Shown: positions 1 through 64,000 of the stretch, piece after piece
Position numbering within the stretch: position 1 is the stretch's first letter
How the letters are laid out: the number at the start of each line of letters is the position of its first letter
Assembly (NCBI GenBank): GCA_026874595.1
Contig: CM049307.1
Coordinates: 50,271,178-50,335,177, forward strand
Length of the DNA: 64,000 bases
From: Sipunculus nudus
Taxonomy: Eukaryota > Annelida > Sipuncula > Golfingiida > Sipunculidae
Direction: 5' to 3'
Notes under the pieces: generated by a model
The model's database searches: none
What the model was told of the DNA's origin: nothing
What the model saw: the letters and a program-made list of their open reading frames with translations, nothing else
Program-made: the position numbers and the translations under genes

Positions 1-948
1 TTATATTAATAACTGTATTATCTAATCGAACAAATGCATTTGTAACAGGCCCCTTGCATCCATACATGTGTTTACCGTAACTTGATCAATATTTTGCATG
101 CCGATGCTATCTGGGGGAAGCTAATTTGCCATCTGTGTTGGGCCGTCTACTTAATTGCAATTGGGGTGACTGGTTCTAATTGATTTGTCCACAGACATTA
201 ATCTGCCCGCCCTAAATGAACTCAAAACACAAATTCCGGACAGTTGTTCTGGAAGTAATTGGTGTTAGACGGACACGGATACTGTTGACATAAGCCACTG
301 TACTTTCCCTCTGACATCGTCTGCATGAGCGGGAATCATTTCACTTCAGCCAGTCACATCGTTTGGGGTGCCTTACAAACCCGGAATTATACATTTTGCC
401 CTTGTAGGAACAGCTAAAATTTGATTAAAACTTTGAGAGTGTATTATCATGATGAGATTCAACAACAAAATATTCGAAGGTGAGGCGCAGTTTTTAAACT
501 TTCGTTAAAAATGAAAGCGACCGTCGCTCCTACAACAGTGGAGGCGGCCATATTGGATGTATACAGCGGTCACGCAGGCAGGATTTTTGAGCGAAATAAC
601 GGGTTTGGGAGTTCATATTAATGTGCATTCCATGCCAAACGCTAAAAATGCTATAATGGTTAACGGTAAGTACAATTGGTTTGTGTCGATTTTGTGCCAG
701 CAAATGAAACGTTGTTTCATTGGTTTTGCTCGCTCTGCAGGGTGAACCCTAGAGGTCTCAACGGCCATTTTCGAGTTTGGAAGAATACTGATCTAGTATT
801 TGCGGTTTAAATGTGCACAATTTCCACTGTGTTTACATGTTAAAATTAACATGGTTATGGTGCATGCACTTTTTATGAGCATTTTAGTATTCTAACAACC
901 AGGCCTTGCATTACTGGTATATGCTGAACGATCCTTAAATATATATTC

Positions 949-950
<2 letters not shown>

Positions 951-994
<44 letters not shown>

Positions 995-1017
995 GGTTAA
1001 ATATATATATATATATA

Positions 1018-1066
<49 letters not shown>
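951..1066. repeat. (TA)n microsatellite, split
   Basis: Two (TA)n runs separated by atggttaaa. They belong to the dense TA series of the left 24 kb. Confidence 0.97.
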
Positions 1067-1069
<3 letters not shown>

Positions 1070-1370
1070 CTCTATAATCAACATGCAGAGTTGAAGAAAA
1101 CAACAATCCATATTGATCGTGTAAATGTGAAGATTTTAGCACACACATCATGCATAAGTACATACAATATAATTTCAGGGTCATGAATATATATCGTTAC
1201 CAGGTAAATGCATTTATTAAGTGCATAAATATTTCTTTAAATAATTTGACTGTAGAAAACAAAACAAAGCCTTCTTAAACAGTGAAATAAAATATAGGAA
1301 ATAAATTCATACACGGAGGCTTAATTATGAGAAGAATTTATATATATGGATATATATTAAGTTGAGTAAC

Positions 1371-1388
1371 TATATATATATACATATA

Positions 1389-1423
<35 letters not shown>
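1371..1423. repeat. (TA)n microsatellite
   Basis: Imperfect TA run with one tac and one ttt interruption. Confidence 0.95.
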
Positions 1424-1427
<4 letters not shown>

Positions 1428-1961
1428 TTAAAGCTATATCCTTTCTCACATGGTCAATTTAAATTACTTATGACTTGAACTCTTACTTGAGCGAGGGTGT
1501 TACCTTATAAAGACCTCTGTAAATGCATTTAATCATGATAGAAATATTTTGAATTAAAGAATTAAAACATGTATATGTCCAACTGAATTTTCCCTAATAA
1601 TCTAACCTTTTTCATGGAAAATTAAGTTTAAATACCCATTTTTTTATTTTATGCATGGTTATCCCGTCAATTACCAGGGGATAATTCTATTCGCAACATT
1701 TCATCTAACCAACTATTGATCCAATTGATTTATTCAATAGTCATACATGGTTTCTTGACTTTCCATGCAATTAAGAAGTTTAAGAACATAGGAGAAGTTT
1801 TTTTCAGCGTTAATACAGATTTTAAATTATGTGATTTCGTGTATGCATGTTCTATATAATTATTTTGTTGAAAACTTATAGAATTATATATTGAAATTAG
1901 AATAAAGAAATTGAGCTACATTAACGCATATATAAGGTTGTTATTGCATTAAAGAGTCAAA

Positions 1962-1962
<1 letters not shown>

Positions 1963-2042
<80 letters not shown>
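1963..2042. repeat. Compound (CA)n(TA)n microsatellite
   Basis: CA run to position 2000, then a TA run. Confidence 0.97.
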
Positions 2043-2046
<4 letters not shown>

Positions 2047-2386
2047 GATGTTTCATCCAAAGAGCTGTCCAGGTATAGATTTAGCTTTTGTTGTCGGTCA
2101 AAGTAAAATATAATTAATTTCATACAGGTTGCATTGTCATTTTATTACCATAAATTTTATAATTTCTATAATTATAAATCAGTTCCAACAATATTGTAGA
2201 CTTAAAAAACACACATTCAGTTAGCCATTAATAAATTCAGTCGGACTGCCCTGACAGTTCTTGATATGCACACAATATATAAAGATTACCTTTTCTTATT
2301 CTGTCTATTGCAGTTTTATCAATTATAAATATAATGTCTCATTTGGTCGAATATGTGTACAGATATTTTGAGCAAGTGCTCGATAA

Positions 2387-2390
<4 letters not shown>

Positions 2391-2455
<65 letters not shown>

Positions 2456-2459
2456 GGGA

Positions 2460-2494
<35 letters not shown>

Positions 2495-2517
2495 CAGACA
2501 GACAGACAGACAGAGAG
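2391..2517. repeat. Compound (TA)n-(GA)n-(GACA)n microsatellite
   Basis: TA to 2452, GA from 2461 to about 2490, then GACA repeats. The IYIY/RERE-type ORFs here are artefacts. Confidence 0.97.
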
Positions 2518-2700
2518 GCAAACTATATTTTTGTATATACTATATTTATAAGAACATATTTCATACCATTTTTATGTACAAATGTACTTAAATGCAGGAG
2601 TATTTGTAGGCACACATGTATTATACATTAAACTTCATTCAAAGTATATATAATACATTTAACTTTACCAGCATTTTATAAGTTTAAATTTTTGTAGTAA

Positions 2701-2703
<3 letters not shown>

Positions 2704-2751
<48 letters not shown>
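2704..2751. repeat. (TA)n microsatellite
   Basis: Uninterrupted TA run. Confidence 0.97.
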
Positions 2752-2753
<2 letters not shown>

Positions 2754-3149
2754 CGGTATATTCAGTAAGAGTGCGTGCATGGATGTTCTTACAAATATTT
2801 ATGTCTCTAAAGGCAATGCATGCATGCATACAGGTCTGGAAGAAATAGCCACAAAACATATTGATAAAGGACGGTCAGAACATGGGAGTATATGATTTGA
2901 CTATTTTTAACAGAAGGACTCATTCAGTGGTGTTTAACACTTGTTTATGGTGAAGAGCATTTGTGCTAATACCGAATTCCCATAAATGAACCAGGTGATA
3001 AAAACCAACTGGTCATGCCCGCATATACTACAATAAAGAGACCCCTTTTGTGCTTTTAGAGGCTGATTTAAGATGAACACGTACAGTGCCAGCATTTTCT
3101 GGAACACAAACGATAATTCTGTCAGGAAATCTTTATTAAAGATCCACTC

Positions 3150-3720
3150 ATCCTAACCAGAAAATGATTTTAACATCTGTTCATCTCATCTTTTTGGACC
3201 GCCAACCAAACCAGACTATGCCCGCTTTTTCTTTTCTACCAGCATACCTCTCGAGCGGGTAACGTGTGAGGCAGCTTCCGTGTTTGCCCAGCAACTAACT
3301 CATTAAACAAACTGTGTTAATTAGAAGAGCAATATTGAAAGCTACGAGTGGCTCATGAGTTTCTAGACAGTTTGCTTTAAGAGCCTTCACTTGGCCTCCG
3401 GGAAATGTCGAGAGCCATCCAGGAATTATTAGTGCTTGACACGCTGCGAGTCGTTAGAACTTGAAGCCATCCGCTTGAGTGTTTTGGGCTTCCGCACAGA
3501 TTCAGTCTAGCTGGCTGGGGATGGGTTGCCACTCACTCACTGTGTTCCAGTCTCGTCTGTATGTCATTAAATCCAGCATAGGCTGAGTTCTTAAATATCG
3601 ACCCCCATGCATGCTTCACTGTAATTACCTATAGACGGTCCGGAAAGTCAGGTCGCCAGTCCATTAACAGAACAGTATCTCAGCACATGTCAGACTTTTC
3701 CCATCCATGTATAAAACGCA
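3150..3720. other. GC-richer single-copy island (possible regulatory DNA)
   Basis: Contrasts with the AT-rich surroundings and has no simple repeats and no useful ORF. It contains motifs such as taattagaagagcaatatt and several TAATTA/ATTA homeobox-like cores. Function is inference only. Confidence 0.3.
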
Positions 3721-3865
3721 TTTTCTTTACCCGTCAAACCTTAGGCCAAATTAATAATTATAAGTTATTTAAAAGACAACTTTAATCCTAGAATTCATAC
3801 AAGTAGTTTTGATATTTACAAAATGAAAAATATTGGGCCTTCATGAATATTGATCCATGAGCCTG

Positions 3866-3868
<3 letters not shown>

Positions 3869-3910
<42 letters not shown>
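3869..3910. repeat. (TA)n microsatellite
   Basis: Uninterrupted TA run next to the right end of a GC-richer island. Confidence 0.97.
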
Positions 3911-3913
<3 letters not shown>

Positions 3914-4703
3914 AACATAATGGAAAAAGGATGATGCCTTTTATTTTCGAATGTGCAGATCTGTTCATATTTAATTCAACTATATAATATATCACATAAA
4001 TTATATATTTCATGCGTATAAATTGAATAAACATGGAATGGTTTTATAAGATATCATTCGGTCTGCATGGACATCTATGCGTGTTTTTTAAAGAAGAAGA
4101 AAACTGCAGTCTAATTACTAAATACTTTGAATAATAGCCTACACTCTTCTTGCAGAAACAGGGATCATTCCGCCTGAAGTCCAATGGTATGACTGACGGC
4201 GGACAATGATCATTTATTTGAAACTAATTGTATACTTTGTCTTTTGCATGGTTTGAGGTTTAACAGTAGAAATTTTTTTTATATACGTTATGTTCGTTCA
4301 TTTTTTTTTTCAATTTGATGAGATGTAATAAAACTATAGATTATGAATATCAGGAAGATATAAGCTGGCCGGACAACATGCTTGGGAAATATCTATATAT
4401 AACATTAATAAGATGGCAAAATATACCTTAACACAGATTCACAACAAAATCAGATCCATGCATATATAAAGTATCAGTATTTATCTGACACAAAATTGAT
4501 GTCTATACTTACAAGCACCAATTCATTTCTTTTAGCTTTAAATAATGTATGCGTGGATTCATGCATATATTCACCAAAACTGCCTTCTTGAAAATAGTAC
4601 ATGTATATCACCATAAATTATCTATAAATGGCATTCTTTTCATATATGATTAATGATTAATAAAGTACATCATGTATCATTTTGGTTTAAAAAATGCTGA
4701 ACA

Positions 4704-4705
<2 letters not shown>

Positions 4706-4749
<44 letters not shown>
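4706..4749. repeat. (TA)n microsatellite
   Basis: Uninterrupted TA run. Confidence 0.97.
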
Positions 4750-4750
<1 letters not shown>

Positions 4751-5534
4751 TGCCAGTAACAACAGTTAAAAATGTATAGATCAATTGATTCGCATGCATC
4801 TTAAACAGCTGTTCTCCACTTACCAAAGAAAACGATTTATCCTTCAGATAATTATATGTGTAGAGCCTGTCTATATAACATTGCCATATTGATATCAGAT
4901 TTAGTATATGCATATGTTTAACGTGTCCCAGATTTAGAAAATATTTGTTTGAATCTGCAAATGAACATGCACGAAATATACGTTGTCTGATAAAAAAATA
5001 TGATAAAAGTGTATGATGGCCTTGCCTGAATAGGTTAAATCACTAGCTGTGAAACACGGGCGGTTTAAACAGACTTGATAACATAGTGTACTGATATTAA
5101 CTCGTGAGTTCATAGATCTTAGTATCTGTACATCAGGTCATACAACAAATCATTTTTGCTTGATTTTTTTCTACCCGGAGCAGTTCGGGGTTTAATGTTG
5201 ATCCGATTCACACCATATTGACAAAGTGGGATTTGCAGTATAGATGAGGGATTAAGTTTTATCTGTCAGACAAGCTGTTCCTTCATACCTAAAGTGAAAA
5301 GTAGATGTGACCCCTGTGGTCTCAACCGAGCCAAAGTCCCGATGTATACTTGTTAAGCGGACTTTTATTTATGACGGGTCATGTCGTGGGGTGAGACCCG
5401 TAATTCTTTCAGCCTGGGCGAGAACAACCTCTCTTGCGCGGCTTGTAACACATCATGCACTTGTTAAATTTGAATGGCTGATATACTGGCCTCGTTATCG
5501 ATTTATCTTGCTCTCAACGGCTTGTATATGTCAT

Positions 5535-5536
<2 letters not shown>

Positions 5537-5599
<63 letters not shown>
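5537..5599. repeat. (TA)n microsatellite
   Basis: Uninterrupted TA run. The 108-codon ORF ending here is partly TA artefact. Confidence 0.97.
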
Positions 5600-5601
<2 letters not shown>

Positions 5602-6378
5602 AGTTTTTACAACACATGTATATATATATGTAATTATGCATTTGTATATTGTATTATATTATAGTAATGATATGGAAAAAATAATTTAAATTATCATTAA
5701 TTTAACAATTTTAGAAACATAACTCTAATTTCAATATTTTATTCATTTTCAGTTGGTAAGCTCTATAAATTGGTCTATTGCCAGATGTTATTTAATTTAT
5801 TCCCCATAATGTAAACGTTGGGAGGTCATTGACTTATCAACTTGCCACATTAAAACATATAGTCTGAACATAAAACATAATTTATAGTATTCAAACATCT
5901 GTTTGTTGTGCACACTAATACATAAATTTTATTTTTATTTGTTAAGGTTAACAGTTGAAGTGCGCTTGTTTAGCAGTAAATGGAACCTAAAGTGACGTCA
6001 ATCCTTGCCAGAGAGTTTTTTTTCTGTCTCAAGAAGGTCTAAACAAACCAGGCTTGGCACAAGTGATTGAAAGCATGGAAAGAGGGTCTGCCCAAAGTGC
6101 ACTTTGTTCGCCGACGTTCAGGTCTATAGCTTCGATACAAATGGATTCGAGATAAGCTGGTAAATACAGAGAAATCGGGATCTCGACCCGTAAATTAACT
6201 TACTATATCATATGCAGATATATGAGGTTAAAGTGAAATTGTTAGTTCAAATTAAGAGATTAAGACAGGATTATGGAAACCCAGAAATGCTGCAGGATTT
6301 GTATCTATAATTAATAGACTGATTTGTTTAAACATTTCACTCCAAAATTTGAATATATACTCTTTTATCTCGATAATA

Positions 6379-6380
<2 letters not shown>

Positions 6381-6425
<45 letters not shown>
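6381..6425. repeat. (TA)n microsatellite
   Basis: Uninterrupted TA run. Confidence 0.97.
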
Positions 6426-6428
<3 letters not shown>

Positions 6429-7714
6429 CATGTGCTAAAAATACCAGACGCCATAATGGGCATTTATCCTTATTTCGCTTCCCATTGGTTGTACATACGA
6501 ATCACGTGACGTCTTAACTAGCTGACTGACCAATGGTCATTCCACTTGCACTGCCCAGGGTGTATATAAGTAGGGCGATGACAATAAATAAGTTGCATAT
6601 CACTCGCTGGACTACATATGTTACAGGGCCGATAGATGAGGGACGATATACCATCTAATATAGTTTTAAAGAACAGAATATTATTGGAAATTAATATTAT
6701 CTTGCAGAACAAAGTATTTTCTTAATCATATGTTAATCATATGTTAATCAAATGTACTTTTCCATACAGTATATTTATATATGTTGTAGTGATGTGAACT
6801 GAACAGAAAAAATATAGAAAACGAATATATTGGTGAAGATGTTTACTTGCATCAAATGTCTTTTTTAATTGATAAAATTTTAATTTACTACCATTTCCTA
6901 ACCTCTATACTTAACCATAACGTTTCGAACAATTCTGAAATAATATTTTATTCATTAATTCTATCAAACAAAGAGAACTTTATACAACTTGAGGATCATT
7001 AATAGGAGCAAGAGGTTTTGGTCTTTGTGTTCTTCCTGTCCCAATTCTATATTTAATTTTACGTTATTTTCAACCGATGTATACTCCTTACTCTATAATG
7101 ATAATATAAAAAGAGGAATGATGCACATCTTGAATTTAAGAATATAATCCCATGGTAGCACAATGCCATAAATCAAACTTGTACAGGTTTGAAAAAACGG
7201 TCTTAACAGATCGTTGTTGGTACATTTCTAGAGTGTTCTCGTGAGTCGAGCGGCAGCAACGGTCACGTGATAAAAATCTGACGGAAACCTGGAGAACGCA
7301 TGCTCGACCGTGACATAATCGCACAACTGCAAATACATAATACGTATGACACAAGTGCAACTCATATTTACATAAACCGATAGCCAGCTAACTGGACGTG
7401 CTAGAGTCAACATGTCGCGCATATAGAAGGGTGGAATCGCTTATTTTGTGCAAGTTTTCACGTTGCGAATATATAAATTATGACATTTTGAAACAAACAC
7501 TTTTATCTTTTTGAAAAAAGCTGTAACAATTTGATTTGCAGATATACCTGGAAATCTAGCTATGCATCAAGATAAGGAATATAATAATAATGTGTGTATG
7601 TGAGCATGTTTATATATATTATACTATACACCTTTCGATTTTTAATTTAAAGTTTAATATTTTTCTTAACAAATTTTAATGAGGATTACACCTGTAGGAA
7701 TGATATTAATATAC

Positions 7715-7716
<2 letters not shown>

Positions 7717-7767
<51 letters not shown>
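7717..7767. repeat. (TA)n(CA)n microsatellite
   Basis: TA run followed by a short acacaca. Confidence 0.96.
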
Positions 7768-7768
<1 letters not shown>

Positions 7769-7973
7769 CCCTCAGCCTCTGAATAATGCATCGGTGATAT
7801 TCAAGGAGCCAATGAAGGAATTCAAGGTTGCATATATATTTTGAAAATTTATTCAGAGGTAGACATAGCTTTCATATAAGAAAAAAAACAAATGAAATGC
7901 AGACGCAGAAGAGAGAGAATATTTCGGAGATAAAAGTAGACTTTTAATATTACATACACACATCTATAATATT

Positions 7974-7978
<5 letters not shown>

Positions 7979-8007
<29 letters not shown>
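7979..8007. repeat. (TA)n microsatellite
   Basis: Short TA run. Confidence 0.95.
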
Positions 8008-8011
<4 letters not shown>

Positions 8012-8065
8012 GGATCTGAAAGAAGTTAATCATATACTTTATATTAACATGTAAACAGTAATGGC

Positions 8066-8068
<3 letters not shown>

Positions 8069-8122
<54 letters not shown>
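8069..8122. repeat. (TA)n microsatellite
   Basis: Uninterrupted TA run. Confidence 0.97.
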
Positions 8123-8125
<3 letters not shown>

Positions 8126-9916
8126 TCAACTGCGTGTATATATATGCATGCGCGGGAGTTTTGCTTATGGAAAGAAATGTGTTGAAATGGCACAAATATA
8201 CTTGAAAATTTTACTCAAATGCAATCAGAAAGTTTCTTTAATTGTTCAGAAAGAATGTTGAATTGTTTTGCCAATGAAGAATACACAGTTTTATATAGGT
8301 GAAAGTTCTTTGAAGGCCTATTCGGTAAAATCGTTCGATTATAAAGCAATATCCGTATTGGATTAAAAATATGTAAAACTTTCATTCATTGAATATTATA
8401 CATTTATTTTCACATATATGCGTGTTTTCAACTGGAAATTCATAATTACTTAATCTTTGCCTCGGAATTCTTAAAAATAATATAATAAGACCTAATTGAA
8501 GATAGTTACATGGCAGTGCTTTAGAGATATCTAATAGTCCTGGATCAGTTTTAGAATGTTTGAGGGAGATAATTCCTCCGATTTCTTCTTAGCACCACAG
8601 AAGAGGTTTATGTAACTCCACTCCCGTGGCGTCGAAGGTTCCCGGGAGGGGGATCAGGCCGTGATAAAACTTCCCCACCAAATGTAAGAAGGAACGTTCC
8701 ACTGTTGCCGGGCACCAGCTAATACATTCGTTTCCACCCGCTGCTAAGATTCCTAAACAAAGACACTTTTAAATTTTTGCTATCCCATCATGCAACGTTC
8801 TGGTATCCCATGATTCCAATTGTCAAGATTTTTTTTCAGAATTTTTTGTTGTTGCTAGTTTGACGCCTCAGCACTCCATGATAACTCACTTCATGTTACT
8901 TTCTAAATGGATGTGTAATAGAAAGCCAAGAGGCGCCCGTTCTTTCCTTCCCTTCCTGTAGGACAAGCTATAGTTATTGATTTAATCAGTTTAAATCCCG
9001 AGAATACAATAATTCTTTGACAATTTGTTTGATATGAAATGAAAGATGAAGATATATAAAATGACTTTGTTACTACAAAATAAAAATTCGAGTTGTATTT
9101 ACATAATATTCATATACCCCTTACAGTCGTTTAGAGTCTAGTATAAAAGCATTAAAGGTATTTTATATTTGTCTCCAAAGATGTGTTTACATATTTTATC
9201 CTATATAGAAAATCTTGGTATACACAGACCTACACTCCTGATTTCTGAAAATGATTATTATACCGAGAAAATATTTTCCCATTGCATGAACTTTTGCAAT
9301 ATTCTCAGAGTTTTATAAAATAAATATCTTTCATCACATGCATGGATGTTGTGGAATATATGCTTTCTACCAAAAGGGGTATTTTTTTCTTTGAAACATG
9401 CAGATATTTTCAGTTCATCATAACAAGTGATCGCATAAATAGCTCTGTCAAAACATACATATGTATATCAAAATATAAGTAATGGTCCTGTAATAAATAT
9501 TATTAAAACCATATATCCTTCTGCAAATTTCCCAATAACATGCTTTTTTAATTATTTCCACTAGCGTTCTTAATTATGGGTTCTTTCATCCGCCTATATA
9601 TGTAGTGGCACACATTTTTTTCTTAATCTATTTTGAGTCATGGCGTTTTGATAAGTTTTTAAAACATTTTAAAAGAATGAGTTTTGAATACCTATATCGA
9701 TGATAATAGTTCTTCTATATATTTTAAGTTGTTTATATGTGTACAAAATTCATTTTTCATTGATATTTCAACCCTGCAGAATTAGTTATGAAGTTTCAGA
9801 ATTGCTTGATTTGCAGAATCATTCATACATGTGCACATGTGAATTGGCATACATTATATAGTAAGTGCGTTGTATATTTCATAGCGAAATCAAAGGAAGC
9901 AATGAGTGAATTTGTT

Positions 9917-9948
9917 CTCTCTCTCTATATATGTATATAGATGTAAAG

Positions 9949-9979
<31 letters not shown>

Positions 9980-10005
9980 AATATATACGTGTGTATATAT
10001 ATACA
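9917..10005. repeat. Imperfect (CT)n/(TA)n region
   Basis: ctctctct followed by broken TA runs with tgta and taca interruptions. Confidence 0.9.
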
Positions 10006-10805
10006 CTGATGCACTATTGTATTCACTATTGTATTCACGGGATCAAACATCCCTGACAAGATCATACACGCTGACCATGCAGCCTACCATGCATAAGGCC
10101 ACTGAAATCGACCACCACTGTAGCTGCAAGATCATGTTCCGACCGGCTACACATACATGTAGTCTCGGACAAATCACTGAAATTTATACATGCCAAGGTC
10201 CTTTGGATAAATTTCCCGTATTTATCAACGGGTCGCCCCTGCTGCCTAGTTGCCGACCTTTCACTAAGCAGGATTTCCCATGTTTGCTTGGGGACTAGTA
10301 AAATTTATTTGCCTAAGCCTCTAAGAAAGGGACTTGTTTACGTTCGGCTAGGTTTGGGTCCCCTAAATTTGCCCTCCGATTAGCTAAACCGGGCATTTTA
10401 CCTGAAGGTGATACATGAATAAACATAAAGGTCGACCTCTGCGGCTCCCGAGATGCCCATTGGCCTATACATGACCGACGCTCGCCATTTGTTGACATTC
10501 CTCCGCACACGCAACAAAGTCCACTCTGTGTTTATACATATCTCGATTTGTGCCCATGTAGGATTTTTGCTTTTAAATAAAATGTTATTATTATACAGTT
10601 CCTCTAATAAATTTTTCATTCTCTTTCCCCCAAATATATAGCTTTAAATTTATTAAAGATAAGCAAGATTTGTCTAAATATTATAAACTTTATATTGAAC
10701 TTATTTACACTTTATATTTTTGGGTACTGCTTTAAGCATTTAATTAGGGTCTTCAGTTATATAAACATTTTATATATGTCAGATTTATAAAGATAAATCA
10801 TATAA

Positions 10806-10809
<4 letters not shown>

Positions 10810-10861
<52 letters not shown>
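10810..10861. repeat. (TA)n microsatellite
   Basis: Uninterrupted TA run. Confidence 0.97.
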
Positions 10862-10866
<5 letters not shown>

Positions 10867-12079
10867 TGCTTTAAAGAAATTGTCGTCGCGTTATGAACCA
10901 TGATTTTAATGTCAAATAAAATATCAAATATATATTTTATTTATTAAGAAACATACCTATACCATGAAAAGTCATGATATTGAATTTTTAGCTTCTTAGA
11001 GCACAAAAACAAAACCATTGTCCTTTTATCTTAACTGCAATAGATCAACTACGACTTAGTTAACGCTCGTTTTATATTATATATAAATATATTTTTTAAT
11101 ATATACACTCACATTTTAAGGATTAACTTTCTTTTGCTCGCATGAGCGCATATATAAAACGTATTTTCTTTTTTGTTTATGTACCTTTAAAATAGTTTGT
11201 CAGTTTATAAGTAACATGCGCTGGACTTTATACACCTAAATAAATACATGCACTTACATGTTTATATGGATTTATCTTTGCATTATTTTGTCGATACACT
11301 ACAGAACAAACCTTCTATTCTGTTCCTTTTAGTGCAAGAGATGCATTTGACACGTTGGACGGAATTCAAATAAATATCCAAATACAGACTGGGAGATATA
11401 TATGCTACATTCATTCCCTTATAAATGCAGAATTTCTTTACTTTATTTGATCCGATACATATTGTGGCTGCGGGTGAACAGAAATGAAAGAGAAGCCTTA
11501 TATTATTGTGATTATCTCCTCAATTTATATATTTTCAAATCGCAAAATATCTTGATTATAAACATGGAAAACGGTTTCAATCAACCTATATTTTTTTTAA
11601 AACGTTTGTGATGCATGTTCTACAATTTTTTAAAATATTTTTCCAGTTTATTTTATATGGGCCATTTAGGTACATTTATATTGTTGTTTAACAATGTACA
11701 CGAGCAGTGTTATTTTGATGACCCGTGTATATATTAATTTTACAACATGCACCCGTCCAAAACGAGCATAAAACACCTCTGTATATGAAACAAAAGTTAT
11801 AGATATGTATATAGTTATAAACAACGAATGTGTTTTTCATATAAATGATATAAATATTATAATGAAAATTCATAATTAAATGTATGTCTATTATCTGCAC
11901 ACACAAAATACTCATTTCTGTTGGATTATGACAAAATACCAAACATACTTTAGTAAAGGTACCGAGCATAAAACCAGACCTCTTCAGCACTACTTAAAAA
12001 GCCTTTATCTGTCGCCATTAAACGCGAGCACATGTTGTAAATTTGCAATAATTTGTCAGTTACATCAGCTCTTAAAGTG

Positions 12080-12420
12080 ACAAGGAGCTTGAAGGGAGGG
12101 AAGTCAATACGTGTTTATGGCCTTGTCGATTTCACTGAGGACTCCCTGTTGAAGTCTTGTGACGTAATAAAGGGCTGTCCCTACGCAACGCTTCCTTTCA
12201 GCACGTTATGCAAATGAGCAGCCAAGATGAGTTAAGTCAAATCGGCACTTCTGAACTGGGAGGGGGAGGGGTGGGGTAAAGGGGGGTATCATCTTACTCC
12301 TTTGGGAATCTCAAACCACCTTGACAGATGCGTAAACATGCCCTGAATTTTAAACACCCTCCCACTTTAAAGTCCTGTCACGAATGGCTAGTCCGAGGGA
12401 AGTCATTGCATAGAACATAT
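12080..12420. other. GC-richer island with octamer-like ATGCAAAT and CRE-like site
   Basis: Contains gtgacgtaa (CRE-like), ttatgcaaatgag (octamer ATGCAAAT) and a purine-rich ggaggggtggggtaaagggg run. No ORF. A candidate cis-regulatory element by composition and motif only. Confidence 0.3.
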
Positions 12421-14309
12421 TTGTCTCTGTTTGAATTTTAATTTGAGTACTATACTCTTGCATATTAAACAGATGTTTTATTTAATTAAGGATCTATTTT
12501 GAACTTTCAAAGAATTCGGCCAGGAATTAGGGAATTAGGGTTAGAATTGCTGTTATAAATTAATCAAATATTTCCATTTTTCAATATTATTTTATTTTGT
12601 CAGAATATTTTTTTTCCAAATAATAAATCACTAAATTTATTGCAGACTTTTTTTTTTCTAGATAGGCCTATAATAGTACCGAACTTATCAGAATTAAATG
12701 TCAACAATATATAAATATTCACTTTTGTAAAAAAAGTTTTTTGCCCTGAATAATATCATTAATACAGTCATTCATAATCATTTTAAAATAACATACATTA
12801 CACTATATATCAGTTAATAATCGATTAATACCGACACAAACAAGCACTCTCTGTATATATAATATTTATCTATAAACGCATAAATATTATAACATCATTG
12901 TACAGAAAAACGTATGTTGCAGTTTCACAAAAATATACATGTACAATTCATATATAAATAAATACATTTATGAAAATGTTTTACAATTAATTTTAATTAT
13001 TCTCATAAAAAAAACTCATAAATCAACGAAAAACTAAATGCTGTATTGGAGATAGAGTTGTGAACAACTTTGTGGCCCATGTATACAACATATAACACAC
13101 ACAGATTGCCCTGTGTGCTCCGAGGTTTGATGTGACTGTGAACTTTGAGGTGTTTTAGTACCTGATCTTGAGCTCTCTTATCTCTATCTTGGGCTCATTA
13201 ATATCTTCTTGTATCGGTAAGTGTGGACAGATGTCAGATATCTGACCGGCAGGAACTAATGTATATGCATAGGTGTGATATGGAGGCTGTGAGGCCCCAT
13301 CAAACAACACTCTTACGTTTTGAATTTGCGCGCTGTAAAAACAGTTTCAGATCCCATGCAGGGAAAGTACTTGTACGTATGAGGCTTGCATGCAGGTGGT
13401 GTGACAAAACTTTTTTTCATCCTTATAACTGTTTACTCTCTTAGGCTGATAAGCTTATTTATTTGGTTAAAATAATCAAAATTACATCCGCAATAGACAG
13501 CTGCATTGATATTAATTAATGTATGTGGTTCAACCACTTTGTTTTTAATTTATAGTTCTAATAAGAATCCAACCCGCCCTCTCGGTCTTCCGAAAAAATA
13601 CAAAAAAAATTTTGCAAATTTAAAAAAAAAGAATACAAAAGTCACATTTAAATTATATCTAAAGTAAATAAAGAATTACTCATTTATGAATTTGCTCTGA
13701 AATCATTATTAACTACTATTTGTATATCTTTTTTCTTGCTTAATTATATATAAATAAGGACTGAACTCTTGTAGAAAATCAATTTATTGTTATTATTACT
13801 ATAAATATATATAATATATGTATTATGCATAAATATATATTATATTATATATGCATAAAAATACAGTCGTATAGGTCACATGCATGCAGAAATACCTGAA
13901 TTTTATATGTATATGTACATGTGTTTTTTTTTTTAGGAAATTTGTTCTACCACACGGTACCTATATGCATTCTCGTATTAAAAAAAAACATTTAAAATAA
14001 ATAACGGATAAATATATACAGCATGTATGCAAAAAATAGTCATATGTATACTACATATATATCAGACACTTTTATACGTATTTGCATGTGTAAATGCTTG
14101 TTTTAAGTTTAAATTAGAATTTCACATTTTACCTATATATATATATACGCAATCTTGCATTATCACTGAACATTTTAAATAAACAATTTAACGGATACAT
14201 GCATATATATATATTCGAGAGAGCTATATAGGGACAAATAAATAAGGTGAGAAGTAATGAGTATTTCATGGCCACGTTTAGCCATCAGGCTAAATACGCA
14301 GTTAAAGAT

Positions 14310-14312
<3 letters not shown>

Positions 14313-14372
<60 letters not shown>
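14313..14372. repeat. (TA)n microsatellite
   Basis: Uninterrupted TA run. Confidence 0.97.
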
Positions 14373-14375
<3 letters not shown>

Positions 14376-14489
14376 TATATTACATAAAAAAAACTATATG
14401 CATGTGTCAACGAAATTGTCTGTGCTATTATTAAATAGATATAGCAGTTATATGGTCGCAGTGCTCCGCATGTACTGGTAAAGTAACAA

Positions 14490-14900
14490 ATGTCCCATTA
14501 AATTAAGGCATATGAACGCATGGGCACGCATACGCCTGCCGGTGAGGTTTGGACTTCACAAGCACACATAAAGGATGGACGACAGAGTGTTTGCCCTGCT
14601 TTCAAAAGAACCCTAACGAAATGAAACGGGGACAGATTGGTCAATTTGTTTGCCGTAAATGTTCACAATAACTATTTTGGTTGGGACAGGAACACGGAGC
14701 GAAGGCTAGCGTAACACAAAATCCCACCTGACAATGGGTTTTGCTTTGAGCTTCCCGCACGTTGACATAAAGATTACCAGAGCCCCATCACAACACCTCA
14801 GATAGTATTAATGCGCACAAATGTTGATCCTTCAAAGTCGCCAGGCATAAAAGCCCTGTTATAAGTTGCATGTCTAGCCGTTGTGAAATTTGTTGCCTAT
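14490..14900. other. GC-richer single-copy island
   Basis: Balanced composition with no repeat or gene recognised. It is followed by an unrecognised 94-codon ORF (14963-15247, plus) with no family match. Confidence 0.25.
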
Positions 14901-15852
14901 ATATTGGAGGCAGAAATATTTCTTTTATGGGTTTTAATTAGCAGGCTTATCAGTGGATACACTTGTATGTATTTCTGATCCCCTCTAAGCCCGGCTTGAT
15001 CACGCGGTATCACCGCCACACGCATCGTCTTATCCCGGATTTGTACGGGTTACCCACGTGCTTTACTGATATATTTTTAAATATACATGACAGAACACCG
15101 CTACAATCATTACAGGTTGCTGAGGACAGGCCCAGGATATTCCCAAATCAACCTATCTGTCATTTACGATTGACCCTCTTAAAAGAATTCGATGACGTGC
15201 ATGTTATTTTTCTTGAAGTATTCGATAATGTTGAGCTCCCATATTAAATATACCTTCAAATAATTTTCCGTGCAAACCAACGCCATAATTTATATTTCAT
15301 TCCTTATTTCGTACAAATTACACTTTGTATATAATTTATATTGAACCTGTAAAATAATTTTATATTTCAATTTTCTAATGTAACTTTATACAGGGGATAG
15401 GGGGTTTGTTTTATATTACCTGCATGCATATATACATTAAAAACAAGAGAAATATTAAGTAATTTTTTAGGCAAAATACTCTGTTCAGAGCATACGTTTC
15501 TTAAGATACATATAGCTAATTTAAAATTTCTATTTTGTATTTTTAAAATATAATAATATATGTTTTCTTTTTTTTCCATTTCGACTTAAAACGAATTATA
15601 CTATTAAAACGAATTTTTCGTTTATTTACATATATTGATATTGATATATATTTATATGTAAATATACAGTTCCCATATTTATATTTTATGTTTACGATCG
15701 GCCAATATAAATGTAATGCCTTATACAAAATAATACTCAGCATGCAGATATGCAATTGAACAATTCACAATCAAATAAATTTTCATAGAAGACACATTTC
15801 ATGCACCTTTTTTTTATAAAACTATCGTGTGTATATATACACATGTATGTAT

Positions 15853-15854
<2 letters not shown>

Positions 15855-15934
<80 letters not shown>
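15855..15934. repeat. Compound (TA)n(GA)n microsatellite
   Basis: TA run to about 15896, then GA. It has the same composition and order as the tract at 2391. Confidence 0.97.
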
Positions 15935-16058
15935 CGACTGTATATATTATTGCTGTGAACACGTTGAAATGAGTCAACTGAACCTTTCCATATATTGTTC
16001 AGTTGCTTTCATTCTTTTTTGGGAATATTCCTTAATTATACTGAAGTACCAGTTGCAT

Positions 16059-16060
<2 letters not shown>

Positions 16061-16111
<51 letters not shown>

Positions 16112-16134
16112 TATATAAATATATATATATATAC
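16061..16134. repeat. (TA)n microsatellite
   Basis: Long TA run, broken near its end. Confidence 0.96.
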
Positions 16135-16309
16135 ATAGTAGATAGTATAGTTATTATAGTGTCTTGTGCAATATTTTCAAAACACGAAAGGTTACAAATT
16201 CCATAGTACCCAATCCATAGCGGGGTTTATACGACACTCCATAACCACAAATTAAATAAAAGTACGTTGGATTGAATAAGTTTGACTGTCTAATTTCCGA
16301 GGCTGTGAC

Positions 16310-16564
16310 TTAATATTGACACATGATTAACATGATTTGATAACAAAAATACAATTTTTTTTCTGCACATGCAGCCATGTTATTGAAATCACTATTCTCT
16401 GGGCAAACACTATTATAAAGTAATGTTTGAGACACATTATATAATGGACCCTGGCATACAAAATAAATCTCTTCGACCTCGCTATCATTACAATATAGAC
16501 AAATTCTTTCGTTTGCTATAAGCTTTCGTAATTTACCATGCACCAAACAAAACTGGTTTACCAA
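16310..16564 (-). pseudogene. Decayed LINE fragment (C-terminal tail of reverse transcriptase)
   Basis: An open stretch on the minus strand reads HGKLRKLIANERICLYCNDS followed by EVEEIYFVCQGPLYN. This pattern, a basic helix, then R-(I/L)-C-x2-C-N..EVE..(Y/H)F...C..Y, is typical of the end of non-LTR retrotransposon ORF2 in invertebrates, where it reads RLC..C....EDE.HF...CP.Y. The frame is closed by a stop upstream and no reverse-transcriptase core is seen, so it is a dead fragment. Confidence 0.55.
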
Positions 16565-16689
16565 TAATGATTTCTAAGTTAAATAGTTTTCAAATATGCT
16601 TATAACCAGTAATGCTTTAAAATATGCCTTGTTTAAATTGACTCCCGTATATGCATATAAGCAAGTGATTTATTGACTTTTAAAAGTCT

Positions 16690-17150
16690 GAAATCATCGA
16701 CCATGGGGAGCTGAGGACATGCTGGCGTGGCACTCTGAATAGTGGGTGGTCAGGTTTACACCTAGCAGCATGATCCCGGGGTAGTGTGTCAATTAAAATT
16801 CCTAACAGGATTTGTATAAGGGATTAAAATAAAAGTGGGCTGGAGTGGACCGGAGCTGTCATATATGATTGATGTATGAACTAAATCCTTAGGTCTCTTG
16901 AGTTACTAACTGGGCTTGGGCTAGCTGGTGCCACCCCCTTAAGTGGTCATTGTTGACAAGTTCACTCCGACAATGATCCCATTTTTCGGTGCTGAGGAAC
17001 CCACCTCACGCTTCCATGGCGCCACGCGAGACAACGGCCTATTGGGGCGACATCTGGTGACAGCTGCCAACACTCCCATCTGACGGCTCCTTTTCAAACT
17101 GCGCAAGAATGTTCATTTTACCTCCGCCGGGGTTTACCTTGTTTTTTTTT
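16690..17150. other. GC-richer single-copy island
   Basis: Single-copy-looking sequence including gcgccacgcgagacaacggc and a ccgccggggttt segment. No ORF of interest. Confidence 0.25.
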
Positions 17151-18379
17151 TATTTTCGCTAGATGGTTATTATATTTGCTCTATATGATTATTCGGCCAG
17201 TGTGTCTGCAAGCATCTTTTTTTTTTCAAAAGGCTATGAACGCATTTGGTTAAATTTACTTCAGAGTTAGGGAAACGCCCAAGGATCAATAAAGATACAT
17301 GTAATATGACTGTCATAATATGTTTTAAAGGTCTCTTTGTGGTTGTGGGATTAGGCACTTTGTTCATCCCGCCCGACGGCTTTTGGTGTACTTATTGGCC
17401 TCCTTTGTTATAGGGAGCAGAGCTCACCCGTAATTCAGCTACGAGGATGGTGACACGGGACATGTCTCGGTGTAGCACACATCAAAGTTTGATCTGGATA
17501 TATTGCGGAGGTATATATGTGTTTTCTGACTACTTTCTTTTCCTTGATTTAATTCTATACATCCCAGACGGTGGTGTTTTCTCACTAAATAAATATATCA
17601 AGTGCGTGGTTGGTATTTTTTTCCTCAAAGAGACCATTGGTAAATTAAGTCCGTTCCCGCAGGGATGCCATTTTAAAATTTAAAATCCATTTTGTTAAAA
17701 ATTGTTTCTACTCTTAAACGAAATATTAAGCATAATGGCTTGATATGAGATAACAAGACCATGACTAGAACTCCATTTTCGGAGACATATTTTATTTATG
17801 TCCTTTGTTCGGATGATATATGGTTTGCACTCTCATCGTTGACGGTTCCTCAACCAGCTAAAGAAGTCGAAGACGGCGCCTGAGCTGCACTGTTGACACG
17901 GCCGAAACCGGGCTCAGCCAGCTCCCTCAGCAATGTGAAAGTGGATAGCTGAGAGGGTATTGGAGGTTTATTCTGCCCAGTTTTGAGCAGAAACTTGAGA
18001 TGATAGAGTTGAGATATAGCCTCAGTATAATTTTGTAGATGCCACACCAAGTCCAGCGCAAAAGAATCCGAGAGACACGATCCAGCGAAGATCCAGCTCC
18101 ACGAACCGGAGACAAAATGAGAAGTCATACGAGCCAGAAGAGCAGCAGCACCCACGCCCACACTTCTACCACAAATGCAGACAGTTTGGCGGTTGTCTAG
18201 AACCCCCCCCCCCCCCCCCAAAAAAAAAAAAAAAAAAAACAAAGAATGAATGAGAGCGATCTTATGTTCCTTCATTAGCCCTTTGATAGTTCCATGGTTT
18301 AGAATATTTATGACACCAGCAACCAGTTAGTGTAGCACTCACCAACGTTTGACCAGGACCATGGCGGAGGTACATATGT

Positions 18380-19680
18380 GGTCTCTGACTACCTGATTTT
18401 CCGTTTATTCAATTTTAAATGTTGTTACCTTCACCGAGAAATGTATGTGATCACCGGTGTTTGTTGCGTGCCGGAAATCTTCGATTTCGGCGAGCATGTT
18501 GGTCAGTTCCGTATGTCTGTTTGTTGGTCTGTGGCCACTCTACAGGTTGCAATTTTGCAGCAATCGCTTTCAAACTTACACAGTTGATTGACGATCAAAA
18601 GTTACAAGAGCCTCTTGTTTTTGGTCAATATAGATCAGAGTTCAAGGTCATAAAAAACTTTGAAATTTTAAAATCATAACTTCGTTAATATGTCTTATCT
18701 TCACAAACCATGGCTAATTTTCTTCCCCTGGATCCTCTTCATAGCCTGGTTTAGTCAGCTGGTCTCAAACTAGTGTCAGTTGGTTAGTATGTCTGGCTGT
18801 TTGTTAGTTGTCCTCAATTTCGACTGCTTGCTGGTTCTCCCTTCTGAAGTATAGCATATTCTACAGGCCACAATTTTGCAGGAATTACTTTATAACCTAC
18901 ACATATTGTATATCGGGACGATATCGGGAAGCCGTTTACATTTAATTCAAATAGGTCAAAGTTCAAGATCAAGGTCATCAAAACACCTCGACATCCTATT
19001 TTCCTCATAAATTTGTCAATATTGGTCCTATTTTTACAAATCACAAAACACCTCGACATCCTATTTTCCTCATAAATTTGTCAATATTGGTCCTATTTTT
19101 ACAAATCACAATGGCTCATTTTGTTTCTCTTTGTCTTCTTCATAAAAATGTCTAGTCAACTTCCATTAACTTTGTCAGTATGTCTGTCTCTTTGTCGGTT
19201 GTCTTCTATTTCGCCCCCTTGCTTGTTCTTGTGCATTACATATAGCATTCTACAGATGACAGTTTTGCAGGATTCACTTTGATGCTTACGCATAGGGACG
19301 ATTTCTGGAAGCCTTATATGTATTATTAAAATAGGTCAAAGTTCAAGCTCAAGGAAATCACAACACATTAAAATCTCATTTTCCTCATAACTTTGTCAAT
19401 ATTGGTCATCTTCTCACAATCTTTGACTCATTTTCTTCCTCTTACTCTTCTTCATGATATGGTTTAGTTACTTTGTCAGTATGTCTGTCTGTTTGTCAGT
19501 AGTCTTCAATTTTGGCTGGCTTGCGGGTTCTTGTGTCTTACAATTAGCATTCTACAGGCAACAGTTTGGCAGGAATCCTTTTGAACTGGTACACCTTATG
19601 TCTTATACTAATATCTCGAAAAAAGTTTTTCATTTTCCGAAAATAGCCGCTTGGGGGCGCTGCACTCGAGACACTACAAC
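18380..19680 (+). repeat. Tandem array of a roughly 300-bp dispersed repeat
   Basis: Four diverged units anchored by gtctgtttgt.agttgtc-like segments near 18512, 18790, 19182 and 19483, each followed by agcattctacagg, a gttttgcagga motif and caaagttcaag. It ends with a gggggcgctgcactcgag motif. It is the same family as the array at 43040-45300 but in the opposite orientation. Three short ORFs inside are fortuitous. Confidence 0.8.
18981..19110. repeat. Perfect 65-bp tandem duplication
   Basis: Two copies starting aaacacctcgacatcctatt at 18981 and 19046 appear identical along their whole length. They lie inside a unit of the 300-bp array and look very recent compared with the diverged units around them. 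Confidence 0.93.
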
Positions 19681-20699
19681 ATATCATTGTTTGGTCATAT
19701 CACTTAATCTATAAATCTTACGTACATAAACTATAGCTCAGAATCTGTGACGTTTGGTAGTATAAGACATTGTATTGCCTTATTAGACCTATGGAGTACA
19801 CAACACTTTGTGCTGCGTGCACGTGGAAAGCGCCAATTTAATGTCTTCCTATGATGCGTGATGGTCTTGACCTTGCCGGAATATAATGCATGGCGGCTTC
19901 TTTTATACATCGGAGGCAAGAAACTAGCAGCCAGGTATTCGTGTGTCTTTGGCAAAGGTCTATGCACGACACTGAATGCAATGATTTTTATGCGACCTTT
20001 TTACTGTATTAAGGGGTTTGAAAAGCTGGAAAGACAGAATTTTAACTTAATATCATATTATTTGCTTTCATAAATGTGTTTGAAATGTATAGTATGTTTT
20101 CATTTAATGGTCTCATTTTTTTCTTCTTTGACTCAAATTGCCAAATTTTAATAAATCCCCTTTACGGAGCGAACAAAAGTTGTTAGCTATTTGATCACAG
20201 ACAGAATCCCAACTCTGACACAGGCTTTTACGTGCCATCTGTCTGGTAAGGCTTTTCCCCGTGAGAAGGCGAGGCTTATAGGGGTTGATGAGTTTATTTT
20301 TATATGCATATTTAGATAAAAAAACAATTCTTGTGGGTCGACCGACTTAGGTTCCCGTGAGTGCAAAATCATAGATTTAAACAATTTCTTTCTTTCTTTC
20401 TTTGTTCTGTCATTTTCGGTTTCGCTTAGAACCCCAATATTGCCGATTTAAAAAACTCAAATTTGGGCACAATTTTAGTCGTATATCACATATTTGCGCC
20501 TATTTATTTACCTTGACCCTATTCTCATGGTCGTACACTACATAGCCGACCCCCCCCCCCCCCCCCATTATCGCTCATTCTCTGATCAGGGTCTTCCATT
20601 GATTACGTTGTGACTGCATGCTAACATCTTGTAGTGCACCCATGTTTCCTTGTTTCCCTTCTTGTCATCTGTTTCCTTCCTGTAATCCACTCTGTATTT

Positions 20700-22100
20700 C
20701 CATGCTGTAAACCTCCCTATATTTTTGTTACAGGGTCTATCCTTTAATCTGTCCCGTCGTCCACACGTTACTAAAATTCTGTATCACAGCCTATAGATCC
20801 ACCCTGTATTTCCGTCTGTAGTCCAAACTATACTTCCATCTTGTAGTATACTTTATATTTCCGTCACGTTGTCAGTCCTATATAGATTCACCCTGTATTT
20901 CCGTCTATAGTCCAAACTATACTTCCATCTTGTACCGACTTCTGTTGCTCATGGGTAGAGCGCAGGACTCAAAGCCGGGAGATCGTGAGTTCGAATCTCA
21001 GCCGAGGCGGTGAGGTTTTTCACGGTCGGCCCCAACTCAGGTGAGCGCTCTGCAGGCTTAATTGGAAGGTCGTGCCCAACGGCCGTGTTTCACTCACAAA
21101 CGAGTGCGCCTTTCGGGGGTTACCAACCCAGGGCCCGCAGGTGCAGTAGTCACCGGGCCTGGTTAACGCCAGGATATAAAATGAGAGGAAGCGTGTGATA
21201 CTGCCCTGTCAAGTAGTCCGAAACCGGAAAGGAAATCTGCAGATGTACATATACTTAGTTAAGCTGGCATTATCAAAAAATGGAGGCGGTTATCTCCGAC
21301 AAAAAAATATTTAAAAAAAAAATACTTCCATCTTGTAGTATACTTTATATTTCCGTCACGTTGTCAGTCCTATATATATATCCACCCTGTATTTCCGTCT
21401 ATAGTCCAAACTATACTTCCATCTTGTAGTATACTTTAAATTTCCGTCACGTTATCCATCCTATATGGGTCTACCCTGTATTTCCGTCCATAGTCAAATC
21501 TATACTTTCATCCTGTAGTATACGTTACCCATCCTATCTATAGATCCACCCTGTATTTCCGTCTTTAGTCCAAACTATACTTCCATCTTGTAGTATACTT
21601 TAAAATTCCGTCACATTATCCATCCTATATAGATCTACCCTGTATTTCCGTCCATAGTCAAATCTATACATTTATCCTGTAGTATACTTTATATTTCCGA
21701 AACGTTACACATCCTATATAGATTCACCCTGTAGTTTTGTCTATAGTCCAAACTATACTTCTATCTTGTAGTATACTTTATATTTCCGTCACGTTGTCAG
21801 TCCTATATAGATCCACCCTGTATTTCCGTCTACAATCCAAACTATACTTCCATCTTGTAGTATACTTTAAATTTCCGTCACGTTGTCAGTCCTACATATA
21901 GATTCATCTTGTATTTCCGTCTAAAGTCCAAACTATACTTCAAACTTGTAGTATACTTTATATTTCCGTCACGTTATCCATCCTATATAGATCCACCCTG
22001 TATTTCCGTCCATAGTCAAAACTATACTTCCATCCTGTAGTATACTTTATATTTCCTGCAGTTGGTCCTATACATCCCGTTTTATATGTCATTATTTGTT
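20700..22100. repeat. 90-bp tandem satellite, about a dozen units
   Basis: ttgtagtatac or its variants recur near 20841, 21334, 21424, 21512, 21589, 21677, 21768, 21858, 21948 and 22038: a 90-bp period with one shortened unit. Each unit contains ccaccctgtatttccgtc, tagtccaaactatacttcca and gtatactttatatttccgtc. The two halves of a unit share tatttccgtc, suggesting a 45-bp ancestor. The array is split by a SINE at 20935-21321 and decays towards 22350. No coding potential is seen. Confidence 0.92.
20935..21321 (+). mobile_element. tRNA-derived SINE, full copy with target-site duplication
   Basis: Begins with a tRNA-like region holding an A-box-like segment (gctcatgggtagagcgc) and a B box (gagttcgaatctc). 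Then comes a 300-bp body containing caactcaggtgagcgc and tcaccgggcctggtta, and finally an A-rich tail. It is flanked by 16-bp direct repeats atacttccatcttgta at 20919-20934 and 21322-21337, and it interrupts one unit of the 90-bp satellite. This is a clean, fairly recent insertion. It is not a functional tRNA gene, because the cloverleaf is followed by a long body and tail. Confidence 0.9.
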
Positions 22101-22360
22101 TCCGTCCTATGGTGCATACTCTAATTCTACCCAGAAGTCAGTCTTATAATTCCATCCTGTTGTCTATCCTATAGATCAGCCTTTAAGTCCCCTATCAGTT
22201 CCGTTTGTGTAGCCCATCCTAAAGTTTCATCCCTGAAATTCTGTAATTCTGTCATGTAGTCTATCCTTTGTACCCTGTGGTCCACCCTATATATAGTTCC
22301 ACCCAGTAGTCTATATAAACGCTGTAACAATTCATCCTGTTGTCCACCCTATAACTGTAA
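22101..22360. repeat. Decayed continuation of the 90-bp satellite
   Basis: Shorter degenerate motifs (cctatagat, tccatcctgttgtc, ccaccctata) keep the flavour of the array but lose the 90-bp register. It is followed by unique sequence. Confidence 0.5.
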
Positions 22361-23026
22361 CCGAGTTTTGCGGATACCATGTTTTCCTTCGGAGGTCGTT
22401 TCCGGATAGGTTTCCGGAGAACTCCTTCGTAACCACTGGACGGAATTTACGAAGCTCGAATCATGAACGGGTAACATGCGAACTGCTGCATCCTCATCTC
22501 TACAGAGCATCCTTCTGTGTATCTGTTTTCCAACATAAACCATCATATCTTGGGACCAATCGGGCTCGACTTAAACATGAGTATATACAGCACTTGGAAA
22601 GCTTTATATCATACACAAAACTGGTGGCACCATCTACCAACAATTTTTGCACAGCGTCGATCTTTTTGTCTGCCTTGGGTTAAAATCATTTATATCTATG
22701 CAGTTGTTGGACTTTTTGAACACATAGACATTATATATAGGTTTCTCGTTAAAAAAATATTCAAACTCACGGTAAAAATCACTCATATCTCAGCAGTTGT
22801 TCGACGTATATATATCGAACTAAAATTTTCAAACTCACGGTAAAAATCACTCATATCTCAGCAGTTGTTTGACGTATATCGAACTGAATTTTGCTTGAGA
22901 TTTTGTAAACATCTTGGAAAGCTTTCTCGTTCAAATGACAGAAGACACAACCTACAATCATGTTTTCGTGGCAGACATCCATGCATGCATGCTATTATGC
23001 TACATATCTCACTCTATTACCAGCAG

Positions 23027-23030
<4 letters not shown>

Positions 23031-23086
<56 letters not shown>
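23031..23086. repeat. (TA)n microsatellite
   Basis: Directly abuts the MITE-like element at 23090. Confidence 0.97.
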
Positions 23087-23089
<3 letters not shown>

Positions 23090-23091
<2 letters not shown>

Positions 23092-23247
23092 GTAAACCTT
23101 GCCTAACAACCACCGCGGTTTAGCCACCGCCTCGATCAAAACAACAACACAATTCTGTACCACTCTGTACCAGCTTGGACGACCATCTCGCAAATGCGAC
23201 AACTTTAGCGAGGTCCCGGTGATGGTCGTAATTGCTAGGTTTCACTG
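23090..23247. mobile_element. Short MITE-like element with cagt...actg ends
   Basis: 158 bp. The left end cagtaaaccttgcctaacaa and the reverse complement of the right end cagtgaaacctagcaattac are imperfect inverted repeats that continue into ccaccg/ccatcaccgg. It is flanked by TA-rich DNA. CAGT ends of this type resemble pogo/Tigger-like non-autonomous elements. Ends and class are tentative. Confidence 0.45.
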
Positions 23248-24029
23248 TATATATGGACAGTTTATCAGGTATACTATTGGTATGTGTTCCTGTATATATA
23301 TACGTTCAACAAGTATGCATAATGTTCACCTGGCACAGGGTAACTGTTATTGAAATCATCTAAATGAGCTGAATAGGTCATCGTGGCAAAACTTGTTCGA
23401 AATAAATAAGTAAATGCCAGTTTTGAGCAGTCTGTACCTGATCGGAATGCGCCAATGTTCTTGTCTGTCCGTGCGTGCGTGTGCCTGCCCCCCCCCCCCC
23501 CCCCCCAATTATAGCTATCACCAAAGATTAGGTATGTCAGCTCCGGACAGCTGGTCAGCTATCTGACTAGTGCGTGCCTGGCGGGGAAGGCCTGAGTGTA
23601 TTTAGCTGTGGTATATACAGATCAGTTCAAGACGACTCACGATAAGTACTACCTACCTGAAGTTAAGCATGGGCCTATCGAGATCGCTGGGTCCTGCGTG
23701 ATAGGTTTTATTAAGGCGGTTTTAATCTGAATGTCACTTGTCAGAAGCCAAATGAGTTGTAAATGATGTAGACCACAGGTATTAGTTAATAACAGACTTG
23801 ATGTGAGTGCACGTACTGACCTGGTCAGATCTGCAATGCGTTTAATACACATACAATCTATACGTCTTATAAATTCGGGAGGACTAAATGACCCTTCCAA
23901 GATTTAATTTTGAATGTAGGTGAATTTAATGGTGAGATGGTGTAAATAGTGTATTATAATGTATGTTATGTTTTGATCATACTCAAATAATTTTAATAAT
24001 TCTTGTAATACAATTGTGAGCAGATGTGA

Positions 24030-24045
24030 ACACACACACACACAC

Positions 24046-24108
<63 letters not shown>
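24030..24108. repeat. Compound (CA)n(TA)n microsatellite
   Basis: CA to 24046, then TA. It directly abuts the left end of the inverted-repeat element at 24111. Confidence 0.97.
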
Positions 24109-24110
24109 CC

Positions 24111-24587
24111 CTGTGGTTGGCTTTATGTTCACGAGAATTTCAAATTCACGATATTTGCAAGAGGGATATTATCATGAAAATGAAACCGTCAGGAATAAGA
24201 CGCTCCTTCAGCACTTCTAAGCAGTCATTTATATTATGACCACATTATTCATCTCACCTGTCTGAAAAGGGTCACTTTCAAACAAACCTACAAACTACTG
24301 TGTCCATGGAATCTACAGGGGCAAACCTTGAAAGCACGGCTTCTAATACGAGTAAATTTCTAAGGTGAATAGCTACAATACACTTATTACTTCAACTAGT
24401 TAGGTAAATGAAATAGAGTGGCGGATTGTTATCAGATTTGTTTTTTAAAATATGTAATTTAACACACTTAGAGTACTTTTTACGTTTTTGGTGAGATTGC
24501 GAAAAATAAACCCTCGCGAGACACCAATGTTATATTATCGCGATATTATCGCAAAATTTCAGCCTCGCGAATATGAGCCAACTACAG
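24111..24587. mobile_element. Non-autonomous DNA element with about 45-bp terminal inverted repeats
   Basis: The left end reads ctgtggttggctttatgttc acgag, and the reverse complement of the right end reads ctgtagttggctcatattcg cgag. Similarity continues about 45 bp inward through a cacgata/gcgata core. The total is 477 bp with no transposase. It abuts a (TA)n tract on the left and no clear target duplication is seen. A MITE-like element is the best reading. Confidence 0.65.
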
Positions 24588-25016
24588 TTTTAAGACGGAA
24601 CGAAGTCCAACTATAACTGAACATTGAATACATGATGTAGCGCACTATCACCACGATATGTTCAGTCCATAATATTTAAACTTTAAATCAGCAAAAGACT
24701 CAGATTGTAGGCAGAGTTGTAATATATTATACACTCCCATTTGCGAATTAATGTAAATAATGAGACAACATTATTTAATTCAGAAATGTCTTCGAAGAAC
24801 ATGCAATGCTTTAAATATTGTAGCGGAGAAATTCTTAAACATACATATGCGTATATAAAACTGTTTCAAAAATGAATTTGTGATCACGTGTGTGCCAAGT
24901 ATGTAAGATTATGAAATAAAACAATTATCATGCAATATTCTCCAGTTTTGTTGTTTTTATATGGACATCTATCTCAGTTCTGTGTGTCTGCCTGTCTATG
25001 TGTGTAATACTGTGTA

Positions 25017-25017
25017 T

Positions 25018-25050
<33 letters not shown>

Positions 25051-25070
25051 GCGAGGGGGGGGGGGGGGAG
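25017..25070. repeat. (GA)n followed by broken poly-G
   Basis: GA run, then two G runs split by cga. Strongly purine-biased. Confidence 0.95.
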
Positions 25071-26289
25071 TCATGGAATGTTGAAACATAAATTTAAAAT
25101 AAGTTAAACAAATATGCTAGCAAATCAATGGTCGTAAAAGCACTATCATATCAGCTGAGGTTAAAAAAGAATAAAGAAAAGAATTATCCACATGCAACAG
25201 CTATAACGCCCTAAATCGCAACAGTATGGGCCAAACAGAGTTGAAACATTGTACTGATTATAGATAATTAAGGTAATATTGTTCCTTCAAAAGAAGGTTT
25301 TCTGAGAAAAAGGTATATGGGACAAACCAAAGGAGTAACGACAACCCCCCCCCCCTCCCCTCCTTCCTCCCTGAAATGAGGACACCCGCTCAAAATCCCC
25401 AGACAAGCTCCCCCTCTCCCCTTATGACAAACAGATCTAAACCCCTCTCCCAGAATAAAAGAATTTTCTACACTCTCCCCCCCCCCCACATATTAAAAAA
25501 GATAGGTTTTTATTAAAGAAAAATAATATTTGTTCAGTTTTTTATAATTACATTGTATTTTATTCATAATTCATATATAAGATTTAAACATTCAGAAACA
25601 CGGGCTAGTGTTTATGCAAATTATGTGTGGCAGTGGACACATGCAATATTCTTTTTTCAATATTTGATGCATATATACCCCTTAAACAAGGCTACACTAA
25701 ATTTTTTCTCCAGTAATAAGTAAAAGGAAGTGATTTGCAGGAAGCCTCCCGTATATTAATTCTGAAAGTACTAATTTTATTTTTAATCTGTAGATTGGCA
25801 ATAGATTGTGAAAAAAAATCACTAAAAACAAACCACCTGGAATATAAAACAAACAGTATTGAATCTATATGTACATTTATATTAAAATGTCTTTATTTTG
25901 AAGGTGAAATGAAACTTCCATCAGTTGGCCCCTGATATTTTTCATTTCGCTTTCTGTCTGTTTGTCTGTCTGTCTTAATTTTTGTCCCCCCCCCCCCCTT
26001 TCCACTCTCTGCGTCAAGAAATTTATCGTTCCTATTGTTGTGATAATTTGAAACTAATCACCTCCCCAGAACGGAAATTGGTCTGAGAGAAAAAAGGTTT
26101 TTCATTCCTATCAGTACAACTTAAATGGCGCTATTAATAAGAAAAAGGTAAAATTAAAAAAAGGAAATAGTGATAACTCCTTTTTCCCATAGGATGAAAG
26201 AAAAAAATACAGAAGTGGTAAGATTATTAACATATCACTAGATATGGGCGCACTTTCTTCGGAAAGGAAAAAAAGATTAATTTGTAATT

Positions 26290-26860
26290 AATGAGTACAA
26301 ATTGCCTTTTTCGTAACTTCATGGAATTCCATTCAAAATCGGCCCGTGCTGACACGAACTTGAATGACCTGCAGTTAAGCCAGAGGACCAGAGTTTATCT
26401 TCTGACGTGGGTCACTGTTGTCTCTTCTCCATATGGCACTTTTTATCAGCCCATTGTCCGGCCGCGAACACCGACAGGGGCCACGTGCGGTTGACGCCAT
26501 ACAAGTCACCATATCGTAAACAAACAACTCTATTATAACTGGCTACTGTGACGGCCACGTGGCCTGAAACTGACGCGGGGTGAAACTGAACAGTTTGTCG
26601 ATTTCCAAGTGTCAGGCTGGCGTAATGCCGGCCGCTTGTTCATTTCCCGGGAAGCCCCCGGGCGCGTGATCGCTTTCAGCCCCCCACTCTCAAACACCGC
26701 TCCCCTAGTCAAGAGGGGTTTACCAGGAAATCCTCGCGGATTAATCGCTGATTAATCACACATGTGCCCTGGAAATAAAGTGCGACGATACTAACCGCAC
26801 CGAGGGATCATTCCGCCCAAACATAAAGCACCGTGCCCTGGAGCTGGGTCAAAAAATGTA
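26290..26860. other. GC-rich island with palindromes
   Basis: The most GC-rich stretch of the left half. It contains cccgggaagcccccgggcgc (SmaI-type palindromes), ggccacgtg E-boxes twice, and gattaatcgctgattaatca (paired GATTAATC homeodomain-like sites). No ORF spans it. Promoter or enhancer function is possible but unproven. Confidence 0.35.
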
Positions 26861-27892
26861 CTAAAATCAAATGACAGGAAATGATAAACCAGTTGCCCAA
26901 GGCGTATTGATGCAGTTCCTTATTACAGACTCCAGTTTCATAAGAAACTTATAAAGAAAAATCAATACCCAAAAATTAGCCACAGAAAAGAAACAAGCAT
27001 GTTAATAAAAAATATGAAGGCATAAAACAAATCATTAACCAATAGTTTAATTTTAATGTTAGTTTCTGCATAACTGGTATTAAATATATTGCATTCTTTT
27101 ACAGTGTAAATTCTACATTCACCCATGGTTTCGTTAGATAATAGGGAGCCCCTATAGGGTACCCAAGGGGTTATGATGCAAGAAGAAAAAATATCTCCGT
27201 TAGGTTTATTTAAAGTTTTGTTGCAAGATGGATCAGTGTCATGGTAATCATTTGTGTCCGTTATCAAGGTAATTAATTCAGAATTTGATTAATTAAAAAA
27301 ACACCCACAAGGCTTTATAACAAGCCATAGAAGTTCCACGGAACTACATGCAGTGTAACCATTGACACTTCATGTACAGTAAGTAAGATACACGAAAATA
27401 AAACAATTATACCCATATCGATCATTTTTGGGTAAAAAAACTCATGGCAATGCATTACAACAAAGGTAGTATTTTATACCTTAATGACCTGTCCCGTTAG
27501 GACTTGTGCAATTTAGCTCCAGTCTGTAGTAAACCGGTGGAGTGAGCTATGTATCCGATTAAGATGCGAACCAATTGAGTGCCGATACGGCCAAGGTTAG
27601 CGATTTTACAGTCTGGTATATTTTGGAATATGGGGGGGGGGGGGGTCCAGTATGGATCTCACACCTCACATACGCGAAACAGGCGAATACCATGCAGGTG
27701 CGCTTATTAAGATAAATACGGTATACCGTTCTGATTAGTATGACCGATATGGTGATCAACGCCTGTGACAGGAATCGATAAAATAAAATAAGTTGCCTTC
27801 ATAAAATGCAACCACTGACAAAACCACTTACTTCCAAATTATTCTGCGCACGGAAACAGGCAAGTGAAGAAAGAAATGCAAGGATAGGTTTA

Positions 27893-28190
27893 TTAAAGAG
27901 GCCTATACTGACATTTGACGTCAGTTAACTAAAGATAAACCATTGAACCTCTGGTAAAAATAAACCAGTAAACGCTGGCCCCATGCACCGTGAACATGCA
28001 GGCTGATCGTTTTGTTTTAATCCACGTCTTCTTAACAAGTGGGGTCTACCTAAATAATCCATACACATTCAACAAGGACATTTTTTCGGCAAGTAAGAGA
28101 AACCAGGGTTTTGCAATGGACTGAGCTTCAAACTTCCACATTTATGCAACCAACCACCTACATATATGATGTTTTTCAAAACTGGCGCAT
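27893..28190. repeat. Dispersed repeat family D, copy 1
   Basis: Shares with 49345-49600 the ordered motifs gttaactaaag, cattgaacct, cagtaaacgc, ttgttttgtttta-like, ccacgt and attcaacaaggacat, plus a gcaagt.ag..gaacca segment. Same orientation, class unknown. Confidence 0.65.
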
Positions 28191-28588
28191 GTACCGTACT
28201 GACTAACAGCTCGTAGATTAACAAGCTCATGCAACTGTTCCAAGAGGCGTTATAGGACCTTTTCATTGCAGGGAATACCTACAGTTCATGAATATGAACA
28301 AAGCGTAAGTCTGAAATCATAAAAATTTTAATGAAAAGTTTGTTGAATAGATCCCTTTAATCGTTGATACGTCAAGCGATTCTATAATGGTTGAATCACC
28401 GTTTATTGAGATGCAACACACATACCGCCGAAAAGGAAACGTAACTTTTACACCCATGATATTGATGTCAATAAACAAAGGCCCAAGGACTTAATACTCA
28501 CTTAACAACATATTGCCTTAAAAAATAAGAAAAACAATTAAGTTTCCTTTGAAGCTATATGGGCACACCTTGTTTCCATAAAAATAAC

Positions 28589-28935
28589 GTGGTGGTGTAA
28601 TGGCTAGTGCGCTGGACTCGTTACCGCAAGGTTGTGGGTTCGCGTCCCGACCTAACCCCTATCCATGCCAAGACTCCTAGCAAAAGTCTTTTAATACAAT
28701 TAAGGGTGCGCTCTCTTCACCCAGGAGTGAATGGGTATTGGTCAAACATGGGTTTCAAGCACATGTAGAACGAATAACCTTCTGGTGCTGTATGTGGCTG
28801 CTTGGTGTATGCTCAACAGGGAGTCGAGAAAAGCTACAAGAATGAACAGGCCCGACAGACCAGGAAGGCAAAGTGTAAAACTGAAGTCGGTTCAGATTGA
28901 CAATGTCGGTGATATCAGACTATAAACCCCCCACG
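28589..28935 (+). mobile_element. tRNA-derived SINE of a second family
   Basis: Starts with a tRNA-like head: A-box-like gtggtgtaatggctagtgcg and B box ggttcgcgtccc. A body unrelated to the 20935 family follows (gactcctagcaaaagtcttt, cccaggagtgaatgggtatt). It is probably a SINE with a different tRNA source. Ends are approximate and no clear target duplication was found. The 64-codon ORF within it is fortuitous. Confidence 0.55.
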
Positions 28936-29689
28936 ACTTTTACTTTATAACATGAGTCTTTTATATGTGAAACATATACTCAAAATAGGCCACTAGTAGG
29001 TCAATGCCCCTCATACCAATGTCTGATCATATTTTAATGGTTCATGTTTCTCACAAGTCTATGTATTGGCGAAACTTCAAACATGTAAGTAATTTCTTAT
29101 AGTTCACCTTGTTTAAAAGGGAAAGAGATATTATAAAATTACGATGAAAGAGCATCAGGGAGCACCTCCAGTCAATTCTTTGAAAAAACATTATAAAGCT
29201 AATCACAGAATGCTCATCTCATATATCCAGAGATATTTCAAATTATCCCCCCCCCCCAATCGGGCTACCGCAGCGCTACCTGTCGGCAACTTCGATTGTG
29301 TATCAAGATATAGGAAGAAGTTTATTACTCTGAATCTTCACCCGAGGCCCTCCGCCCCGTGTACTGACAGTGACGCGGCTATATTTTTCTTCATCGCAAG
29401 CAGTGCAAAACGAGGACAAACAGCTCCAGATAAAGTTTCTTAATTTGTCGAAAGTTAAGCAGAGATAAATCAAATTTCTTTACTGAAACAAAAAATATAT
29501 ATTTGTACCAACTTATTGCTGCTGAATGACAAACTATCTTACTTTGATGTACTTTCGGAATTTTAAAATGTGTATTTATAGTTAACGAAACGGACTCTAA
29601 AATGGCCCATGGTTGCTGTCAATCTTTATGTTACTGTTGGGTCAGATTAACAAAATCACTGTGACACAGTGTTCAAGCTACTAGTATGT

Positions 29690-30250
29690 TTTATGAGTCC
29701 CCGCCGTAGGAGAAAGGACAACTAAAATGGTCTACGTCTGTCCGTCCGTCCTTCCGTCTCTTCCCATTCTTTAACAACATATCTCTAAAACACTTGCTGC
29801 TTTCTGCACCAAATTTAACAGACCTACTCAGCACATGACTGACATGTGACTTTAACCTGCAGGTGGCGCCACCACTGTTTAACGTCTTTCTGCTCTCCAG
29901 AATGTTCTTTTTCACTTTCCTTCAGGTAAGCCAGAAAATAAGAACACTTTAACCTTCAAATCATATGCAAGGATTCCTTGGAGCTGGGGGACTTCAATGA
30001 AAATTATTTATATTGAATATTATTATTTTCAGACTGATGTTTCCACCGGAGGTCAAATTTTCTATATATGGTGCAAAACCTTTACCTTTTATCTTATAAA
30101 CCACTTTACCAATCATTACCAACTTTTAGGCATATTGATCACATGACTAGCAGGTAGCGCAACCTCTGTTTAAAGATTCTCTGCATAAAATGTCACAACC
30201 ATATTACTTGGCCACAGCCATTTTATTAATTACATCCCCATTGCTCCAGT
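29690..30250. repeat. Two diverged units of a gtggcgccacc-type repeat
   Basis: Units near 29800-29930 and 30090-30215 share accaa.tttaacag, cacatgac, gcaggtggcgccacc/gcaggtagcgcaacc and tctgtttaa. A further fragment lies at 59725-59790. The unit begins near a tctgtccgtccgtcc stretch. This style is common to unclassified dispersed repeats in the window. Confidence 0.5.
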
Positions 30251-30769
30251 TTTAAACATGGCCATCTGGATAACTGAAAACTTATTATATTTTTTTTTTA
30301 ATCAAGTTTGTATTTTGCAAGTTTTTTATTTAAAAACGGGTTCTTGTCACGATTCGGGAAATTTTTGTGTCACTGATGCTACGTTTTCCTCGGTAAACAT
30401 ATGGCGGGGTACTATTTGTGCCTACAGGCCCTTGTAGTGCTTGCTTTACAGATCTTCTTCTTCCGTGGATGGCTCAGTGGTAAGTGGTAAGTAGGATCTG
30501 AAATAAACTTTTGTCTTATCTGTTGCTTATTAATTCATAAATCATCTTTAGGCATGTTATTCCTATGGCATGTGCAACAAAATAATCCCGTGTCTCTTAT
30601 GCGTTATTGTGTTAATATATTTATATTAAAATATGTAACCTAGGCGTCGTTGTATATTAGCGCCATCTGTCGTATTTGAGAGCTAACTGAACTGGTTTTC
30701 AAGATATGAAAGTTAGGATAAGACAGTAACTATAAAGATAGCAGATTCACATCAGAAGTAGATTACTTG

Positions 30770-31540
30770 AGGTGGTAAGGCCCAGGAATTAAGGGAAAAG
30801 ATGGCTTATTAAAGTGCAACCCAATTATTATATTGGATAGAAACTAGGTTCGATTATAAATACATGAAGAGTTACTGAAATGTTAAAATGTAAAAAAAAC
30901 CCTGACCGGGCACTCGAGTCCTGTTGTCTGACTCAAATAATCGATTAGATTTACTTGGACTCGAGTACTCAGTTAGAAGAACATGGGCTCGAGTACTCAC
31001 AATTACTCGAGCACTCGGTTAGAAATAATCGGAGTCGAGTACTCCGTTAAGTTACTCTGGCTTGAGTATTCCTTAGGAATTACCCTGACTCTAGTACTCG
31101 GTAAGAATTACACTGACTCAAGCTCTCGGTTAGAATAAAGCGGACTAGAGTACTTAGAACTGCCTGCGAGATAAGGGGAACGGTGACTTATTACAGTGCT
31201 TTTAATTTTTTTTTTATATTTGGTAGAAACTAGGTTCGATTATTAAAACATTAGGAGTTACTCAAATGTAAAAATGTAAACAACCCTACCCGGGTACTCG
31301 AGTACCCAGAATCACTCTAACTCGAGTACATGGTAGGTATTACCCTGGCTCGAGTTCTCGGTTAGAATACTAGAGTACTCAGAATTACTCAGACTCGAGT
31401 GTTCTGTTAGAATAACTCGGACCCGAGTAATCGGTTAGAATTACTCGGACTTGAGTACTTGATTAGAATTACTCGAACTCGAGTACTCAAAGAATTTCTC
31501 GGACTCCAGTACTGAGAATTACTCGGACTCGAGTGTACTC
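30770..31540. repeat. CTCGAG-rich short repeats inside a 390-bp tandem duplication
   Basis: A block starting ggtagaaactaggttcgatt-like occurs at about 30837 and again at about 31224, each followed by a run of 20-28 bp elements of the form actcgagtactcggttagaa. The palindromic core ctcgagtactcgag recurs with variants about 20 times. It has two levels of repetition: short palindromic units inside a duplicated 390-bp frame. No ORF. Confidence 0.85.
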
Positions 31541-31677
31541 AATCTTCTTTTTTTCAGCAACAGCCATGATTTGTTTTTCTCCTCTTCACGCAGGCTTTTG
31601 TTATAGACAAATTTAACTCCTAAATCACAAATCACCAGCAACAATAATGCCTTCTGCAGAACTTTTCAATTATTTTG

Positions 31678-31985
31678 GTTGATAACAGGTATAACTAAAT
31701 ATGTGCGTCTGCAGAATTCTTTTGCGGTTCTGAATACGTGACAGGATAGCAGCACACGCTACCTCTCGTTTTATATCATAGTGTTAACCAGGCCCGGTGA
31801 CTACTGCACCTTCGGACCCTGGGTGTGCAAAAGTCCCCATTGCTGGGTCATGCCACCGCGGAACCCCGAAAGGCATCCTCGTTTGTAAGTGAAACACGGC
31901 CGTTGGGCACGGCCTCCCCATCGTGCCTGGAGAGTGTTCATCCTGGGTTGGGGTCGATCGTGAACAATCTCACCACCTTCAATAC
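31678..31985 (-). mobile_element. tRNA-derived SINE, 5'-truncated copy
   Basis: Reverse-complement match to the body and 3' part of the SINE at 20935. Shared stretches include the caactcagg-like segment, gaaacacggccgttgggcac, tcaccgggcctggttaac and a tail region with ctgcaga. The tRNA-like head is missing. It lies just right of the CTCGAG-rich block. Confidence 0.8.
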
Positions 31986-32385
31986 ATCCCCTTACGGCTA
32001 GGGCTTAAATAAAACATTCATATTAAAATTATTAATTTTGTGGTCAAAGAGGCTTTGTTGAGAGAAAATGAAAATGTACAACCCTAATTGTGCAGTGTGC
32101 CATAATAAGAACACCCAAGAATACGTCCTTCCATATCACCAGAGGTGTACTGTCATATTTGTAACGACACAACCTGAACCTAGATGTTGTGGATTTCGCA
32201 GGAAACATAAGCCAATTATATTAACTAATTAAGAAAATGCAAACTTAAGTACGGCTAAATTTGAGAGGTCTTGTCGTGAAAAAGTATAAATATCACCCCT
32301 GTAGCACTACAGATGGATAGATATATAAATTGGTAGATGGATGGATAGCTAGATAGATAGCAGATAAATATAGCAGATAGAAAGT

Positions 32386-32393
<8 letters not shown>

Positions 32394-32427
<34 letters not shown>
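32394..32427. repeat. (GA)n microsatellite with GATA/GATG flank
   Basis: Preceded from 32310 by degenerate gatggatagatagata repeats. Confidence 0.95.
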
Positions 32428-32430
<3 letters not shown>

Positions 32431-33544
32431 TCATGTCACTGATATCTGCAGGCACATAACAGATAGGTAAAAGGGTTTCTCGTGGGAAGTACATCAAATT
32501 TGAAATATTTTCAGTACATCGGTTCTGATGTAGATTTCGATAGAAAGAATGTCGGATATAAAAGATTGATGAACCAGAAATAAGATATACCAGCGGAAAT
32601 GATGGTTCTGCGGACGCTGTAAAAGATATGCAGAAGATGGACAGACATATATTGAGAGATGTATATGGGAGTTTCAGCTAAAAGAACCCCACATATATGG
32701 GAGCTTATACTCTTCACACAACGGGTATACACCGCAGTGGTTCCAGATGGACGCAAAATGTGATACTAGACCCTCATTGGTCAACTTATAATTTTTGGCC
32801 CCTGGTGGAGAAACCGGGTGAATCTTCCTGTACGAAGCAGCGGTAAAAAACGAAGGAGACCTGGTAAGACTGCATTTAATAACAGCTGCGTGAGGCGTGT
32901 AATGGGGGCTTTGCAGACAAAGAAAATGAGACATAGCTGGTAGACATACGTTGAATAAATCTGAAGAAACACCAGATCTTAAACTCATCAATTTAAGGAA
33001 ATGGAAACAAACAAATATAGGATGTATGGTAACAAGACACCGTTTGCTATATAAAAATATTGATATAATTTCCAGCGTCTCATGCAGCATCATATTCACT
33101 GAACTGTTATACGAATCTTATGCATGAACAGCATGATCAAGAGAAGAGTTTTCAATATTAACCTCTTCAAATTATAGTCACTGTCGGACTGCCTACTTGT
33201 CTCAACTGTCAAACCTCAAAATCAACTTTTGTTGCATTTCAAGGAAACACTTTCTGTTTACTTTTCCCATGTCCATGCTTACATAATATTCTTCCGACTC
33301 TTCGTAGTGTGCTACCGAACCATGGACCAGACATTTATCGCCTCCTTTTTACCTTGATATATGTTGAGGTGAATCTTTTTATTATGTATATCTTTGGAGG
33401 TTGGCTTAGGCGCTCGGCCCGGTCTGGGACTTAGTCCCAGTCAACGGGCCCCTGTCTTCCGCGTGATCATTCATTAAGAAAACTATAAACTATATTTATT
33501 TTACCTGAATTATACAAATAGTTATTAAAACAAACCAAAGCACT

Positions 33545-33720
33545 CTCCATGGCCCAGATGGTGGTGTCCGGTTGTGTTTGAGGTGAAGGAAACCGGGGGA
33601 CCCGGAGAAAAGTGAACACCGACCTTTGACGGGCAACTACAACCCATGCATTCTCAAGCCAACTGCGGGGATCGAACCCGGGTCGCGTTTCACCACTCGA
33701 CTGTCCAGGACCTTTCTAGT
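33545..33720 (-). mobile_element. Degenerate tRNA-related SINE fragment
   Basis: On the minus strand a degenerate tRNA head (gtcgagtggtgaaacgcg, B box gggttcgatcccc) is followed by a domain with tctccgggtcccccggtttc. That CCGG-rich motif occurs in SINEs of many invertebrates, so this is probably a decayed member of such a superfamily. Ends are uncertain. Confidence 0.45.
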
Positions 33721-34189
33721 GTCAGACCATAATGCCTGGTCGTAATTACTTATTAACTCAGCGTTAACATACATTTCTATATCTTTATACTAATTTCACT
33801 GCAGGGTCCTGAAGAAAATGCATGTGCGGGAAAGAGACTATTGAGAAGACAGGTTCACATTTCAGGCTCAAAATTTTACCGTGGGCCATACATACCTCAC
33901 TCCTTGGTAGGTGTCGGGCAATCTGCGTTGCGAATTAATCTATTTAATCAATTTAACATTAATTAGACAATAGCGAAATACAAATAGATGTTTAATGCCA
34001 GTATTACAGGATTGAATAACTACATGTTAGGTTTTGTAATTGCCTGTCTGTTAAACAATTATATTTTTTTTATAAAAAGCAAGTGACCTGTTAACTGCTC
34101 CTTTTTCACAGGAAACCATTCGTTACTACTCTGTGTGACAATGTGTGTATGACTGAAGATTTATTTATTTTTATTTATTTATTTATTAC

Positions 34190-34563
34190 AATATTATGCG
34201 GGGTAGCCTGCACCAGAAGAACCCTTCTGTTGTAAGCAGGGCCCTGTTAATTGGATTGATTATGTTCGTCGAGCACTCTAGGCTGATGGAAGTCTAGGAT
34301 CTCCGCCTAAGCTTGAATTCTGAAATTTTGATGGAGCCGATAGACGCGATGCCACACAAACCATGCAAGAAACTAAACCTCGAGAAACCGCCACCGTGTT
34401 TACCATACAGGGACCGGGGATAGCTACAGCATCCACACACCCAGAGCCCAAGGCAGGACATAAACCGCCACCTGCCCCAACAGCAGAAGCCACGCCGGTA
34501 GAACCTTTGCGAATGTTTGAGGAGCGATCATTTATCTTCATCAGCGAAAATGAGTGTAAATAA
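34190..34563 (+). other. GC-rich block with proline-rich ORF of unknown status
   Basis: An open frame 34363-34563 reads ...PEPKAGHKPPPAPTAEATP... and ends EERSFIFISENECK, then stops. Composition is coding-like, but there is no start context and no recognised domain, and an overlapping minus-strand frame is also open. It could be an exon remnant, a transposon fragment or chance. No function is assigned. Confidence 0.2.
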
Positions 34564-35099
34564 TTTTGTTGATATCCAGTTCACACTCCTTAACGTTAAT
34601 ACGGATAATATTCAAAAGAGGGCGCCACATACCTTACTGTGCTTCTCACAGTCTTATAATCCAATTCATTGAGTACAGGACTGTGTAACAGTTTGTTCAG
34701 TATTGTATCATTAAGCAAAATCGTCATCTTCATATTATTTCGGAATTATTTAAAATTTAGTCATCTATATAAATTATTACCTTTAAAGTTTATAACACAG
34801 CATAAAATTTGTTTAAAGCGTGCACATGCTGTTCTGCTATAACCGCTATAAAAGTGAATAATCATTACGAACTAAACAAGTAAATAAAAATAAAGCAAAT
34901 CAGGCAACATATTGATTTAAAAGGGACGGAATTTGTTTTGTGTAATTTACTTTTTCCAAATATCAAAACGAACTAGAAAAAAGCCATAAGACAAATACAA
35001 CAATCGTACTTGTTCAAGTTAAGCATACGAAAGTCCTTTACATAATGAAATTCCTACTAAACTGTGAAACCAGTAGCATATTTTACCTGATGTAAGTTA

Positions 35100-35105
35100 T
35101 TTATT
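35100..35105 (-). promoter_or_regulatory. Candidate polyadenylation signal AATAAA
   Basis: AATAAA on the minus strand about 830 nt after the TAG stop. It is a plausible end for the aminopeptidase transcript, but other A/T-rich hexamers lie nearby and no transcript evidence is available, so the 3' UTR length is uncertain. Confidence 0.3.
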
Positions 35106-35609
35106 AAAGGCACTAACGTATTGATCAAAAAAATTTTAACATAACTATATATAGTTCAATATAACTTTCATACAACATTATAAAAATAGTAGCATGTGGT
35201 ATTTCGAAATTACAGCAAATTTTATACATACACACATACAAATATATATTTTTTGCAAAATGACAGATATATTTAATAATATTTACATTTATACTGCATA
35301 ATACGAAATGTATTTATCAACAGAATACAAATGCACTTATATTATACCCAACATATCTTAAAGTGAGAAAATCCTGCAAACTGCTGTTACAACAAGAATA
35401 AACAAACCTATTACAGGAACCAAGTCATGTTTACATGGCAGAGCGCATGTCAGATGACGTCACTTTAGGTCAAGTCAGGTCATGCAAATCTTGATTTAAC
35501 TGCGGTAGCGGCTCTAGTATACTTTAACTCCTATAAAAGGTTAGTCCACCACCAAATTAATAATGTGCGGAAAGCGTCTGTGTTTGAAGACAAGTATATA
35601 TGTATTAAT

Positions 35610-35971
35610 CTGACGTTCGCGTCCAGCCAATCATTGATAACCTGTCTAAATGTATTTATCTGACGTTGCGTCCAGCTAATCGTTGATTACCTGTACATAT
35701 CTGTATCTATCTGACGTTAGCGTCCTGCCAATCGTTGATCACCTGTATATCTGTATCTACCTGACGTTTGCGTCCAGCCAATAGTTGATAACCTGTATAT
35801 ATGTATTTATCTGACGTTTGCGTCTCTGTATCTATCTGACGTTCGCGTCTAGCCAATCGCTGATAACCTGTATATCTGTATCTATCTGACGTTTGCGTCC
35901 AGCCAATCATTGATTATCTGTATATTTGTATCTATCTGACGTTCGCGTCCAGCCAGTCGTTGATAACCTGT
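35610..35971 (-). repeat. 50-bp minisatellite spanning the gene's stop codon and 3' UTR
   Basis: Units begin with ctgacgtt (plus strand) at 35610, 35660, 35711, 35761, 35811 (a 25-bp stub), 35836, 35886 and 35936. The period is 50-51 bp. The consensus contains ctgacgttcgcgtccagcca followed by atcgttgataacctgtatat. The last unit (35936-35971) is coding sequence of the terminal exon, and similarity stops after aacctgt. Because the coding unit fits the M1 family C-terminus, the gene tail is probably the seed and the 3' UTR copies are derived. 50 is not a multiple of 3, so copies cycle through frames. Confidence 0.92.
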
Positions 35972-36078
35972 TCGTTTCGCTCAAGCCACGCGATATTGTT
36001 TCTGATGCTACTGAGTGCTTGCTGGCGAGGTCTGGTGCCCGTCCCGGCGTCTGGATACTTAGCAAAATGAGCCTCCAC
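35932..36078 (-). CDS. M1 peptidase terminal exon 14 with TAG stop
   Basis: 48 codons plus TAG (35932-35934); acceptor ccgcag. It runs VEAHFAKYPDAGTGTR to NDWLDANVR and fits the F......AG..R...QALE....NI.WL..N...I..WL tail of the family, so the reading frame to the stop is real. The last 36 coding bases and the stop lie inside the first unit of a 50-bp tandem repeat that continues into the 3' UTR; these copies encode near-identical peptides such as QVINDWQDANVR in other frames. Confidence 0.95.
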   Translation of the reverse strand: MEAHFAKYPDAGTGTRPRQQALSSIRNNIAWLERNEQVINDWLDANVR

Positions 36079-36595
36079 CTGCGGAGCAGAATATTAATAA
36101 GCATATATTGCATGATTTCCCGAAATGGTTCAAGCCTACGTTTTTTAGATACGAGGCTAACATACCCTAACCAAAAGTGTTTCAAAATAATGTCTTTGTA
36201 TTGCATACATAAAAACCGATGCATTGACACAACCTATAATTGTTACTTTTTGTACTCTTAAGTTGAAATAAAAGGTATAAAAGGATTTATAATTTATTAA
36301 TCTGAAAGATAACTCTCAATGTCGCCAGTAGATGGCAAGCTTTAACAGAATGCGCCCAGTATTTGCTGCCATCTAGCGGCTGGTAGTGATATTACATTTT
36401 TGCTCAAATTGGCGTGTCCTCAGTATATCTTAACTGACCAATACGATGACAAAAAAGTTATTTATTTACCTGCTCCAGGCGAAATTTATTTTTAAATCGT
36501 GCTACCATATTTGGGACCATTCTTCCAAAACTGCGGTTGCTTGTTGTAAACCTGTAAATTAAAGTGCAGTAAAATGAAAATACTGTGTCAGGACA

Positions 36596-36676
<81 letters not shown>

Positions 36677-39600
36677 GAATGAGTGAAATGTAAGAAGACA
36701 GGGATGACACTCAGAGATAAGTACAGGGGTTGCCGTGGTGCCCTAATTATGCATGTGCCAATAAGTCTTGAATATTTTGCTGCGATATATAATTCCTGTC
36801 TGGCTGGGTTTCTGGTATCGAACATAACAATTATCTAGAGAAATTACTGTCAATTAAGAAAAACAAAATAAAAACATTTACTCAACTGAGCTTTTTTATA
36901 TTTGGTTGATAAAATAGGTCTTTCATAATGTCGCAAAATATAAAAGCATTATGTTACATGAAAATCTACATGCTTATTAGAATAGGAATGAGCCGTTTTA
37001 ATTGAGGAAATGTGTCAGTGGTTATATGCTTGTCCAATCACCTGTACATTAAGTTCTCATAAATGTCTCACGAGTTTGCCTAAATGTTGTTTAATTGTTC
37101 TATAATATTAAAAATTCGTTGCTCTCGGACCATTCGACATATTTTGAATGATAAATATATTCACTGTATATTATGGTACATGAACATTTTCAGATTTCAC
37201 AAAATTGGTTGATACTTTAAAAACTGAATTAAACAAAATTTAATCGTTTAATATATTTAAATGTGAAATTAATACTTTAGCCATAAACAATCATTAGCAA
37301 CGCATCGAGTCGTAAATATATGTACTATAAAGCGTAAATTTGTATAATTAATTTAAAATTATATTAAATACCCAATTCAGTCATAGTTTAAAATTTAACA
37401 CTAAAGCTTTGGTAAAAAAAAAATAAATAAATAAAAATTAACTTGAAGGGTTGTGCACATTTTAGCATTAAGCTCAAGACCCTGTTTCTGCAACAGGACA
37501 CTGGAACAAGTTATTTGCTTTCAGTCAACCTAAATAGGTCCAACAGCATTATTTTGTAAAATATTATTTGATATGTGAAACAATGCACATGCATTCTGAG
37601 ACATTAATGAGACATATGTTTAAAAACAAAGGCCTTTATCATTCCGAAAAGACTGCCAAGTGGAGATTGAACGAATAAAAAAAAATAATCCTAATATGTC
37701 CATTGGAAATTATCTGGAGAAGATTTACTCCAATCAGGAAATAGGATTGGTGGATGCAGGACATTCATCGCCTGTATTATGTGATTAAATGAGTACATTT
37801 GCTAGTATTTCCAATCAATGAAGCCCCATTTACCTTGCTAACAGCTGATCGTAGTGCTCGCGTACCCAGTCCCATGCGACTCGGATACCCACGTCCGTGG
37901 CCGACACGTAGGACACCACCGTAAAGAAGTCCTGCTCTCTGACGTAACGAGTGTCTGTGGCGCGGTCCAGGTATCTGTGAATATAGAAAAACCTCTCCAT
38001 TTGGACATCTTCCTGTTAAAAACACCCCTCTACCGCAGAGACTATGAGGCGATCCCATGGGAAATGGACTGAAAAATCTCTAATACGGGATCCGCTAAAT
38101 ATTGAAAAAAAAAAACTTTGCTCGGTCCGCCGCCCGTGTACATAATTGAAGGGCGGATTCAAGGTTTTCGCCAGGGAGGTGCAAAATTAATATTTTATTT
38201 AAACCCTCTGGATTTATTATATGAGTATGGAAGTTCATCTGCCTAACCTCGAATATTTACGGAACCATATACAAACCGGACAAATACATTGCGGAATCCA
38301 GCATTCATGCTTTTGAAGTTCAACCCTAAAATGGTGGTAAAATACACATCCTAGGGAGTATTCAAACAAAATTAATATCCGCTTTGATAGTTTAGATTTA
38401 ATTTTCATTTTCTCAATGTATCCTCAATTTACAGATTGTTAATATTATTTACATTTGTTTTTTTTTTCATGGTTACACTTAACTTTAACAACTTCAAACG
38501 ATAGTTCTATTCTTTAATATTCCAATATAGCGGCACAATTCCTATTTCTATACATTTGCGATAGGAAGTAGACATTTACGACAGGAAGTAAACATTTACG
38601 ACAGGATGTAAATACTTCCGACATGAAGTACATGACGTACCTTTGTAAAAGCCATGCTGTCCGTGTGCTGGCAAGTCCACGCATGAGGTAGGACCGTTGA
38701 AGAGCTGAAGACTCCGCCAGGTAGCGCTCCCACATGATGTCCCATTCAGTTTCTCCGCCGGTAGCTTCCATTCCAATACGATAAACCAGGGCGCGGAGGT
38801 TAGGGCTCACGGCGTTCTCGCTAGAAGAACAAATAGCTAAGACATCAAACGTCACATGTCTAAAGCAAGCATTTCACGTTTCTACGACTTTCTGAGATTT
38901 TCTATGAATTCCTGCAATTTTCTACAATTGTTTAACGATTTTATAAATTTTCTACGTTTTCTACTATGGAAATTGCAAAGCAACCACAGCGCATGGGAGG
39001 AACCGCGGCAAGTTTCTGTCGTAGCAAAGCATAGCGTTCATGAGTGCAGGAAATAGTAGCAAGTGGCAGGGTATTTGGCATGTTCAAAAGTTTGGCGGCG
39101 TCTTGGTTTATCATACGAAATCTTAAAAAAAAATGATCTGAACATAACATATGCACATTTATGACAGGAAACGTCTGTTCTGTGAGAAAAACTTGTACAG
39201 CCCACGTGCATTGGAGAGTGTACGACCAGCGTATAAGCGTCCGTTATGCATCTTGGATCGATGACCACACTTTAACGTTCTATGAGGACGCAAACATTTT
39301 CTTTATTTTTGACAGCGCCTCATGGCCTACAAGTACGCTGTCATTTTTGGTAAGTATAGTATCTAAAAATATCTACCATATGCGAGAAAAATTTCCATAA
39401 AGGTCAGCACTTTGGTCAATCCCTCTGCATGTTTGTTGAATTTCTGACCGCATGAATACAAGCATTGCTCTTTCTGGTAACTGGACCACAGCCAAGTTGT
39501 ACGCGATACAGGACATGCTTCTTTACCACGGAGACGGATTTTCAGATTGGTTTGTTAGTGCACATGTATTCTTTCGTGTGAATTCGTCATATCTTTGCTT

Positions 39601-42600
39601 AATATTAAGATTATCAGCTGTTTTCCACGACATAAAATCAACAGAATGGGTGGCCGTTGCAGTACATTCCCCAACATGGCTTGTATCACGACTCTGGTTA
39701 GGCTTACCAGCCCAATATAAACAACTGAGGCATGTAATCACGGCTAGTTTCTCCCATCCTACGATTTCTATGGAATCATAGAAATTTACAGAAGACTGTA
39801 GGATATCGCACTGTTAGGCCTGATTTTGATGGAATCGACGGACCATGACAAAGTTTAAATGCCTTTAGACAGGTCATTGGTACATGTCTGTATATAAACT
39901 TAACTTACTCAAACTGCTTGTTAAGGCCAAGGGGGCTGCGTAATATTTTATATTGGATATAAACCATTAAGGAACCGACATAGAACATTTTTATAAACAC
40001 TGGTAGGTAGCTATACGATAATCGAAACCTGTCCGAGTATACCATGTAAGAAAATTGGAGAACATTAATTATCACGAAACGATACAGAAGTTGTATGTAT
40101 TCAATATGACCAATATTTCAATACTTTCAATTGCTATCCCCCAGCCCCACCCCCGACCCCAAAAAAAAACCCTTTCAATTTTTTGTTGTACTTTAATAAT
40201 ATTACTTATTTTTAAAAGCTCGCTCGATATTAAATCTAAAAATCTACTGGAATCTAAACATAAAAGTAAGATGTTTCTTAGTAAAAATAATACAGTATAG
40301 TAGTCATTATTTAGATCAACTGACCTCATTCAACAGGATACAGGAAATGCTGTATCATCAGAATGAATATAACATAATATAGAATCTACAGTCTACAACT
40401 GAAGCCAATCATACACCATTTTCTTTTGAAATGGACCTCTCAGTAATCTTACCATGACTGAGCCTGCAATTCGTTAAACTGGTTCTTCAGGGATAATATT
40501 GCAATGAAACAACAGTGACATTTTTAAAGGTAAACTTACGTATCGTCTTCTAACCACTTGATAAAGAGCTCCGTGACGTTCTGGAGACAAGCGCTGTTTC
40601 CGTTGCCACAGGCAACGCTGATCACGGTGCTGCGCAAAAGTCTGAAGAATAAAAAGTTTGAAATGATCAAAGGAAATTGAAGGGTGAAAATAGATAAATT
40701 TTAAATGATAAAAACAATGAGGCTCACTCATTTATATTTATATATTAATTCCATCGGTAATTGGATCACCTGTGTTGATACCGGTCATCAGGTGGTGTTG
40801 GTGTCTTTTTCCTGTCCGTTGGAGAAAAACAAGGGACGTGTGGGTCACGGCGCTCAGATGAAATTGATTATTTTTTTTATAACCAACTGGATTTTTGTAT
40901 AAGGATATGTTTATGAGCTTTTACAAAATGTGGGTCCTTTGATCAAGTCTGGAGCCAATCTGTTAACCATACTGGAATTATTATCCATTAATCAATGTGT
41001 AAATGGATGGGTCCTGTAATCTTGAACTTTGAGCTTTTGATCCCCAAATCATTCAGAATCTTCCCCTATTTGCAGGTCACCCATATGGCTATTGGCTTCA
41101 AATGCATCCACAATCTTTTTAAATAAGTGGGTCCTGTGACCTAGTCCTTTGACCTCATGACCCCAAAATTTATAGAGTTCTTTCGTTCATATAGAAGTCA
41201 AGTTTGAAATTCTTATGTCAATCCAAACTGGAGTTATCATCCGGAAATTAATTTGACGGACATACAAAAAGACGAACAGACGAACGGACGGACAGACAGG
41301 GTGATAAGGGCGCATCCGCTTATTCAAGCAGGGTCCTAATAAGCACACAAGGTTTCAGGACGCAGATGGTTCGAAATCACAGTTGCGAATCTGATAATAT
41401 CAATATAATTTGGCAGTCTCAAACATTTGGGCAAAAATAATGATAAATATGCATAAAAAATGGAAAAAATACAAATGGCGCCACCAGTCTTCAGGAGCTT
41501 AAGAAACCAGCCTTAATTGATTAACACCACTGGATTAAACCACAGCTGGGAAACTGACATAATTACTGTTATATGATGGTCTCAAAGACCGAAAAAAATC
41601 GATGAAATTAGAAAAAAAATTTAGGTGGCGCCATCAGTTTACGGGAATGACAAAAAAACTAGTCATGGTCAATATTCAAGGCAAGATTCATGGCAATCTA
41701 TTCATGAATTATAAAGATACTGGAGGTTTTTTTTATCAAATGTTAAATTATTCTGTGGAGTATTTACGAGCCGATATCTCGGAGAATATAGGTTACAGCG
41801 ACCTCATTTCAGGTTCCCAAGGAGATTTTTTATAAACCTACCCCAATGACCAGTTACAAGTTTCTAGGATTAGCGGTTACGATTTGAGTCCTGCTAACGG
41901 GAGGCCGGACGGATCACGGACATACCGCTGTTCCTATACCTCAGTTGACTTTCAGTCAGCTGAGCTAAAATGCAGGTTGTGGCCACCAGTTTTCGGGAAC
42001 TGACAACCCTATAGTCATGGTCAATATTCAAGGCAAGATTTAGGGCAAAGTTAATGAATTTTATTTAAATTAGGTTCAGGCTACATCCTGTTGGTAATAT
42101 GAAGGTAATTTGATGTGTTCATACAGACAATGGTTGATGCAAAATCCATGTCTAAGATCTCCGTCACTTCCTCATTATATCACTGTATATTAATTTACTC
42201 TCCCAGATCTTACTTTACGATAAACTTTTTTTTTGCATCTCTGGCAAATACCAAATACCTCTTCCTTTGTTATATATCCAAAAGTTGTTTTAATTTCACT
42301 TTAGTTTCAAGCATCATTAGTAAACCCACTAAAAATTGACTTGATCTTACTGAGTTCTTAAAATAGTGAATTTTTCAATTTAAATCTGTAACGGTATTAT
42401 AACAAGTTAACAACATAAAGAATAAATAAATATGTCATATATAAAGACCACCGTACCAGGTTTAATAATGCTCTATAATTCATGTATTCAATATAAATTT
42501 TAAACAAACTTAATTTGAAATGAATACCCCCCCCCCCCCCCCACGCACACAGGGGTTTTAATATAGGGGGATGGGGGTATATGTCCCTCCCCCACATTTT

Positions 42601-42975
42601 TGCAAGAGAGTTGGTCAATGTAATCATCCCCCCTGCTATTCAGAGTATAACAATTACATATTGGAAATGAAATATATTAAGAATTAGAATTATAGACCTT
42701 GGTTCAATTTATGAGTTATTATGAAATCTGTTATATCTAAACGTGGTTTAGAGTTAACCTATACTAGAAACGTAATACGTTTTTCTACAACCTAATTCTT
42801 AATTGTAATATAATTGAAAAGTGTCATACAGACACAAAAAACGTGCATATCAGGGTTCGTAATAACGGCTTTCCGCCTGTCTCCAACAGGCAGACATGTC
42901 CCGGGAAAGGCATTTTGTACCAATCCGTTGGAAAAGTGAACACCTTTAGATGTTTTCATATTGGTGGTTGAAAAA

Positions 42976-43013
<38 letters not shown>

Positions 43014-46000
43014 AGACGACCATAGGTCGAACGCTTGCCGGAATTCGGAAGTGAAACACAGACGGACAGACAGAACATATTGTCGGTTTTCTATTAATGG
43101 AATGACTCTCAGGGACATTGCTGAGAATATGTGGCCCGTAGAATGACATATGAGACAAAAGAACAGGCAAGCAGACAAAGCTGACAACAAAAGACGAACA
43201 GACAGACATACTGACTTTGTGAGACAAGATTGACACCAGATGACATAAGCTAGTTATTGAGAAGATTCAAAGGAAGAAAATGAGTTATAATTTATGTAAT
43301 TTAGATTTATAGTTTACGAGGTATGGCGAATTAATGATATACTTGGGAGGCTCGACTGTAGCGCCCTCTAGCAGACATATTCCTAAGACGACAGATGCGT
43401 TTCGTATTATTAGTGTATGACATGAGATGTCTCAGTTTCAAAAGGATTCCGTCAAAGCTGTGGCATGTAGAATGCTATATGCAAGGCGTAAGAACCAGCA
43501 AGCAGGCGACTTTGAGGATAACGGACAAACAGATGGACACACTGACAAAGTGACAGAAGATTGAAACCATATGCCTTAATCAGGTTATGGAGAAGACTCA
43601 AAGGAAGAAAATAAGCTATAGCTTATGTAACTGAGGCTTTGGGTGTAGAGATATGGCCAATACAATGGTATGTGTGTGAGGGTCGTGTGCAGCGCCCACT
43701 AGTGGCCATATCAGGAAAATGAAAAATTTATTTTAGAAATTAGTGTAAGACATAAGATGTAATAGTTTCAAAAGGATTCCGTCAAAACTGTGGCCTATAG
43801 AATGCTATATGTGAGACGCAAGAACCAACAAGCAGGCGAATTTGAGGACAACTGACAAACAGACGAAAACACTGACAAAGTGATTCAAGATTGAGTCCAG
43901 ATGACTACTCCAGGTTATGGAGAAGACCCAAAGGAAGAAAAAAGCCACAGTTTATGTTACTGAGGTTTATAGTTTTGGAGATATTGCCAAAGCATGATAT
44001 GTTGGGAGAGGTTCGAGTTCAGCGCCCCCTAGCGGCCATATCCGGAAAATGAAAAATTGGTCTGGAGATATAAGTGTAAGACTTAAGATGTTATAGTTTC
44101 AAAAGGATTCTTTCAAAACTGTGGCCTGTAGAATGCTATATGTGAGACGCAAGAGCAAGCAGGCGAATTTGAGGACAACTGACAAACAGACAGACACACT
44201 GACAAAGTGTCACAAAAGTGTGACCAGATGACTACACTAGGTTATGGAGAAGACCCAGAGGAAGAAAATAAGCTATAGTTTATGTAATTGAGGCTTATAA
44301 TTTTGGAGATATGGCCAAAATATGATATGTTCGGGAGGTTCGCATCTAGCGCCCCCTAGCGGCCCTATTCAAAAAATGAAAAAAAAAAATTTCGAGATAC
44401 TAGTGTAGGACTTATAATATGTCAGTTTCAAAAAGATTCCTGCAATAATGTGGCCTTTGGCGCAAGATGAATGAAATCTCGAAATATCTCTATTCACGAG
44501 ATATTTTACGAGATACTGCAAGACTTTAATAAAATCTTGTAGTACTAGTTGAATGCTACTTGATGCAAAAAACTAGATCACTCTAGCTTTAAAACTGACA
44601 AAGTTAGAAAAATAAGACCCCTTATTTTCGAATATCATGACTTTTCCCCCAAAATTTGTAACCATGGTTACGGCAAATTTGAATCAGCTACACACCAGAT
44701 GACAGGCCTTGGAATGACGATTAAAATGAGCTATCGTTGAAGTAGATACGACTAATAGTCACAAAGATATGAAGAAAAAACCGTTTTGAGATGTTTTGAT
44801 GACGTTGACCTTGACCTTTGTCCTATTTTGACCAAAAACAATAGGGCACCTAGAAATTTAATTCTCCATCATCTCTGAAAGTCTCAAGGTGATTGCTGCA
44901 AAATTGTGGCCTGTACTGTACTAAATGTCAGACAGAACATCAAGGCCGTTGTCAAAATTGACAACAACAGAGGAACAGACAGACATACTGACAAGGGGAC
45001 ACAAAGTCAACAAAAGTTGATCATACCATGATATGGGGAAAGGAAAGACGAACAAAATGATCTTAGAATGAGGTTGATACGATCATTTTTGACTAAGTTA
45101 TGAGGAAAATAAAATTTCGAGGTTTTTTCGATGACCTTGACCTTAATCGTTGACCTATATTAACCAGAAACAATAGGGCACCTAGAAATATTGTTTCCCA
45201 TTATCCCTGTAAGTTTCAAGGTGATTGTGGCAAAATTGTGGCCAGGAGAGTGATGACAAACAAACAGACAAACAGACAAACAGACAAACAGACATACGCA
45301 ACTGACCAATATGCTTGCCGAAATCTTTGATTCCGGCAAGCAACAAACACAAAAACAATATAGTTTACTGATGGTGTTCCACCGACTCCCTATGTGTTCT
45401 ATAATTTCTTGTAAAATGGTCTTGGTTTCTTATACTTTCCGGCATTTAGGCCCTTATCTCCTGTATTTTCTGTGTTTTCCTGCACAGTTGTGTTTCTAAT
45501 ATAACAGTATTATTATTAAAAACATTCAGTTCTTTTTGCATGCAGGTGTGCAAGTAGGATGACATGTAAGATTGCAGAATCAGATTTACACTAAGCGAAG
45601 TGTGCGAGGTATTATGCTACCTTGAGTGCATTTTGCTCAGACAGACACGTCAGGGCCCAATAGATTAATAAGATTTAATAGGGGAAATCTCTCAAGTTAC
45701 CATGGACTAACGTCCTTGGTGGATGACGCACATTGGATGAGGAATATGTGGAGACAGCTCTTGTGCCTAATGATATCGTTTTTCTCACAGTGTTTTGTGA
45801 CAATAAAATTCCATTATATATACTGGATAAATTGTCATATTGACGAAGACTCATTGTCATTTTGTTCTACTTTAGATTTTATTTGAGCTAGTTGACAGGT
45901 TATACAACCCCAACAGCGTCCTTAGCTGCCATATTTCTTATGGCAAACTTTTGATAGCATTCTATGTATACTGTTTTCTAACTATAGATTCTATTGCAGC

Positions 46001-49000
46001 TAGTTGCAGGGTTATGTAAACAAACAGCGTCCTTGGCTGTCATAATTCTTGGCGGAAACTAGGATCACATTACGTTTATAATTTTGAAATATTTGTTTTA
46101 TATAGATTCTATTTGAGTTAGTTGTCGGGTTATTTAATAACACTAACGTCCTTGGCTGCCACATTTCTTAGGAAAGTATAATAAATCTGAAGTTTTACCT
46201 TCGCGTTAATGATCCAGGTTTTTTTGTTTGTCAAATTGTCTGTTTGCGATTCAAAGTGGTTATTCATGTTAATTTAGAATAGTACCATATACTATACATT
46301 TAACTAGAAATCTGTATTCTAAGGAATGCAAGCCTCCGCCATGTAGGGGTTCCTATTGTTTAGATGTTCCAAAACATCTTTGATGGTGTTGTTGAATCCC
46401 GATCCACACCAAAATCTAATCGGTTCTTTATTCACTCTTTCCCCAAATGCCCTGAAAATTTCATCAGATTCGGTTTGTGATTGCATTAGTTATGTTGTTA
46501 ACAAAAACACAATATGGATAAATCAATTTATATATACTGAGTTGAATAAAATGTAATTCAAAGTATTCTAGTTCTGTTTTTCAATGGGATGGCCTTGCAA
46601 ATTTACAAACATGGTCTTGTCAATGTTTGCATGTCGGTGGTTACTACGTTAATAAATGTTTTGTAAGGTAAAGAGACGGTACTGACGAAATTAAGTGTAA
46701 TGCATAAGATTGTATCAGGTAATGTGAACAACTGCATGTACTGTCTTGTACATTGTAATTGTATGTTGTGACGTATGTAATTGTATGTCTTCAATGTATG
46801 TAAATGTAAAGTTCCAAATATATTTGGTTAATAGCAAAATGTCGTGTCGTTAGATATTTTAAAATATATTTTATTAGATATTTTAAAATGTATTTTTTAT
46901 TAAACTGTTCCCTGAATATCCAGGTACAGTGCGTTATTAAATCCATCTTAAATTTTAGACGATTAACATCTCAAGGTGTCTTGTCTGTACGGTGAACATG
47001 TTTATAGTTTCAATAGATCAACAGAACACCTACCTTTTGAAAAAGAATTTAAGTGATTTCAGGCTTCCTCTGTGTAAATTTTAATGATCTAAGGATAATT
47101 GTGGTTGTGAAAATTTCTTATAAGACGTTCGTGGAGGATGTTTGAAAACAACACAGCATTGTAGACAAACGGAACAAAACATGTAACTTAAGGTTGCACT
47201 TAAGTTGCACATCTGCGGAGGTAGAAAGGTCACTTGTTGAAAAACACCATTTGCAAAGCTCTGGCTTATCTGACTTGCTGCCAGATGCCCTTGTTGAATT
47301 TGTTTTGATTATTTTGGCGGGCCCCAACATATAATAAACACGCTGATATAAAGAAAACAAGCAGCCTCTGTCCACAGTTCTGGCCCATATTTTATAAAAG
47401 CACAAAGGGATTACCTTTAGGTTATAAAGGTCAGATAGGTGATTGGGCCCCTTTAAATGACTCACTCATGTAAAAATCTTCATTTATGTTTAATCAAAGA
47501 GGAGCCTTGAATCAGTATTAGTAACTAGAATATAGGCACTCAGAGAGCGCACACCTCCACCAAGGCAGCTCATTACCCTCATACGGCATTGTCAGCAATG
47601 CAGCATTTTCCCTTCAAAAAGATTCCCGGTCCAGATGGTGATCCGAGCACCAACAATTTTAACAAATGTTACTTGCCGAGTTGTTTCATCATAGTACGTT
47701 CATATTTTTTCAGTAATGTTGCTAACAAACAGACAAACAGAACCAAGGACCCACGGGTCTCGACGCTTAGCTGAATGACTCTATATGGATATGTTTATAT
47801 GCTTTTTTTTCAAAATATGTGTCCTGTGATTAGTTTGAAGCTAACCTGTCAACTCAAACCGGATTCCACAATCTTTTTAAAAAGTGGGTCCTGCGACCTT
47901 GTCCTTTGACCTCATTACCCTAAAATCAAAAGGTATCTTTTTCTTCTTTTTTAGTGGATTTAACCGCCTCGGCTGAGATGCAAACTCACGATCTCCCGGC
48001 TTTGAGGCCTGTGCTCTACTCCTGAGCCACAGAAGCTGGTCTTTAACAAAAGGGTTTTTTTACATGGGTTCTTGGTGTGTGGTATGTTAGAGTCAAGATT
48101 GAAACCAATATGTCAATCCAAACTGGAGTAATCTTCCAGAAACAAATATGTGCACGGACGGAAAGGGTGATTATAATATAGGGCATCCCTCATTCAAGCG
48201 GGGCCCGAATAAACACGCAAGGTTTTAAGACACAGATGAAACCACAGTTTCTCATCTGGTAGTATCAATATAACTTGGCAGTGTCAAAATAAAGGAAAAC
48301 AATGCATAAAAAAATAAAACATATAGGTGGCGCGATTAGTCTTAAGTAACTGAAGAAATCAATCATGATCAATAAACACGCTGGGTTTCGGGACACTGGA
48401 TGAAACCAAAGCTGAGAAAATGACATAACTGCTGTCATTTGATGGCCTCCAAAACGAAAAATCGATAAAATTAGAAAAAAAATCCAGGTGGCGCCACTAG
48501 ATTTCGGGAACTGACAAAACTAGTCTTGTCAATATTCATGGCAAGATTCATGGCAATCCATTCCTTAATAATCAAGGTACACGAGTTTTTGTATCAAATA
48601 TTTACTTATTCTGGGGGGTGGGGGGGGGGGGGTGGAGTTACATACGAGCCCAAAATCTGAGGGGATATAGTTCACGGTGACCTAATTTCAGGGTATCCAA
48701 GGAAATGTGTTATTTACCTACCTGCATATTCAGTAACAAGTTTCTATAGGTTTAGCGGTTACGATACGATTTGTGCCTGCCAAGGGACGGAAGGACGGTC
48801 GGACAAACTGCCATTCCTATACCTCAGTTGACTTTCAGTCAGCTGAGCTAAAAACGCCAGCAACGCAAGCAAAATCATAACCCGCTTGGCGGAGGTATTA
48901 AGGGGTTGATGATGAAAGCATGTGCGTCAGTGAAGGAAACCCTATGTCAGGTTTTCCATTATTATCTCCCTCTCTTTCTGAGTATGTATGACGAGTATAG

Positions 49001-52000
49001 CACGGGGTCAAATTATTCACGTCTGAGTCTCCGAAATAAAGAGAACTTTAATTAAAAAGACAGACATCATCTTTAAAGCTTAGCATCGCTATGGGTTTAC
49101 TTTCAATAGAGAATCCCCCTAGCTCGCCAGAGGAAAACAAAATTAAATCTGTCATGCTGTGCCTCAACGTCCGTGAACACGGCTTATCGCAAGAAAAATA
49201 TTAGGAGGTTAAAAAGTGAAAGTCATCATGGACATATCTGCAGAGTGTGCAGTATAGACACCAACGGCTCAGATTTCGTTCACACTCGTAAATCAATTCA
49301 TCTTAAGAATTCCAAAACAGAGACAGCAAATTTTCATCAATGTTAAAGAAGCCTATTCAGATATCGGACGTCTGTTAACTAAAGAGGATCCCTTGAACCT
49401 TATAGACAGTAAAGACAGTAAACGCCGATCCCACAGTACACATATTGTTTGTTTTGTTTATACCCACGTGTTTATAACGTAGGGGGGGGGGCGCCAAAAT
49501 ATTTTAAACAGATTCAACAAGGACATCTGGAGGCAAGTCAGACGAACCAAATTAAGTTTTGCAACTAGTGAACGACGCTTCTGAAATCTTAACAGTTAAA
49601 AATAGTGTGTACGCTTGTCGACAACTATGTATTCATTGGAATCATCCCTGCAGAAAATGTCACATACCAGTATATACCTGGTCGGAAACGCTTGAATACG
49701 CTAGCTGTGTCAAGCTGAATCAGTTAAAAGACGCTAGGAGAGGGTCACGAAAATGAATTACGCTGTGCCATATAAGTACAACCCCCACCCCGTATTTCGA
49801 TGGAACCAATGTTACCAGTTATGCGTGGTGCACAGTTCATGGAAGGGCCACCCCGCGTTCATAGGGAAACAATGTAACCACCTGCACGCGGTGTAAAACA
49901 ATGGAACAGCCACATGAAGCACCGGGGTACCTGGTTTCGAGAGGACCGCGCGGACAGATCCCTGTGCACCACTACAATCTTTCGCTGTGATTTCCCGTAA
50001 ATACTTATTATGGTTTGTGATTGTGGAGATTGTGCGTGCCCCTTATCCCCATGGCATCTAAGGAAATTTCGTAAACACCACCCGTGTACCGGCGATGTTT
50101 TCAATTGTGTCCGTGTGTAGTGACCGGCGGGTTTAAATGAACCGGGCGCTTTTATTGTTTCGACGTGTTCTTGTTTTTCAGTTTTGTCTATTTTTTTAAT
50201 GAACTCCGGCCTTAAATAGAAGCCGGCCTTGTTTAGTCGCCGGGTCAAAGCAGGATCTGGAAAAAAAACCCGCCCGGACGTCTGATCAAGGAATTACGGT
50301 ATTTCAGCTTCCGTGCATATACAAGTTGTTACAACAAACCCTCTTAGTTTAACTGATTTTTTGTTGGTCAACACTGGCGCATGTACCAAGTTTACTATTA
50401 CCTTGCGTATAAACCACCTCATACATCGGTTAAAGTGGCGTTAAATGAACTTTTATCAAACAGGAATTACCAGCAGTTACATGCATTCTACAGACAGGGT
50501 AGGCGAATAGGTGACGTTAATAATATACGTAGAATTCGTCCATCTGTTTTAATTTCCGACCGCGCTATTGTTTCTTCATCAAGGCACATGTTATCAGTAA
50601 TGATGTAATAAGCCAGGTATACATTTAAGAGTGAAGTTCTGTTTATCCGAGGAGCCACATAAAGAGTCTCTGCTTCAGCAGCTTTATATTTTCTTCCACC
50701 AGCTACTTTAACCTTTAAACAGTCATTATTTCCAGCCAAATACCTGTTGATTAATTATTCATGAACGTTTTAATACTTGGAAATCGTGGGTAAGTTATTT
50801 CCAAGAATACGTGTACGTATAATAAATAGCTGTTTAATGGGAATGGTTGCAAGGTCTATATGGTCCGCCTTTGTTAACATGAAACTATTAAAATTAAAAT
50901 GTCATGGTCACGCTTCATAAATATAAATAATTGACTAGTGTCACTCCAATAATATGAAGGCGATTAATGCGTCAAGTAGTTTGTGCTTCAATTGTATACC
51001 TGTATAACTTTTTTTCTATGGATCTGACTTAAAGTAAAGACAAAAGATGATATCAATGATCGAGCTACCTGCTCTTGAAGATAAATCCACGAAATTATTA
51101 TTCAAATTTTCAAACTCGGAGAAGTTAGAATCAATCAATTAAACTTCTCATTGAATCCCCAAAGTATAGAAAATGTTCATCTCTTACTTTTCCAGGTGTG
51201 TTCCGTTATCATTGACGCCCAGTCTGTCCATGATGGGTGCCGACATGTCACGGAGATATTTCTGTGAAAATTAAAAAGTGCTCGAACTAATTAAGATTAT
51301 ACTGTTTTATGCATATTACTATAGATTCAGAAATTTGAGTAGGGGTTTTATTTTCATGGTTTTCATGGGCAAGGTAATCCACGAATTCATGATTCCAACC
51401 ATAAAAAAATCACGAGATCATGAGATCATCTTAATGACAGCAGGTGGTCGAGTTCATCTGTAGTTATTGCAATTGGCTGATGAGTTTTCAAAAATGGAAC
51501 ATACAACTCTTTTTCTCTAATTTTATGAATGCCATTGGTACAAATGATAAATGTGATGAATCACGTTTTCTGTAAATAACATAACTAATACTGAACATAA
51601 TTTATAAATACTCTGTTGCCCATTCCATTATTTTCCTATATAGTATCGAAAAAACATGGCCCCTGAAACGACGATTAATGATTACAATCAAACAGTATCA
51701 AAACTTAAACTTTAAACTGAAAACATTTCCATATACTTTCTTTCTTCAACGTATCGGATGAAACATTTAAAAACGCTATCACGTTTCTATACCGCAAAGC
51801 GGTAGTTTCGACATGTGCACCACCAGAACGGTACACCTGTCACAATGTTCATAAGCTTTTCTTTGGCTTAAAAGACAAGAGACAGGTTCTCTCATTTGCA
51901 TTTCCTCGGGAAGCGAATGTCAAAACACTTATTCTGATTACTGGCGACCACAGTGCTTACAAATATAAAACATGCGTATCTTCTTCCAAAAACTACCAAT

Positions 52001-55000
52001 AGTTGCATGTATAAATATGACAGAAAACTATTAAGTAGGCCTATGTAAATTATACCCGCTTATTTTGCGTGAATAAGTTCTTGTATTCATTGCGTAACTG
52101 TATAGATATTGATAACCCATGAATAGCTTACATTTACATTCTCATACCACGAATTCACACACCCCACGATCTGCGTTTTACACAAAACCACGAAATTTAA
52201 AGCCCACGGTATTATCCGAATCTTCAGTATACGTGTATTATGATAACAAACTGATGAACATGAAATTTGCTTCAAGGCGGATTACTTTTGTGTTAACGTC
52301 GATAAGAGATAATTAATAATAAAACTGAAACACACTCTAATTCTGAGATAAAATAAATTCTAATATATATATAAGAGATACTTACTCTACACTTCTCATA
52401 GTGACTTCTTCCAAACAAGTAGATCGAGACGCCACCGACGGCGCCAGCGGTTGCGCTCCAAGCGACGTAATGGGTCTCGTCTTTCAAGTAGCGTGTCAAG
52501 TTCAAGGCCGTTGGGAAGTCTAGCTGCTGGGCGCCAGCGAGAGCGAAGGCATCACGAACCAGGTGTGCACGGTCTGATACGCTGAATACCTGAAGCAGCA
52601 GATAAACATCGCGAATTAGTTAAAACCATGAAGACCCATGTTTATTCTTTAAGAAATCAATTATTGTTTTCTTTGTAGCATTTATTTTTTATTTTATTTT
52701 GTAATATAGTATGGGTGATTTCTTACAGTGCACTTCAATTCGCATGTGATTAACCGTAAATCAACTAAATAAATTGCTAGTTATTACTCTTTAAAACAAA
52801 ATGTTGATTCATATTTTTGTCTTAATAATATCAACTTGCTGTAATTACACTATATACAAGAGAAAAACAAGTGACTTATAATAAGGGGAAATCCCGGAAA
52901 TCCCGAAAGTAAAGAATCTCTATTTTGACAGCAAATGAGGGAAAGGGACACATTTCATAAAAACGATTATGGCTGTATATACCGGGGCGGATACAGGATC
53001 ATAGAACGGTGTGTATGGGGGGGGGGGGGGGGGGGGTGAGCGCTCAACATCCTTGTACAGACAAACAAGTGTCCATGCCAGAAGTCCTACTATACTACAC
53101 TTTATACATATTTCTCGCACGCAGAATACATGTGATGAAAATGGTATCAAATGCAAAATCCGCCGTCGTTTTCCGGTATTAATCGTATTTTATTTTTTTT
53201 TTTTTGTTGGAAAAAATTGGACACCCGCCCCCTGCGCCCCCCCCCCCCAATGCGACCATGATTTAACTACATGAACTTCGGATGCTGCTGCTGTTCCTAC
53301 TATAGCTGTTAGTACTACCACCACCACAACAACAGCTACTACTACTACTACTGCAACTCTAACTCCTCCTCCTACTACAACTACTAATACTCCTACTACT
53401 GTACCGTATAACGCCACATGAACTTAATTTCAATTTACCTTTAACATTTTAACATAAACATATTTTTCACATCTTTGATGTGAATTTTATATTTCTAGAA
53501 CAATTTTCTAAATTCTGGAACGACAGGTTGTGGGATGTACCGGTCTATGTGACGTAAGTATGTAAAGATGAATATGCATATAATGACTAAGAAATCATGG
53601 GAAGTATGACGTCATACTGTATGACTGTTAAGCAGCTGGTTAGCGAGGCTTGTCCACATGGGCTTGTCGTAGTTCACCCGGAAGTAGCAATGCTGGCGTC
53701 GGTTGAATTTGATCCAGCTTCCGGGGTTGTTAATGGTGAAATCCAAGCCTTAAAAGAAATAGTCAGTAATAAGCAAAAATTGTTATCTTTAAATTTGTTA
53801 TGATGTAAAATGGATATGTTTTAATAGTAACATTGCAAAAAATAAACCCCTTTTAGGTGGATTAATATTCCATAGCCTTCTGTGACTTGTGTCTAGTGAC
53901 GACAAGCCTGGCATTTTAGTTTTAAAGCCTGCTATTTGCCTAACTTTTCTATAGGATTTATGTGCTCTCTGGCTTACACTGCGTACATGTCAATGCACTA
54001 TAGGTAAGTCCTGTTAAGAAACGTTCTTATAACGCTTCAGTGAGGGCTTTTTATCTACAAGCTATAAATAAATAGCAATGTTAACAAACAGAAAAACCAT
54101 GTAACCCATGTCGGTGGTAACATATCAAATTGAAAGGTCATTAGTTACGAAAAGCCCTTTGAAAAATTTGGTTTGTCTGAGCTGCAACCAGATTTCCTTG
54201 TTCAATTAGTTTGAATTATTTTTGCGGGCCCCCACATTTTATAAACAGCCTTTGTGCACTAGGATCTGTGTTTTTGGGACTATGTTTTTCAAAGATCCAA
54301 GGGGTTATCTTTAAGTAATATACGTCTGTTATCGTAATAGGCCCTTTTAAAATTCCGAGCATCCTATGGCGACCTCTTTTTCTAAATTTGTGGAAGTTAC
54401 CCTGTCAGAATCATTCACTTACTATCAGTCCGGTTCATCCAGATAAGGCCTTCAGCGCCGTTCTCTGTTGTGTAAGTCAGTGGCACATACCATTTGTACC
54501 TTAAAAAAAGGCATTGCATATTAACTATAGCGCTATCACAAGGACAGAAATGTAAGAAATGTAGCCATTATATTGTATGCTGAAGAAACCCCTATATACA
54601 AACATGGAATTAATACACCAAGTGGGGAATATGGAAAATAAATGTAAAAAAATTTTGGTGAAAAATAATGTCTCCATGAAATATTTTTTAGTGAGTATTC
54701 CTATGACGTATTCATTTACAATTATAAGGGCCCCGCTTGAAAAGCGGTGCGTTATAGCGGTCGTCTTGTCCGTCCGTCCGTTCGTCACGGACACGTTCTT
54801 TCGCGCGAAATATCACAAAGACGATTTACTGGATCTTCCTCAAAGTTACAGGGATGATTGTTGCCAATGAGGGCTCCAGCCCTATCACATCACAGACTGA
54901 TCTGAATTTCAATATGGCCGCCAGAGCACAATCAACGATTTTATTCGGGCGCTATATCTCAAAGAGAATTTGCTTGATCTTTCTCAAATTCACAGGGATG

Positions 55001-55250
55001 ATTGGTGCCTGTGAGAGCCCAAGCCCTTCCGAATTACAGACCCATCCAAAAACCAACATGGCCGCCACAACACAGTTTTCTTCTGCGAAAATTTAACCAC
55101 AGCCCAATGTGACATGTAATATGGTCACAGGGCTGCCATTTTGAGGAACTGGCAATCGCGGGGCCCTAATTGAGGACTTTGAGGGGCCGAAACCTCTAGA
55201 CAATAATGTTCCAACGCTCAGCTTACATGTCTATTCTGTAATTAATCGCT

Positions 55251-55313
<63 letters not shown>

Positions 55314-58300
55314 CCCCCCCCCCATGATATATATCTAGTATGAATAAACTAGACGTACTGGTATGGTGAGTCAGGCTTAGACAAGTCGTCGTTAGGGTTG
55401 GCCATAAACCTCTTCTGTCTAGCCGTGACCTCAGCATTCACGCCGTTCATGGTGACGCTGACGTCAACCACAGGAAACCCCATCTGATACACCCACGGGT
55501 CCATCACGGTCTTAATGTTCAGTTTGTGTCCTACAACCTGTCAAAGTACATTTTTAAATAGATAATTAAATATTAATTGTGAGAGTGGAAATATTTCTAA
55601 AGAAACATCCTGTGGATGCATGCATAATTGATTGAAAAAGGAAGTAGACAATATAAAAACAAATGCTGTATCATTAATATTATGCTTTCTTGGTGTCAAA
55701 GTTTGTTTTGCATAGGGTTTGCCTGAAGTTAAAGATGTTTCATGCTTAAAATTCTTATTATAATACATGAGATTTCCATATTATGTATTTTTTGTTGGGT
55801 TGAACCGGATATTTTTCATCTCAGAAGTCCAATCCTTTAAAATGTGGAAATAACTCTTTTAACTAGAAAAAAAACATTAGTTATATCATATTTAGAATAT
55901 GATATATATAATTTGAATTTTATTTTTGTTTCTTAGAATAATGTTTATAAATTTATAAATTCAATCATGACATTACAATACATCAAGCCACCTATAATTG
56001 TTCGCTCAATGTTTCCACCAAATCCTGACTTTTCGAAATGTGTTTCGTGTATACTTATTGTTACAGATGTCTGTTTTATTGTGAGCTGTTGACATGTCTC
56101 TTTTATTGTGCGCTGTTGACATTCTGATTTGTGTTTGGCTCAAGCCCTGGGCGTTGCTATGCTACGGCGTTCCTTGTTCTAGATGGCCGGGTGCGGCCAA
56201 CGTGTAAACACAGCGGTCATGCTAGTCTTGGGCTTTCTCACCTGGCCGAGCCGGGCCTGCCCACGTGTAAACCCTAATATGTAGAAACACAACATTCGTT
56301 GTTCTAGATGTTTCCTGTAACGTGTGTATTATAAAGTTCTTTGGACTGTTCGGGAAATGGAAAGTTCTCGGCTTGGGGTGAAAAGTTATAAATATGAGGC
56401 TGTGTTTTAGACCCGAGACAGAGGAGAGAAAAATTCCAGCGGACACAGAAGAGTGCGTGTCAATTTGAAGACCTTTTCCGATAATTGCGGCAGTTATTCA
56501 CTTTTGAATTACAACGGATTGATTTTGTGAATGAACTGGACTGTTATTCTCTGAGAAGATTTATGTGAAATGTTCATCTTGATTGTACGTTATAAAGGAC
56601 TTGTTGTCGCTGTGGCAGTGGTGGTATCCTGGTACTGTACACTTTATTTATACACTTGTTACTGTTGTACTGTTGTTATACTGTATAATTGTATTGAAAT
56701 AATGTATTGTAAAGCTAGGGTTGTTTTAAGAATAAACTATAATAATTTGTTAACAAAACACTGACTTCTTTATTCATTCCCCTAGACATTTCACGCTGCC
56801 TAGTGTTGCAGGATCTGATTTTTTTTATCTCCATTACAGGGTTTGTGTTCGTCACGGCTACGTGATCTGTTGATATTGGGTTCCGTAACAATATGTATTA
56901 CATAACTTAATCTTATGTAAAAGGTCTAACTTGTGTACCCCCGCCGTGGGGTCACTCAACATACACACACAGAGATCCATAAACATTATAGTTTTCTTGA
57001 TCCTCAAGACATACAAGTACTGATGATACCGACACTAACCTCGTTGAAGTCCGCCCACATCTGCTGGGTCGTCGCCGTTGAGTATTCGCGTTTCCTTAGA
57101 TAATGCTGAAAGAAAGAACGGCCACAGACAGTTTATTAATCAGAAACAAATCTCGAGGACAGGGTTTATTTTAAAGAATATTTATAATATTTTTTATATG
57201 AATAGTATCACTGAATTATGAATGAAAAGATCACAAATCATATATAATTATTTCAGCGAGCTCATACTCAGACTCATATCCCTACTAATATGTGTGAGTT
57301 ATCGTTATAATTCATTAATTGTAGAAGTAGTTTTCAGTCCGTGACTAAAACAAAAATCTGCAAATTATCCATTTCAAATGCCTGTTGAAATATACCCTAT
57401 CCAAGGACTACAAAAGTTACAATGTTAGAGAAGCATTCAAGTAGTAGTAATGTACACGACGGAGTGACGGATATAAGATAGGCAGAAAAATCGTTCTGTT
57501 GTTCGTCGTGACGGTTTGTCTCATATACATAGGCTTTGGAGCTGGGGGTTGCGGGGGGGGATTGGCAAAAGGGGGTGCAGTCTTTGCAGTCTCTGCAGTT
57601 TGTTGACAGGTTAAAGGGAGGCTTTTCCTATGAAACTTTGTTTCTAAAATTGTCATATCAGGTGCAAAAATCCAGTGTCTCTTGTAATTTAGATCAGTAC
57701 AGTACTGTGCGATTCGTAGATGCAATGGATTGAAATATAATGTAGGTAAAATTGTAGGAAATACATACATCATGCTAAATATCTAATTTGGTCACTTTAA
57801 GACGAGTCTGCTTTGGAATATAACAATTTTAGAGTATAGGACAAAGTGTAATTATATCCTTTAATTCTGGCCAGTATTCCATAAACTGTTCATATTCATA
57901 TGGATTTGATACTTACATCTTAAATTTCATATAGGCCTAAGTGTGAAAATGGTATATCCATTGTCTCTCAGTATATTTGTTTCATGCTTCATATGACATG
58001 CAGTTTTTAGCACTGAATTTTAGATTAAAAATTCGAATCTGCTTCATTTTCTTCTGCATCCAAGGCATATTATTATGCTAATATACCGTCCATGAATTAA
58101 AGCGGGATTTCTCGATTTCACATATTAAACACTGAATGGTCACTGGATGATATTTAGTTGAGTTAACGCCATAATTGACAACTACCACAATTCTAAACAT
58201 ATTCGTTTGCTTTCGTGTCTGGGTAAATCAAATCAATGTGAAATTGTAATGTCTTGCGATTACAAACTTAATTTACTCGTGTATATGTTCTCGTCTTCAC

Positions 58301-59028
58301 GGCGCATATGGAGATATTAAGAAACCACGAATTAAGAATAGACAGTATTAAGAAATTGGGGTATTTAATTGAAAAATAACTAAAACCAGAGGTTCACATA
58401 GCAATGAAACGTTCCCAGTGCTTTAAATACTGCTTGCTGGTGATTATGTTTGCAGGGTTTTTTTCATTACATTGGTTTCTGTACTATCATCTGCTCTTCA
58501 TTTTCATAGTAAGAACCGATCTTACCCGAACGCATTCCCGGAAGTCATCGGGACCAAGGAAAGCTCGCATCATCAAAAGGATGGATGACCCCTGAAACAA
58601 AATACCATATATTGTTATTTGAAAAGTATATCCTGACGTCAGAACAGCTTTAGGTAATATTCAGACTCTATTTACCATTCTCTGTGATCAGTACAACACC
58701 AAAACAATGCATGTGCAACTAGATGTATGCAATCGCCAAGCGAACACTAGAAGCCCTATAAATCCCCCCCCCCCCAACAACACTTTTTAGCAAGTGGATG
58801 GGATGGTAAATGTAATCAGCCCCCTGTTATTCAGAGAAAAATATTGGTATATAGGAAATGAAAGATATTAATAATTAGAATTACAGGACTTTGGTTCCAT
58901 TTCTATGTTTACTATGAAATTTTAGATATTTTTACCTGGTTTAGAATTAACATATACCTGAAACATTCAGCCTTATTCTTTTTTTAAACCTTACACTTAA
59001 TTGTAATATATTTGGAATGTGTTACACA

Positions 59029-59070
<42 letters not shown>

Positions 59071-62000
59071 TAGTTGATAACTTTCCCACTCCGAGGCATC
59101 CCTAAAACCATTGGAGACTCAAAAAAAAAACCTTTTTTATATAAACCATTTTTATCCTCCTATAGCCTTCTTACCTTACTGTAGGTTATACCATCAAAAA
59201 CAGAATTGATAGAATCCGGATGGTTCACTTCTATTACAAGGGGACGTGATGTGTTGAGGGCATCCGTTCCCATGATGCTGTTCACTGTTCCACCGGGATA
59301 TTCCAACTGAAGGGTTAACAGGATTTCCATTATACCAGGAAGCAAAAACACACAATCAAACATTCGTTTTATTCTTCAGCTCCAGCAACCACACAACCCT
59401 AAGCGTTCTGTTTTACAACAAATTTCCTTGTTTTTAGCTAACCATGTGATAACGTAATACATATTATGATTAAAAACGCATTCATATACATTGTGGTTTT
59501 GATACTATTATATGACTATTATATAAACATGTTGTACAACAATGACAGAATAAGACATATATACAGAAGTTTTCAAATGACAAGAGCAGAACGTGTAGCA
59601 GAAAGACCAATATACTTATAATTTGTTTCCGTCACCACACAGAAATAATAAAATTAGAATAATCGCTTCCCGAGAGAGAGAGTTCCATTGATAAAAACGG
59701 ATAAGTAGCAGTAGTTTGTCCTACAATATATAGATGGCGCCACCACTGCTACCTTTAACAAGCACATTTGCTAAGTTTCAGGAACAAACATCTTTCAGAA
59801 TATATAAAAATGTAACAATGAAAAAAAATCAAAATTTATGCAATCACATTGTATCGTAAAATATTCATTATGCAAACAGTCAATTTATATTTCGTATTTC
59901 ATCTGCAATCATCAGGCATAGTGATATTGTTGATAATTTTGTTTTCCTCATCACAAGGATCCGAGGTAATGTATTTTCCGCGTCGGTTGGTTACTTGGGT
60001 GGTTTGTATGTTAGCAGCCCAAACCCAAATGATCTTATTTTGATACATTATATTGATCCAGATTAGTGTTGATTGATTGTTTATTTGGTGTTAACTTAGC
60101 CCTCAACGAAATTTCGTTAAAACCGTTTATAACTTTTTGCATAATGTTTTTGAAGGACAAACCAGCTAACGTGACCAACGGACAAAGATACTACCTCGCC
60201 ACCAGACGCAAATATAACAATGATTATCTTTTATCAGTATACGTGTAGTCTATTAGTAGATGGAACAGGTTACATAGAATCACCCACAGAAACCGACGAA
60301 ATGAAGACCATGTGTTAGCTGTAGAAGAGAAGAAGGCTGTAGGTAAGCAGGAGATGACGTCATCAGGCGGTGGCGTCTGGTATATAGGCTCTTGTATAAT
60401 CGGCGTAATCCAGCAGTTAGTTACGTTACAGGGTCAAAAGGGGGTAATATGAGGGTAAATGTTACTTGTAACGTTGGAAGTTCACGTAAATATTGTTGTA
60501 AAGTCCGAAGAGGGATAACATGCAGGGAAAAGATTATGGGAGAAATAACTTTAGCTCGTAATAAATTATGAGAAATGTTTATGGAAACGGGGGTGCGTGC
60601 TGGCTCAATAACATCCTCAGTAATTTTTGTTCTGCCTCCTTTTTGTTACATTATACAGCAGAATAAAAGTTCTTTGATATAAATCTAAAAAGATGATAAA
60701 TGTATAGATAAAGCTAGGAAGGAAAAGACATATTCACCGGAGGGTAAAATATTTTAAAGCAGATATGTTATTACATATCTTGCATGATAAAATAAAGTCA
60801 GTCATTGCAATTAATTTTGAAACATCAATTGATTATTTAATTCAAGGAAATATATTTTTCAACTTCCAAAAAGATCTCATGAGTATATGAATTTTTCCTG
60901 TCCGGAAAATCATACTCTACAAAGTATTTACTTGGCACATTTATATAGTTTTCTGAAATTATAATTGTTGATGATAAAAGGTTCAGGGGTAAAGCAGTAT
61001 TGAGACAAATAAGACTCAAAATATCAAGGAGAATAAGATGTTAATTTTTTTGCATTAAAATGATGAGTTAATGATCGTCGTTGCTGGCCATGGAGTTGGA
61101 GGAGGGTTGGGGGGGGGGGGGGGGGGGGGAGGTTAATGAGAAGGGAATCTATCTATGGCAGTTAGCAGGGTACGAGACCAGGGTAAGGGGTCAAGGTCAC
61201 CACTTACCATATCCCACGTGGGTTCTGAGTAGTTCACGGAAAATCTCGAATATAAACTCGCGTATCCTTCATTAAGCCAGATGTCGTCCCACCAGTGACA
61301 CGTCACAATATTGCCAAAGTACTAGACAGAGAGAACCAGAGACAGAAGATAGACAGACAGCAGTGACAAGAGACAGAGCAACAGTGCTTGTGTGCTACCA
61401 TGACACCTAGCGGCAGTCAGAGAGACCAAACCTGCAAATATGTCGGGATCACTGTAAGCGTCGTCAAAATTTTATCTGATTTTTGTATATAGGTTAATAT
61501 TGACTTTCCAACAAACACCCTGTGAATAATAAGGTGACAGTATTGGTTGGAAGTGTAATATGCACACCTTCATATAGTTCAAGGTAACTATAGTCCGTTT
61601 CATCCCCTTATGTCCACCTGTTTTTTTGCTATGAAAATATTTAATAGTTACATTTCAAAGGAAAAAAATTGTAGTGTAGAGTAGAGGATTAAAGGACCTA
61701 ATTTTCAACAAGGTAAATAAATACCTACCTTACACCTTATTTAAGGAACAGAATTATTTGAAAATATGAGAAATAAGTCTACATTTTACATGTCAGACCC
61801 ACTTATGGCGGTCAAGGTCATTGGTCACATGCAAAAACAGCCTCAACTGACAGCTTCTGATTGGATGATGTCATGTAAATACTCTAAAAAATATAACCAG
61901 CTAAAACAAAAATGGCTACTTATTGAGAGACATAACGTATCTGCCAGATCACAGTGAAGTGACTAAAATGTTGTGAAACATAAATTGGCGATTTATTGTA

Positions 62001-62944
62001 AAATTCTTAATTGCCATATTAGGTTGTCACTTCCATATGTTGTTTTCTTGGAAATTATTGAAAAATATAAACTTTTAAGTAAACCATCTACAAAAAAACA
62101 TGTGGATGGCAGTTGGTGAAATGGACTATAGTTTTGATTAATTTCCGTTATGACATTTCATCAATTGATCATTTGAGACTAAAATTAATATTTGTGATAA
62201 ATTTTCATGTTGCATATGATTATATTTTATATATCAAGTCGTTATGATACACCAAATAATCTACGATCACTTCCCATGAGCTTCTAAATCTTGATGACGC
62301 TTCCACTGATATTCCTTTCCATACAAAGAGCTTCTACTGTACACAGGTGCTTAAATCCCTATAGTTGTATCTGACTCTACCGGGTAATGATAATGATCAG
62401 TTCGGTTATTGATTTGATGCAAATGGGGTAAAATATTGGACCGTATCCTTGGCAAGCATGATGATTTTATATTAAGACACGCGGCCAACCATATCTGCGC
62501 AGCGGAACGCAGTGGCATAAGGTTCCGTGTATGATCAGCCATAACATGAGACGTCCTCGATTTTCGGTAAAGCTAAACCTTCGCTTGCTGAACAAGAATA
62601 TAATTTCTTGTATTATCGTCCAACGCAGATGTCGCCTTTCCAGGCTTTTCTATTTATTACATATTGATTTTGTTATTATTAATTATTATTAATTTTCCCC
62701 TTTTGCCTCTATTTGTAACAAAACTCATTTATTTTCACTGTACTTAATTAAGTCAGATCCGTTTATTGGGAATAAAAAGCACCTATGGACAGTATTGATA
62801 TAATTTATATAAAATAGAACAAATTTATACCATGTCCCAGTCGGGTTCAGATACATTAACCGACAACTCCTCATAAAAGCTGGCGTAGCCCTCGTTCAGC
62901 CATATATCGTCCCACCATTCACATGTTACCAGGTTCCCAAAAAA
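35932..62944 (-). CDS. M1 aminopeptidase N-like zinc metallopeptidase, C-terminal 564 residues (5' part outside window)
   Basis: Spliced CDS on the minus strand: 62831-62944 or 61208-61321, then 59175-59306, 58526-58591, 57040-57105, 55359-55537, 54423-54499, 53618-53748, 52386-52589, 51188-51261, 40540-40641, 38641-38820, 37834-37974, 36470-36551 and 35932-36078. With one of the two first exons it totals 1695 nt: 564 codons plus TAG. M1 enzymes remove N-terminal residues from peptides; aminopeptidase N types are usually type II membrane ectoenzymes. Visible landmarks in order: the FGN(L/I)VT segment that normally follows HEXXH, the WWDDIWLNEG zinc-ligand motif, the TYSKGSS catalytic-tyrosine motif, the MGFPVVDV start of the beta domain, the FRVNYD motif, and the C-terminal helical domain ending NDWLDANVR. 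HEXXH, GAMEN and the membrane anchor are not in the window and should lie to the right. Family assignment is secure. The exact paralogue (APN, glutamyl- or ERAP-like) cannot be decided without the N-terminal half. Confidence 0.95.
36470..36551 (-). CDS. M1 peptidase exon 13
   Basis: 82 nt: it completes Arg (AG|G), then FTTSNRSFGRMVPNMVARFK and NKFRLEQ. The acceptor is tttacag and the donor CAG|GTAAAT; it ends phase 0. It corresponds to the F.....L..LI..VT..F.T...L..V segment. NRS is a potential N-glycosylation site. Confidence 0.94.
36599..36672. repeat. (TA)n microsatellite in aminopeptidase intron
   Basis: The longest pure TA run in the window, in the intron between exons 12 and 13, about 50 nt from the exon 13 acceptor. 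Confidence 0.97.
37834..37974 (-). CDS. M1 peptidase exon 12
   Basis: 141 nt: it completes Arg (AG|A), then YLDRATDTRYVREQDFFTVV to HYDQLLA and AG of the next Arg. The acceptor is ttcacag and the donor AG|GTAAAT. The sequence VREQDFFTVVSYVSATDVG followed by AWDWVREHYD is a textbook match to the IR.QD....I..V...P.G...AW.F...NW segment of M1 domain IV. Confidence 0.96.
38641..38820 (-). CDS. M1 peptidase exon 11
   Basis: 180 nt: it completes Thr (AC|C), then ENAVSPNLRALVYRIGMEAT to TAWLLQ and AG of an Arg codon. The acceptor is ttctag and the donor AG|GTACGT. It contains WDIMWERYLAESSALQR, equivalent to W.F.W.....A....E. At the two positions where vertebrate APN has the second domain-IV cysteine pair, this protein appears to have Arg (VYR) and Ser (LAS), so that disulfide seems absent. 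Confidence 0.95.
40540..40641 (-). CDS. M1 peptidase exon 10: conserved disulfide segment
   Basis: 102 nt. It completes Lys (AA|A), then LLRSTVISVACGNGNSACLQ, NVTELFIKWLEDD and AC of a Thr codon. The acceptor is cttcag and the donor AC|GTAAGT. The two cysteines in ACGNGNSAC match the first conserved domain-IV disulfide of aminopeptidase N. NVT is a glycosylation sequon. Confidence 0.95.
40902..41971 (+). repeat. 1.07-kb dispersed element, copy 1 (Helitron-like 3' end)
   Basis: Shares long collinear similarity with 47786-48852 in the same orientation. Shared blocks include gtgggtcctgtgacc, tcaatccaaactggagt, tcaatataa.ttggcagt and ggcgccac. The similarity ends at the same point in both copies: a near-perfect hairpin (tcagttgac ttt cagtcagctga) followed by gctaaaa. 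A hairpin followed closely by CTRR is the mark of a Helitron 3' end. The 5' TC end and any Rep/helicase coding are not seen, so the class is only suggested. Confidence 0.6.
42600..42840 (+). repeat. Dispersed repeat family B, copy 1
   Basis: Similar over about 240 bp to 58790-59030, same orientation. Shared motifs: tcagcccc/tcatcccccctgctattcag, tggaaatgaaatatatta, aattagaattata, ttcttaattgtaatat. Both follow a poly-C run. Class unknown. Confidence 0.7.
43040..45300 (-). repeat. 330-bp tandem array in the large intron
   Basis: Units anchored by gtagaatgctatatg-like motifs near 43131, 43462, 43792 and 44120, with a fifth broken at 44451: a period near 330 bp. Each holds tcaaaaggattc, agcaggcgaatttgagg, cagacacactgacaaagtg and agcgccccctagcggccata. 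Two more distant units (about 44800-45290) share caatagggcacctagaaat and aaattgtggcc. On the minus strand it matches the 18.4-19.7 kb array. Confidence 0.88.
45870..46175. repeat. Three tandem units of about 115 bp
   Basis: Units near 45873, 45984 and 46104 share tagattctattt, gagctagttg, gggttat and acagcgtccttggctgccat. They sit directly after the 330-bp array. Copies are diverged and non-coding. Confidence 0.75.
47080..47465. repeat. Dispersed repeat family C, copy 1
   Basis: Similar along about 350 bp to 54010-54365. Shared motifs: aacatgtaac, tgaaaggtca, tttgcgggcccc, gcaccaaggg-type and ataggccc/gggcccctttaa. The 115-codon minus-strand ORF here is not conserved in copy 2, so it is probably chance. 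Confidence 0.7.
47786..48852 (+). repeat. 1.07-kb dispersed element, copy 2, interrupted by a SINE
   Basis: Second copy of the 40902-41971 element, about 6.9 kb away in the same intron and orientation. It ends with the same hairpin plus gctaaaa and then diverges. A SINE head (about 47934-48046) interrupts it where copy 1 is continuous, so the element is older than the SINE. It carries a G-rich interruption near 48612. Confidence 0.6.
47934..48046 (-). mobile_element. tRNA-derived SINE, head-only copy
   Basis: On the minus strand it carries a tRNA-like head (tggctcaggagtagagca ... gagatcgtgagtttgcatct ... agccgaggcgg) closely matching the head of the SINE at 20935, ending in an A-rich tail (T-rich on the plus strand). 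It is flanked by caaaagg at 47927-47933 and 48047-48053, a likely 7-bp target duplication. The B box has one change (gtttgcatc for gttcgaatc). It interrupts the 1.07-kb element. Confidence 0.7.
49345..49600. repeat. Dispersed repeat family D, copy 2
   Basis: Counterpart of 27893-28190. It lies within the large intron and is interrupted by a run of about 10 G (49482). Confidence 0.65.
51188..51261 (-). CDS. M1 peptidase exon 9
   Basis: 74 nt, KYLRDMSAPIMDRLGVNDNG followed by THLE and two bases (AA) of a Lys codon. The acceptor is ttcacag and the donor GTAAGA. It fits the YLR.....Y..LG helix of domain IV. It is separated from the next exon by the largest intron in the window, about 9.9 kb and rich in repeats (51187 down to 40642). 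Confidence 0.93.
52386..52589 (-). CDS. M1 peptidase exon 8: start of C-terminal helical domain
   Basis: 68 codons from VFSVSDRAHLVRDAFALAGA to HYEKCR, phase 0-0, acceptor cttcag and donor AGA|GTAAGT. The motif DRAHLVRDAFALA matches the R.Q...DAF.LA helix that opens domain IV in M1 enzymes. Later residues (TRYLKDETHYVAW) fit the Y...E..Y.PW pattern. NLT is a potential N-glycosylation site. Confidence 0.95.
53280..53402. repeat. Imperfect trinucleotide (CTA/CCA/CAA)n region
   Basis: Mixed tac, acc and aac triplets. Open frames through it (poly-V on the minus strand) are artefacts. Confidence 0.85.
53618..53748 (-). CDS. M1 peptidase exon 7: FRVNYD motif
   Basis: 131 nt. It completes a Ser codon, then runs LDFTINNPGSWIKFN to LLNSHT; donor ACA|GTATGA, acceptor tttaag. 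It contains YFRVNYD, the counterpart of the family GYYRVNYD. The Gly that normally precedes this motif is replaced by Cys (RQHCYFRVNYD). It ends phase 0. Confidence 0.94.
54010..54365. repeat. Dispersed repeat family C, copy 2
   Basis: Counterpart of 47080-47465, in the intron between exons 6 and 7. It ends just before exon 6. Confidence 0.7.
54423..54499 (-). CDS. M1 peptidase exon 6
   Basis: 77 nt: it completes the split Gln codon, encodes YKWYVPLTYTTENGAEGLIW and MNRTD, and ends one base into the next codon (A|GC). The acceptor is tttaag and the strong donor is GTAAGTG. It matches the W.VPLT-type strand of beta domain III. NRTD contains an N-glycosylation sequon (NRT), consistent with an extracellular domain. 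Confidence 0.93.
54715..55165 (+). repeat. GGGCCCCGC-bounded dispersed repeat with internal duplication
   Basis: Begins ggccccgcttgaaaagcggt, with a gtccgtccgtccgttcgtc stretch. It then has two similar units: gatttactggatcttcctca and aatttgcttgatctttctca, each followed by cagggatgattg(g/t)t and aatatggccgcc/aacatggccgcc. It ends near cgcggggccctaatt. Probably an unclassified transposon-like repeat lying in the exon 5-6 intron. Confidence 0.55.
55257..55323. repeat. (CT)n(C)n tract
   Basis: CT run followed by about 14 C, in the intron 3' to exon 5 (36 nt from its donor). Confidence 0.97.
55359..55537 (-). CDS. M1 peptidase exon 5: end of catalytic domain and start of beta domain
   Basis: 179 nt starting VVGHKLNIKTVMDPW and ending DSPYQ, where the last codon is split (CA|G). 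The acceptor is tgacag and the donor CA|GTACGT. It contains the hallmark YQMGFPVVDV, equivalent to the W..QMGFPV motif that joins the thermolysin-like domain to the beta-sandwich domain III. A (CT)n-(C)n tract lies just inside the downstream intron. Confidence 0.95.
56059..56890 (+). mobile_element. Candidate solo LTR in aminopeptidase intron
   Basis: An 832-bp block starts TGTTAC and ends GTAACA, the short inverted ends typical of LTRs. Inside, in the right order on the plus strand, are a TATA box (TATAAATA, 56387-56394), a transcribed-like region and a polyadenylation signal (AATAAA, 56731-56736). The first 60 bp contain a short internal duplication (tgttttattgtg / tcttttattgtg). No gag-pol coding follows, so if real it is a solo LTR. 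A clear 4-6 bp target duplication is not visible (cttat against atatg), which lowers confidence. It lies in the intron between exons 4 and 5. Confidence 0.5.
57040..57105 (-). CDS. M1 peptidase exon 4
   Basis: 22 codons, HYLRKREYSTATTQQMWADF followed by NE; phase 0-0, acceptor ctttcag and donor GAG|GTTAGT. It corresponds to the M1 segment in which a YL.K..Y.NA...DLW-type helix closes the catalytic domain. The intron to the next exon contains a candidate solo LTR. Confidence 0.93.
58526..58591 (-). CDS. M1 peptidase exon 3
   Basis: 22 codons from GSSILLMM to FRECVR, phase 0-0, acceptor tttcag and donor CGG|GTAAGA. It continues the YSKGxS.LxM helix of the catalytic domain. The family usually has IRM here and this protein has LLM. 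The short exon matches the small-exon organisation common in invertebrate M1 genes. Confidence 0.93.
58790..59030 (+). repeat. Dispersed repeat family B, copy 2
   Basis: Counterpart of 42600-42840 located in the intron between exons 2 and 3. Similarity begins just after a poly-C tract (58766-58776) and ends before a (TA)n tract. Confidence 0.7.
59033..59067. repeat. (TA)n microsatellite in aminopeptidase intron
   Basis: TA run following dispersed repeat B, copy 2. Confidence 0.96.
59175..59306 (-). CDS. M1 peptidase exon 2: linker and catalytic tyrosine
   Basis: 44 codons starting LEYPGG after acceptor cttcag and ending ITYSK before donor AAG|GTAAGA; phase 0 at both ends. The conserved run IMGTDALNTSRPL matches the M1 segment in which a DAL.SSHP-type motif leads toward the active site. 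The Tyr of ITYSK corresponds to the tyrosine that stabilises the transition state in M1 enzymes. It follows exon 1a or 1b directly, and both end on a complete Met codon. Confidence 0.95.
59307..62830 (-). other. Introns around the duplicated zinc-ligand exon
   Basis: The spacer between the two exon copies (61322-62830) and the intron after exon 1b (59307-61207) are AT-rich and contain no further copy of the WLNEG exon and no other M1 segment. A polypurine-type stretch next to exon 1b (61324-61385, GA/GACA-rich) gives that exon a strong polypyrimidine tract on the minus strand. A run of 21 G lies at 61109-61129, about 80 nt past its donor. An unrecognised ORF at 60066-60248 looks fortuitous. 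Confidence 0.6.
61208..61321 (-). CDS. M1 peptidase exon 1b: third zinc ligand, downstream alternative copy
   Basis: Encodes 38 residues beginning YFGNIVTCHWW and ending SEPTWDM. It is the same length and phase (0-0) as the exon at 62831-62944. The acceptor is gtctag after a pyrimidine-rich stretch and the donor ATG|GTAAGTGG is strong. The 13-residue core WWDDIWLNEGYAS is identical in both copies, including the zinc-ligand Glu. Differences cluster at exon positions 1, 5, 9, 23, 25-27, 31 and 35, and 17 of the 29 shared residues use different codons. No stop or frameshift is present. Inclusion of either copy, both or neither keeps the frame, but skipping both would remove a metal ligand. Confidence 0.93.
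62831..62944 (-). CDS. M1 peptidase exon 1a: third zinc ligand, upstream alternative copy
   Basis: Encodes 38 residues beginning FFGNLVTCEWW and ending SEPDWDM, with WLNEG (residues 16-19 of the exon) carrying the glutamate that is the third zinc ligand in M1 enzymes. The acceptor is ttcag before TTTTTTGGG and the donor ATG|GTATAA is weak. Both ends are phase 0. In M1 proteins this segment directly follows HELAHQW; here the usual Trp is Phe. A second version of the same exon lies 1.5 kb downstream, with the same length and phase, so this is half of a duplicated pair. It is the most upstream exon of the gene in the window. Confidence 0.93.
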
Positions 62945-64000
62945 CTGAAACATACTCAATGTTAAACATATCCATATGTGAAAAAATACGTACGATGGGC
63001 CCTCGGGGCATAATTTAGCGGTTCGGTTACCCAGAGACCGTATCCGAGAATGGGCTCATGTGGAGAAAGTCGGCGGGGGTGGATGACAATTGCACGTCTG
63101 ATAATAGGACTTTTTTTATTCAAATACATATGCGGCCGCGTATATAAATAAATATGTGGCCTCAGTGTGACCTCAATAAGAATACGGGGCTGTTATTTAT
63201 TAGACATACAGTATTAATACAATATATACAAATAAAAACTGACAGCGTGCATAATAACCCTATTGTTTTATATATCTTGAAACTGTGACAGTGACAACTG
63301 TAAGATGAACCAACCGCAGATCAAGTGCACAAACGGATAACATCCCCCCCCCCCCCCCACCCGCCCAGGTGGAAAACTGAGAGCCTTTGCGGTTGTAATT
63401 TATAATAACTTATAAAAATATCTTCATGTAAGTAATTAAAGCGAATTCTATACATTTCCATATTCACAAAATGTTACATCCTCCAATAACCGCTTGTTTG
63501 TTGAAGAAATATATTTCAGCTATGTAATTATGAAAACCATGATTGCTCCTTATATAATATTCCTATCAAGAGTATCAATTTTTAACCAATAAAACTCCGC
63601 AAACGATGCAACTAGTTACAGTCAGCACATCCAAGCATCCAATGTTTACATTCACATGTTTAAGGGTAATGGTAACTAAATGCATGGGGGGGGGGGGGGG
63701 GGGGCTGAGCGATAATCGGGGATAGACAAATGGACTGTACGGCCTTGCAAATAAGGTAAAAGGGTAATAACAAATATCAGTTACAAACACGTGATCTAGG
63801 ACTAATATATTGTGCCGACATTTCAGCTTTTGAAAATCAGCCATATTGGAGATCTGACACATACAGATAATAGCTCAAGAAAAAAAAAATAAATCGATGA
63901 TTTTCCATCTGGGGTAATTTTTAATCAAATATGCATTTATAAATAAACTAATGAACCCCTAAATAGGCCTACTAGTCCTAATTCGATTGTAATGTGCTCG
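62945..64000 (-). other. Intron at right edge
   Basis: Upstream intron of the aminopeptidase gene. No HEXXH-bearing exon and no third WLNEG exon is visible. It contains a run of 15 C (63344-63358) and a run of 19 G (63686-63704). The exon encoding HELAHQ should end phase 0 somewhere beyond position 64000. Confidence 0.6.

Follow-up and report, generated by a model that had tools for sequence, protein, structure and literature searches.

A tandem pair of zinc-ligand exons, probably used as alternatives, in an M1 aminopeptidase gene of Sipunculus nudus

Tandem homologous exons are known as a class, and pairs that lie beside or across enzyme ligand sites have been described in KHK, CAMK2D and ACOX1 (PMC9741552); in the human exon pairs of that report, 80.6% of predicted ligand residues are kept in both copies. 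A survey of predicted homologous exon candidates in human verified 1,399 of 6,541 as exclusive, with 1,741 more undecided (PMC5740500), and because such predicted pairs are often not exclusive we treat exclusivity with caution here. In U2AF1, where exons Ab and 3 form such a pair, the exon with the better splicing signals is reported to be the repressed one (PMC5224494). Among the literature matches listed, which leave the subscription literature mostly uncovered, there is no case of alternative homologous exons in an M1 peptidase and no example of a zinc peptidase that switches the exon holding its metal motif. This agrees with a first-pass annotation of the present DNA, which knew of no described M1 case; the nearest match is the Helicoverpa armigera APN genes, for which exon skipping and circular RNAs are reported (PMC6722899).

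We analysed a stretch of 64,000 nucleotides of Sipunculus nudus DNA (the window) that contains two versions of one M1 exon, here called U and D (1a and 1b of the first-pass annotation), with a pyrimidine-rich tract before the second:

62831-62944, minus strand: exon copy U, upstream in the transcript, FFGNLVTCEWWDDIWLNEGYASFYEELSVNVSEPDWDM, 114 nt, phase 0-0
61322-62830, minus strand: intron between U and D, 1,509 nt
61322-61386, minus strand: pyrimidine-rich tract before D, a candidate control element
61208-61321, minus strand: exon copy D, downstream, YFGNIVTCHWWDDIWLNEGYASLYSRFSVNYSEPTWDM, 114 nt, phase 0-0

Coordinates, strand, length, phase and GT-AG borders of both exons were reproduced exactly from the first-pass annotation. 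Both copies are read in the same frame and encode the part of an M1 peptidase that supplies its third zinc ligand, the LNEG Glu; this Glu of the WLNEG motif is present in each. A recount returned the earlier values of 29 identical residues out of 38 (76%), different codons at 17 of those 29, and residue changes at positions 1, 5, 9, 23, 25, 26, 27, 31 and 35. All nine changes fall outside the core WWDDIWLNEGYAS, which is unchanged between the copies, and they would lie beside the active-site cleft. Local alignment of exon with exon scored 62, whereas the best of 100 dinucleotide-shuffled pairs reached 23, and chance similarity is thereby ruled out. The best PDB match of copy U is glutamyl aminopeptidase (4kx7, E 1.5e-11) and that of copy D is aminopeptidase N (9uep, E 5e-10); D matched 60 PDB M1 chain sequences at E <= 0.001, and both copies align to glutamyl aminopeptidase, ERAP1 and aminopeptidase N chains. 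Following the criteria for homologous exons in PMC5740500, U and D are adjacent, internal, similar in length and sequence, in the same frame, bordered by GT-AG and free of in-frame stops.

In several respects the pair resembles those of the human enzymes KHK, PKM, ACOX1 and PFKP (PMC9741552), which likewise are homologous exons of one gene with ligand residues mostly kept and differences that surround active-site or ligand residues. It differs from them in that the gene encodes a zinc peptidase, that the exon itself holds a metal ligand, and that exclusive use is a prediction here; U and D are also more alike, at 76% identity, than the 53.1% given for human pairs that include ligand residues (PMC9741552). 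The Helicoverpa armigera APN genes share with this gene membership of the invertebrate M1 peptidases and alternative splicing, yet what is reported for them is skipping and circular RNAs, not alternative homologous exons (PMC6722899).

Among M1 proteins, 4kx7, 9uep, ERAP1 (7z28) and P0001 contain the same segment with the zinc-ligand Glu of WLNEG, and we know of no second version of the zinc-ligand exon in any of their genes. P0001, from the annelid Paralvinella palmiformis, is the only named animal M1 protein among those returned, and M1 and ERAP1_C domains are recorded for it. At position 1 the M1 comparators have Trp, where U and D have Phe or Tyr. For a broader view we used 75 distinct M1 segments, mostly bacterial or unnamed, taken from 131 proteins (11 plus the best 120 of 127), all of which carry the motif. 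U and D share 29 residues with each other, more than either shares with its nearest neighbour among the 75 listed segments (25 for U, 22 for D), and they have in common several residues rare in the set, namely Phe or Tyr at 1, Cys at 8, Tyr at 20 and Tyr at 24; P0002 of the set also has Phe1 and Cys8. This closeness, together with the shared rare residues, fits what would be expected of a duplication within this lineage.

The two copies stand at different distances from the family. Counted over the nine positions that vary, the four animal comparators, P0001 and three PDB chains, agree with U 16 times and with D twice; the ERAP1 segment in this count covers 35 of the 38 residues, and three of the comparators had been retrieved in U-seeded searches, which may favour U. 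Protein searches with one exon at a time found homologues at E <= 0.001 in 11 of 16 candidates for U, and for D a single candidate and no homologue at that threshold. Position 25 is Glu in U and in all four animal comparators, and Ser in D. Glu occurs at this position in 29 of the 75 M1 segments and is thus common in the family without being essential; the position is seven residues past the zinc-ligand Glu18, and would therefore be on the same helix face.

Downstream of the pair, ten further exons were located on the same strand and in order, from 59.3 to 36.0 kb, by tblastn with 11 M1 proteins and, for exon 3b, by inspection:

59175-59306, minus strand: exon 2, 132 nt, phase 0-0, LEYPGG...FDGITYSK, containing the Tyr of the YSK motif
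58526-58591, minus strand: exon 3, 66 nt, GSSILLMMRAFLGPDDFRECVR
57040-57105, minus strand: exon 3b, 66 nt, HYLRKREYSTATTQQMWADFNE, GT-AG bordered, selected by eye among the reading frames
55359-55537, minus strand: exon 4, 179 nt, M1 domain end or linker
35932-53747, minus strand: exons 5-10, ERAP1-like C-terminal domain, at about 53.7, 52.5, 40.6, 38.7, 37.9 and 36.0 kb, several exact borders unsettled

We take the Tyr of the YSK motif in exon 2 to be the catalytic Tyr. None of the located exons is broken; some short exons, between exons 4 and 5 and between exons 6 and 7, escaped the search, and the gene half as described may be incomplete. Pfam Peptidase_M1 (PF01433) scored 76.7 bits over two stretches, the best of them copy U, with exon 2 at 15.8 bits, below the cut-off; ERAP1_C (PF11838) comes later on the minus strand, with 39.6 and 92.1 bits, and the two domains thus follow each other in the expected order. 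The coding part of the M1 gene ends (NDWLDANVR and the stop) within a 50-bp minisatellite (35594-35971; TRF, tblastx) that runs into the 3' region.

Only 1,056 nt of the window lie upstream of copy U, and the 5' half of the gene is beyond position 64000. An exon with HELAHQ, which the first-pass annotation had used as the upstream junction partner, is accordingly outside the window: HE[LIMFY][AGSC]H had no match in the six frames of the whole window, G[AG]ME[NH] (GAMEN) had none in any of its frames, and the stretch from U to the window end, compared with the HExxH/GAMEN part of 129 M1 segments, reached 19.2 bits, no better than shuffles (17.7-24.3). Because that exon lies outside the window, the upstream partner is only assumed in what follows.

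Within the window, the duplication is confined to the one exon. When twelve exon stretches were compared by tblastx, the only strong mutual match was that of U with D (86.8 bits), the sole pair to involve a whole copy. Exons 2-9 had no non-self match above 23.1 bits in the window, and exon 10 had matches of 31-33 bits in the minisatellite 3' of it. A second whole copy of exons 2-10 is absent from the window, including the U-D intron, which rules out duplication on the scale of the gene within the window. That no other exon lies between the copies, as had been claimed, is borne out by this search, by tblastn with the 11 M1 proteins, which found no separate M1 exon there, and by a test of the U-D intron for a GAMEN/HExxH relic using 129 pre-zinc-helix M1 segments (20.4 bits; 15 shuffles gave 17.3-24.6). 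Some tblastn matches to D extend, with weak similarity, past a stop codon to about 61495. The whole window, compared with itself by tblastx (E <= 1e-4), yielded 268 binned non-self pairs, among which U-D is seventh by bits. The six stronger pairs belong to clusters at 20.7-21.6 and 43.2-44.1 kb and are probably repeats; mutually similar translated stretches cluster more widely at 18600-21900 and 42900-45300, where they are probably interspersed repeats.

The copies are old, and both have been held by selection. Their differences fall 6, 5 and 25 at first, second and third codon positions, and 9 of 10 fourfold sites differ. The dN/dS comparison proposed in the first-pass annotation was made between U and D as a pair, and came out in part: NG86 dN is 0.19, and dS is beyond computation, as expected at saturation. 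Neutral drift was simulated from U in sets of 4000 runs: at 0.2 substitutions per site, 3.5% of the runs ended with the frame open and 29 or more residues identical, and at 0.5, 1.0 and 1.5 none of the 4000 did. The simulation and the codon-position pattern together indicate, therefore, that both copies have encoded protein under constraint during most of the time since they separated; the low replacement beside saturated silent change is what purifying selection on both, as first proposed, predicts. The flanking introns tell the same of age. Upstream of U and D, 92 of 100 shuffles reached the score of the real comparison over 400 nt and 80 of 100 over 1000 nt; downstream the figures were 28 of 100 over 400 nt and 36 of 100 over 1400 nt. 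An allelic or recent duplicate is ruled out, since intron similarity does not exceed that of shuffles and the silent sites are saturated. As far as the window shows, U and D are an old single-exon duplication. Constraint by itself would leave open whether the copies have always belonged to one gene and whether both are in use now, and it could partly date from a period when they sat in two genes.

What we observe, then, is two intact, frame-compatible, spliceable copies, both long constrained, that open a gene half in which nothing else is duplicated. We consider mutually exclusive use of U or D the best explanation, and a likely one. The HExxH exon beyond the window would be joined to either U or D and then to exon 2; both copies would be expressed, one to a transcript, and the products would be two full-length, active-type enzymes with nine residue differences around an unchanged metal-binding core. 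These nine changes may tune substrate handling or activity.

A further step is possible, though we propose it tentatively: that the metal-site helix of a metazoan M1 aminopeptidase is switched by splicing, and that the D enzyme has altered specificity or activity and is chosen according to tissue. The features of D behind such an alteration would be the Ser in place of Glu seven residues (two helical turns) past the zinc-ligand Glu, and the changed preceding loop. An exon pair that carries a metal ligand of a peptidase would serve as a test, provided by nature, of how specificity depends on the residues surrounding an unaltered zinc site, and would show how peptide-processing enzymes can be diversified with no need for a second gene.

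How the choice might be made is suggested by the splice sites. The donor of copy D (ATG/gtaagt) scores 6.7 and its acceptor is strong, against -1.4 for the donor of copy U (ATG/gtataa), whose acceptor is weak with a poor pyrimidine tract; the earlier statement that 1b has the stronger donor thus holds. Beside the -1.4 of U, the seven others scored out of ten gave 0.3 to 7.2 (exons 5, 6 and 8 were left out); the donor score matrix, like the list of pyrimidine words used for the acceptors, was compiled for this analysis. The tract before the D acceptor is free of AG from the AG at -67 to the acceptor AG at -2, and UCUU/CUCU/UUCU/UGUCU-type words occur 18 times in the 60 nt before D, compared with 0-6 times before 11 other acceptors, a few of whose positions are uncertain by 1-2 bases. 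Comparable AG-free tracts (58 nt, at least 74% C+T) precede 6 of 3,212 minus-strand AGs, D and exon 7 among them, and 6 of 3,252 on the plus strand; the remaining four on the minus strand look like simple repeats, and the D tract may itself be repeat-derived. The arrangement is like that of U2AF1 exons Ab and 3, in which one copy has better signals and a long pyrimidine tract and the other is less favourable (PMC5224494), although the gene is different and the clade probably so. By analogy with that pair, a trans-acting factor on the long tract before D could set the choice: with D repressed, the weak-site copy U would be used. Neither of two other routes to exclusivity is available at this locus, as the U-D intron (1,509 nt) is not too short to splice and joint inclusion of two exons of 114 nt, a multiple of 3, in phase 0-0 causes no frameshift.

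The same asymmetry is one ground for supposing that one copy alone is in normal use, the other being an old exon now silent or rare whose frame is still open because its loss was recent. Splice-site strength would make U the likelier silent copy, given its weak donor and acceptor; protein sequence would make it D, which is further from the M1 enzymes by the comparator count (16 to 2, with its U-seeded bias) and by the one-exon search. Both frames are open, however, with silent change saturated and replacement low, so that any loss must be recent, and D still matches its 60 PDB M1 sequences at E <= 0.001. We regard this as an unlikely account of the pair.

Still less probable, in our judgement, is an origin of the copies in two tandem M1 genes, either joined by a deletion or retaining two promoters and two N-terminal halves that share the C-terminal exons. 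M1 genes can cluster, as in the ten APN genes reported for one Helicoverpa cluster (PMC6722899), and the sequence above 64000 is outside the window. Against this, the searches showed no further M1 exon either in the U-D intron or in the 1,056 nt that precede U, and a second whole copy of exons 2-10 is missing from the window. A hidden second N-terminal half, named in the first-pass annotation as a finding that would assign the copies to different genes, is thereby weakened for the stretch between U and D and for the C-terminal half; above U the window covers 1,056 nt.

A cassette-like mixture in place of strict exclusivity is as improbable: any combination of two 114-nt exons in phase 0-0 preserves the frame, and moth APN genes are reported to yield isoforms by exon skipping (PMC6722899), but joint inclusion would add 38 residues that repeat the metal-site helix, double skipping would remove the third zinc ligand, so that the product might be a regulator or receptor form lacking catalysis, and the long constraint on both copies favours single-copy enzymes as the main product.

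Mutually exclusive splicing of U and D could also be served by intronic base-pairing, for which we compared the 1,056 nt above U (I0, the part of the upstream intron within the window), the U-D intron (I1) and the intron between D and exon 2 (I2). In a first scan three intron pairs beat 6 shuffles, the poly-G/poly-C one by a wide margin and the other two by about 2 kcal/mol. Once G/C runs were masked, no docking or selector pairing stood clearly beyond shuffles in this one genome: shuffles equalled or exceeded the real value in 7, 10 and 1 of 14 for I0-I1, I0-I2 and I1-I2, one tie being counted. The strongest intronic pairing is of poly-G with poly-C spanning both exons, at -64.9 kcal/mol. Homopolymer runs of G or C of at least 9 number 20 across the window (8 G, 12 C), including those at 61109-61129, 63344-63358 and 63686-63704; one such pair of runs, flanking both copies, could base-pair and loop out both, and runs of this kind are common here.
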